DNA of 35,113 nucleotides from a virus. The position numbers and the translations under genes were made by a program. Where the stretch lies: positions 1-35,113 of the IMG/VR virus record IMGVR_UViG_3300032116_000700, one strand, 5' to 3'. The notes under the pieces are model-generated. The model saw only the letters and a program-made list of their open reading frames with translations, was not told the origin of the DNA and did not search any database. Within the stretch, counting starts at the first letter, position 1. Every line of letters begins with the position of its first letter. Shown here one piece after another: positions 1-35,113 of the stretch.

Positions 1-2915
1 AGTACTTTATTGCCTGTCCCTAACTTCTGGACTTTGGCGTGAGGATTCTTTTCAATTACGGAGAACAATTCTCCAACAGTAGTAGCATACTCTTCTTGTT
101 TAACCAACATTGGATGTATATCATCATAATCAGCAGGTTCATACAACGCATCAACAAAAATATTGAATTTTTTGACCGTATCACTCTCTCTAATCATGCT
201 TTTATAAATATCTTCTATATCGTTAATATTATTTGTTATATCTTCATCTCCCGCACTATCTTCGGTGAAATTAAAACTAATCTCGCTTGTTATAAGATAT
301 TTAAATTTCCCATTTTTATCTGATTTTTTACCAGCATAAGCAACATTAGTTTCTATTGCTGCCTGTCTCCAAAGTTCCCGATTATAATCCCTAACGAAAT
401 CATCAAAATATTCTGATATTATCTCGTTCGCCAAAGTAGTCATTTCCGTATCTAACATACTTGGTTTTAAATGACCCAACGAATGAGGACTTACATAAAA
501 TGGATACATTAGAACCATTTTAATGATCGCTGAATCAGCACCACTTTCAACACCTACGGCACCCGTGCTGAATTCATCTGGTAAATCACTATCTATTCTT
601 CTTTGTACCGATTCACTAATCGCTCGTAATGGAATAATAATCTTTTGTTCCAGCGCAGTAGTGATTTGAGCGTCAGTATTGTCTGTTAAATAAGAATTCA
701 TAGCACTAAAATCACTACTTGAATACGAACCGACTTCTCTACTGGCTTTAACGTTAAAATGTTTGAAGAATGCTGCGACCATAGGCCAATATTGTTTCTT
801 GGGTACTATATTACCACCGCCTTTAATCTGGAATACTGTTTTGGTTGGTTCGTTATAACTGATCGTAACGTGAGAAGTTGTGATTGCTCCTTCACCTCTA
901 CTTCTTCTTAACGAATACAGAGTACCTTGTGAATCATTACCACAATGACCCATTCTATCTGATTCAATTTGGCAATAAGACAGACCAATATCGTACCAGA
1001 AATATCCTGCGGGTAAGCCAGGAACATTTAAAATTTGTTCTGGTTTTTCAATCTGCTTGATATACTTTTTAATCTTCCCATCTATAAACTGTTCTAGACT
1101 TGATAGATCGGGAATGTCTGCTTCTACTTCATAAATTTCATTAGTATTTTCATCTCTTTCTTCTTCCATCTGTGGTTCTATTTCGTTCTTGAAAAATTGG
1201 AATCCATCTTTTCTATTAACCAAAATCTCGTCTAACGACCTAAAGAAACCCACACTTGTTGAAGCGGCGTAGTTAAGAATAGATTCAATTACATTATCCA
1301 AAGAGTTTATAATCTTATCTCTTATTTCTGGTAATGGTAGGTTCTTCTTAACCAAGAATTTATCAAAGAAAGATAATGATGCTTTACGAGCATTAAGATA
1401 ATCCATTAAAACAAGTTCACTTATCCTAATCGCTCTTTGTCCGTAGCCTAAACTAGCAGCAAGAGTATTAACGATTTCTTCTACTTTTTCAAAAGGAACA
1501 TTAGGAATATTTTTAAATCTTTCGTCCTCATTAATAGCATCTTTTAAGTCTTGTAAGCCAATAATAAGGAAATTACCAGTTTCTTCGGCTACTACACTAG
1601 GCATATCATAGCCTAACTTCTTTTCCTTAAGCATTGCTCCAATCCAAGTAAGGTAATACTCAAACTCTTGTGGTTTAAGAGTTTCTTGTACTTCTATTGA
1701 AGGAATTTGACGTATCTTATTGACTACCTCTTGTGGGAACCCTAAATCTCCCAACTTAATTTCGGTCAATAAACGTAAAGTCTCTTGGATTACAATTTCG
1801 TTTAGTAGTTTGGAGTGTTTCATTGCTTTGTTCCTTTCGGCTATATTTGTTGATTCGGTCATTTTAGAAAGTACACCTGTTTGGTCTTCAAGATATTTAT
1901 TCATTGAAGCAAAGGATTGAGGATTCTTGGCGTGTTTGCCTATTTCTAAATTTACCTGGGCGTCCAAGAATAAAAGTAATTCAGCAATCATAGGCCAGTA
2001 CTTTTGGAGAGGTGCGCTATTACCCTTACCTTTGATTTGGAGGATATTACCTTGTTCTTCATCAAACGAAACCGTAATGTGTGAATCTGATATTAGTTCG
2101 TTCTCTGTTTTATGCCTAAGCGAATACAAAGTTCCTTCATCATCACTACCGCAATGGCCCATTCTTTTTGCTTCAACCGAACAACGAGACTTACCTATAT
2201 CGTACCAGAAATATCCTTCGGGCATATTCTCAACCGGCAATTTCTGAACTTCTTTCTCTAATTCTTCAAGAGCGATATTGGCCTTTTCTTTTATCTCATC
2301 AAGATAAGAAAAATCCTCTTTTTCAAATATTGAAGTGAAAAAGCGATAATCTTGTGAAATCAAGTAGTTTAAATCGCTAAATATATCTTGTTCTGTAATC
2401 TGCGCCAAGAAAGAACCAATCAGTTCTTCAACAAGTGAAAATATTTCCTGTTTCTTTTCTTCTGGTACTTCTACACGATATTTGGGAAGAAATTTATTAG
2501 CATAGGAAACAACAAGTTTTCTCAACTTTAATAGAGATTTTAAATTTAGCCTCTCTGTTTGTAAAATATTGAAAATTTCATTAACAACGTTGTCAAAGAT
2601 ATCATCGGGGAAGAAATCAATATTCTTTGAAGGCCAATAAATAACAAACTTACGAATCTTTTTGTATGCCTCTTGAATTTGATCACTATCAATATCATAG
2701 TAAGCAAAAATACCAGAGTCAGATTTAAGTATTTGACCGATCCAACCAATATAATTTTCAAGTTGGATTGGCTCTAATTTATTCTTGACCTCTTCGGTAG
2801 GTATTGAACGTATGAACTCAACAATATCTTTTGGAAGACCCAAATTCTCTAACTTTATCTCTGTTAGTATATCAAGTATTTCAGTTATGATTTGTTCTCT
2901 GGTTATTTTATTCAT
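1..2915 (-). CDS. Large protein with tandem internal duplication (MGHCG modules), 3' end outside window
   Basis: An open frame of at least 971 codons starts at ATG 2915 and runs off the left edge. The function is not recognised. The protein is built from two diverged copies of one module: residues about 1-364 and about 365-740. Each begins with a helix ending LTEIKL.(N/D)LG and carries GYFWYDIG, then MGHCG (residues 252 and 655), GTLYSLR, SH(I/V)T(I/V)S, QIKG.GN and KYWPM. The block from MGHCG to QIKG.GN recalls the M.HCV...SLR...Q..G..N pattern of PcfJ-like proteins, which is a resemblance only. Copy 2 has about 37 extra residues before MGHCG. The C-terminal 230 residues are unique. A candidate late-promoter motif lies 15 nt upstream, so a virion or late role is inferred. 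Confidence 0.85.
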   Translation of the reverse strand, partial: MNKITREQIITEILDILTEIKLENLGLPKDIVEFIRSIPTEEVKNKLEPIQLENYIGWIGQILKSDSGIFAYYDIDSDQIQEAYKKIRKFVIYWPSKNIDFFPDDIFDNVVNEIFNILQTERLNLKSLLKLRKLVVSYANKFLPKYRVEVPEEKKQEIFSLVEELIGSFLAQITEQDIFSDLNYLISQDYRFFTSIFEKEDFSYLDEIKEKANIALEELEKEVQKLPVENMPEGYFWYDIGKSRCSVEAKRMGHCGSDDEGTLYSLRHKTENELISDSHITVSFDEEQGNILQIKGKGNSAPLQKYWPMIAELLLFLDAQVNLEIGKHAKNPQSFASMNKYLEDQTGVLSKMTESTNIAERNKAMKHSKLLNEIVIQETLRLLTEIKLGDLGFPQEVVNKIRQIPSIEVQETLKPQEFEYYLTWIGAMLKEKKLGYDMPSVVAEETGNFLIIGLQDLKDAINEDERFKNIPNVPFEKVEEIVNTLAASLGYGQRAIRISELVLMDYLNARKASLSFFDKFLVKKNLPLPEIRDKIINSLDNVIESILNYAASTSVGFFRSLDEILVNRKDGFQFFKNEIEPQMEEERDENTNEIYEVEADIPDLSSLEQFIDGKIKKYIKQIEKPEQILNVPGLPAGYFWYDIGLSYCQIESDRMGHCGNDSQGTLYSLRRSRGEGAITTSHVTISYNEPTKTVFQIKGGGNIVPKKQYWPMVAAFFKHFNVKASREVGSYSSSDFSAMNSYLTDNTDAQITTALEQKIIIPLRAISESVQRRIDSDLPDEFSTGAVGVESGADSAIIKMVLMYPFYVSPHSLGHLKPSMLDTEMTTLANEIISEYFDDFVRDYNRELWRQAAIETNVAYAGKKSDKNGKFKYLITSEISFNFTEDSAGDEDITNNINDIEDIYKSMIRESDTVKKFNIFVDALYEPADYDDIHPMLVKQEEYATTVGELFSVIEKNPHAKVQKLGTGNKV
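690..1823 (-). repeat. Protein-level repeat unit 2 of the MGHCG protein
   Basis: This is the second copy of the module. It begins at an in-frame Met (1823) preceded by AAAGGAAC, so a separately translated shorter form is conceivable. It has an acidic insertion (EMEEERDEN-type region near 1130-1180) absent from unit 1. The left boundary is approximate. Confidence 0.75.
1824..2915 (-). repeat. Protein-level repeat unit 1 of the MGHCG protein
   Basis: This is the first copy of the duplicated module (residues 1-364). It aligns along its whole length with 690-1823 at protein level: LTEIKLENLG against LTEIKLGDLG, YFWYDIG in both, RMGHCG in both, GTLYSLR in both, and QIKGKGN against QIKGGGN. The reading frame is continuous across the junction, so this is an internal duplication and not two genes. 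Confidence 0.8.
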
Positions 2916-2930
2916 TGTTTCGCTACCTTC

Positions 2931-2940
2931 AATAAATAGT
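2931..2940 (-). promoter_or_regulatory. ACTATTTATT motif upstream of the MGHCG protein
   Basis: The coding strand reads ACTATTTATT 15 nt before ATG 2915, in the short gap after the cupin gene. It is one of eight copies in the window, all in gaps before genes that lack a sigma70 promoter. It is a candidate late-promoter core. Confidence 0.5.
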
Positions 2941-2952
2941 TTGTCTATCTAT

Positions 2953-3291
2953 TCAACGCCGATAGTCGTCGGAAAGCCTAACAATATCGTCCAGTTCTGG
3001 GGTGCTTACCTCAATAAGTTCTACTGCTTCTCCTTTGGCGCAGAAGCGATGAATTCGTCGTGGTTCAACGTGGTAAGTTTGGCCTTCAATAAGATAAATG
3101 TTTCTAACGTGTGGCTCATCGTCAAGTTGTAAATGAAGAGTGCCTGACTTTACCATAATGGTTTCTTCTTTGACCTTGTGATATTGTCGTGACAACCTAC
3201 AATGTGGATTGATGTGGAGTATCTTTCCAACGTATTTATCTGTTTTAGCCCAGATAATTTCATAACCCCAAGGCTTTTCTACTCTTTCCAT
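2953..3291 (-). CDS. Small cupin protein, mannose-6-phosphate isomerase/ManC C-domain type
   Basis: This 112-aa single-domain cupin contains EKPWGYE near the start, then HCRLSRQYHK...E (first metal-binding cupin block), G.YHVEPRRIHRF (second block) and an ending ELDDIVRLSDDY. This is the order seen in the C-terminal cupin of type II phosphomannose isomerase/GDP-mannose pyrophosphorylase. The family binds a metal and isomerises or binds sugar phosphates. The exact substrate is not deducible. It is the last gene of the groEL operon, 1 nt after the preceding stop, with SD AAAGGA. A nucleotidyltransferase-like protein at 16865-17773 could supply the missing partner domain (inference). Confidence 0.75.
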   Translation of the reverse strand: MERVEKPWGYEIIWAKTDKYVGKILHINPHCRLSRQYHKVKEETIMVKSGTLHLQLDDEPHVRNIYLIEGQTYHVEPRRIHRFCAKGEAVELIEVSTPELDDIVRLSDDYRR

Positions 3292-3292
3292 T

Positions 3293-3577
3293 TTAGTCCT
3301 TTAATAGTTTGCGACCGTGGGCCGCGAACACTTTGGTAAAAACAGAATTCGCATCACCGACAACGCAAATGGAAGAGCGTGAATCGGATAGGGTAATTCT
3401 GGTGAATTCTTGCCTTGGGTCCAAACCTTCGGGCAAAGCCGTTCTTGATTCCAACAGAACCTTTGTGCTGTCGTCTGGGCGGATCAAAGCGACGTTTTCA
3501 GGGTTGATGTAAATTTCTCTCAAAGCAAAAGAGGTCTGAACCCCTGAACGGTCATAAACCTCAACTAACTTTATCAT
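3293..3577 (-). CDS. Hypothetical 94-aa protein, possibly FlbD-like fold
   Basis: I do not recognise this protein with confidence. It starts MIKLVEVYDRSG and has INPENVALIRP, a strand-rich middle (FTRITLSDSRSSICVVGD) and a short C-terminal helix. The order INP..V..I......ITL.D...I.V..D...V resembles the small FlbD-type proteins, but that is a weak pattern match. It overlaps the upstream gene by 17 nt and is followed after 1 nt by the cupin gene, so it is translated in the groEL operon. Confidence 0.7.
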   Translation of the reverse strand: MIKLVEVYDRSGVQTSFALREIYINPENVALIRPDDSTKVLLESRTALPEGLDPRQEFTRITLSDSRSSICVVGDANSVFTKVFAAHGRKLLKD

Positions 3578-3827
3578 TTTTGTCTCCTTCGTAAATAACT
3601 AAATCTGTTGGTGAAATAAACCAATAACCTTTATCAAAAACCATAACATTACAATATCTTTCGTCGTCCAAGTCCTTCACGATTCCATAATAAGGTTCGG
3701 CTGACTTGGAAAAGTGTGTAGCGTAGCCAGATTCGTCAAGCGTTATTGCCTTGTTGAACCTAAACATTCCAGTATTGGAAGGGATGAAAACTATGTCTCC
3801 AGCCCTAATCTTCGTTTTGAGAACCAT
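3561..3827 (-). CDS. Hypothetical 88-aa beta-rich protein
   Basis: The function is unknown. The sequence alternates short strands (IRAGDIVFIPS, YYGIVKDL, YCNVMVFDKGYWFI, TDLVIYEGD), which suggests a small SH3-like barrel. Start ATG 3827 has SD GAGGAAAC. It overlaps the upstream gene by 23 nt and the downstream gene by 17 nt, so it is co-translated in the groEL operon. It was considered as a GroES and rejected: no GroES roof or C-terminal strand pattern is visible. Confidence 0.7.
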   Translation of the reverse strand: MVLKTKIRAGDIVFIPSNTGMFRFNKAITLDESGYATHFSKSAEPYYGIVKDLDDERYCNVMVFDKGYWFISPTDLVIYEGDKNDKVS

Positions 3828-4104
3828 TTGTTTCCTCTTGGGTGGGGTTCTTGAATTCCAAATAACCCTCTATCATTCCGGCTATGTCGTCTAGGGTAAT
3901 ATCAATAGAACAAAGCCTTTCGCGGAGTTCGCGAATAGAAGCGAGCGCGGCCTCATAGTCCTCGGTGTCTCGTAATAATTTGTTTATTCCTGGGCCGGAC
4001 TGATCGCCCAACGCTCTCAACTTTCCGCAAGCCTTCCAAACGAATTGTGCTACTTCTTCCGAGAAGTTCTCTTCGTCTATTGTAAGTTGGACTTTGAGCC
4101 TCAC
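3805..4104 (-). CDS. Hypothetical 99-aa protein coupled to groEL
   Basis: The GTG start at 4104 is chosen because it overlaps the groEL stop as GTGA and has SD GGAGG 5 nt before it. An upstream extension into the groEL frame has no such signal. The protein has an N-terminal strand (RLKVQLTIDEE) and a helix-rich remainder ending in a polar tail (PTQEETNGSQNED). No family was recognised. Coupling to groEL suggests expression in fixed ratio with it, but there is no evidence that it is a co-chaperone. Confidence 0.75.
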   Translation of the reverse strand: MRLKVQLTIDEENFSEEVAQFVWKACGKLRALGDQSGPGINKLLRDTEDYEAALASIRELRERLCSIDITLDDIAGMIEGYLEFKNPTQEETNGSQNED

Positions 4105-5672
4105 GGAACCTCCACGACTGCGTGACCGCTGGTGATAAGAGTTCCAGCCGCAGAAGCCGCGTTTTGAAGAGCGCATCGTGTAACCTTTGCCGGATCAACG
4201 ACACCAGCAACAACGAGGTCTTCAATAGAGTTAGAAACAAAGTTCCATCCTTCATTACCTTCTGCTTCAAGAACGCGATTAACGATAATGTCCGGTGATA
4301 AACCAGAGTTGATCGCCATTTGTCGGATCGGAGCAGAGCAAGCCTTTATTACACTATTATAACCCAATAGTCTATCGCCTTCAAGTTCTGGTGGTGGAAG
4401 AGTGGAAATAACGCGAATCAAAGCGGTTCCACCGCCAGGAACGATGCCTTCCATTCTTGCTGCCTTTACAGCCTCAACCGCATCTTCGATCCTGTGCTTC
4501 TTCTCGATCATTTCGATCTCGGTTGCTGCTCCAACCTTGATAACAGCAACACCAGAAGCAAGGCGGGTAATGCGCTCTTGAATTCTTTCTCCTTCGTGAA
4601 TGTTGTCGGTTTGATCCAACTCGGCCTTCAAAGCCTCAATTCGGTTCTCAACTTCACTCCAATCGCCCTTACCACCAATAATGGTTGTGCCGTTCTTTAA
4701 AACCTCAACCTTCTTTGCTTGTCCGAGATCGATCAACTGGAACGTGGATAAACTGACGTTGGAAGCCTTTGAGAAGAACTTTGCGCCAGTAGCAATAGAA
4801 AGGTCAAGCATAATGTCGCGACGCTCCTGACCGTAGCGAGGAGCCTTTACAGCGGCTACCTTCATAGTTCCGCGCATAGCATTCATAATAAGAGCCGCCA
4901 ACGCTTGTCCTTCTATCTCGGAGGCAACGAGAATAAGTGGACGACCTTCACGGGCAACAGGTTCCAGAACAGGCAATAGGTCTTGGACCTTATCCAACTT
5001 ATCATCAACAACAAGAATAAAACAGTCCTCATAAACAACAGCGTTTCTACGCTCGTCATTCACGAAAGCACCAGCAGCATAACCGGAATCAAACCTGAAC
5101 CCCTCAATAAGATCCAAAGTTGTTTCGGTAGAACGTGCTTCCTCAACGATAAGCGAACCGTCCTTTCCAGCAGAGGTAATAGCCTTTGCTACAAGACGGC
5201 CAATAACGTCATCATTATTAGCAGAGATAGTTGCGATGTGTGTAATGTCTGTCTCGGATCGAATCGGATTAGAAACCTCTCTCAATTGGGTTATAATCCG
5301 TTCAACAGCGAAGTCAATTCCTCGCTTTACCTCAACAGGAGAAGCACCAGCGGTAATGTGCCGGAATGCTTCGGTAAGAATGGCGCGAGAAAGAACCGTT
5401 GCCGTTGTGGTTCCATCACCGGCCTCCGAGTTGGTCTTTCTACTTGCTTGCTTGATAATTTGGACGGCAGCATCCTCAAATGGATCTTGAAGAGAAATGA
5501 ATTCAGCGACCGAAACGCCGTCCTTGGTAATGATAGGAGCGCCGTCCTTGGCCTTTAGAATAACGTTTCGCCCTCTTGGACCAAGAGTAGAAGAAACGTA
5601 ATCGGCCAAAAGATCGACGCCCGAAAGAATCTTTTGTTGTAGAGAAAAGTTTGAATTATAGTGTTTAGTCAT
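4101..5672 (-). CDS. groEL: Group I chaperonin GroEL (phage-encoded)
   Basis: This 523-aa protein would form the ATP-driven chaperonin ring that folds proteins in the host cytoplasm, here probably phage proteins. The features read as functional: STLGPRGRNV, TKDGVSVA (Asp51, equivalent to GroEL Asp52), DGTTTATVL (86-94), the Asp in the DAVEAVKAARMEG helix (equivalent to Asp398), VPGGGTAL, and GVVDPAKVTRCALQNAAS near the end. It is about 25 residues shorter than E. coli GroEL and lacks the GGM tail, which usually lines the cavity. It has its own promoter (5693-5721) and a hairpin over its SD. No GroES gene is adjacent; a GroES-like gene lies at 22207-22503. Confidence 0.97.
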   Translation of the reverse strand: MTKHYNSNFSLQQKILSGVDLLADYVSSTLGPRGRNVILKAKDGAPIITKDGVSVAEFISLQDPFEDAAVQIIKQASRKTNSEAGDGTTTATVLSRAILTEAFRHITAGASPVEVKRGIDFAVERIITQLREVSNPIRSETDITHIATISANNDDVIGRLVAKAITSAGKDGSLIVEEARSTETTLDLIEGFRFDSGYAAGAFVNDERRNAVVYEDCFILVVDDKLDKVQDLLPVLEPVAREGRPLILVASEIEGQALAALIMNAMRGTMKVAAVKAPRYGQERRDIMLDLSIATGAKFFSKASNVSLSTFQLIDLGQAKKVEVLKNGTTIIGGKGDWSEVENRIEALKAELDQTDNIHEGERIQERITRLASGVAVIKVGAATEIEMIEKKHRIEDAVEAVKAARMEGIVPGGGTALIRVISTLPPPELEGDRLLGYNSVIKACSAPIRQMAINSGLSPDIIVNRVLEAEGNEGWNFVSNSIEDLVVAGVVDPAKVTRCALQNAASAAGTLITSGHAVVEVP

Positions 5673-5674
5673 TT

Positions 5675-5708
5675 ACCACCTGTTATTTTTCTATTATAAC
5701 CAGGTGGT
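5675..5708 (-). promoter_or_regulatory. Inverted repeat hiding the groEL ribosome site, promoter -10 in loop
   Basis: The coding strand reads ACCACCTG (5708-5701), an 18-nt loop containing TATAAT, then CAGGTGGT (5682-5675), which includes the groEL SD just before ATG 5672. Read-through RNA can form the 8-bp stem. RNA from the local promoter starts inside the loop and cannot. Confidence 0.6.
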
Positions 5709-5721
5709 AGTCAAACGTCAA
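5693..5721 (-). promoter_or_regulatory. Sigma70-type promoter of the groEL operon
   Basis: TTGACG (5721-5716), a 17-bp spacer and TATAAT (5698-5693). The -35 box includes the TGA stop codon of the upstream 492-aa gene (5720-5718). Confidence 0.8.
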
Positions 5722-7196
5722 GTGCTTTTTGTGTCTTTTCTGCCTTTTTCCATTTTAGTAACGGCTTCATCTGTATTGATTGCTAGCGTCCGAGAAGATT
5801 GAATAGCCTTTTCCCCATAAGCCTTACGGGTTTGTCCTTCCTCGGAAGTTGGGGATGTTAAATAACTTTCTAGATTTGTACTAAATTGATCGAAAGCGCG
5901 ATAGACAGGTGCTACTGTTTTTTCCAAAAGTTCTGCGTAATTGGTCCAAAGTTGCTTTAAGTTTTGCTCGCTTAAATCAAGAATACCAATCTCTTCATAA
6001 TTTGCGATTCTAGTCATCTCTTGCTGGGAAATATGGAATTTTCTTTGTAGCATAGCACCAGGCATTCTTTTTAGAATGCTAATTATTTCTTCATCAGTAT
6101 TAGCCCTACTCAAATCCAGAATAATCTGTTTTATTTTTGACATTTCTTGTTTATCTAATTTCTCTTTCTTTTCTTTTGACGAAAAAATATCACTCAATTT
6201 TTCGCCAGATTTAGAACCAGGCCGCGAACCATAAATAACCAGAGGAAGTTCAAAACCTTTTTCTTCTAAATTATCTAAAAGAGTTAGATCAAATTTAGAG
6301 ATTGGAATTCCCTTTTCACTATCAAATATAAGTTGATTATTTTTATCTGCGACAGCATAGATAGAAACAAATGGAAGTTCATCGTCATCGGTCTTGCCTT
6401 TGATAAAATCTTTTAATTTATCTACATCGTACCATTCTAATTTCATATCAACTTCATCGCTTGGAACAGCACGCGCTTTAAAAAAGACATCAAGAAAGTT
6501 CTGTGGAGTCATTGTGAATTGACCGAATACGATTGAACTTCCTTTATCCTTTTTAAGAGCGACAAGATAATGAACTGGTTTTCCAGTTTCAAATAACTCA
6601 ATTAAATTATTAAAAGAACCAGAAATCTTCGTTCCTTCTCTTTCCCACCTTTCAGTACTTTCAGTAGAGCCTTTTTTAATAAGCTTCAAAGAATAGTACT
6701 CTCCTGAATCGTCAATAACATCTTGTATCTTTGTTCCTGGTATTTGTCTAGACTTACCACCGAACAAAGCAGCAACAAAAGCCTCAAACAAAAATCCAGC
6801 AGCAGATCGGTCAAATTCTTGGACTATGCTATTCAAACTTTCTACAAATACCATAGCAGAAAGGATCTGCGGTATTGTGTTTGGTCCTTGTGAACCACCA
6901 GAGATAATTGAATTAACAGATTCTAATTTTTCTTTGAAAGAAACACCTTGAATATTTCTCATAAATTTGGTAATTCTTTCGCGATCCGCTTTCTCTGGTT
7001 GTCCCCAAAATTCGGTAATCTTAAATGGGGGCAGTCTAAACTTGCCTTTCGCATCTTCCGTGCTTTCAGAACTTGCTTCCGTCAAAAGTTCAGCAGTCAA
7101 TTGCCCGAACAAACTTTCAAGCAAAGATTCAAGTTCTTGCTTTTTGTCTGTCTTTTGACCCAAGCGATTATCAACTGCCTTATCCCAATTAAACAT
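5718..7196 (-). CDS. Hypothetical 492-aa protein with a possible PD-(D/E)XK-like segment
   Basis: I do not recognise this protein overall. Residues 134-171 read GFLFEAFVAALFGG...IQDVID...YYSLKL: a conserved-looking Glu138, Asp159/Asp162 and a buried strand ending Lys171. This order is compatible with a restriction-endonuclease-like (PD-(D/E)XK) core, but the usual acidic residue two before the Lys is Ser169. The rest is charged, with a lysine-rich linker near 340-360 and a helical C-terminus. Start ATG 7196 follows SD GTGAGGG. A variant of the ACTATTTAT motif lies 16 nt upstream, so late or virion expression is inferred. A virion-packaged DNA-binding or structural role is possible. Confidence 0.8.
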   Translation of the reverse strand: MFNWDKAVDNRLGQKTDKKQELESLLESLFGQLTAELLTEASSESTEDAKGKFRLPPFKITEFWGQPEKADRERITKFMRNIQGVSFKEKLESVNSIISGGSQGPNTIPQILSAMVFVESLNSIVQEFDRSAAGFLFEAFVAALFGGKSRQIPGTKIQDVIDDSGEYYSLKLIKKGSTESTERWEREGTKISGSFNNLIELFETGKPVHYLVALKKDKGSSIVFGQFTMTPQNFLDVFFKARAVPSDEVDMKLEWYDVDKLKDFIKGKTDDDELPFVSIYAVADKNNQLIFDSEKGIPISKFDLTLLDNLEEKGFELPLVIYGSRPGSKSGEKLSDIFSSKEKKEKLDKQEMSKIKQIILDLSRANTDEEIISILKRMPGAMLQRKFHISQQEMTRIANYEEIGILDLSEQNLKQLWTNYAELLEKTVAPVYRAFDQFSTNLESYLTSPTSEEGQTRKAYGEKAIQSSRTLAINTDEAVTKMEKGRKDTKST

Positions 7197-7212
7197 TTAG
7201 AACCCTCACTTT

Positions 7213-7222
7213 ATAAGTAGTT
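7213..7222 (-). promoter_or_regulatory. Variant late-type motif ACTACTTATA
   Basis: The coding strand reads ACTACTTATA directly after the clpP-like stop codon (7225-7223) and 16 nt before ATG 7196. It departs from the ACTATTTAT consensus at one position. Confidence 0.35.
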
Positions 7223-7987
7223 TCACATCAACTCATCAGCGATTCCGTACTTAATCGCTTCTTCTGCTGATAAATAGATGTTTTGACCGGTTTTAACCAT
7301 TCGTCGCAATTGCTTAACGGTTAGGTTTGAGTTCTCGGCAATAGCGTTGATATACATTTGCTGGATATTCTCTGCTTCGCCAAGTTCGTTAGCAACGTGG
7401 AATAGACCGCCTGAATGGCCGGTAATAACGTTGTGGATCATTACGCGAGCGTGGCGAGCGATCTTGCGCTTGCCCTTGGTTCCTGCGGCGAGGAGGAGAA
7501 CGCCAGCGGACATTACCTTTCCAAGACCGATGGTTTGAATTGGAACGGTCCTCTTTACCAGTTCTATAACGTCATAGATCGCGAACATATCATCGGCATT
7601 ACCACCTTGGGTGGAAATGTAAAGTTTGATAGGATCTGGTTCCTTCTGAACCTCTTCCTCTTCTTCCTCTGGTTCTTCGGTGGTTGCCTCGGGTGTTTCT
7701 GCGCCCTCAACGGCTTCTACTGAAACCTCTGGCTCTTCCTCTTCTTCCAGTTCTTCCAGTTCTTGTGATTCTGCTGATGACTTCTCAATCAGTTCCTTAT
7801 AAGTAATAAGGCTGGAAACAAGACCATTCGCAGCCTCTTCGTTCACCTCGCCCATAAAGAAAATGTTTCCAAGTTCCTTTAGGGTTTCCTTCAAGAAAGC
7901 AGTTTCAAGTTGAGCGATCTGTGCTTCGCCCTTCTCTTCGTCTGTTCCTTCTGGTGATTCTTCATCCATTCTTCGCTTCGGCTTCAT
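7223..7987 (-). CDS. ClpP-fold serine protease with acidic insertion (possible prohead protease)
   Basis: The start is placed at ATG 7987 with SD GGAGGAAGT, giving 254 aa. The ClpP fold is clear: NIFFMGEVNEEAANGLVSSL, then KLYISTQGGN, VMSAGVLLLAAG with Ser160 as nucleophile, RVMIHNV with His185, and YLSAEEAIKYGIADEL. Residues about 68-117 are a Glu-rich insertion between the first helix and the IYLYI-type strand, absent from housekeeping ClpP. The ClpP catalytic Asp (ERD.FLS) aligns with Asn236 in GQNIYLS, so the triad is altered. ClpP-like enzymes act as prohead proteases in several phages, which fits the neighbouring acidic virion-type protein, but there is no direct proof. It overlaps the upstream gene by 26 nt. 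Confidence 0.88.
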   Translation of the reverse strand: MKPKRRMDEESPEGTDEEKGEAQIAQLETAFLKETLKELGNIFFMGEVNEEAANGLVSSLITYKELIEKSSAESQELEELEEEEEPEVSVEAVEGAETPEATTEEPEEEEEEVQKEPDPIKLYISTQGGNADDMFAIYDVIELVKRTVPIQTIGLGKVMSAGVLLLAAGTKGKRKIARHARVMIHNVITGHSGGLFHVANELGEAENIQQMYINAIAENSNLTVKQLRRMVKTGQNIYLSAEEAIKYGIADELM

Positions 7988-8354
7988 ACTTCCTCCAAAT
8001 TTCTTCAGTATGCGCGAGTAGTTTGTTAAAGTCATAGTGTGGTTTTCTCCCACTCTCAATATAATAGTGCGAGAGCGTTTCGGCAAGCGTTTTCTTCCAT
8101 AAATCGAAATTTTGCTTATCAAGATCGATGTAAAGTTTGATTGACTCTTCATTATAGCCAAGAATCTTCATTTGCTTTACCTTTGCCGTTTGGATGAACG
8201 CTGCCGACTCAACGCAAACAAGCAAAATTTTAAGAATGGCTGCTTCGTTCCTCTTGAACCAGTTTGAAGCATCACCAACATTCAATAAATAACTAAGGGA
8301 ATGATAGATTAAATAACCAATCAACATTCCAAAGACAACAGATAGCGTATGCAT
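7962..8354 (-). CDS. Hypothetical 130-aa protein with N-terminal membrane segment
   Basis: The start is ATG 8354, since the promoter at 8388-8415 and a terminator-like hairpin exclude the longer upstream frame. It reads MHTLSVVFGMLIGYLIYH, one predicted membrane segment, then a short loop, a second weakly hydrophobic helix (ILKILLVCVESAAF) and a charged helical C-terminus. The family is unknown. It is the first gene of a two-gene unit with the ClpP-like protease, and the overlap suggests translational coupling. Confidence 0.75.
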   Translation of the reverse strand: MHTLSVVFGMLIGYLIYHSLSYLLNVGDASNWFKRNEAAILKILLVCVESAAFIQTAKVKQMKILGYNEESIKLYIDLDKQNFDLWKKTLAETLSHYYIESGRKPHYDFNKLLAHTEEIWRKYEAEAKNG

Positions 8355-8369
8355 CTTGACCCCATAAAT

Positions 8370-8404
8370 AAAAACCGCTGTGTGTTTATTATAACACACA
8401 GCGG
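8370..8404 (-). terminator. Intrinsic terminator after the acidic 222-aa gene
   Basis: CCGCTGTGTGTT, a 6-nt loop, AACACACAGCGG, then TTTTTATTT on the coding strand. It stops transcripts of the 8428-9096 gene, yet its loop carries the -10 box of the next promoter. Confidence 0.75.
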
Positions 8405-8415
8405 CCAAGAGTCAA
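8388..8415 (-). promoter_or_regulatory. Sigma70-type promoter of the membrane protein/ClpP-like unit
   Basis: TTGACT (8415-8410), a 16-bp spacer and TATAAT (8393-8388), embedded in the terminator hairpin. Confidence 0.75.
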
Positions 8416-8427
8416 GAGGAAATTAAA

Positions 8428-9096
8428 TCACTTACCTTTGAGAATGCGCTTCATAATGCGGTCAGTAACTTCATTAATGGCTTCTGCGCGGGAGCGACGG
8501 GCAGGAGCAGCGCGGGGAGCAGGCTTGCGAGCAGGAGCAGCGCGGGGAGCAGGCTTGCGGCTTTCAGATAGACGAGCCATAACGCGGCGGGCAACTTCGG
8601 AAACGATTTCTTCTTCTGGTTCCATCCCTTCTTCTTCTTCTGGTTCCATTCCTTCTTCTTCTTCTTCTTCGGGGGGCATTTCTTCCATATCCATTTCTGG
8701 TTCTTCGGCAGGAGCCATTTCTTCTCCACTATCGTCAATAGAAATTGGCTCGTAGCCTTTAACACCACTTAGAGCGTCATTGAGTTTTTGGGCTAAGTCT
8801 TGTAGGGCAGTTTTAACGACAGAAGATACATCAACGTCGCTGCCACCCATATCCATCTCTTCATCGCCCATATCATCCATTTCGGCTTCATCGCCCATAC
8901 CCATAGGCTCTTCGGGAATTTCTTCTCCACCTTCTTCGGGCATATCATCTTCTTCATAAAGACTTTCTTCCATATGGTACCCTTCTCTGCGTGTATCTCC
9001 CATCTCTGATAGGAAATTTTCAGTAAGAGGGCCGAGGTTGGCGTACTTCATAAAGCGGCGGATCTCGCCTTCACTCAATAGTTGTTTCTTGCTCAT
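8428..9096 (-). CDS. Acidic low-complexity protein with basic Ala/Pro/Arg tail, probable virion or scaffold-type protein
   Basis: The 222-aa protein starts MSKKQLLSEGEIRRFMKYANL, an N-terminal amphipathic segment typical of phage head-associated proteins. The middle is dominated by Glu, Asp and Met (EEMDMG, PEEEEEEGMEPEEEEG). The last 60 residues are strongly basic, with KPAPRAAPAR twice and a final coiled segment (NEVTDRIMKRILKGK). The acidic-core and basic-end layout resembles scaffold or core proteins, and the ClpP-like protease downstream would be a suitable partner (inference). SD GGAGG precedes ATG 9096, two ACTATTTA(T/C) motifs lie upstream and a strong terminator follows. Confidence 0.85.
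   Translation of the reverse strand: MSKKQLLSEGEIRRFMKYANLGPLTENFLSEMGDTRREGYHMEESLYEEDDMPEEGGEEIPEEPMGMGDEAEMDDMGDEEMDMGGSDVDVSSVVKTALQDLAQKLNDALSGVKGYEPISIDDSGEEMAPAEEPEMDMEEMPPEEEEEEGMEPEEEEGMEPEEEIVSEVARRVMARLSESRKPAPRAAPARKPAPRAAPARRSRAEAINEVTDRIMKRILKGK
8501..8559 (-). repeat. 30-bp direct repeat encoding KPAPRAAPAR
   Basis: Two near-identical 29-bp copies at 8501-8529 and 8531-8559 with a period of 30 bp keep the reading frame. They duplicate a ten-residue basic Ala/Pro/Arg segment. Confidence 0.85.
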
Positions 9097-9190
9097 AGAA
9101 TTAATTCCTCCGATTCTTTAAGTAAATAGTGCTTTCCATAGGAAAGGTACTTTCACACATAAATAAATAGTCGTTTATTTCTCAAAAAAC
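9097..9190 (-). promoter_or_regulatory. Intergenic region with two ACTATTTA motifs and two small hairpins
   Basis: In transcription order: a 7-bp AT hairpin (9180-9174 with 9167-9161) overlapping ACTATTTATT (9171-9162), a CTTTCC-TAT-GGAAAG hairpin (9146-9132), a second motif ACTATTTACT (9130-9121), then SD GGAGG and ATG 9096. It probably terminates the IMPDH operon and starts late transcription of the acidic-protein gene. Confidence 0.5.
9121..9130 (-). promoter_or_regulatory. ACTATTTACT motif closest to the acidic-protein gene
   Basis: Coding-strand motif 24 nt before ATG 9096, just after the CTTTCC-TAT-GGAAAG hairpin. A second full ACTATTTATT lies at 9162-9171. Confidence 0.45.
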
Positions 9191-9508
9191 TCAACTTTCT
9201 TCTATCATATCAAAAATGGAGATAAGTTCATCATCAGACAAATTCAAGTCTCTCATTTGCTTTTCGCTCAACTGTCGTTTTACTCTGGATGCTCTTTCCC
9301 AGGTTTTTGGCATTTTGAGTTTCTTGGTCTTTATCTTGTCTATAAAGGCAAGAATGTTCTTATCTCCGTCTATGTAGCCCTGAATAATGTAGCGAAAGAA
9401 TAAAGCTTGTGAAAGGTGATCGCGGTCTAATGCGATCTTTAGATCGGCACAACGTTTATCTGATTCGTAGAAAACTATCTTCTTACTTGTTGTGCCGTTG
9501 TTGCTCAT
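9191..9508 (-). CDS. Hypothetical 105-aa protein downstream of IMPDH
   Basis: The function is unknown. The centre (ADLKIALDRDHLSQALFFRY then IIQGYIDGD) has the strand-helix-helix order of a ribbon-helix-helix-like domain. It is followed by a basic stretch (KIKTKKLKMPKTWERASRVKRQ) and an acidic C-terminal helix. It starts inside the guaB stop codon (ATGA, 9508-9505) and is the last gene of the operon from the 11581-11609 promoter. Confidence 0.75.
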   Translation of the reverse strand: MSNNGTTSKKIVFYESDKRCADLKIALDRDHLSQALFFRYIIQGYIDGDKNILAFIDKIKTKKLKMPKTWERASRVKRQLSEKQMRDLNLSDDELISIFDMIEES

Positions 9509-10560
9509 GCTAGGTTCCTAACGTGCGTGCTGCTCTCAACTTGACCGGCATGAGTTTGGATAATGAACTTTGACTTGGTTTGTAATTGAACGATGTTTCT
9601 TGCTCCGCTGTAAGAGAAGCCTGAACGAATGCCTACTTTGATTTCGTCAAACACACCGGAAACTGGACCCTTGTGGCGAACCTGTGAGGAAATGCCTTCA
9701 ATAGAAGAAACACGACCTCTCCACGCTGTTTGTGCTTCACGGGAAGCCATTCCACGATAAGCCTTGTAATAACTACCATTACTGAAATAAATTTCCCCTG
9801 GTGTCTCGTCGGTTCCAGCAAGCATAGAACCAAGCATTACAGCGTCAGCACCAGCGGCAAGGGCCTTTACAATGTCGCCAGAGGTTCTGATGCCTCCGTC
9901 AGCAATAATAGCAGCAGGAGTAGCCGATTCTTGATAATTCACTACGTCAAAGATGCTTTGTAGAGTTGGAACGCCGTGTCCTGTCTGAATGCGAGTAGAG
10001 CAGATAGAACCGCCGCCGACTCCGACTCGGACTGAATCAGCACCCCAGTTAGATAGATCGGTAAATGCTTCGGTTGTTGCGATGTTTCCGGCCATAATGT
10101 GAATCTTACTTCCGTAAGAATCGCGAAGGTTCTCTATCATTCTACGAACGGCGATGTGATGCCCATGTGCTACGTCAATGCATAGAACATTTACACCAGT
10201 AAAACAAAGCATTTTTGCTCTTGCAAGTTCCTCTGGTGTTGTTCCAACAGCAGCACCAATAACAACGCTTGGAGCATTAGTAGCGAGCATTACCTTATCT
10301 CTTGCCTTCTCAAACATAGCAAGTTGATCCTGTGGGTTGTTATAGCGATGAAGAATAGGAAGACCACCGTTCATTACAACGGCAGCAGCCATTTCTTCAT
10401 TTACAACCGTGTCCATAGGTGAGGAAACAATAGGTGCTTCTAGAACAATGTCCTTGAGTTTTGTTCCAATATCTACTTCTGCTCTTGACTCAATGTCGCT
10501 GAATTGGGGCACAAGCAAAACATCATCAAACGTCATCGTCTGTCGTAGGTTCTTGAACAT
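9505..10560 (-). CDS. guaB: IMP dehydrogenase/GMP reductase family enzyme without CBS domains
   Basis: This 351-aa (beta/alpha)8-barrel enzyme starts [20 protein letters not shown] and has SSPMDTVV, the catalytic-loop [11 protein letters not shown] with Cys187, [35 protein letters not shown] and RHKGPVSGV. The C-terminus [10 protein letters not shown] follows the IMPDH pattern (AG..ESHPH) more than GMP reductase, so oxidation of IMP to XMP for GTP synthesis is favoured. The CBS regulatory module normally inserted after about residue 90 is missing, which would remove allosteric nucleotide control. Its start lies 35 nt inside the preceding gene. Confidence 0.93.
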
Positions 10561-10837
10561 TACTCTTTCCTTCTAGGTGTTGTTTGAATTCAGAAATAAG
10601 TTGCTGGGCTTTGTTCCAACATTCGGGGCAATAAAGACGAACGTTGCCCTTATCTTGGACCACAAACCAAGTTTCAGCCATTTCTTTACTCTTCTTATCA
10701 AACGGGGCTTCGCAAGTCAAACAAAAATCCGGGAGTTTGCTAAACATCATTATTTGCTCTCCCATCTTTTGTTGTGCTGGGTCGTTGCCTTGTTTGGCTG
10801 CTTCCCTGGATAATGCTCTTCGTTGTTCTCTATTCAT
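10526..10837 (-). CDS. Small zinc-finger-like protein, 103 aa
   Basis: It begins MNREQRRALSREAAKQ, then carries CLTC (about residues 39-42) and CPEC (about 70-73), a four-Cys zinc-ribbon arrangement, with a polar C-terminus. No named family was recognised. It overlaps dut by ATGA at 10837-10834 and guaB by 35 nt, placing it in the nucleotide-metabolism operon. Confidence 0.75.
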   Translation of the reverse strand: MNREQRRALSREAAKQGNDPAQQKMGEQIMMFSKLPDFCLTCEAPFDKKSKEMAETWFVVQDKGNVRLYCPECWNKAQQLISEFKQHLEGKSNVQEPTTDDDV

Positions 10838-11292
10838 CGTCCCGTGCTTCCCAGCGCACCATCGCCGCGATTAGAAATGGTAATAGGATACCAACTATTA
10901 ATGTTGTCGTCGCCAGCAGCCACGAAACGAACAGGAACAACTGGAATAACTACGCCCTGGGCGATCTTATCGCCAGCCTGAATAAACTGGGTGTCGGGGC
11001 CGATGTTGTGAAGGTTCACAAACACCTCGCCGTCATAACCGGAATCAACAACACAAGCGCCAACAATAAGCTTTCGCTTTGCGGCAACACCAGAGCGGTT
11101 CATAATTTGCATCATGTAGCCGTGTGGAATACCAAATTTTAGACCAGTTCCCAGAACTACGGACTGCCCTGGCTCAACGCGGACAGTAGAGCCGTCAGAA
11201 GGGTTGAATGGAATGTCTAGCCCTGCGTCAGACGGATTCGCTCGCGTTGGAAAATGGCTCGCGTGTGGTAGAGCGTAATATTCCAGGATCAA
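10834..11292 (-). CDS. dut: dUTPase (trimeric dUTP pyrophosphatase)
   Basis: The enzyme hydrolyses dUTP to dUMP and PPi, limiting uracil in DNA and feeding ThyX (20455-21174). All five dUTPase motifs are present in order: SDAGLDI, NRSGVA, VVDSGYDGEV (catalytic Asp), GDKIAQGVV and RGDGALGSTG near the C-terminus. The 152-aa length is standard. It overlaps the preceding gene by 4 nt and the following gene by ATGA. Confidence 0.97.
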   Translation of the reverse strand: MILEYYALPHASHFPTRANPSDAGLDIPFNPSDGSTVRVEPGQSVVLGTGLKFGIPHGYMMQIMNRSGVAAKRKLIVGACVVDSGYDGEVFVNLHNIGPDTQFIQAGDKIAQGVVIPVVPVRFVAAGDDNINSWYPITISNRGDGALGSTGR

Positions 11293-11558
11293 CGGGCACC
11301 CCGAAGAGTCTGGTAAGCCTCGGCCAAGTCTTCCAGGCTTTCATTCTTCTTCAACATTCGGTAAGCACGGGTAATGGTAGAAATGTCTTCCTTGGAAAGA
11401 AAGCCATTCTTCACAAAGTCAGAACGCAGTTCGCGCTTTGACTCCTTGAAAGGCTCCATAGCATCCTCAATAGCCTTCAAGTTGCGAATGTACTCAACAA
11501 GTTTCTCGCCCTTGCTCGCAAGGTCGGTACCAACATCATCTTCAATTTCGTCAAACAT
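11289..11558 (-). CDS. Small helical 89-aa protein, GapR/DUF2312-like in layout
   Basis: The start is ATG 11558 with SD AAGGGAGA; the promoter -10 box at 11581-11586 rules out the longer upstream frame. It is an all-helical charged protein: LVEYIRNLKAIEDAMEP...KRELRSDFVKNGFLSKEDISTITRAYRMLKK. The order of a coiled helix with IE, then GF..K.I..I.R..RMLKK, resembles GapR-type DNA-binding proteins, but this is a weak inference. It is the first gene of the dut-guaB operon. Confidence 0.75.
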   Translation of the reverse strand: MFDEIEDDVGTDLASKGEKLVEYIRNLKAIEDAMEPFKESKRELRSDFVKNGFLSKEDISTITRAYRMLKKNESLEDLAEAYQTLRGAR

Positions 11559-11580
11559 ATTATCTCCCTTTTGTTTTATT

Positions 11581-11609
11581 ATTATAGCGTGGAATGGGTC
11601 GGCGGTCAA
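11581..11609 (-). promoter_or_regulatory. Sigma70-type promoter of the dut-guaB operon
   Basis: TTGACC (11609-11604), a 17-bp spacer and TATAAT (11586-11581), a near-perfect match. The -35 box contains the uvsE stop codon TGA (11608-11606). Confidence 0.88.
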
Positions 11610-12568
11610 GCCGAAAGTGTCTGAATTTTGTGAGCGCGAAGAACGGACGCAACAGCAAGTTCTTTCATCTTTGCCTCGATCATGCAGTCAAACTCTACAC
11701 CGTGGTTGTTAGGCAAAGAAAGAACGTAATCGGAATGTGCTTGTGGCTTGATCTTTGGGTTCTTTTGCTCAATAGAACGGCTCTCGGAATAATGAACGAC
11801 TGGCTTTACATCTCCCCAGGTAGAAGCGGCAAGAAGCAAAGCATCACTTTCGCTTTGTCCTCCGTCGCATAGCGAGTGGTGATGATAGTCAAAGACAATA
11901 GGAATGCCGATCTTCTTGTGGATCAAGTTGTAAAGATCAGCAGTAGAATAAAGGCTGGTCTTATCGTCATTCTCAACGGTCAAACGGGTCTTGACCGAAT
12001 CGGACAAACGATCAAAGTTGCGACAAAATGAATCGCTTGCCTTGTTCTTGTCTCCGTAGGTTGCTCCAACGTGAATGTTGATCTTACCCCAAGGACTTTG
12101 AGGAAGGTTGAGTTTGTCGTGGATCCAACCGTGAATTTCCAGATCGCGAACTGTCTGCTGAATAACACGCTCGTCAGAAGAAGCAAGTTTGTTGAACGGT
12201 CCAGGGTGAGCCGTTAGACGCAGGTTATTAGCAGCAGCAAACTCGCCGCAACGCCGGAGAACAGAAACAATTTGATCGTGATCGGGCAGTTGCTCAAAGC
12301 GGTAGTCGGAAGCCCAAGGCATAATGTCCGAGGACATTCGGTAGAACTTGTAGCCGTTCTGGTTGTTCCAAACAAGGATCTTGAATAGATCCTTTACGTT
12401 TTGGAGAGCAAGTTGGGAAGCATAAGCGACACCGCGCTTCTCAAAAGTAGAGCGGATCATAGACCGGTTTGTAGTGATAGGCTCGGTCTTCTTTGGCTTT
12501 CCACCGTACTCGGTTGGATAAGAAAGTTGCATGTTGATGCACGCATAACCGTAATTGATGATAGACAC
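11606..12568 (-). CDS. uvsE: UV damage endonuclease (UvsE/UVDE)
   Basis: This TIM-barrel endonuclease nicks DNA 5' to UV photoproducts. The 320 aa contain the family's hallmarks: NYGYACIN at the start, YRMSSDIMPWAS, LTAHPGPFNKLAS, INIHVGATYGDK, LTVENDD and IVFDYHHH, which carry the expected His/Glu/Asp metal ligands. It starts with GTG at 12568, SD AGAGG five nt before, hidden in a predicted hairpin. It is transcribed alone from its own promoter, and the next promoter overlaps its stop codon. Confidence 0.95.
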   Translation of the reverse strand: MSIINYGYACINMQLSYPTEYGGKPKKTEPITTNRSMIRSTFEKRGVAYASQLALQNVKDLFKILVWNNQNGYKFYRMSSDIMPWASDYRFEQLPDHDQIVSVLRRCGEFAAANNLRLTAHPGPFNKLASSDERVIQQTVRDLEIHGWIHDKLNLPQSPWGKINIHVGATYGDKNKASDSFCRNFDRLSDSVKTRLTVENDDKTSLYSTADLYNLIHKKIGIPIVFDYHHHSLCDGGQSESDALLLAASTWGDVKPVVHYSESRSIEQKNPKIKPQAHSDYVLSLPNNHGVEFDCMIEAKMKELAVASVLRAHKIQTLSA

Positions 12569-12569
12569 T

Positions 12570-12615
12570 CTGACCTCTTGTTTTTACTCCACTATAATAG
12601 CAGAGCAGAGGCCAG
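12570..12615 (-). promoter_or_regulatory. Inverted repeat hiding the uvsE ribosome site
   Basis: CTGGCCTCT (12615-12607) can pair with AGAGGTCAG (12578-12570), 9 bp with one G-U, around a loop that holds the -10 box TATTAT. The 3' arm is the uvsE SD. Confidence 0.5.
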
Positions 12616-12622
12616 CGGTCAA
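12594..12622 (-). promoter_or_regulatory. Sigma70-type promoter of uvsE
   Basis: TTGACC (12622-12617), a 17-bp spacer and TATTAT (12599-12594). Confidence 0.8.
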
Positions 12623-12634
12623 GTCAAGAGAACG

Positions 12635-13048
12635 TCAATCGGCTTTGTTCTTCTTTTGCCACTTAAACGAACTTTCATCCGTCTTTATTGGACCACCGGC
12701 AGCCCAGGTAGAGCAAGTCCTGCGAGAATGGCACTTGAATTGATGCATCCAACAATAACCAAATTCTCCTGGACCTTCTATCTGCTCGTCATTTACGGGC
12801 ATACACTTCTTCATTCTTGGTGAAATGTCAAAAGCAACGCAGTTTCCACAAAGGCTTTTCTTTGCTTCTTCTACTGTTGCGTCCCACTTCTTGGCTATTT
12901 TATTCCAATAGTCCATAGAAGGTTCATTTGGGTTTAGGGGGCCGTAGTGGTAGTCCTCTACGGCGTGATCCCTATTATCGGTGTTTAGTTTTAGGTCTTG
13001 TGTTGCCTTGGGGCAAGGGGAAGAACCGGCAAATGTTATTTTTATCAT
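12635..13048 (-). CDS. Cysteine-rich conserved phage-type protein, 137 aa
   Basis: It carries a cysteine cluster in the second half: CGNC, then C (KKCMP), then YCWMHQFKCHSRRTCSTW and GGPI, six to seven Cys with His. This is likely a zinc or iron-sulfur binding module. The N-terminal part (MDYWNKIAKKWDATVEEAKKSLCGNC) is helical. The family is not named with confidence. An ACTATTTATT motif lies 11 nt upstream, within a hairpin that covers SD TGAGG; late expression is inferred. Confidence 0.82.
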   Translation of the reverse strand: MIKITFAGSSPCPKATQDLKLNTDNRDHAVEDYHYGPLNPNEPSMDYWNKIAKKWDATVEEAKKSLCGNCVAFDISPRMKKCMPVNDEQIEGPGEFGYCWMHQFKCHSRRTCSTWAAGGPIKTDESSFKWQKKNKAD

Positions 13049-13083
13049 TTTGACCTCACAATAAATAGTCTTATGAGGCCAAA
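13049..13083 (-). promoter_or_regulatory. Inverted repeat hiding the SD of the Cys-rich gene, motif in loop
   Basis: TTTGGCCTCA (13083-13074, last codons of dnaE) pairs with TGAGGTCAAA (13058-13049), 10 bp with one G-U. The loop contains the dnaE stop and ACTATTTATT. Confidence 0.55.
13060..13069 (-). promoter_or_regulatory. ACTATTTATT motif upstream of the Cys-rich gene
   Basis: The coding-strand motif ends 11 nt before ATG 13048. If it is a -10 element, the leader would be very short and the SD might be clipped. This is the weakest fit among the eight copies. Confidence 0.4.
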
Positions 13084-16000
13084 CACTTCCAAAACTTACC
13101 GATTCTTCCTCTTGTTGAGAAGCCCCATTCGTCGTTGTAGTCGGGCTTCACAAGGTAAGGCTTATTGACCTCCAACCTATCTCCCATCGCAACATCAACG
13201 CCCCAACAACGGACAGTCACGATAGCAGAGTTGGAATCAACAACCTCAACTTGGAAATATTCTTTACCTGTTGCTGTTCTCTTTGCTGTGATCTTTCTTG
13301 GAATACACCAAGTAAGTTGTAGGTTTCCGTCAAACTCGGAAATGGGTGGGATCATTTTCTCTTCCAACTTTTCCAACGTTTCTGGTGAAACAACCTTGGA
13401 TAGTGGGAACTCACCAGTTAGTTCTGTGAGGAACTGAATTTCTTCTTCTGTTGTAAAGTCTCCTTCTGGTGCGTAAAGAGAAATGTTCTCTTCTAGGTTC
13501 TTTGGCTTTCTTGGGCGATCAACAGCAACAGCAGTCCAGAAATGCTTCTTACCAGTAAAACGACTATCAATAAGAACATTCAAGGTTCCAGACCGGACAA
13601 GAACATCAATTGTCTTCTTATTTAGTTTGGAATAACGCATCTTGTCGTTGAATAGGAAGTCCTCAACCTTACGGAAAGGACGACCCTTGTAAATTTCCTC
13701 AATAGCAGTTTCACCAAGTCCCTTGATAGAAGTAAGAGGTTGGATCAAACTTGTTCCGTCCTCGCTGATCTCCCAGTAAGTTCCAGAAGTGTTGATGTTT
13801 AGAGGCTCAATTCCATAACCAAATGACTTGGCGATAGAAATAGCCTTCTCCTTCTTTGTTTCTGGCTCTTTATCAAGGAAGGCGGCAAGCCATTCACACT
13901 CGTAATGCGTGAATAACCAAGCGCATTGATAAGAAATAATAGAATAGCAAACAGCGTGCGACTTGTTGAAGCCATAACCAGAGAAGAACTTGAATTTCTC
14001 CCAAAGGTCATTAGCAGCCTTGGCCGTCATTCCCTTTTCAACACAACCCTCAATAAAGCGGTCATAAAGCGATTGAAGAACCTTATCGGTCTTTCCTGTG
14101 CCCTTCTTGGTTAGAACCTTACGAAGTGAGTTGCCTTCATCAAGGGAAATGTTCTTGCCGAGTTTGTGAGCCAGCAAGGCAATTTGTTCCTGGAAGATAA
14201 GGAACCCGTAGGTTTCTTCGGTTACGTTCTTGTATTCTTGGTTGTAGTACTCCACAAGCAAAGGTGCTTCCTTCGCCTCAATGTAGTCCTTATCTACGCC
14301 AGCAGACAAAGGACCGGGGCGATAGATAGAGGTAATAGCAGAAAGATCGATAATGTTGTTAGGCTTTGCTTGCTTACAAAGCTTCTGAACTCCATTCTCG
14401 GTGAACTGGAAAACACCAGCCCACTTACCCTTATGAAAGACCTTCTTGTAGACTTTCTTATCATTCATATCCAAAACGTCTGGATGTAGGAACTTATCGT
14501 AATAAGCACGAATATCGTTGTAAGTCGGCTCCTGAACCCCGTGATGACGCTTTAGAATGTGCCGAATAGCACCTTCGATCATTCGGAGTGTAGAAAGACC
14601 AAGAATATCAAACTTGATGAACCCAAGAGGTTCCAAGTGTCGGACGTTCTGACCTTCGGACCAAGGAGTTTGACGAACGTTCTTGGAAGAAATGAGGGGC
14701 ATGTAGTTATCAAGGTTCTCCGCGACAACAACGCCGCCAGCGTGGCGAGAGCAAGAACGCACCTGACCGTGTAGAGCGTCAATGTGGTTTGCTACATCGG
14801 GGTAGTTCCGCAAGAATGCTTGTAGGCTGGGTGAAAACTCCTTTACCTCCTCAAAGGTCGGCGTGTAAACACCAGCCTTGATGCCGTGTCGCTGCTTCGC
14901 AAGTGGCGTAGCCTCGGACATCATCTTACTTGTAACCTTATTCACCTCGGGAAAGGGAATGTTGTAAAGTTTGGAAATGTCCTTGATAAGCGACTTTAAT
15001 TGTAGTGTGTTCCAGTTAGAGATAGGAACAACGGTGTTGTCTCCCCATTTCTGGATAAGAGTATCCTTGATAACCATAGGGTCAGCAACGTCAAAGTCAA
15101 TGTCTGGATAGTCGGTTGCGTCAGCACGGAGGAACCGTGAGAACAGGAGATCGTACTTGATAGGATCAACCTGGGTGATCTCCAAAGCATAAGCGACCAA
15201 AGAACCAGCAGCAGACCCACGACCGGGACCAGTAAGCATGTGTTCGTTGGAAATAGCGGCGATCTGGTTCATAGTAAGGAAGTACTTTGAGAACCCACGA
15301 TCAGCAATAACACCCAACTCATAACGTAGCCTCTCAACATATTCGTTGTTGGTGTGAAGACCCTTCTTACGCAAACCCTCCATAGAGAACTTTTCCAAGG
15401 CGGAATCAGCAGTCTCACCAGCAGGAACAACAAAGCTTGGAAGCCTTACGGTAGTGTCTGGCTCAAAAGCCTCAATTCGCTCAAAAGCGATCTTGTGTGT
15501 CTCGGTAATAGAGTTCATCACCAAGTCATCATCATAAGAAGCACCGCAAAGAGCAGAGTACTTCTTGTAAGAAGCCCACATTTGATCGCCGTTCTTGGGG
15601 TAAAGTTCATAGCCGATCTCATCAACAGAAGCAGGTAGTTCGCTCTCATTCGCCCATTCAGGACGACCAGAACCAAGCCAGCCAAGACGCTTGTAAAGTT
15701 CGCGGTCCTTCCAAGCATTATTGTTTGGATAGTGCGAATCAGCAGTAGAGATAAGTTTTACCCCAAACTCCTTACAAACTTGAATAATAAACTGGTTCAA
15801 GGAATGTTGCTCGGGAATGTTGTTCCATTGGAGTTCGCCATACCAGCGGTCGCCAAAAATAGAAACCATGTTGCGAGTAAGTTCGCGCATAGCGTCCAGA
15901 ATAGCCTCTGTGCCCTTGTCGCGGTTCTCCCAATAACAACCAGCATAGACACCGCCAAGACATGCAGAAGACGCAATAATGCCTTCTGAATGCTTACGGA

Positions 16001-16520
16001 GCATGTCAAAGTCAATGCGAGGATAACGATAGTAGTTCTCTTCGCGGTAAGAATCGGAAACAATCTTGAATAGGTTATTCAAACCAGTTTGGTTCTGTGC
16101 GATAAGAACAAGGTGGCGACGACGAGAAAGAATGCTGTTAGAAGCCTTCTTCGTTTCAGCCTCATTCTCAATAGTGGTTCCAGAAGTTTCGTCCTCTGCG
16201 ACCTTGGACGCTTCCTTCTTGTTTAGCATAGTGCGGTCGTATTCTTGACGCCACTCCGCAATAGAAGGAACAAAGTAAGCCTCGCATCCGAAAATGGGCT
16301 TAAAGTCCTTACCCTCGGCCTTCATCTTGCGAGCGTGTAGAACTTGCCAAGAAAATCCGTTCATGTTTCCGTGATCTGTTAGAGCAAGTGCTTCGCTTCC
16401 GTTTTGATAAGCAAAGTCCATATGATCTTGGGGGAACCCAAGTCCGTCAAAGATAGAACCTGCTACGCTGTGAGCGTGAAGCCCGACGAACGGAATAGAA
16501 CTGGTTGTGCGATCACTCAT
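13071..16520 (-). CDS. dnaE: DNA polymerase III alpha subunit (DnaE) with intact PHP domain
   Basis: This 1149-aa family C replicative polymerase is the same size as bacterial DnaE. The N-terminal PHP domain keeps a full-looking set of metal ligands: H15-x-H17, D49-H50, E80, H136, C187 and D261-x-H263. It may therefore be an active proofreading nuclease, unlike E. coli DnaE (inference). Polymerase core: GPGRGSAAGS (431-440), catalytic Asp473 and Asp475 in YPDIDFD, and Asp638 in FIKFDILGL. A helix-hairpin-helix (SIKGLGETAIEEI) and an OB-fold region (LQLTWCIPRKITAKR) follow. It is the last gene of the glutaredoxin operon, overlapping the upstream gene by 8 nt. No clamp or loader was seen in the window. 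Confidence 0.97.
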   Translation of the reverse strand: MSDRTTSSIPFVGLHAHSVAGSIFDGLGFPQDHMDFAYQNGSEALALTDHGNMNGFSWQVLHARKMKAEGKDFKPIFGCEAYFVPSIAEWRQEYDRTMLNKKEASKVAEDETSGTTIENEAETKKASNSILSRRRHLVLIAQNQTGLNNLFKIVSDSYREENYYRYPRIDFDMLRKHSEGIIASSACLGGVYAGCYWENRDKGTEAILDAMRELTRNMVSIFGDRWYGELQWNNIPEQHSLNQFIIQVCKEFGVKLISTADSHYPNNNAWKDRELYKRLGWLGSGRPEWANESELPASVDEIGYELYPKNGDQMWASYKKYSALCGASYDDDLVMNSITETHKIAFERIEAFEPDTTVRLPSFVVPAGETADSALEKFSMEGLRKKGLHTNNEYVERLRYELGVIADRGFSKYFLTMNQIAAISNEHMLTGPGRGSAAGSLVAYALEITQVDPIKYDLLFSRFLRADATDYPDIDFDVADPMVIKDTLIQKWGDNTVVPISNWNTLQLKSLIKDISKLYNIPFPEVNKVTSKMMSEATPLAKQRHGIKAGVYTPTFEEVKEFSPSLQAFLRNYPDVANHIDALHGQVRSCSRHAGGVVVAENLDNYMPLISSKNVRQTPWSEGQNVRHLEPLGFIKFDILGLSTLRMIEGAIRHILKRHHGVQEPTYNDIRAYYDKFLHPDVLDMNDKKVYKKVFHKGKWAGVFQFTENGVQKLCKQAKPNNIIDLSAITSIYRPGPLSAGVDKDYIEAKEAPLLVEYYNQEYKNVTEETYGFLIFQEQIALLAHKLGKNISLDEGNSLRKVLTKKGTGKTDKVLQSLYDRFIEGCVEKGMTAKAANDLWEKFKFFSGYGFNKSHAVCYSIISYQCAWLFTHYECEWLAAFLDKEPETKKEKAISIAKSFGYGIEPLNINTSGTYWEISEDGTSLIQPLTSIKGLGETAIEEIYKGRPFRKVEDFLFNDKMRYSKLNKKTIDVLVRSGTLNVLIDSRFTGKKHFWTAVAVDRPRKPKNLEENISLYAPEGDFTTEEEIQFLTELTGEFPLSKVVSPETLEKLEEKMIPPISEFDGNLQLTWCIPRKITAKRTATGKEYFQVEVVDSNSAIVTVRCWGVDVAMGDRLEVNKPYLVKPDYNDEWGFSTRGRIGKFWKCLAS

Positions 16521-16908
16521 TAACGGTTTCCTCTGTGGTTGTGGTTTGTTCTTCTAACTTAATGTCTGGGATGAATTCGTCAATGTAAGAACAGATTTCT
16601 TTGTACTCTTGCGTGTTGCTATTGTAATAATAGCGGACGTAGTACTTGTAAGCCTGGGTTGAAACACCGAGATATTGCTTCTGTGTATCAAAGTAGGCTA
16701 CCATTTCATCGCACCATTTCTTTACGATCTTCTTTGAAGTGCCCTTCAAGTCAATAGGGCAAGGACCGGCTGGGATAATTAGGTTATAACTAATCGCGAT
16801 CCCTCTTTCACTCTTCTTCGTCTTTGTTTTAGAAAAAGAGTTTGTTGTTGAACTCCTCGGCTTTTTAGGCTTCGGTGTCGTGATTGTTGTTTTCGTTTTC
16901 CGTGGCAT
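16513..16908 (-). CDS. Hypothetical 131-aa protein with basic N-terminus
   Basis: The first 35 residues are Lys/Thr/Pro-rich (PRKTKTTITTPKPKKPRSS), likely disordered and nucleic-acid binding. Then comes a Tyr-rich helical region (YKYYVRYYYNSNTQEYKE) and an acidic tail. The family is unknown. It overlaps the nucleotidyltransferase-like gene by 44 nt and dnaE by 8 nt, so it is probably translated with dnaE, but no polymerase-accessory motif is visible. Confidence 0.72.
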   Translation of the reverse strand: MPRKTKTTITTPKPKKPRSSTTNSFSKTKTKKSERGIAISYNLIIPAGPCPIDLKGTSKKIVKKWCDEMVAYFDTQKQYLGVSTQAYKYYVRYYYNSNTQEYKEICSYIDEFIPDIKLEEQTTTTEETVNE

Positions 16909-17773
16909 CTTCCAAATCCTCCGCGATTGGGTTCCATTCGTGATAACTAATAAAAATTCGTCCTGGAAACTTGATTAGATCCGAAACAGGATCACCTAAA
17001 TAGGCTTTGTAGTCTTTCCAAGTGTCTATCTGGCGAAACCAATCAAGTTCCAAAGTGTTCTGAACTTTCGGTTTATTTCCGTTATAGAGTATAGCCAGAT
17101 CGACTTCGTTTGTAAAGTGGTCTTTACGTTCCTCTAACATCTCACCGCTGATAATGGAATTTTCATAAAACCTAAAATTATCAGCGAAGGTTTCCAGTTC
17201 TTCTTGTCCGAATGTAAACGGTAAATGGTCGCCCGTCAAGGCAGAACGGCTCTCAAACGTAAAGAACACGTTAGGAGAAACAGGGCTGGATAATGTAGTT
17301 CTATGCTGCCTTGCTATTTGTGTTTCGTAAATGCCGTAGGGGAAACTGACGAAAAACCTTTGAGGCATCGTCCAGCGGCTTATTTTACCACAAATTCTAT
17401 TTGCTACTTGTGCGCCCTCAATAATGGACCAAGGAAGACATTTTGATTTATGGTCTTCTTCTGGTCGGATCGGGACATAATAGATAGGGATAAGACGACG
17501 CCATTTATCAGGTTGTAATGAGAACTTTTTGGTTCCAATAGAGGTTGGGTCATAAGTAAAATCACCCATTCTCTTTCTGATAAGTGGTGTTGCTTCATAG
17601 TCGCAAACAACCCAGATAGTTTCGCATCCAGCCCAAGCCGCTTGATGAACAGCGTGTTCAATAGCAAAGTAGTTAGGTGCTACGGGCGTTAGGCAGTCGG
17701 ACCAAGGCAGGCTTATTCCAGTTGGTTTAGAAGCGGCTGGAACTATTCCGGCCAGATGAAAAGAGTTGGACAT
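16865..17773 (-). CDS. Nucleotidyltransferase-like (sugar-phosphate NTP transferase fold) protein
   Basis: Of the 302 aa, the N-terminus LAGIVPAASKPTG...P......L.PV...YFAIEHAVHQAAWAGCETIWVVCDYEA follows the GT-A Rossmann pattern of sugar-nucleotide pyrophosphorylases. The canonical G-x-G-T-R loop is changed to AASKPTG, so catalysis is uncertain. Later parts (RFFVSFPYGIYE, VFFTFESRSALTGDH) have the family's strand pattern. A role in nucleotide-sugar metabolism, perhaps with the cupin at 2953-3291, is inference. It overlaps neighbours on both sides (47 and 44 nt). Confidence 0.72.
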   Translation of the reverse strand: MSNSFHLAGIVPAASKPTGISLPWSDCLTPVAPNYFAIEHAVHQAAWAGCETIWVVCDYEATPLIRKRMGDFTYDPTSIGTKKFSLQPDKWRRLIPIYYVPIRPEEDHKSKCLPWSIIEGAQVANRICGKISRWTMPQRFFVSFPYGIYETQIARQHRTTLSSPVSPNVFFTFESRSALTGDHLPFTFGQEELETFADNFRFYENSIISGEMLEERKDHFTNEVDLAILYNGNKPKVQNTLELDWFRQIDTWKDYKAYLGDPVSDLIKFPGRIFISYHEWNPIAEDLEDATENENNNHDTEA

Positions 17774-18575
17774 AATGTTTATTTGGCCTTATTTCGCTTT
17801 CTTTGTAAAAATCTATTATCTTTTGAGGACTATCAAAAAGATAAGTAATGTTTGGTTGCTCTGACTTCTTTGGTTTATAACTGTAATAAACTTCTCTTCC
17901 GGCGTGTTCCAACTCAATAAACTTTACGTCTATTACTTCTTTCAGCAACCTTCGTAGTTTGATCCTGGCGATGGTTTCTGTGTAGTTGTCGCTTGCGATC
18001 TGGTTTTGGGTCAAGAAGGAACGAGCAACGCAATCTTTTCTGTCTTGATAGGAAGAACGCTTTGATCTGAAAAACCAGACCTCATTTATGAACCTATCTT
18101 CGTAGAGCAAGTGTGTCTTATCGTGCTTGGAACCTTGACGCACATTGAACCAGTCAATAACTACATGATGCTTACTGGCTATTTCTGGTGGGTTTTCCAA
18201 GCCTGTTATTTGCTCTGCGTCAAACACGAAAAGGTTCTCAAAGTTGACTTTCGCCAACCTTGAAAACTCTGTCGTTATTTTTAGAGTGTTTTCTTCTTCA
18301 ATTCTAATGCTTCTCAAAAGATCAGAACCAAAGATAAGTCCTTTCAGGGAAAGGAAAAACATAAGCTTTTCCCACAAGTAAATTTGTGGAACTTTCGCTT
18401 TCGTTTGGAAGCCGAAATGTTCTGGGCTTCTTATTACCACATCATCAAAGATGAAAGGTGGTTTTGGTGTTGTAAATAAAACTGGAATGTTGTTATAATA
18501 AGCGTAAAGGAGAGTTGATAGACAACCGCCTACAACCATTTTTGGGTGGTTATAAAGGTGCCTATCAAGTTTCAT
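17727..18575 (-). CDS. Conserved-looking 282-aa protein of unknown function
   Basis: No family was recognised. It starts MKLDRHLYNHPKMVVGGCLSTLLYAYYNN and PVLFTTPKPPFIFDDV, suggesting an alpha/beta nucleotide-binding-type beginning. The middle is helical and charged, with HHVVIDWFNVRQGSKHDKTH and a run of Lys/Arg. ATG 18575 overlaps the stop of the small basic gene (ATGA). It lies between a glutaredoxin and a nucleotidyltransferase-like gene. Confidence 0.78.
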   Translation of the reverse strand: MKLDRHLYNHPKMVVGGCLSTLLYAYYNNIPVLFTTPKPPFIFDDVVIRSPEHFGFQTKAKVPQIYLWEKLMFFLSLKGLIFGSDLLRSIRIEEENTLKITTEFSRLAKVNFENLFVFDAEQITGLENPPEIASKHHVVIDWFNVRQGSKHDKTHLLYEDRFINEVWFFRSKRSSYQDRKDCVARSFLTQNQIASDNYTETIARIKLRRLLKEVIDVKFIELEHAGREVYYSYKPKKSEQPNITYLFDSPQKIIDFYKESEIRPNKHYVQLFSSGRNSSSRF

Positions 18576-18727
18576 CCCTTACCCTGACCGCGATAACGCT
18601 TACGATAGCCCTTTGGAACAGAGCCACCTGAACCCCTCTTCTTAAACTTGGAATGTTTACCATTACCAATAGAGGTCTTCTTTTTTGTGGGGTTATACTC
18701 TTTACCGTTGCGTCGTCCTGCCGTCAT
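18572..18727 (-). CDS. Small very basic 51-aa protein
   Basis: The frame runs from ATG 18727 to TGA 18572 and encodes 51 residues rich in Lys, Arg and Gly (MTAGRRNGKEYNPTKKKTS, KFKKRGSGGS, GYRKRYRGQGKG). It overlaps the glutaredoxin stop (ATGA) and the next start (ATGA), so it fits the operon exactly. It probably binds nucleic acid; the family is unknown. Confidence 0.75.
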   Translation of the reverse strand: MTAGRRNGKEYNPTKKKTSIGNGKHSKFKKRGSGGSVPKGYRKRYRGQGKG

Positions 18728-18978
18728 TCCTCAACTCCTAATGTTTGTGCGAGGGTTCCTTCTCTATCTAACTTCTCAATGTCGGTGAAGCCACCGATAA
18801 ACCTGTCTTCAACCCAAATTTGGGGAACGGTTCTACAACCGGATAAGCTTGTAATAGAAAATCTTGTTTGTTCATCGTTGGTTACGTCAATAACGGAGAA
18901 GGAAACGCCCCGCGAAACCAATAGATCAACTGCCTTTTTACACCAAGGGCAATAACTTGCTGTGAAAACTCTAATCAT
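18724..18978 (-). CDS. grx: Glutaredoxin
   Basis: This 84-aa thioredoxin-fold redox protein has CPWC at 10-13, TVPQIWV (cis-Pro) and GGFTD (glutathione-binding turn), with the usual family length. It would reduce disulfides, for example in the ribonucleotide reductase encoded at 23419-26542 (inference from pathway). It overlaps the upstream gene by 8 nt. Confidence 0.96.
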   Translation of the reverse strand: MIRVFTASYCPWCKKAVDLLVSRGVSFSVIDVTNDEQTRFSITSLSGCRTVPQIWVEDRFIGGFTDIEKLDREGTLAQTLGVEE

Positions 18979-19228
18979 TACTCAAATCTCTTGTGTGCTT
19001 ATTGATTGCCTGCTCGTAAAGCATTCGGTCCTGTGCTGACAAAGAACGTGAGGACAACCAACCTAAAACAATCTTGTTCCATTGGTTAAAAGTCATTTCA
19101 AGTTCTAGTTCTTTGCCGTCAAAAATCCAACTCTTGGGTTCTATCCCAAGATAAATGTGTTCGTCGTCAAAGCATTCTTCAAAAAGGTGATAAGTTTCGT
19201 CATAACTAATCGTTGCTTTCGTACTCAT
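18971..19228 (-). CDS. Hypothetical 85-aa protein, first gene of the dnaE operon
   Basis: The start is ATG 19228 with SD GAGAGGAAAAG. An ATG-less upstream extension to 19243 would lie before the expected transcription start of the promoter at 19246-19274. It is an acidic protein (YHLFEECFDDEHIYLGIEP, ELELEMTFNQWNKIV) with no recognised family. It overlaps the glutaredoxin gene by 8 nt. Confidence 0.72.
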   Translation of the reverse strand: MSTKATISYDETYHLFEECFDDEHIYLGIEPKSWIFDGKELELEMTFNQWNKIVLGWLSSRSLSAQDRMLYEQAINKHTRDLSND

Positions 19229-19245
19229 TTCTTTTCCTCTCATTC

Positions 19246-19274
19246 ATTATAACCTCTAACCGTTTCTGTGTCTA
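19246..19274 (-). promoter_or_regulatory. Sigma70-type promoter of the glutaredoxin-dnaE operon
   Basis: TAGACA (19274-19269), a 17-bp spacer and TATAAT (19251-19246). It lies across the end of the preceding gene. Confidence 0.75.
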
Positions 19275-19456
19275 GTCTTTTTATCTTCTATTTCTTGCTG
19301 GGTTGATAAAACTGCGATCCCTATGTTTAGCACGGTTGCTCCAAGCATAGGTAGCAGATTTACATAAGATCCTTCGTAAAGGAGAAATAAATCCACTAAA
19401 AGGCAATTGACGACAGCGTTGTAAGCATAAATCTTGATCCAATAGTTATTATTCAT
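19256..19456 (-). CDS. Small membrane protein, 66 aa
   Basis: Two hydrophobic segments are seen: YAYNAVVNCLLVDLFLLY and LLPMLGATVLNIGIAVL, followed by a charged tail (QEIEDKKTRHRNG). It could be a holin-like or envelope protein, but nothing specific supports that. It overlaps the upstream gene by 8 nt and is the last gene of the 22742 operon. Confidence 0.65.
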   Translation of the reverse strand: MNNNYWIKIYAYNAVVNCLLVDLFLLYEGSYVNLLPMLGATVLNIGIAVLSTQQEIEDKKTRHRNG

Positions 19457-19634
19457 CTTCTTTTTCCTCTTTTTGTTCTGCGACCGCTTCCCTTATTAGA
19501 GAATAAAGACCTTCTTCCAGTTTTAGCATCATTGCGGTAAAATGAAGGCTATTTTCTATCTGCCTTTCTCTGTTGGAAAGGCGACCGATGTAGAAAGCAT
19601 TTTCCAGCTCTTCTATTACTTTCTTCTTATCCAT
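19449..19634 (-). CDS. Small helical protein, 61 aa
   Basis: It is charged and all helical: MDKKKVIEELENAFYIGRLSN, then ENSLHFTAMMLKLEEGLYSLI and a Glu/Lys tail. Function is unknown. It lies 3 nt after the 37-aa zinc-ribbon gene and overlaps the membrane-protein gene. Confidence 0.62.
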   Translation of the reverse strand: MDKKKVIEELENAFYIGRLSNRERQIENSLHFTAMMLKLEEGLYSLIREAVAEQKEEKEDE

Positions 19635-19637
19635 AGT

Positions 19638-19751
19638 TTATTCCTTGTTTGGTGGCGAGCATTCTTCACAAATAGAAATGCCCACTAAATTTGAGTTCTT
19701 TATAACATTTACTTCTGTTTCGCGTCCACAGGCATCACAAATTCCTTTCAT
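19638..19751 (-). CDS. Mini zinc-ribbon protein, 37 aa
   Basis: ATG 19751 to TAA 19638 encodes MKGICDACGRETE followed by ICEECSPPNKE, two CxxC pairs 26 residues apart, a minimal zinc ribbon. The ATG overlaps the methylase stop (ATGA) and the next gene starts 3 nt after its stop. The tight fit supports a real gene. Confidence 0.68.
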   Translation of the reverse strand: MKGICDACGRETEVNVIKNSNLVGISICEECSPPNKE

Positions 19752-20458
19752 TCTTCTTCACCTTCGTTTAGTGTAGGTGGGCTGTAAACAACTTCATTTC
19801 CAAAACTATCCCAGTTTGGACGATAGTTCCTGGCGAACATTTCCAAATAAGGACCATCCGATCTAGCTTCTATTAGATCATAGGTTTCTTTTGGCTTCTT
19901 GCTATGTCGTTGCGCCGAGATTGGCTTTCCACCGATAAGAGATGAAAGAGAGTTATTGTTCTTCTTGGAAGCAAACCCATTTCCCTTTACAGCAAATAAG
20001 CAGATTTCGTGCTGGCCTCTAAAATATTGGCCCAATCCGATCTTTGATTTGGCCCAAACAATGTTGGTGATGTAGCGGAAACCAAGATTTTCTATGATCC
20101 TCAAAGCCTCTGGAAGATGGTTGTTAGCAACCCACATGTAAAGGTGGGCGTCATCCTCAACTTTACCATCAAGAAAGTTCTTCATTACGGTAAGGATTTC
20201 GTTTTCTTTGAGAAGAGGATAATGACGATCCGCTCCTCTCTTGATCTTACCGCCGCCTGTTTGGTTCCAAGGCGGATCAGCATAGATGGTTCTGTATTTT
20301 CTCATTCTCGTTCCAAAAGACTTTTCAACATTATCTTCTACCTCTTTATCGGACATTTGCGAAATGTCTTTCGCTAAATGTTCGGCTGTTTCAAAAGCAC
20401 CGCAATCGCATCTATGCCAATCTTGGTGCCAAGGACAAGTTGGCGAATGTTCGTTCAT
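19748..20458 (-). CDS. MT-A70 family adenine N6 methyltransferase
   Basis: The start is ATG 20458, overlapping the thyX stop as ATGA; the 236-aa product has DPPW at 61-64, the catalytic motif IV of MT-A70 DNA N6-adenine methylases. It is followed by HLYMWVANNHLPEAL, FRYITNIVWAK, G.YFRGQHEICLFAVKG and the C-terminal ARNYRPNWDSFGNE. The N-terminus carries CPWHQDWHRCDCG, a possible zinc site. It may modify phage DNA to evade host restriction, or regulate expression (inference). No cognate restriction gene is nearby. Confidence 0.92.
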   Translation of the reverse strand: MNEHSPTCPWHQDWHRCDCGAFETAEHLAKDISQMSDKEVEDNVEKSFGTRMRKYRTIYADPPWNQTGGGKIKRGADRHYPLLKENEILTVMKNFLDGKVEDDAHLYMWVANNHLPEALRIIENLGFRYITNIVWAKSKIGLGQYFRGQHEICLFAVKGNGFASKKNNNSLSSLIGGKPISAQRHSKKPKETYDLIEARSDGPYLEMFARNYRPNWDSFGNEVVYSPPTLNEGEEE

Positions 20459-21174
20459 TCCCGGTTCTTCCTGAATGCTCCGACCGCTTCCGGCCAAAGA
20501 TCAGTTGCGATTTCCAAACAAGCCTCGGCAACCTTTTGGATTTCCCATTGTGCCCCTTCGTGAGTTCGTAGGTCAATAAATTTTAGAAGGTTAGATAAGT
20601 TTACAGTTCCGTAATATTCTGTGTAAAGGTTCTGTGGTAAGACGCCTCTTGCTTGCTCGCGGCAAACACCGGCTTCAATAAGATTATCGTAGAGTTTTAC
20701 TGACTTTTCGTGCCAGTCCCTTACTACTTGGTGTGCTGGACCACGAAGACCAGCCGCCGTGTAAGGAAGCATTATCATAGGATCAACAAGGTCATCTACG
20801 TTTGATGCTTGTCGGTTTGAGTTGTGTTGTGTCCTGAACTGTTGTGGTTCGTAGAAGCGTAGGTTTTCTTCCGTGTAGCGGCGTGAAATTTCGTTGTAAG
20901 ACCATGTGCGATGCCTGTGATGCTGAGAGCGCACAAAGAGAGGAACAACAAACCTAAAAGTGGCAACATTATGCTCAAAAGTAGAGGTGTGCTTATGATC
21001 AACAAGATAACGAATGAGTTTTCTGTCTTTTTCATCTAACTCCTCCTTATGCTTGCCGAAACTGACCCTTGCGCTATTCACTATTGTAAGGTCTGTTCCC
21101 ATGTGGGAAACGTATTCTACCTTACCAATGCCGTCGCCGTAGAGTTCAATTGTTTTTTGTTGTGGTGTGTTCAT
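20455..21174 (-). CDS. thyX: Flavin-dependent thymidylate synthase
   Basis: This 239-aa enzyme makes dTMP from dUMP using FAD and methylene-tetrahydrofolate. The ThyX signature RHRxxSxNE is present as RHRTWSYNEISRRYT (87-101). HKHTSTFEHN (about 60-69), CREQARGVLPQN and the C-terminal NLLKFIDLRTHEGAQWEIQ match the family. With dUTPase and the deaminase it forms a full route from dCMP/dUTP to dTMP. It overlaps the upstream gene by 29 nt. Confidence 0.97.
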   Translation of the reverse strand: MNTPQQKTIELYGDGIGKVEYVSHMGTDLTIVNSARVSFGKHKEELDEKDRKLIRYLVDHKHTSTFEHNVATFRFVVPLFVRSQHHRHRTWSYNEISRRYTEENLRFYEPQQFRTQHNSNRQASNVDDLVDPMIMLPYTAAGLRGPAHQVVRDWHEKSVKLYDNLIEAGVCREQARGVLPQNLYTEYYGTVNLSNLLKFIDLRTHEGAQWEIQKVAEACLEIATDLWPEAVGAFRKNRE

Positions 21175-21574
21175 TAATTAGCCTTAGTCCTTCGGTTATT
21201 GCTTCAAATTTTGTTTTGAGAATTGGGTTATGTGTAATTCCATAACTTTCTGGCGTCAATAGTTCGTAATGTGTGGGCCATTGGAAGAATTCGTCTGCTG
21301 AACTGAAAAGAGGGAAAAGAAAAATTCCTTTCTCTGCTAAAATTCTATTCTCAATAACTCCGATTGTTGCTGGGTCGTTGAGAACAGGGAAAACATCCTT
21401 TCTTTTGTTTAGTAAGCCCGCTTGTAGGTCATCACAAACTCTGTTGATGTAGCCAGTTGCTCCGTTATGCTCTGGAACTTTAACATAAAGCATTCCTGGA
21501 AGCCACTCAAAACACGAATAATTTACAACCTCTTTTCCCATTTCATCAAGGTCAAACAAATCTGTTTCTTTCAT
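21146..21574 (-). CDS. Hypothetical 142-aa protein next to thyX
   Basis: No family was recognised. It is acidic at the start (MKETDLFDLDEMGKE), followed by a mixed alpha/beta region (NYSCFEWLPGMLYVKVPEHNG), RILAEKGIFLFPLF and a helical end. ATG 21574 overlaps the upstream stop by 4 nt and the gene overlaps thyX by 29 nt. Confidence 0.7.
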   Translation of the reverse strand: MKETDLFDLDEMGKEVVNYSCFEWLPGMLYVKVPEHNGATGYINRVCDDLQAGLLNKRKDVFPVLNDPATIGVIENRILAEKGIFLFPLFSSADEFFQWPTHYELLTPESYGITHNPILKTKFEAITEGLRLINEHTTTKNN

Positions 21575-21990
21575 CCTTCGCTCCTATCAAACTGGGTAGG
21601 GCGGCTGTCTTTGCGCTTTTGATCGCAAGTAGAACAGACGTTTCGGATCCAACCTTTGGTCCTAATTTCGGCAACATTACCACAATATTCGCAAGTTCTG
21701 GCGCTAATAGATGTGGCAAGATCGATGATAGAGTCAGTTCTTTCATCACCGCCGTCAAAGTAAATGCGAAGCTCACCGTACTTTTCCTTTACTTGGGAAA
21801 ACTGAACGGGAGGCATTTTCCTATGTTCCACGCTGTGTTCTATGGTAGAACAAACACTATCAATAATGTTGAACCAACCATCACCGGCTTCAATTCCCCA
21901 GCACATAGCAGAATGAGTTCTGGGAAGATCCTTCTGGACGAAGAGATTAGGGTATTTATCAAACAGTTTTTGTTGTAGTTCCGGGTTCAT
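21571..21990 (-). CDS. Conserved phage protein with CxxC zinc site, 139 aa
   Basis: The pattern LFDKYPNLFVQKDLP...MCWGIEAGDGWFNIID, then QVKEKYGELRIYFDGGD and CEYCG...GWIRNVCSTC matches a recurrent but uncharacterised phage protein type. It has a four-Cys knuckle near 98-121. Function is unknown. It overlaps the DUF3310 gene by 32 nt. Confidence 0.8.
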   Translation of the reverse strand: MNPELQQKLFDKYPNLFVQKDLPRTHSAMCWGIEAGDGWFNIIDSVCSTIEHSVEHRKMPPVQFSQVKEKYGELRIYFDGGDERTDSIIDLATSISARTCEYCGNVAEIRTKGWIRNVCSTCDQKRKDSRPTQFDRSEG

Positions 21991-22207
21991 TGTGTTTTCC
22001 TTCTAGATGGTCTATGTAGCGTTGTAAATACCACGCTGCTTTCTTCAAGTCTTCTAACATTCTGTCGTGCTTCTTGCCTGCTCTTGAAATGTATTTTACA
22101 ACATTCCCAAGATGAAAACCTAAATTCCAGGCTTCAATAACCTTGATCGCTTCATAAGTGTTGGTTTTTCCTCCATAATGTGAAGGATGCTCAACTACGT
22201 CAGCCAT
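21959..22207 (-). CDS. DUF3310 family protein
   Basis: The 82-aa sequence HPSHYGG...YEAIKVIEAW...FHLGNVVKYISRAGKK...EDLKKAAWYLQRYIDHLE is the DUF3310 (SaV-like nucleotide kinase-associated) signature seen in many phages. The domain may bind nucleotides, but the role is not established. Its ATG overlaps the upstream TAA (TAATG). Confidence 0.93.
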   Translation of the reverse strand: MADVVEHPSHYGGKTNTYEAIKVIEAWNLGFHLGNVVKYISRAGKKHDRMLEDLKKAAWYLQRYIDHLEGKHNEPGTTTKTV

Positions 22208-22503
22208 TATTCAGCCCACGCAGCGATAATGTGGCTTTCAAGAATAAAACAATATTCATAACCACGAAGTTCTACCTTCTCTAATAGATGAGTTGGGAAG
22301 ACAACTTTCGTCAAAGCATCAAACTTACGAACGCAGTCGTGCGAGCAATGAATAACTGTCGCGATAGTGTGTTCTCGCAAAGTTTCTTTTGAGGTCTTGA
22401 AGTCCTCTGGAAGAAGAATGAGAGAAGGTTGTTCTTCTTGTCCTGGGGAACTATGTTCCAACTCCACAAGAATTCGTCTGTTGTGTGGTTCAATAAAAGA
22501 CAT
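22207..22503 (-). CDS. GroES-like co-chaperonin candidate
   Basis: The 98 aa align by pattern with GroES: IEPHNRRILVELE (GroES IRPLHDRVIVKR), PSLILLPED in place of GGIVLT, ATVIHC for the GEVLAVG strand, KVVFPTH for DIVIFN, and a C-terminal EYCFILESHIIAAWAE like EVLIMSESDILAIVE. The length is normal for the family. The mobile-loop region (SPGQEEQPSLILL) has GroES-like hydrophobics. It probably caps the phage GroEL (4101-5672) or host GroEL, as T4 gp31 does; this is inference. The start is ATG 22503, overlapping the upstream stop as TGATG. Confidence 0.6.
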   Translation of the reverse strand: MSFIEPHNRRILVELEHSSPGQEEQPSLILLPEDFKTSKETLREHTIATVIHCSHDCVRKFDALTKVVFPTHLLEKVELRGYEYCFILESHIIAAWAE

Positions 22504-22742
22504 CAATACTCCATAAATTTATTCATTTCAATAGCGCGTTCAAACAAACGGAACTTTTCAGTACTCAAAAGTTGGTCGTGAGTTTTCTTACAACGCTTAC
22601 AGATAAAGCGAACGAAGACCTCGCCTCCGTGCTTTGTCTCAATTTCGTTTGTTGAAAGCCAGTTGTGCTTTTTTAAGCCGGTTGGAGAAGCGGGACAATT
22701 TTCATCTTGGTTCTCCCCGGCGATAATGTGGTTTAAATTCAT
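22503..22742 (-). CDS. Hypothetical 79-aa protein with CxxC
   Basis: The start is ATG 22742 with SD AAGGAGGG. It is the first gene of a ten-gene operon. It contains FVRFICKRCKKTHDQLL, a CxxC pair, with an earlier lone Cys in ENCPASPTG, so it may be a partial zinc site. No family is recognised. Its SD sits in the 3' arm of a 12-bp hairpin. Confidence 0.7.
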   Translation of the reverse strand: MNLNHIIAGENQDENCPASPTGLKKHNWLSTNEIETKHGGEVFVRFICKRCKKTHDQLLSTEKFRLFERAIEMNKFMEY

Positions 22743-22743
22743 A

Positions 22744-22787
22744 ACGCCCTCCTTCACCTACATAATAGCGCGGCGAAGAGAGGGCGT
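22744..22787 (-). promoter_or_regulatory. Inverted repeat hiding the SD of the 22742 operon, promoter -10 in loop
   Basis: ACGCCCTCTCTTC (22787-22775) pairs with GAAGGAGGGCGT (22755-22744): 12 bp with a one-base bulge. The loop contains TATTAT. The expected transcription start (about 22755) is at the beginning of the 3' arm. Confidence 0.65.
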
Positions 22788-22790
22788 CAA
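22762..22790 (-). promoter_or_regulatory. Sigma70-type promoter of the GroES-like/thyX operon
   Basis: TTGACG (22790-22785), a 17-bp spacer and TATTAT (22767-22762). Confidence 0.8.
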
Positions 22791-22808
22791 GAGGTTAGAG
22801 GAAAATAA

Positions 22809-23354
22809 TCAGACCTTCGCTCTTTGTTGTAGAAGATAGAGGAAAGTTTCCAACTCGTTTGCTTGGGCGGCAAGCAAGTCATTTAGACCAAGGGGCAATT
22901 CGCCTGCTTCGTCAAGTCTGCTGAAAACATCAGATAGAAGGTCGTGATGACCTTGTAGAACTGTTAGACCTTCGCGAACTATTTGATCGGCTGGCTTATC
23001 AGTTAGACATTCCATTTGACCGAGAATTTCGGCTGCGGCTTGTGTAATGTGAACGGGGCAACCAAGTTCTTCTACTCCGGTGTTTCCAATAGCCTTCTCA
23101 ACAAGACCGTCAAACTGTGCTTCAAGGGCAGGATAAATGCCCCCAAAGAGGGTTGTGTGGTCGCCAGCAAAACCTACACCTTTGGTAAGGTTGTGAGCGC
23201 CGTGGAACCAAAGTTGAGCAGCACGAACCGAGGGAATCAACTGACCCATAGCCTCAACAAGCATAGAACTTTCTTCTACTACTGGTTCTTGGACCATAGC
23301 GGCTTCTACTTCTTCTTTGATAATTCTACGCAATTGTGATGCTGTAAGTTTCAT
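22809..23354 (-). CDS. Dps-like ferritin with phage-type N-terminal peptide
   Basis: The 181-aa protein contains a Dps/ferritin four-helix pattern with ferroxidase-type residues at family spacing: His54, His66 (12 apart), Asp82 (16 on) and Glu86 (4 on), against 12, 15 and 4 in E. coli Dps. Dps proteins form 12-mers that store iron and protect DNA from peroxide. The first 20 residues, MKLTASQLRRIIKEEVEAAM, match the short peptide found at the start of many phage virion-associated proteins, suggesting head targeting (inference). An ACTATTTATT motif lies 18 nt upstream, pointing to late expression. Confidence 0.75.
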   Translation of the reverse strand: MKLTASQLRRIIKEEVEAAMVQEPVVEESSMLVEAMGQLIPSVRAAQLWFHGAHNLTKGVGFAGDHTTLFGGIYPALEAQFDGLVEKAIGNTGVEELGCPVHITQAAAEILGQMECLTDKPADQIVREGLTVLQGHHDLLSDVFSRLDEAGELPLGLNDLLAAQANELETFLYLLQQRAKV

Positions 23355-23372
23355 TTGTTTCCCCTTAACACA

Positions 23373-23382
23373 AATAAATAGT
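23373..23382 (-). promoter_or_regulatory. ACTATTTATT motif upstream of the Dps-like gene
   Basis: Coding-strand motif 18 nt before ATG 23354. Its first two bases are the end of the terminator-like stem (23381-23411), so termination and re-initiation would be adjacent. Confidence 0.5.
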
Positions 23383-23411
23383 CCTTTCTACCCAAAATAG
23401 ATAGAAAGGAC
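23381..23411 (-). terminator. Terminator-like hairpin after nrdJ
   Basis: GTCCTTTCTA (23411-23402), an 11-nt loop, TAGAAAGGAC (23390-23381), then TATTTATTTG. The 10-bp stem is perfect but the U tract is interrupted. Confidence 0.55.
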
Positions 23412-23418
23412 ACATTTA

Positions 23419-24465
23419 TCACTTAACTTCGCAACCACCAGCGCCGCAAGCCACTTCGCCGGATAGATCGGTGTTATCGTCTACTTCGTGAACGTAGTTG
23501 AGGTCAATGGAGGTAAGCGTCTTCATTAGCCTTTCGTAAGTTTCTTCATCGCAGTCCTCAAATGGCGCTTGCTTGTAAGTGTGTTCAAACGCTGGAAGAA
23601 CAGACAGACCGTTATAGAATGCTCTGTTTTCCCACATCCACTCACCAACAACATCCCATTCATCACTCTTGATCGAAACAGTAGCAGAAACGTTGTGGGT
23701 GTTTTGACCCTTGCGGTGTCCTGCTTTGATCCAGCTTTGGCTTACCTTCTTTACTCTTGCGAGCAGATCAAGTGCGCTTTCTCCTCTTGTAATAGCTCCT
23801 TCTGGTGCCTTTTGAGGAACAGAAATAACGGCTGTGTCGTGAGGGCGGAAGAATTCATCTTCAATAAGTTCTGGATGACTTTGTGAAAGGTAAGAATAAA
23901 TGGCTTCATTCTTTCCAACACGAATGCGACGTAGGTAAGTGTCGCTGTGCCAAGCGTGAATGCCCGAAGAAGTTCCAAGAACAAGCGAGGTTGTGCCGGA
24001 AGGCTTGACGCAAGTGGTTCTTGCTGCTGGGTTGATCCCCAAAAGAGCCGCAACGCGGACATTTTCTTCTTTTACGACCTGTGCTGCCTTTTCCATGTCC
24101 AAAGAAAGGACTTTTCCAGAAGCAATTCCGGTCATTCCCACACCTATTAGAGCGTCCTTCTCGGTGGTTCTTTGCCAAACAGGGCGTAGGTAGTGGAAGT
24201 CGGTGTAGGACGCCTGTAAAGTGCCAATAAACGCGGCTGCGCGCACTCTATCTTCGTATTCTTCCTGGCTTTCCACATCGCTTACGTTCACTTCTGTTAG
24301 GTTGCAGAACTGGTAAGGGCGAAGGGCAATTTCGCAGTTGTGAACCAACAACTCATTAGCAAAAAAGTTATGGTTCTTTTTTACTTGAATGTCATAAACG
24401 TCTCTATTCTTTTCAATAGTTATACGCTTGATCTTGGTTCTTGTAATATTCGTAGTCGTTTCCAT
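23419..24465 (-). CDS. nrdJ: NrdJ C-terminal half fused to C-terminal split intein (IntC)
   Basis: The 348-aa product begins with a 43-residue IntC (24465-24337): TKIKRITIEKNRDVYDIQV...HNFFANELLVHN, with the terminal His-Asn and following Cys+1 of a splicing intein. From Cys44 it is class II ribonucleotide reductase: CEIALRPYQFCNLTEVN, TTCVKPSGTTSLVLG, SGIHAWHS and a C-terminal CGAGGCEVK redox tail. Trans-splicing with 25301-26542 would restore NPC-CEI at the active site. Spliced exteins total 617 residues. It starts at ATG 24465 with SD AAGGAG, 46 nt inside the endonuclease gene. Confidence 0.95.
   Translation of the reverse strand: METTTNITRTKIKRITIEKNRDVYDIQVKKNHNFFANELLVHNCEIALRPYQFCNLTEVNVSDVESQEEYEDRVRAAAFIGTLQASYTDFHYLRPVWQRTTEKDALIGVGMTGIASGKVLSLDMEKAAQVVKEENVRVAALLGINPAARTTCVKPSGTTSLVLGTSSGIHAWHSDTYLRRIRVGKNEAIYSYLSQSHPELIEDEFFRPHDTAVISVPQKAPEGAITRGESALDLLARVKKVSQSWIKAGHRKGQNTHNVSATVSIKSDEWDVVGEWMWENRAFYNGLSVLPAFEHTYKQAPFEDCDEETYERLMKTLTSIDLNYVHEVDDNTDLSGEVACGAGGCEVK
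24337..24465 (-). other. Split intein C-fragment (IntC)
   Basis: 43 codons, containing the block F/G-like sequence VYDIQV...NHNFFANELLVHN before Cys+1. It resembles the IntC of the NrdJ-type split inteins described from marine metagenomes. Confidence 0.93.
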
Positions 24466-25244
24466 TCTAATATCTCCTTATTATAGGTGGTGGTTATATA
24501 TGGTCCTATATCTCTTATTAGGACTATTTCTATATCCAGTCTTTTTGATAGTTCTTCTGTTTTTACTATCCCTCTATCCCAAAACCCTTTGATTTCAACT
24601 ATTTTCATCAAAGTTCCTTCTTCGTAGATAAAAAAGTCTGGTCTATACGTTGTTTTCTCAAGTTGGAAAGTTTGCTGTTCTACGTCCCATTCTATCGCAT
24701 GAGAGTCAAGCCACTTGGCATATATATATTCATATGTGCTACGAAGCCAAACAAACTTATTTCTTGTTCTGTTGAAGTAGTATCCCTGAATGCCTCGCGA
24801 GGTCTTATTAGTCTTTCTATGAAAGGTCTTAAACCAACCTGCTCTATTGTTATACAACGACTTCAGGTTTTCACTTCTTATTTCTTTTGTTTTGTTATAT
24901 ACTATATTTTTGCCTTTATTTATCTCTATACCAAGTATTGAAAAAAGAGTTCTTACTCTCGTTGGTGTCAAGTCTATCTTTTTGCCTATTGTTTTCAAAC
25001 CATACCCTTCACTATAAAGAGAAGATATAAAACTTTTAGCAAAACAATATTCGCTTGGATATATCCTACTAATATTGTTGATAATAAAACTTCTTTTGTT
25101 GCTTGCGCGGGCGGTATTGCCAAGTTCAGCGACTCTATTAGAAGCGTATATTTTGTACTCTTCTGCGAAGTCTTCTGGTATAAGTACGACTTTTCCTTTT
25201 TCGTGGTTGAGATATATTGTTCTTATCGCTTCTTCTATTTTCAT
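24420..25244 (-). CDS. Free-standing homing endonuclease, Vsr-like (fractured-gene family)
   Basis: The start is placed at ATG 25244; an upstream TTG at 25259 is in the hairpin arm and is less likely. The 274-aa protein has an N-terminal helical region with a helix-turn-helix-like SEGYGLKTIGKKIDLTPTRV (78-97). A C-terminal nuclease core follows: WLRSTYEYIYAKWLD (Glu172), YRPDFFIY (Asp203) and KIVEIKGFW (Glu217-x-Lys219), the Vsr/EDxHD-type arrangement of endonucleases found between split-intein gene halves. It would cut intein-less nrdJ alleles so that the cassette is copied in (family knowledge). The RBS lies in a 14-bp hairpin, implying controlled timing. Confidence 0.85.
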   Translation of the reverse strand: MKIEEAIRTIYLNHEKGKVVLIPEDFAEEYKIYASNRVAELGNTARASNKRSFIINNISRIYPSEYCFAKSFISSLYSEGYGLKTIGKKIDLTPTRVRTLFSILGIEINKGKNIVYNKTKEIRSENLKSLYNNRAGWFKTFHRKTNKTSRGIQGYYFNRTRNKFVWLRSTYEYIYAKWLDSHAIEWDVEQQTFQLEKTTYRPDFFIYEEGTLMKIVEIKGFWDRGIVKTEELSKRLDIEIVLIRDIGPYITTTYNKEILEWKRLRILQEPRSSV

Positions 25245-25245
25245 G

Positions 25246-25295
25246 TTTGCGGGCTCCAACCCTTACATTATAAATAGTTTATTGGAGCCCGCAAA
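25246..25295 (-). promoter_or_regulatory. 14-bp perfect inverted repeat before the homing endonuclease, motif in loop
   Basis: TTTGCGGGCTCCAA (25295-25282), a 22-nt loop containing ACTATTTATAATG, then TTGGAGCCCGCAAA (25259-25246), followed at once by CATG. The GGAG ribosome site lies in the 3' arm. No U tract follows, so it is not a terminator. Read-through RNA from the nrdJ operon should be silent for the endonuclease. Confidence 0.75.
25269..25278 (-). promoter_or_regulatory. ACTATTTATA motif in the hairpin loop
   Basis: Coding strand ACTATTTATAAT, matching the late-type motif and also containing a -10-like TATAAT. A transcript starting just downstream would lack the left arm of the hairpin. 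Confidence 0.5.
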
Positions 25296-25300
25296 GATAC

Positions 25301-26542
25301 TCATTCAATAGAAAGTAGTATATCTTCTTCTGTCAAGTGTGCTGCTTCAACATATCCCCTATTCTCTGTGAATACTCTATGGTCGGGAGTTAGAATGAGG
25401 ACTTGGCCGCTTTCTGTTTCGATCCTGATAACATCAGCGTCTTCTCTCGTCATGGCTGCTTCTTCTACTGGTTGTAGTTCAAGACTACAAGTTGTTTCAT
25501 CGTAAGAAAGCACGCTGATCGATTCGCCACTCTCAACCCTTTCAACCAACTCACGCATAGTCATTTGACCAACGTTTGTTGTAATGAGGGTGTCTCCGTC
25601 AACGCAACATGGGTTCGTTCCCCAGTCCTTATCATTGTTTAGATAAATGCCTGGCTCTCCTGAACCGCTCTCACGAATGCGGGTCCAAAGGTCCATAAAG
25701 TAAGCCTTATCGATCTTGTGGCGAAGAAGAACGGCAGAGTTGTTAGCACGACCGCGTTGTGGGTTGGTTTCCCACCAGTTGCCCGACTTACAAGCGATCA
25801 TTTCATCGTCGTCAGCAGAGAACAAAGAAATAAGAGCAGCGCGGCGAATGCCGCCAGCAAGCACGGCATCTGCGATGTGGCACATAATGTCGTGTGACTC
25901 AATAGGAGTTAGTTTCTCTCCGTCCTTCTTTGTGTTTAGAATTCCGTCAATCTTGACCAAGCACTCAATAAGAGGCTGTGGTCCTGGTGCTTTACCGCCT
26001 GACGTAACCAAACGGGCACCCTTGGGGCGAATGTCCGAGAAGTCAAAGCGAACGCGGCTTGAACCTCTGAAATAGGACTGAATAAGAATGCGAACAGCAT
26101 CAGCCCAGCCTTCAATAGAATCGCCAACAAGGAAACGCTTTTCACGACCAGAAGGACGGCGGATCTCTGGTAGTTTCTCAACGTGATGCTTTTGGACCGA
26201 GAAACCTACGCCAGTTCCACCAAGAAGCAAGAACATTGCTTCGGAGAAAGAACGCAGATCATCAATAGGCATGTAAGCGCAGTTGAAAATGCGGTTTGGT
26301 GCGATCTCAATTGGCTTGCCGCCAAACTGCATAGAACGCATAGATGGAAGAACCTTGCGATCAAAGACGGCTTGATAGGCTCCTCTGATCTGTTCTTCAA
26401 GGTGAGGATAACGCTTAACGTGCATTTGGACGTTTCGCTCTGTAATTTCCTCAAATGTTTCGCGACGGTACTCTTCTGGGAGGTAGCGCGCATATTTCAT
26501 GTGAGTTGTGATATCCGATAGGATCTTAGATGCTAGGTTCAT
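25301..26542 (-). CDS. nrdJ: NrdJ N-terminal half fused to N-terminal split intein (IntN)
   Basis: Residues 1-312 are the N-terminal part of B12-dependent (class II) ribonucleotide reductase: LPSMRSMQFGGKPI, FNCAYMPI, GGTGVGFSVQKH, SYFRGSSRVRFDFSDIRPKGA and GGIRRAALIS, ending GEPGIYLNNDKDWGTNPC. The next 101 residues are IntN: Cys1 with CVDGDTLITT, TPDHRVFTENRGY (block B with the TxxH-type His) and a stop after ILLSIE. The break falls between N-P-C and C-E-I, inside the substrate-binding Asn-Cys-Glu active-site motif, so the enzyme needs splicing. It overlaps the helicase gene by 17 nt. Confidence 0.96.
   Translation of the reverse strand: MNLASKILSDITTHMKYARYLPEEYRRETFEEITERNVQMHVKRYPHLEEQIRGAYQAVFDRKVLPSMRSMQFGGKPIEIAPNRIFNCAYMPIDDLRSFSEAMFLLLGGTGVGFSVQKHHVEKLPEIRRPSGREKRFLVGDSIEGWADAVRILIQSYFRGSSRVRFDFSDIRPKGARLVTSGGKAPGPQPLIECLVKIDGILNTKKDGEKLTPIESHDIMCHIADAVLAGGIRRAALISLFSADDDEMIACKSGNWWETNPQRGRANNSAVLLRHKIDKAYFMDLWTRIRESGSGEPGIYLNNDKDWGTNPCCVDGDTLITTNVGQMTMRELVERVESGESISVLSYDETTCSLELQPVEEAAMTREDADVIRIETESGQVLILTPDHRVFTENRGYVEAAHLTEEDILLSIE
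25304..25606 (-). other. Split intein N-fragment (IntN)
   Basis: 101 codons from Cys1 (25606-25604) to the residue before the stop, containing intein blocks A (CVDGDTLI) and B (LTPDHRVFT). It has no endonuclease domain of its own. Confidence 0.94.
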
Positions 26543-27947
26543 TTTGTGAGTTCTCCGTTGTTTTTGCTCTGATAGATTGTCTAAACTTTTTGTATTTTTC
26601 TTTGATTCGCAACGCTTGGTCTTTCGCTGTTAGGTTGGTAGTTCCACCAAGTGAAAGAGGGTCTTGGCTTGTGTTGGGTGGCCTCATAGTGATACTCACA
26701 TTTCTTGTGTGCATATTCACAGGGAATACAAGACCGTCAGGACCAAACCGATTTTTAGCGACAAAGATTCTGCCTGTATTGTTTTGCTTGTCTTCAACCG
26801 TTCTGGAAACAGTCAAAATCAAATCTGCGACGAAGCACTTTGAGAAGGCTTCGGAAATTGATTCAATCGTGATTACCTCGGCGTTCAAGCCGGAACGGTT
26901 AGTTTGTGAAGCAGTCCAAACGGGACAATGGAATTCTTGTGCTAAACCTCTTAGACCTTCATAAATGGATTCAAGTTCGTTTCTCTTCTCTTTCTCTCTG
27001 GTAACTGGTTTTAGTAGGTCACCGTAATCAACCACAACCATATCAACTTTTGTTCCCTTCGCTCGCAACCTTTCAAGGTGAGAATGAAGTGTGTTTACGC
27101 TGGCTGACTTGGTGGGGTATTCTTTGATAATTAGTGCCCCCTTTACGTCTTCAACCGTTTCACGAATCAAATCTTTATGATCCATAAGTTCTGAAAGTGG
27201 GATCTGGGTAATACAACTGTCGTATCTTTGAGCGATGGTTGTGTCCGAAAGTTCCAAAGTGTAGTGAACTACTGTCTTTCCTTGCTTTACAGCCTCGGAT
27301 CCCAAGTGAACGAGAACCATTGACTTACCGGCACCTGTTGGAGCAATAACTACGCCCAACTCTCCATTACCAACACCGCCTCCGGTGATCTGGTCGATCT
27401 CACCCCAGGCAGTACTAACAGGGTTTCTTGCTTTCAATTCAAAGCGACGTTCAAAGTCTTTTAGATAGTCATAGCCAAAATCGCTGGAAGCACCAAGACG
27501 AATTGCATCACTAATCAACTTTGAGATTTCATCAAAAGAAGAAGAATTGATTAGTTTAGCGGACTTGATCATAACTTCTTTTAGTTTCTGCTTTTTACAG
27601 AAATCAAGCGAAGTGTCTTTGATAAACTCTGCACCTTCAATCTCTTCTTTGGCAAATACTCTTGCGACGAAATCTACAACTTGTCTCTTGGTTGCGTCGT
27701 TCTCTTCGTTTAGACCAGACTTGATAATAGTCACCATAGTCTTACGACTTGGGTGAATTTTGTATTTCGTTCTATGCTCAACGATCTTCTCAACAAAAAC
27801 GCGAAGATACTTCAATTCCAAAAAGTTTGGATCGAATACTTCAAGAATTTGATCTGCGAATGGACGATCATCAAGAATCAAGCTGCATAGGTCTTCTTGG
27901 AAACTTTTGCCGTATTGTGCGAAGTTTACCTGTTTCTGTTCCAACAT
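26526..27947 (-). CDS. DnaB-type replicative helicase (T4 gp41-like)
   Basis: The 473-aa RecA-fold hexameric helicase would unwind DNA at the phage replication fork. Walker A is APTGAGKS (202-209), Walker B VDMVVVDYGDLL, motif H3 WTASQTNRSG, and the arginine-finger segment is FVAKNRFGPDG. The N-terminal 150 residues form the helical domain that usually meets primase. Related phage gp41 genes can carry split inteins; this copy is uninterrupted. It starts at ATG 27947, has its own promoter and overlaps nrdJ. Confidence 0.95.
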   Translation of the reverse strand: MLEQKQVNFAQYGKSFQEDLCSLILDDRPFADQILEVFDPNFLELKYLRVFVEKIVEHRTKYKIHPSRKTMVTIIKSGLNEENDATKRQVVDFVARVFAKEEIEGAEFIKDTSLDFCKKQKLKEVMIKSAKLINSSSFDEISKLISDAIRLGASSDFGYDYLKDFERRFELKARNPVSTAWGEIDQITGGGVGNGELGVVIAPTGAGKSMVLVHLGSEAVKQGKTVVHYTLELSDTTIAQRYDSCITQIPLSELMDHKDLIRETVEDVKGALIIKEYPTKSASVNTLHSHLERLRAKGTKVDMVVVDYGDLLKPVTREKEKRNELESIYEGLRGLAQEFHCPVWTASQTNRSGLNAEVITIESISEAFSKCFVADLILTVSRTVEDKQNNTGRIFVAKNRFGPDGLVFPVNMHTRNVSITMRPPNTSQDPLSLGGTTNLTAKDQALRIKEKYKKFRQSIRAKTTENSQNEPSI

Positions 27948-27974
27948 CAGCTTACCTTCTCTTTGTGGACTATC

Positions 27975-28003
27975 ATAATAACCTCGTCACTCTTGTCCGT
28001 CAA
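27975..28003 (-). promoter_or_regulatory. Sigma70-type promoter of the helicase-nrdJ operon
   Basis: TTGACG (28003-27998), a 17-bp spacer and TATTAT (27980-27975). It is partly inside the 3' end of the exonuclease gene, which stops at 27987. Confidence 0.78.
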
Positions 28004-28979
28004 CCACTTTCTTATTGCTTGTTGAGATGCGACGGAGGCTGGAAGTAATGTCCGACCAGTCAAAGGCCGGGAATCCGTTCTTGTAAGAAAGAGTTTTCAA
28101 GTTTGTAATGTTGAGGTCAAACTCAAAGTTCTCAAAAACATAATCGATCTTACTGCGACCTTGCGGTGAAATGGAAGGAGGAGTAAGGTTCATAATCTTA
28201 TAGTTATCTCTCACAAGGTCAGCATTAGAGACAATGTTCTTATAAGTAGCTTGCTTTTGGTCTGCTTCCTCACAATAACGAATAACGTCTTCCAGATAAT
28301 GCTCTTGGTCTTCCTTCAAGAAAGAAAGACGCTTTGCGATGGTTGGAAGGCCGATTCCAGAGACACCTGGGAGACTATCGGACTTATCGCCAGCAATAGC
28401 GCGAGCAACGGCAAAGTTCTTGGGAGAAATGCCGAACTCTTCAATAACATTCTTGCTTGTGTGAATTTGCTTCTGGATAGGACGGAAAAGAACCGTTTCA
28501 TTATCCAGAAGTTGGAGGAAGTCCTTATCAGAAGAAACAATAACCTTCTGCCACCCAGCATAATAGGAATGCTTTGCGACGTAAGAAATAATGTCGTCTG
28601 CCTCAACAGAGTCAAGAACAAACTGCATAATAGGCATTTCGTTTAGAATTTCAAGCAAAAGAGAATGCTGCCAAACCTTATTTTGCTTTTCGGTTTGCTC
28701 GTCCATTCCGTCAACTTGGAAGTTCTTCTTGATCGGCTTACGACCTGACTTGTACTCCTTGATAAGTTCGCGGCGTCGTTGAGAACCGCCGGGACCGTCC
28801 CAACAAATAACGACCTGGGTAGGCTTCATTTCGCGGAACAACTTGTTTAGCATTCCAATAAACCCGACAACTCCACCAACAGGGTTTCCGTTGCTGGTCA
28901 TAGAGGGGTTCACGATGTAGGCTCGGAGATACATATTCAGACCATCGATAATCAGAACACGCTTGTTTTCATCAGTCAT
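27987..28979 (-). CDS. 5'-3' exonuclease/flap endonuclease (T4 RNase H, Pol I N-domain type)
   Basis: The start is ATG 28979, overlapping the deaminase stop by 8 nt; a longer frame upstream is only the shadow of the deaminase. The 330 aa carry the FEN-family acid clusters: LIIDGLNMYLRAY, VICWDGPGGSQRRR, SVEADDIISY, VSSDKDFLQLL, and the helix-3-turn-helix GDKSDSLPGVSGIGLPTIAKRL. It removes RNA primers and flaps. The family A polymerase at 32577-33758 lacks this domain, so the two may work together (inference). Confidence 0.93.
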   Translation of the reverse strand: MTDENKRVLIIDGLNMYLRAYIVNPSMTSNGNPVGGVVGFIGMLNKLFREMKPTQVVICWDGPGGSQRRRELIKEYKSGRKPIKKNFQVDGMDEQTEKQNKVWQHSLLLEILNEMPIMQFVLDSVEADDIISYVAKHSYYAGWQKVIVSSDKDFLQLLDNETVLFRPIQKQIHTSKNVIEEFGISPKNFAVARAIAGDKSDSLPGVSGIGLPTIAKRLSFLKEDQEHYLEDVIRYCEEADQKQATYKNIVSNADLVRDNYKIMNLTPPSISPQGRSKIDYVFENFEFDLNITNLKTLSYKNGFPAFDWSDITSSLRRISTSNKKVVDGQE

Positions 28980-29439
28980 TAGCAGTTTCCTTCTTTTGGG
29001 GTTGGCGGGTTTGGTAGAAAAGGTCTTCTTCGGTAAGTCCAGTATTGAGCTTGATAGTAGCAACGTGTTCGTCGTCAATGGTATAAACAACCTTCTTGAT
29101 CCCAACGTGTTCCATAACGCGGAGACACATAGGACAAGGCTTGGAAAGCCGGAACTCGCTCTTCTTACCAACGCGAGCAACATACATAACGGCTCCGTCA
29201 GTAACGTCGCGAGCAATTCCAAGAACAGCACCAACCTCGGCGTGCTGCGTGGCGTGACCGCATTGATGGTTCCTGAAACGATTCGCCCACCAAACGGAAC
29301 GTAGATCATTACAGGAAGTGTTGATGATAGAACCGCCCTTCACAAGAACGGCTCCGTGCCGGTAATCCGGCGAATCGGAACTAACCGCAATTCGCTTGGC
29401 AAGTTCCAAGTAACGCTTCTGTCGCTTCGTCAAACTCAT
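28972..29439 (-). CDS. Deoxycytidylate/cytidine deaminase family protein
   Basis: The 155-aa zinc-dependent deaminase has the first Zn ligand and proton shuttle in TQHAEVGAVLG and the other two Cys in KPCPMCLRVM. HGAVLVKGGSII at the start and VVYTIDDE near the end match the CDA fold. dCMP to dUMP conversion is likely because ThyX and dUTPase are present, but substrate choice cannot be read from sequence. The SD GAGGG of ATG 29439 is in a 12-bp hairpin. Confidence 0.9.
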   Translation of the reverse strand: MSLTKRQKRYLELAKRIAVSSDSPDYRHGAVLVKGGSIINTSCNDLRSVWWANRFRNHQCGHATQHAEVGAVLGIARDVTDGAVMYVARVGKKSEFRLSKPCPMCLRVMEHVGIKKVVYTIDDEHVATIKLNTGLTEEDLFYQTRQPQKKETAND

Positions 29440-29443
29440 AAAG

Positions 29444-29489
29444 ACTAAAACCCTCTTACGCTTCTATAATAGCGCAGGAGGGCTTTAGT
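29444..29489 (-). promoter_or_regulatory. Inverted repeat hiding the deaminase SD, promoter -10 in loop
   Basis: ACTAAAGCCCTC (29489-29478) pairs with GAGGGTTTTAGT (29455-29444): 12 bp with one G-U. The loop contains TATTAT. Confidence 0.65.
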
Positions 29490-29494
29490 GGCAA
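29466..29494 (-). promoter_or_regulatory. Sigma70-type promoter of the deaminase-exonuclease operon
   Basis: TTGCCA (29494-29489), a 17-bp spacer and TATTAT (29471-29466). A better TTGACA (29509-29504) overlaps the recA stop but is too far away (32 bp). Confidence 0.72.
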
Positions 29495-29505
29495 CCGGAA
29501 AGTTG

Positions 29506-30639
29506 TCAAGACGCTGTTTCGTCTTCTTCCAGATCAACATCGTAATATGCTTTCGGATCTCCCTCACGGGATTCAAACTTCAAGATTACTTCCTCTTCCA
29601 TAAGTTGCAAAACTCGATCTCTGAACTTTGCGTCTTGTAGTTTCTCGGACCAATGCGCTCCCTGGAACTTCTCTTTTGAGCCGTCTTCGTAGACGAGAGA
29701 ATACCAAGCGCCGCTTTGTTCTAAGTGCTTTGAGGACTTGACTGCGTTGAACCAACTTTCTTCATCTTGGATCTTTGATGATCCGCCAGCCCAAAGAATC
29801 TTGAAAGTACATTCACGGTTCAAAGAACCGAAACGGGACTTCTTGATCTTGGCCTTAACCTCTGAACCAACTTGATAACCTCTTTCGTCAAGAATAAAAG
29901 AGTCCTTTGCTTTACGACCTGTTAGCCAAATGCGTAGTGAATAAGCATAAGCGGGTGCTTTACCACCTGGGGTAAAGTAAGGATCGGTCAGTAGTTCTGC
30001 TCTATTAGACGTAATGTTGGTCTTTAACTGATTGAGGATGAGTAGAGTTGATTGTGTGTTCGCAATCGGAATAGTGAGTTTTGAGAATGCCCTTGATAGG
30101 ATTCTTGGTTTCATAGCCATAGACGACATAGGATCAAATGAACCTTCTACGTCCGCTGCTGCTGGTGTGTTAGCCAGCGAATCCCAGATAAAGAACATAG
30201 AGCCGTTATTAGCGGTCAATAGTTCCTCAATAGTTTCCAAAACAAACTCTGTTGTTGTTGCCTGAATGTAAAGTAGTTTTGATAAGTCACAACCGGTCGA
30301 TTCCAAGAAGTCTGGATCTACTGCTGATTCCGAATCAAAATAAACTACGTCCATTCCCTTTGCCATAGCATTAGCGGCGATCTGTGCCGCCATGTAGGAC
30401 TTGCCGGTTCCTTCCAAACCAGCGATCTCTGTGATTTTACCAACCGGAATTCCAGCTAACTTACCACGACAAATAATAGAATCAAGCCAACGAGAACCAG
30501 TTGAGATCCAATCGGTTACTTCTGTTGGGTTATCTTTTGTTAGGTCGTGTGCTACTTCCTGTCCGTATTTCTTATTGACGAGGTTTCGCATATCAGCGAT
30601 GGATAGTTTGCCCGGTTTGGTTTCATTTTTTCGGGCCAT
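29506..30639 (-). CDS. RecA/UvsX-type recombinase
   Basis: The 377-aa protein would form filaments on ssDNA for strand exchange and recombination-dependent replication. Walker A is GLEGTGKS (74-81), Walker B MFFIWDSLAN, the L2-region strand LLILNQLKTNI, and TPGGKAPAYAYSLRIWL matches the RecA core. The acidic C-terminus (DVDLEEDETAS) is typical. It has no obvious own promoter: it follows the small membrane-protein gene after 11 nt with SD GGAG. Confidence 0.95.
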   Translation of the reverse strand: MARKNETKPGKLSIADMRNLVNKKYGQEVAHDLTKDNPTEVTDWISTGSRWLDSIICRGKLAGIPVGKITEIAGLEGTGKSYMAAQIAANAMAKGMDVVYFDSESAVDPDFLESTGCDLSKLLYIQATTTEFVLETIEELLTANNGSMFFIWDSLANTPAAADVEGSFDPMSSMAMKPRILSRAFSKLTIPIANTQSTLLILNQLKTNITSNRAELLTDPYFTPGGKAPAYAYSLRIWLTGRKAKDSFILDERGYQVGSEVKAKIKKSRFGSLNRECTFKILWAGGSSKIQDEESWFNAVKSSKHLEQSGAWYSLVYEDGSKEKFQGAHWSEKLQDAKFRDRVLQLMEEEVILKFESREGDPKAYYDVDLEEDETAS

Positions 30640-30650
30640 TAAAACTCCAT

Positions 30651-30860
30651 TTAGTTTTTTACAAATGCGTTTGCTCTGGAATGAGAAAGGTCTGCAACAT
30701 AAACAGAACCAAGATGAACTACGGGTTCTGTTTTCTTTTCTAATGTTTTTACTGGTGAATCAATGAAGGGAGACAGTAGCCATAGCACCATCACCCAAGA
30801 AACACTAGAAACTATTACAGCCTTACTCATTTCAGGCAAACTATTAAAACGTTCAAACAT
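30651..30860 (-). CDS. Small single-span membrane protein, 69 aa
   Basis: The start is ATG 30860 (SD GGGG); an in-frame GTG at 30869 has poor SD spacing. It has one hydrophobic segment (AVIVSSVSWVMVLWLLSPFI, about 14-33), then a polar C-terminal domain. Function is unknown. Its SD is the 3' arm of an 11-bp hairpin whose 5' arm is the ACTATTTAT motif itself. Confidence 0.65.
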   Translation of the reverse strand: MFERFNSLPEMSKAVIVSSVSWVMVLWLLSPFIDSPVKTLEKKTEPVVHLGSVYVADLSHSRANAFVKN

Positions 30861-30861
30861 C

Positions 30862-30888
30862 CTATTCACCCCTTTATGGGATAAATAG
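30862..30888 (-). promoter_or_regulatory. Hairpin pairing the ACTATTTAT motif with the SD of the 69-aa gene
   Basis: CTATTTATCCC (30888-30878), a 5-nt loop, GGGGTGAATAG (30872-30862): 11 bp with two G-U pairs. The SD (GGGG) is fully paired. Confidence 0.6.
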
Positions 30889-30889
30889 T
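30880..30889 (-). promoter_or_regulatory. ACTATTTATC motif upstream of the 69-aa gene and recA
   Basis: Coding-strand motif 19 nt before ATG 30860, directly after the ssb gene. It forms the 5' arm of the SD-hiding hairpin. Confidence 0.5.
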
Positions 30890-30896
30890 TTGTGAA

Positions 30897-31679
30897 TCAC
30901 TTACCGTTGATCTCTCGGAAAGCAGCACTCAAAAGGTCGTCGGAATCACCTGACGAATTGAACTTCTGAATTTCTGGTCCTGCTCCATTCTGATCGCTAA
31001 GGAACTCGTCAAGGAGGTTAGCGACCTGTTGAGAAGTCAGACGCTCAAAGAGAGATTCAAATTCTGGCATGGAGTCAAGAAGTTCGGCGCAACGTGCAGC
31101 GCCACCGATTGCCTTGGAGCAAAGAGCAGAAGTCTTGCGGCGTGGTGCCACATCTGTCTCTGCGAAAAGCCGACCTGTCTTCGTAGAGTACGAAATAGTA
31201 AGGTCAGTTCCTTCCTCGGTGTCGGTAATGTCACCGTAGTCAGGGTTGAGAACAAGGCTCAAAAGCTTCTTGTAAACTGTGGTCCCGTAACCCCAAACAC
31301 GAATGCCTGTGGATTCCTCACCACGAACAAGGACAGGAGAGAAATAACGCTCCTTGACGAACAGAGACTTTGCAAGCTTCTTGTCTTCGTCGTCGTTGTT
31401 GGCGACACCATCACGCCAAGTCTGTGAGGCAAACTCACAAATAGGGCATTGCTCGCCGTAGTTCTTCTTCAAGCAAAGAACGGTCTTACGCTTGCCGCCA
31501 ACCTCTAGATAGTGGAAGTGGAAGTCGCGGAATGGATCGCCGTCCGATGGACTAACGATGCGAATGTCTTGCTCGCCCTCAACGGGCTTCCAGAAAACGG
31601 AGGTCTTGGATCCACCACCCTCGCTCTTATTCTCAATTGCGGAAAGCTTTGCCTTCATCTTGCTGATATCAATAGCCAT
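30897..31679 (-). CDS. Single-stranded DNA-binding protein, T4 gp32-like
   Basis: The 260-aa protein has a gp32-type core: a basic N-terminus (ISKMKAKLSAIENK), SVFWKP..GEQDIRIVSP and a zinc site from FHFHYLE...LCLKKNYGEQCPIC, then KERYFSPVLV and WGYGTTVYKKLL. It has a low-complexity acidic tail near GDSDDLLSAAF that normally contacts partner proteins. It coats ssDNA for the helicase, recombinase and polymerases encoded nearby. SD AAAGGAAC precedes ATG 31679. Confidence 0.9.
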   Translation of the reverse strand: MAIDISKMKAKLSAIENKSEGGGSKTSVFWKPVEGEQDIRIVSPSDGDPFRDFHFHYLEVGGKRKTVLCLKKNYGEQCPICEFASQTWRDGVANNDDEDKKLAKSLFVKERYFSPVLVRGEESTGIRVWGYGTTVYKKLLSLVLNPDYGDITDTEEGTDLTISYSTKTGRLFAETDVAPRRKTSALCSKAIGGAARCAELLDSMPEFESLFERLTSQQVANLLDEFLSDQNGAGPEIQKFNSSGDSDDLLSAAFREINGK

Positions 31680-31746
31680 TTTGTTTTGTTCCTTTATTTA
31701 TGGTTAGTTGTGGGACTTGCCCTATAGTCAATAAGGAGATTTATCC
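31680..31746 (-). promoter_or_regulatory. ssb leader, promoter unclear
   Basis: It contains TTGACT (31731-31726) but no good -10 at 16-18 bp, and a CATAAATA sequence close to the SD that resembles the T4 late-promoter core. No choice is forced by the sequence. Confidence 0.3.
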
Positions 31747-32580
31747 TTACCGCTGTTCTTGTACGAATGAAGTATGTTCTACAACATACGCTATGTCTCT
31801 ATCATACTTTGTTGCATAGATAGAGAAAGAAACGGTTTTTAGTTCCGTTGCTTTTGACTTTACTTCTTCTTTTATTCGCTTCAACGAATCGCTTGACTGT
31901 TTTAGTCGTTCCTCGTTGATGACATAAATATAATTCACTTCGCGGGTGCCGTCAAGGGGATAGAACATCTTTTCTTCGCCTGAATTGATTTCTTTTAGCC
32001 CTATGGTAGAAATGCGGTTTGTAAGACCAGGCTCTTCAATATTCCCCATAATGGGCGCGTTATTCTGATAAACGTTAAGCATGTGAATAGTGTTGGAGAT
32101 AAAGTTGTTTATTTGTTCCCAATAACCTATTACCGGCAAGTCGCCAGCAATTTGATCTATTCTTTGGTTATCAACCAAATAAATTCTCTCAAACTTACCT
32201 GATCTTGTTAGGTGTTGGAGAACATTCCTGACGATCTTTTCATTCAGGATCTTCTTATGGTTCAATAACGATGTGTCTGGAATAACGTAAACAATTCTTA
32301 TTTGCTTTTCCTTGATGCTTTCAAGGATGCGTAGTGAAAGTGCGGAGATAAGAGAACCGCCACACACAAACATTATAACCTCGTCGGCAGTCAAACAGCC
32401 ACGCAATAATGTTAAATCGATGTTAGACGCTTCGTAGGCTTCGGGGTCGTTCTGTTTCTTAACAAGAATGGTCCTTTCTACCTGCGGTTCGTGATCGACG
32501 CAGATAACGTTGTATTGAGGAAACTTCTCAAACTGTTTTGCGATTCGGCTTCCAACGCCGCCAATGCCAAGGATGTTCAT
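31747..32580 (-). CDS. Rossmann-type protein, possible divergent tubulin/FtsZ-like
   Basis: The 277-aa protein starts with a glycine-rich nucleotide loop (NILGIGGVGSRIAKQF) and VICVDHE. Then DEVIMFVCGGSLISALSLRILE, IVYVIPDTSLL and IYLVDNQRID follow the FtsZ order of T1 loop, G-box with GG(T/S), strand and DN motif. The G-box CGGSLISA departs from GGGTGTG, so GTP binding is doubtful. A ThiF-like enzyme is an alternative given only the first loop. Phage tubulins (PhuZ) centre replicating DNA; any such role here is speculative. ATG 32580 overlaps the polA stop by 4 nt. Confidence 0.75.
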   Translation of the reverse strand: MNILGIGGVGSRIAKQFEKFPQYNVICVDHEPQVERTILVKKQNDPEAYEASNIDLTLLRGCLTADEVIMFVCGGSLISALSLRILESIKEKQIRIVYVIPDTSLLNHKKILNEKIVRNVLQHLTRSGKFERIYLVDNQRIDQIAGDLPVIGYWEQINNFISNTIHMLNVYQNNAPIMGNIEEPGLTNRISTIGLKEINSGEEKMFYPLDGTREVNYIYVINEERLKQSSDSLKRIKEEVKSKATELKTVSFSIYATKYDRDIAYVVEHTSFVQEQR

Positions 32581-33758
32581 AGGTCAATCACTTTTAGGTT
32601 CTCAAAATCTTTTCCAGCCTTCAAGGTTGCTACGAACCCTTCCTTACGGACTATCTCCATAATAGAGAATAGAAGGCTTCTTTCGGACCAGTCAAAGTCA
32701 ATCACGATAGAGTCGTGGATAGAGAAAGCAACATAAGACTTCTTTCCTTTCAAGAGAGAGAAAAGAGCAATAAGTTTTCTACCAACGTAATCTGCGGTTG
32801 TACTTTGAATAAGATATGAAATAGCGTGTTCTTCATCACACTTGACTTTACGACCAAATGGGTTCTCAATTTCTTCACCATTCCAATGCTTCCTTATTAA
32901 GTAATCACGACCATAAACTTTTTCAAGCCTATCGTCTCTTTTATTTAGATCATAAAGCCAACCAAAAATCATTTTCTTTGCTAAATCACGATCAGTTTTG
33001 GGTCCAAAGACATTCTGGATATTCCAGTCGTGAATGTCGATCTTTGGTTGTTCTTTACCTCTCACAAGGAACAGCGAACGCAAGTCCGCTGCGTTATAGT
33101 CAATCTCCAAGAACATATCGTTATTTGGCTTGATAAACCTACGAAGGTCTTTATCAAAGCGAAGAATGGGAAATGAATCTTTCTCCGTGCCAAGTCGTCC
33201 GGTCTTTGACGAGAACAAGTCATAAACGATCTTACGAGGATAAGTTTTTAGTTTCTCTTCAAACTCACGCACCTTTCTCTTTGTTCTTTCTTGCCGGATA
33301 GCAGCGTCATCGATATTCAACTTACGGGTTGAAATGTCGTGAAGAACAGAGTATAATTCAACAAGATAGTCGTGGTTCGCAGGACGTTCAACGTTCCTGA
33401 AAACCCAATCACACACCTTGTTCTTTACTCGGGCATACTCGGTCAAGAAACCTTTATTTACAATATCATAAAAGCAAACATCATTCAAGTTGATCTTCGC
33501 CAAGATGAACGAACGATATAAGGCTTTGAGTTTATTTTCAGCACGCTCCAGTTCTTCTTTATAAGCCTCTGGACAAACTTGCGTTAGTTCCCTGCCACCA
33601 ACATAAACCTTCGCATAGTCAATCCCAGAAGGCAAATAAGAGGCCCAGGACCACGTTTGTTTAGCAGTAGTGAAGTCAACCGAGTCAACCGCGACGAGTT
33701 TATCGTCGTGATAGACAGCGGCACATTCACCTTTCGTATCAAATGTCTGGAATAGCAC
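32577..33758 (-). CDS. polA: Family A DNA polymerase, polymerase domain only
   Basis: The start is GTG 33758 with SD GAGG; a TTG at 33776 lies in the -10 box. The 393-aa protein has the three palm/finger motifs: A as LEIDYNAADLRSL (Asp705 equivalent kept, Glu710 position is Asp), B as RDLAKKMIFGWLYD (Arg754, Lys758, Phe762 and Tyr766 equivalents kept) and C as IHDS (Asp882 kept, Glu883 is Ser). Neither a 3'-5' nor a 5'-3' exonuclease domain is present. It may act in repair or primer replacement alongside DnaE, or be the main replicase; the sequence does not decide. Confidence 0.92.
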   Translation of the reverse strand: MLFQTFDTKGECAAVYHDDKLVAVDSVDFTTAKQTWSWASYLPSGIDYAKVYVGGRELTQVCPEAYKEELERAENKLKALYRSFILAKINLNDVCFYDIVNKGFLTEYARVKNKVCDWVFRNVERPANHDYLVELYSVLHDISTRKLNIDDAAIRQERTKRKVREFEEKLKTYPRKIVYDLFSSKTGRLGTEKDSFPILRFDKDLRRFIKPNNDMFLEIDYNAADLRSLFLVRGKEQPKIDIHDWNIQNVFGPKTDRDLAKKMIFGWLYDLNKRDDRLEKVYGRDYLIRKHWNGEEIENPFGRKVKCDEEHAISYLIQSTTADYVGRKLIALFSLLKGKKSYVAFSIHDSIVIDFDWSERSLLFSIMEIVRKEGFVATLKAGKDFENLKVIDL

Positions 33759-33775
33759 TCTTCCCTCACACCACA

Positions 33776-33804
33776 AGAATAGCCCATCGCCTTTTGGGAG
33801 TCAA
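33776..33804 (-). promoter_or_regulatory. Sigma70-type promoter of the polA unit
   Basis: TTGACT (33804-33799), a 17-bp spacer and TATTCT (33781-33776). Confidence 0.72.
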
Positions 33805-33813
33805 GATCATTTG

Positions 33814-33831
33814 GAAAAGAAAAATCTTTTC
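33814..33831 (-). terminator. Weak AT-rich hairpin after the rightmost gene
   Basis: GAAAAG, ATTTTT, CTTTTC immediately after the stop codon at 33834-33832. It is a 6-bp stem without a following U tract; a terminator role is tentative. Confidence 0.3.
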
Positions 33832-35113
33832 TCAATAGTCATAGCGAGAAAGTCTGATAAGTCCGAGTGCTTCATCAAGGGAGAAATTTTCTGTGTTGAC
33901 AAAGTTCTTTTTATCGGGCATAAATGGTTCAAGGGCAAGACGAAGTTTCTCGTTGATGTATTTCAGCGAATCATTTATACCATATGTATCATATATTATC
34001 TTTGAGGTTCTATCAAACCTTTCAAGAGAAGAGTTATCATACTTGATTCTTATTTCTGAATTCTTCAGCCTAATATATAATGAAATCAAAAATGAATCTG
34101 TTAGGCTTGTATAAACTAAGTCTGACTGATCCGAGAACCTGGTAACTCTTTTTGAATGCATATGACCATCGTAGAAGTTATTGATTCTTTCAACTGCGAA
34201 GTTATCTAAGAACGAAGAGTAAGCTATTACAAATAAAGTTCTCAGATATTCAATATCATAAAGATAAGCAGGTTCATAATAGTAGTTTACTATGTCTTCA
34301 GAAGAAGCCAAACTACTATTGATGCCGTTGAGATGTTCCCTATCACAAGCACAAATAGAAGCTTTCATCTTAGAAGAATTTATATTTGCTATTAGCTTAG
34401 ATGGGTATTCTTTACAAACAAGGAAGCCAAATGACTTAGCGGTGTTTAGGTAATATGTGAAGTTAGGATCCATAATAACATTTCTAACTTTATCAGAATC
34501 AAATTCATAACTAACGTTTGCTATATCTAAGCATAGACCGTTGAAGTTTATATCAATTTTATCAGTAAGAAGAAACGAAGAATAAGTTGCGAAGAAATTC
34601 TTGGAATTAGATAAAAGGAAATTAGTGAAATAGTTTATGAAATTTTGTGGAGTTATTATCTTTTTGCGGTTTTGATGGTCTATCTTAGCAAAATTGATAA
34701 ATTGATTTATTATATTTTCAAAGTTTTCTTGCAATGCTTTTTGGCCGTCTTCTCTAGCTTTTACAAGTTCCATTTCGGAAAGTGCAGAACCACCACTCAA
34801 ACCACCACCTTCCGAGACACCTTGGATATAAGAATTCTTCATATTGATATAAGCATTGATAACGAAGTCTAGACCAGAAAAACCTCCATTATTACCGCCA
34901 TAATAAGAAAGGTATTGTTTTTTTGGCTGCAATGCGATAATATTCTTATCAACTGTCCCAAACAAAGGTAGATAAGTATCATTGAATATTTTATATATTT
35001 GATCTAATTCATATACTTCTTTTGATGGATCTGCTAAATTATCTATTCCTTCATAGTAATAAGCTTCTTCATCATATAAGGTTTTAGCAGCAAAGCTATT
35101 TTTTGCTCCAAGG
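33832..35113 (-). CDS. Large protein of unknown function, 5' end outside window
   Basis: The open frame continues to the right edge: residues before the in-frame TTG at 34965 (for example LYDEEAYYYEGIDN and DQIYKIFNDTYL) read as coding. At least 426 codons are present, and the true start is beyond the window. It is Asn/Tyr/Ser/Phe-rich with a glycine-rich stretch (GVSEGGGLSGGSALSE), long helices (ARE-DGQKALQENFENIINQF) and ACDREHLNGINSS. Base composition is more AT-rich than the replication genes, like the leftmost gene. A virion structural role is possible but unsupported by any motif. Confidence 0.75.
   Translation of the reverse strand, partial: LGAKNSFAAKTLYDEEAYYYEGIDNLADPSKEVYELDQIYKIFNDTYLPLFGTVDKNIIALQPKKQYLSYYGGNNGGFSGLDFVINAYINMKNSYIQGVSEGGGLSGGSALSEMELVKAREDGQKALQENFENIINQFINFAKIDHQNRKKIITPQNFINYFTNFLLSNSKNFFATYSSFLLTDKIDINFNGLCLDIANVSYEFDSDKVRNVIMDPNFTYYLNTAKSFGFLVCKEYPSKLIANINSSKMKASICACDREHLNGINSSLASSEDIVNYYYEPAYLYDIEYLRTLFVIAYSSFLDNFAVERINNFYDGHMHSKRVTRFSDQSDLVYTSLTDSFLISLYIRLKNSEIRIKYDNSSLERFDRTSKIIYDTYGINDSLKYINEKLRLALEPFMPDKKNFVNTENFSLDEALGLIRLSRYDY

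Follow-up and report, generated by a model that had tools for sequence, protein, structure and literature searches.

Tandem MGHCG modules in a protein of an uncultured phage: a probable large-phage branch of the PcfJ-like superfamily with a candidate GNAT-like core

Two tandem domains in a protein encoded at the edge of the window (virus record G000, the whole stretch of 35,113 bases analyzed here) very likely represent a large-phage branch of the PcfJ-like superfamily, judging from profile-profile comparison. The module that they share is a member of a large, unnamed family in uncultured large phages. Its sequence profiles point to strong kinship with PcfJ (PF14284), models make a GNAT-like fold plausible, and the activity is unproven. 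We tentatively put forward the explanation that, taken as a whole, this is a GNAT-like modifying domain, kin to PcfJ, that is used against the host.

RESULTS

The duplicated module and its history

The gene runs off the contig (Table 1). The complete gene, which the initial annotation had recommended obtaining, was found in a different metagenome, on a contig of 16 kb (L003, positions 3587 to 7018), where it encodes 1143 aa at 92% identity to the window protein; because this homologue is complete at 1143 aa, we conclude that the window protein lacks the last 172 residues. In each module, a helical N-terminal part, about 220 residues long, precedes a motif-bearing core of about 120, and in module 1 the QIKGKGN motif is predicted to form the loop leading from the last core strand to the next helix. 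Searches of Pfam, PHROGs, NCBIfam, and PADLOC returned nothing above cut-offs for the window protein, and none of the four recognizes the module family. A DUF3604 match (PF12228, E 5e-4, residues 655 to 718) was dropped, as it lay under the curated cut-off, was absent from the L003 homologue, and touched the second copy only. The C terminus of the L003 protein has a weak PHROG match (phrog_6077, E 0.0016).

Table 1. Positions of the duplicated-module gene, its parts, and the adjacent gene in the window
Feature	Positions	Strand	Basis or remark
Duplicated-module protein gene	3..2915	minus	971 aa ORF; 3' end cut by contig edge, no stop before it
Module 1, residues 1-366 (helical N-terminal part and core)	1818..2915	minus	Repeat alignment, model
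Module 1 core, residues 232-346	1878..2222	minus	84-module alignment
Module 1 His254-Cys255	2151..2156	minus	84/84 modules
Module 1 Ser265-Leu266-Arg267 (SLR)	2115..2123	minus	Ser and Arg in 84/84 modules
Module 1 QIKGKGN, residues 293-299	2019..2039	minus	Lys295, Gly296, and Asn299 in 84/84 modules
Module 2, residues 367-750	666..1817	minus	Alignment with module 1
Module 2 core, residues 634-749	669..1016	minus	84-module alignment
Module 2 His657-Cys658	942..947	minus	Motif match and 84-module alignment
Module 2 QIKGGGN, residues 696-702	810..830	minus	Motif match and 84-module alignment
C-terminal region without repeat, residues 751-971	3..665	minus	Faster evolving; 172 further residues in L003
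Upstream cupin-like gene	2953..3291	minus	57% identity to L117 gene; gene order common to L003 and L117

Residues 1 to 366 aligned to residues 367 to 971 with 34% identity over 391 columns (57 gap positions; E 3e-59), and the Smith-Waterman score of 506 compares with a mean of 43 and a maximum of 64 in 300 shuffles. This bears out the tandem duplication of an MGHCG module proposed in the initial annotation, including its span of positions 1 to 2915, and its view that the duplication is old is likewise supported. The motif strings listed there as shared are present in both copies, with the correction that KYWPM is really YWPM (QKYWPM in copy 1 and KQYWPM in copy 2). We rejected an assembly artefact as the cause of the repeat, since the same repeat is found in L003, from another metagenome.

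Both copies had also been said to be under selection, and comparison of the window with L003 showed this to be so. NG86 dN/dS was 0.13 for copy 1 and 0.29 for copy 2 (0.05 and 0.30 for the respective cores), and replacement changes were below the neutral expectation in both cores (binomial p of 1.9e-5 and 0.0036); both copies are therefore under purifying selection. The C-terminal part carried 35 replacement and 6 silent changes, a ratio of 1.5 that was not significant (p 0.25).

The sole match among 84,980 species genomes was L117, a contig of 8.5 kb assigned to the bin of an Opitutia MAG, which was recovered with the larger alignment; a scan with fewer alignment rows had given no match. Its gene order is that of the window (GroEL at 54%, a small ORF at 34%, and the cupin-like gene at 57% identity), and a serine-protease-like gene downstream is 31% identical to one in L003. 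The contig is presumably phage DNA. Its syntenic homologue bears one module, compared with two in the window. In a tree of the 84 distinct cores, the modules of the window, L003, and L117 form a single set (support 100/100), in which module 1 joins L117 at 86/81 only. Most adjacent gene pairs, like the repeats of L031 and L041, were placed outside this set; duplication has therefore happened more than once. The window repeat appears to have arisen inside the window's own family branch, and its copies may have been retained as two active sites or two specificities.

Size of the family and conserved residues

Used as a query, the window protein retrieved L003 only, and small alignments added few more relatives. 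A nine-row alignment matched at least 599 stretches of the viral collection, at least 235 of them encoding a relative; the best 80 of these relatives were kept, corresponding to 78 loci on 74 contigs as counted from the listing, and 17 of the 74 contigs kept were at least 200 kb long. Modules were counted over 84 loci (L039 to L117 and five found earlier), some of which share a contig. Eighty-seven ORFs in these loci have one module, two have two (L003 and L041), and two have three; the three-module ORFs, in L031 and L039, are the same gene. Members are usually 500 to 700 residues long. In 18 records that were either the window or chosen for known presence of the family, there were 1 to 4 matches per record, the count of 4 including two pieces of one frame.

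Most relatives therefore have a single module, the form that the initial annotation had suggested looking for in other phages. The only isolate to carry one, among 50,697 phage records, was Salicola phage SCTP-2, whose gp31 (ASV44046.1, hypothetical protein) has one module of the same family as the window but differs in being a 735-aa, single-module protein with EMKG replacing QIKG. Neighboring genes both carry modules in L031, L053, L061, L068, L092, and L111; the second half is thus not a separate, unrelated gene in relatives, and in several phages the modules occur in paralogous genes arranged in tandem or as two to three copies within an ORF.

Nine residues (His254, Cys255, Ser265, Arg267, Thr281, Lys295, Gly296, Asn299, and Pro302) are invariant in the 84 distinct modules, and Cys245 is kept in 83. 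Because the patterns that defined the family search contained E[AS]x[AR]MGHCG or [EQ][MI]KGx[GNA]Nx[KVA]P, conservation at the pattern positions is partly selected for; Ser265, Arg267, and Thr281 (84/84) and Cys245 (83/84) lie outside both patterns. His279, though seemingly conserved in the first few sequences, is missing from 31 of the 84 modules, and a metal site using this residue was rejected on that ground. The invariant His-Cys pair would be part of the putative active or metal site suggested in the initial annotation.

Relationship to PcfJ

The starting clue was a chance-level match (E 2) to a phage "PcfJ-like protein," through which a group of phage PcfJ proteins was reached, the first of which matches Pfam PF14284 at E 5e-9. 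When 11 modules were compared with 11 phage PcfJ rows, hhalign gave a probability of 97.1%, against at most 1.6% for 60 column shuffles and 0.1% for the reversed profile. The 84 module cores gave 98.1% with phage PcfJ rows, 98.2% with a third PcfJ set, and 94.4% (E 8.8e-8) with nine bacterial or plasmid PcfJ rows, the last over 74 columns spanning every motif. Fifty column shuffles each reached a maximum of 1.4% for the bacterial and plasmid rows and 0.5% for the phage rows, and did not exceed 1.4% across the three sets. The nine bacterial and plasmid rows were those retained by a motif search that began with five plasmid proteins and eight genome loci; L037, L135, L136, and L140 yielded no PcfJ row. 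Some alignments span the KGxxN half alone because phage PcfJ rows carry a long insert. The resemblance to the M.HCV region of PcfJ-like proteins that the initial annotation had pointed out is thereby upheld for bacterial and plasmid as well as phage proteins.

The Pfam PcfJ model itself did not match the window record at E values up to 10, nor did it match the protein, and it likewise misses record G005, which holds a phage MGHS form. Since PF14284 matches nothing in the window while the profiles do, the module is best placed beside PcfJ in one superfamily and not inside PF14284. The two share the motif order H-C, [SL]-x-R, T-[IV]-E or T-F-I, and [QE]-x-[KR]-G-x-x-N, and in the phage PcfJ that was modelled the predicted order of strands and helices is the same. 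They differ in that the module has HCG[N] where PcfJ has HCVG, an extra conserved Cys245 to which phage PcfJ rows have no counterpart, and, in most members, a GGGY..NF extension. The HC[VI] motif of PcfJ was not found in the module family, where HC is followed by Gly (83/84) or Ala (1/84). A phage PcfJ subfamily (L020 to L022, the three loci inspected) reads WVELNRPGDFAAESDAMGHS, with MGHS for MGHC, and by its sequence this form stands midway between the module family and PcfJ, with Ser for Cys. Titles and opening lines of abstracts in the openly licensed literature gave no account of PcfJ function, and no openly licensed paper pairing "PcfJ-like" with phage was found.

Predicted fold

For the module and for a phage PcfJ, AlphaFold models were built from two alignments that had no row in common. 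The model of the module was weak overall, with a mean pLDDT of 56 and a pTM of 0.42 (57 to 89 in core blocks, 60 in the His-Cys block), and the PcfJ model was better, at a pLDDT of 69, with core blocks up to 94. Both predicted cores consist of a strand, a helix, the HC loop, a three-strand meander, the KGxxN loop, and a helix; the corresponding strands in module and PcfJ are YFWYDIG and YKWVEL, LYSLR and IYSLR, HITVSF and HVTVEV, and ILQIK and IVQIK, and the PcfJ model has further elements, placed behind the first strand and ahead of the final one. A Foldseek search against viral models gave proteins named PcfJ-like as 12 of the top 18 matches (E from 1.1e-4); the top match (E 3e-6, 735 residues) is probably SCTP-2 gp31, which has the same length. 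Against the PDB, Foldseek returned nothing below E 0.1 with either model.

VIA-align matched both models mostly to acetyltransferases, at moderate strength. For the module, 42 of 50 rows were acetyltransferases by title (best Z 7.4, 3.4 Å over 103), and for PcfJ, 47 of 50 (best Z 8.3, 6.4 Å over 134; RibT at Z 7.6, 2.8 Å over 99), with the qualifications that a Z of 7 to 8 is by itself common for models without a clear relative and that the row counts overstate independence because the rows are redundant (many are KAT6A or MOF entries). Among the remaining module rows, two PanZ and two RibT rows are presumably GNATs as well, though not by title; three are clearly other proteins, and the title of 3eo4 is uninformative. 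The PcfJ rows that were not acetyltransferases by title were two RibT rows and 4f6a. One metallo-beta-lactamase row was also present in the VIA-align lists. The weight of the match would come from two independent models that point to one fold and to many different GNAT families (alignments with HAT1, MYST, ESCO1, RibT, and GNA1). On these models, we think it somewhat probable that the core most resembles the GNAT acyltransferase fold, specifically its N-terminal half.

Several features separate the module from known GNATs. Sequence similarity was not detectable: hhalign against a GNAT profile of five rows, a weak test, gave at most 2.1%, Pfam GNAT had no match in the window protein, and the module profile found no solved relative at E values up to 10. 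With the phage PcfJ profile, two SecB sequences (E 0.026 to 0.027) and one other (E 1.5) were matched and were taken as chance. GNAT motif A, [QR]xxGx[GA], is mostly altered: 7 of the 84 modules fit it strictly and 68 when Glu is permitted at the first place, a looser count that is partly selected for, as positions 293 and 298 lay in the search pattern. The next helix in the module model begins about six residues past the motif A position, and in GNATs the helix after motif A starts earlier than this. Bacterial PcfJ rows, for their part, lack the C-terminal half of the GNAT fold, because they mostly stop soon after the last core helix.

Genomic context

The neighbors of the gene in the window are the cupin-like gene (a label assigned by eye), small ORFs, GroEL, an unassigned 492-residue ORF, and a ClpP-like protease; neither an effector domain nor a tail gene was found beside it. 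A T4 gp15-like gene was located no more than four genes away in 9 of the 84 loci, some of which share a contig, and a tail sheath gene in 7 of them. Two relatives have more telling surroundings. In L040, a single ORF of 2984 aa combines one module with a GNAT domain, a 2'-5' RNA ligase/2H domain, and three ART-PolyVal stretches. In L031, two adjacent genes carry four modules between them; an ART-PolyVal protein flanks the pair on one side, and an InPase/nucleotidyltransferase protein and a SprT-like/YunG protein flank it on the opposite side. According to Iyer et al. (2017), proteins with such mixtures of domains, GNATs among them, are injected together with the DNA (PMC5512222); their paper makes no mention of PcfJ. 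Polyvalent proteins resemble L040 and L031 in that ART-PolyVal, InPase, 2H, GNAT, and SprT-like domains are combined or neighboring. They are unlike the window protein, which has only the repeated module and a C terminus without an assigned domain; a single polypeptide with multiple domains of distinct activities was found in L040 and not in the window protein. PcfJ directly follows the gene for the Cas9 inhibitor AcrIIA9 in 4 of the 7 plasmid regions inspected, and AcrIIA9 bears a PcfK domain (PMC6739104).

DISCUSSION

Alternative explanations

The neighborhoods of some relatives, with tail sheath and T4 gp15-like genes, and the occurrence of up to three modules per ORF would suit a non-catalytic virion or assembly protein whose repeat gives avidity and whose invariant residues are structural. 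However, a scaffolding protein would not usually have so many invariant polar residues (His, Cys, Arg, Lys, Asn, and Thr), and the polyvalent architecture of L040 also argues against such a role, so that we regard it as unlikely. We think it rather more unlikely that the conserved Cys and His form a metal (zinc) site that stabilizes a small nucleic-acid- or protein-binding domain without catalysis. The near-invariance of Cys245 and the strict conservation of the His254-Cys255 pair would be expected of such a site, but phage PcfJ rows have no Cys245, three have Ser for Cys255, no fourth ligand is invariant given the frequent loss of His279, and the invariance of Cys is matched by that of Arg, Lys, Asn, and Thr.

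Two enzymatic alternatives seem less probable still. RelE has a strand, helices, and a three-strand meander, so the predicted order of secondary structure fits a RelE-like toxin too, and the module might then be a BECR-type (barnase-EndoU-colicin-RelE) RNase cutting host RNA for the phage, with His, Arg, and Lys catalytic. The invariant His254, Arg267, and Lys295 are in keeping with this quite improbable reading, and PBECR, a BECR-type domain, is a named polyvalent-protein domain (PMC5512222). Against it, Arg and Lys are more variable in bacterial PcfJ rows, and the BECR fold does not appear among the listed VIA-align matches. Papain-like families are missing from those lists as well, although absence there excludes nothing. 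Least probable in our estimation is a thiol enzyme (a peptidase, transglutaminase-like, or thioester-forming) with Cys255 as the nucleophile: Cys255 is invariant and only Ser replaces it, in the PcfJ subfamily, which would keep a nucleophile, but adjacent His and Cys do not have the usual geometry of a catalytic dyad.

Proposed role and significance

Under the GNAT-like reading that we favor, the domain would be, or derive from, a GNAT-type transferase. Because the KGxxN loop follows the last core strand and leads into the next helix, it could bind a CoA-like or nucleotide donor; the His-Cys loop would line the acceptor site, and the protein would act on the host early in infection. As a specific activity, acyl transfer itself is doubtful, though a candidate. 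By analogy with its relatives, the protein may be an effector that large phages use on their hosts, and the virion might carry it, as with polyvalent proteins, a role that we propose with some hesitation. More speculatively, PcfJ and the MGHCG family might together be an unrecognised branch of GNATs, early-delivered acyltransferases (or users of another CoA-like donor) with which conjugative plasmids and large phages modify host proteins, marked by a branch-specific His-Cys acceptor site; we consider this broad picture rather doubtful.

PcfJ occurs in hundreds of plasmid records (540 matched one query) and in many phages too. Linking PcfJ to the module supplies an alignment that reveals invariant residues, a fold prediction, and compact single-module proteins amenable to biochemical work. 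The family described here is a real, large variant of a known orphan family, and it provides a first hypothesis for the module and PcfJ alike; if the GNAT-like prediction is true, this orphan family would become a testable class of host-modifying enzymes.

Genes clustered with or neighboring MGHCG modules

In L031, a single phage contig with MGHCG modules, genes of the conflict type are clustered. Within this cluster, one gene combines a GIY-YIG-like stretch, recognized by eye, with one MGHCG module, and the adjoining gene encodes three modules; the last protein carries additional ART-like stretches besides its ART-PolyVal domain. In 8 of 84 loci, some of them from the same contig, the neighborhood of the MGHCG gene includes a gene for a protein of about 410 residues. 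The viral locus L098 provides one example, and no family matched this protein or its relatives. An HxxxH-like stretch was seen by eye in these proteins, and it may be a metallopeptidase site.

Features of the window and of two viral loci with MGHCG modules
Feature	Sequence	Positions	Strand
Ribonucleotide reductase gene, both pieces	window	23419-26542	minus
Ribonucleotide reductase piece with intein N part (PF14890) at its end	window	25301-26542	minus
Free-standing endonuclease-like ORF, between the pieces	window	24420-25259	minus
Intein C part at start, then ribonucleotide reductase piece	window	23419-24465	minus
Large-phage gene set (GroEL, ClpP-like protease, IMP dehydrogenase, UvdE endonuclease, DnaE-type DNA polymerase III alpha)	window	4101-16520	minus
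492-residue ORF	window	5718-7196	minus
Conflict-type cluster, in gene order: InPase + nucleotidyltransferase; SprT-like + YunG; module gene; three-module gene; ART-PolyVal protein	L031	1046-15977	
~410-residue protein	L098	3267-4496	minus

A split intein in the window

The ribonucleotide reductase gene of the window is in two pieces, and the break is a split intein whose C part ends in VHN, with Cys next. This gene looks like the "fractured gene" arrangement, which is known from marine metagenomes. Family searches with the 492-residue ORF returned no convincing match; the first half of this ORF contains a stretch that looks, by eye, similar to a PD-(D/E)XK nuclease core.

PcfJ genes and their neighbors

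In four PcfJ regions (L034, L038, L141, and L142), AcrIIA9/PcfK genes, which belong to a Cas9 inhibitor family, lie directly upstream of the PcfJ genes, and in two of these the AcrIIA9/PcfK end abuts the PcfJ start. In another PcfJ region, L036, PcfJ is flanked by the CRISPR genes Csx16 and Csm6. The PcfJ-like ORFs of the phage loci L020, L021, and L022 form a phage PcfJ subfamily that has MGHS instead of MGHC, and its WVEL strand is close to the corresponding strand of the MGHCG family; this subfamily is a possible evolutionary bridge between PcfJ and the MGHCG family.

Follow-up and report, generated by a model that had tools for sequence, protein, structure and literature searches.

A phage Dps-type mini-ferritin with a modular N-terminal peptide that may address it to the virion head

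An open reading frame on the minus strand of a 35,113-nucleotide virus fragment (hereafter the window) encodes, almost certainly, a mini-ferritin of the Dps type. The frame (22809..23354, ATG start, 181 amino acids) is a real gene that is conserved widely, and the N-terminus of its product, which reads MKLTASQLRRIIKEE, is a module separate from the Dps body. On balance, the protein is best regarded as a Dps-family ferroxidase, the subunit of a mini-ferritin cage, fused to a modular N-terminal peptide that would serve as an address for the phage head, by analogy with the internal proteins of T4. It is about an even call that the virion contains this Dps in active form.

The AF2 model of the protein, built from 15 relatives (mean pLDDT 89.6), consists of four long helices and a short BC helix in the helix order of Dps, all encoded on the minus strand. 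Helix A (codons 31-56; 23187..23264) contains H51 and the ferroxidase residue H54 (codon 23193-23195), and helix B (codons 66-92; 23079..23159) contains the ferroxidase residues H66 (23157-23159), D82 (23109-23111), and E86 (23097-23099). They are followed by the short BC helix characteristic of Dps (helical at residues 95-98 and 100-112, the latter encoded at 23019..23057), by helix C (codons 122-149; 22908..22991), and by helix D (codons 157-179; 22818..22886), which carries the conserved residues D159, E169, Y173, Q177, and R178. In a Foldseek search against the PDB, the best matches were all Dps proteins (Nostoc Dps4, 5hjf, E 3.4e-4, probability 1.00), and the best viral fold match of the model was a phage Dps (E 8e-7). 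At the level of sequence, a profile search against the PDB ranked Dps first, though weakly, while a PHROG search returned PHROG 3636, annotated just as “DNA binding protein”, and a Pfam search of the protein found nothing. Homology to Dps is nevertheless traced through a bridge, since the relative L246 is 33% identical to the window protein over 159 amino acids (E 3e-18) and itself matches a solved Dps at E 8.5e-7; PHROG 3636 provides a further link. The Dps/ferritin fold proposed in an earlier note on this DNA was thus borne out by structure prediction, fold search, and this sequence bridge.

Among the viral fold matches, A0A6J7WIS1, A0A6J7XDU5, and A0A6J5LAB8 bear the names of a prohead protease or of a ParB/sulfiredoxin protein and yet resemble the Dps model; they may be Dps domains fused to head proteins. 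A fusion of Dps to a prohead protease, hinted at by the names of A0A6J7WIS1 and A0A6J7XDU5, was present in none of the ORFs examined.

H54, H66, D82, and E86 are invariant in an alignment of 54 distinct family members, so that their spacing is not a matter of chance; D65, G59, F62, G64, Y74, Q177, and R178 are likewise invariant in these rows. The ferroxidase-like set that the earlier note had read at these four positions within a four-helix pattern therefore holds, and the protein is a predicted iron-oxidising ferroxidase with the intersubunit His-His-Asp-Glu set of Dps. The distance from H66 to D82 is 16 residues here and 15 in textbook Dps, because one residue has been inserted after H66, as the alignment with L246 indicates. 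Four residues after the second ferroxidase His, E. coli Dps has an Asp, and the window protein has F/Y there. The protein shares with the Dps/Dpr mini-ferritins, such as Nostoc Dps4 and E. coli Dps, both the fold with its BC helix and the ferroxidase set; unlike them, it has no Pfam match, carries the inserted residue and an N-terminal phage tag, and is acidic (whole-protein pI 4.7), without a Lys-rich DNA-binding tail.

The window encodes a class II ribonucleotide reductase, a DnaB-like helicase, an exonuclease, a UvsX-like recombinase, SSB, a DnaE-type polymerase, a ThyX-like synthase, and GroEL (4101-5672). Judged by eye, the T4-like myovirus immuto, a Flavobacterium phage, has a similar gene order around its replication genes. 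Immediately upstream of the Dps gene lies an ORF composed of the C-terminal half of an intein and the C-terminal half of the ribonucleotide reductase (23419..24465, minus strand). The whole reductase region (23419-26542, minus strand) is split into two ORFs with intein-N and intein-C halves, and a free-standing endonuclease-like ORF (24420-25259) sits between them; the arrangement is a split-intein “fractured gene”. On the other side, a small ORF (22207-22506, minus strand) starting with PHNRRILVELE has by eye the look of a GroES-type co-chaperonin; an NCBIfam search with it gave no match. A strong hairpin resembling an intrinsic terminator (23381..23411, minus strand), with a 14 bp stem and a T-rich tail (z-score -5.5), separates Dps from the ribonucleotide reductase gene, and this tail is the T-rich stretch upstream of Dps. 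The hairpin is probably what had been taken for a late-type motif, a claim that did not hold: the T4 late-promoter motif TATAAATA has two copies in the 35 kb window, no more than chance would give, and both lie away from the Dps gene.

The tag itself, MKLTASQLRRIIKEEVEAAMVQE (codons 1-23; 23286..23354, minus strand), is found once within the window. It is predicted to form a helix at residues 5-20, which is joined to the ferritin body by a low-confidence linker (codons 24-30; 23265..23285, minus strand; pLDDT below 50 at residues 24-26). The helical peptide has the basic residues K2, R9, R10, and K13 and a net charge of about zero. Possible L/I/V-x-E sites follow E14 (I-K-E) and E23 (V-Q-E), the latter being succeeded directly by P24. 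In the Dps family of IMG/VR (n=59), the tag is present in 10 members, a KLAGILxE peptide in 4, and other extensions in 11, and the remaining 34 have no N-terminal extension; on the Dps tree, both the tag and the KLAGILxE peptide could require more than one gain or loss. All nine distinct tagged Dps proteins have I-x-E at position 14, and three of the nine keep L/I/V-x-E at positions 21-24.

Outside the window, the same tag is found at the start of hundreds of proteins; it heads at least 185 clusters of unrelated protein bodies on IMG/VR contigs of large uncultured phages, often in genes arranged in tandem. A degenerate form of its pattern occurs in at least 119 stretches of IMG/VR and in 7 stretches of the cellular species genomes (257 Gb), all of them on MAG contigs, several of which are multi-tagged and thus probably phage. 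The tag is hence phage-specific and nearly absent from cellular genomes. A domain scan covering 72 tagged proteins recognized polynucleotide kinase-like, HD/RelA-like phosphohydrolase, L,D-transpeptidase (YkuD), and GNAT acetyltransferase domains, and exonuclease and tRNA-ligase phosphodiesterase domains are also carried by tagged bodies. Such enzymes are plausible injected cargo; the proteins encoded at L085:4774-5505 and L110:1319-2263 are examples of candidate effectors. Tagged genes are weakly enriched near Dps (12 of 50 against 8 expected, p 0.028). Among isolated phages (50,697 records), a tblastn search with the 20-residue tag consensus, a short and therefore insensitive query, gave a single weak match (55% identity, E 7), and the earlier description of the peptide as typical of phage virion proteins does not apply to isolates. 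The closest isolates by portal are Microcystis phage Mel-JY01, with no tag-like peptide in the genome stretch read, and immuto, which has diverged look-alikes of the tag, one of them (gp072) between portal and protease. No description of the tag was found in the part of the literature covered by the search.

Evidence that the tag moves between genes is provided by two relatives, L007 and L012, which are 96-97% identical on both flanks and wholly different between the ribonucleotide reductase and Dps genes, with a breakpoint at the border between tag and body. The Dps tag of L012 (L012:3381-3458) and the tag on a gene other than Dps in L007 (L007:2142-2219) share 82% DNA identity. The simplest reading of this exchange is recombination between neighbouring tags, and it suggests that tags are swapped among cargo genes via recombination inside the tag. 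The gap between ribonucleotide reductase and Dps is where relatives gain or lose tagged cargo genes.

Conservation of the tag across the 185 body clusters spans residues 1-22 and then ends. At position 21 or 22, [LIVM]-x-E is present in 113 of the 185 bodies (61%), as compared to about 2% at most later positions. In T4, the prohead protease gp21 cleaves after L/I-x-E (PMC9026906). The MCPs of the present lineage have LLKE/STS, VLKE/SNS, or LLRE/SNA (summarised as [LV]L[KR]E/S, where the slash marks the putative cut site) just ahead of a conserved FPxVRRVF block. Of 25 contigs bearing the tag, 18 encode a gp21-like protease (phrog_207), whereas a random set of 20 contigs includes one that does (Fisher p 4e-6); when only contigs of at least 130 kb are considered, a small size-matched control, the figures are 11 of 12 and 1 of 4. 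The protease is also found in every one of the 13 contigs with a Dps-family member that reach 100 kb, and G001 and G002 are tagged-Dps contigs that carry it. The window, being a fragment, has neither a head gene nor a phrog_207 protease, and the protease and head system is therefore deduced from relatives.

Genes of the prohead core lie in T4 between portal and protease. In G001, a tagged gene of 194 amino acids occupies this position, and the same is true of a tagged gene in L077, L078, L085, L100, L113, L143, and L147. Taken together, tagged genes show no general clustering around head genes: 19 of 216 have protease or portal within 1 kb, fewer than expected at random, and the number near the protease alone (18 against 11 expected) is within the range of shuffles. 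Given the motif at the tag end, the similar motif in the MCPs, the co-occurrence with the protease, and the locus between portal and protease, the tag is likely to be a head-address signal resembling the capsid-targeting sequence (CTS) of T4. The earlier suggestion of a head-targeting-like peptide consequently survives for the most part. It is favoured, indirectly in every case, by the modular attachment to unrelated cargo, the L/I/V-x-E end, the protease, the prohead-core locus, and phage specificity, whereas a minority of the tagged Dps proteins keep the site at 21-24. In this regard, the first ten residues of T4 IPIII are enough for head targeting and packaging, and an Asp at CTS position 10 stops processing but not targeting (PMC9026906), so that targeting without processing is possible in T4.

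The likeness to the CTS of T4 IPI-III and Alt (PMC9026906, PMC3012670) lies in a short peptide at the N-terminus of cargo proteins that are unrelated and change fast, in a putative L/I-x-E protease motif, and in the presence of a gp21-like protease, here in relatives. The tag differs in sequence and is longer (about 22 residues), and targeting is proposed by analogy. The N-terminal 30 residues of DarB of phage P1 are likewise enough to send cargo to the phage head, but no sequence consensus has been reported among the P1 Dar proteins, unlike the tag (PMC9024508). Encapsulated ferritins offer another parallel, in which a ferritin-type enzyme is sent into an HK97-fold shell by a short peptide (PMC11202242). 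There, however, the peptide is usually C-terminal, the shell is a protein nanocompartment and not a DNA-filled virion, and the ferritin forms no cage of its own, unlike Dps.

From these parallels we infer how the protein would be targeted to the prohead, cleaved, packaged, and active on iron. Displayed on the exterior of the cage, the tag would attach to the scaffold core while the prohead assembles, as T4 internal proteins do, and some Dps would thereby be enclosed together with the DNA. The gp21-like prohead protease may trim the tag after the L/I/V-x-E motif. Packaged Dps would bind Fe2+ and oxidise it with peroxide or oxygen, and either the packaged genome would be spared or Fenton chemistry would be blunted in the new host after ejection. 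More tentatively, and with somewhat less than even confidence, many large uncultured phages may use a head-address peptide unlike that of T4 in sequence to load interchangeable enzymes, here a mini-ferritin, with tags swapped by recombination; the virion would then correspond to an encapsulated ferritin whose shell is filled with DNA.

Most Dps-family members lack the tag, which speaks for a Dps that stays in the cytoplasm and limits iron and peroxide damage during infection, the tag being then a recombination-prone module at gene starts that has no role in the head and spreads via homology for cassette exchange. Such an account is also in keeping with the fact that L007 and L012 swapped the tag along with the upstream cassette, and with known phage Dps genes near nucleotide metabolism (that of GAP52 adjoins NrdD), since the window Dps follows ribonucleotide reductase. 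Nonetheless, it appears rather unlikely: an amino-acid pattern, and not just DNA, is kept in phages that have diverged greatly, and it stops with L-x-E, the association with the gp21-like protease is strong, and the KLAGILxE peptide among the other Dps extensions likewise ends in L-x-E.

It is improbable, too, that the destination of tagged proteins is some phage structure other than the head (tail lumen, membrane, or replication compartment), because genes with the tag are found repeatedly between portal and prohead protease and the tag-end motif fits a capsid protease; what suggests it are a tagged 402-aa protein of G003 with a weak tape-measure match, encoded beside sheath and neck genes, and a tagged 467-aa protein of L105 weakly matching tape-measure families. 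The helical nature and the four basic residues of the peptide would suit a DNA-binding or assembly extension, a role that N-terminal tails have in several bacterial Dps proteins, but the peptide recurs on 184 or more unrelated bodies besides this one, its net charge is near zero, and the full-length protein is acidic, which makes this explanation very improbable.

Dps encoded by phages is already known, in gut phages of the Gratiaviridae/Flandersviridae (PMC8008677), in Lactobacillus phages (PMC6669764), and in Cronobacter phage GAP52 and Synechococcus phage S-SRM01; the Dps of Proteus phage Privateer was found by mass spectrometry in purified virions (PMC7881722), and hence a virion Dps is not unheard of. 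Phage encoding is what the window protein shares with all of these, and the tag on Dps is what differs here: the Dps proteins of GAP52 and S-SRM01 are without it. A tblastn search of the window protein against the phage collection gave no match. If the head-address reading is true, the tag marks, legibly in sequence, which proteins of uncultured phages are candidates for packaging in the virion and injection, in genomes whose functions can hardly be read in other ways. Hundreds of small proteins that lack annotation could then be tested together as head cargo, and packaged Dps would be an unusual viral guard of the genome or of the new host against iron and peroxide.

Other N-terminal peptides recur in these phages. 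A second type, [RK]xxxLAG[IL][IL]xE, which ends in an L/I-x-E motif, is found on the Dps of L194, L197, L198, and L201 and also on other proteins (L193:4582, L179:1676). A third, WxxF[LV]xE, is present upstream of Dps in L012, at L384:450-1466, and at L386:1521-2534, and resembles by eye the capsid-targeting sequence of T4.
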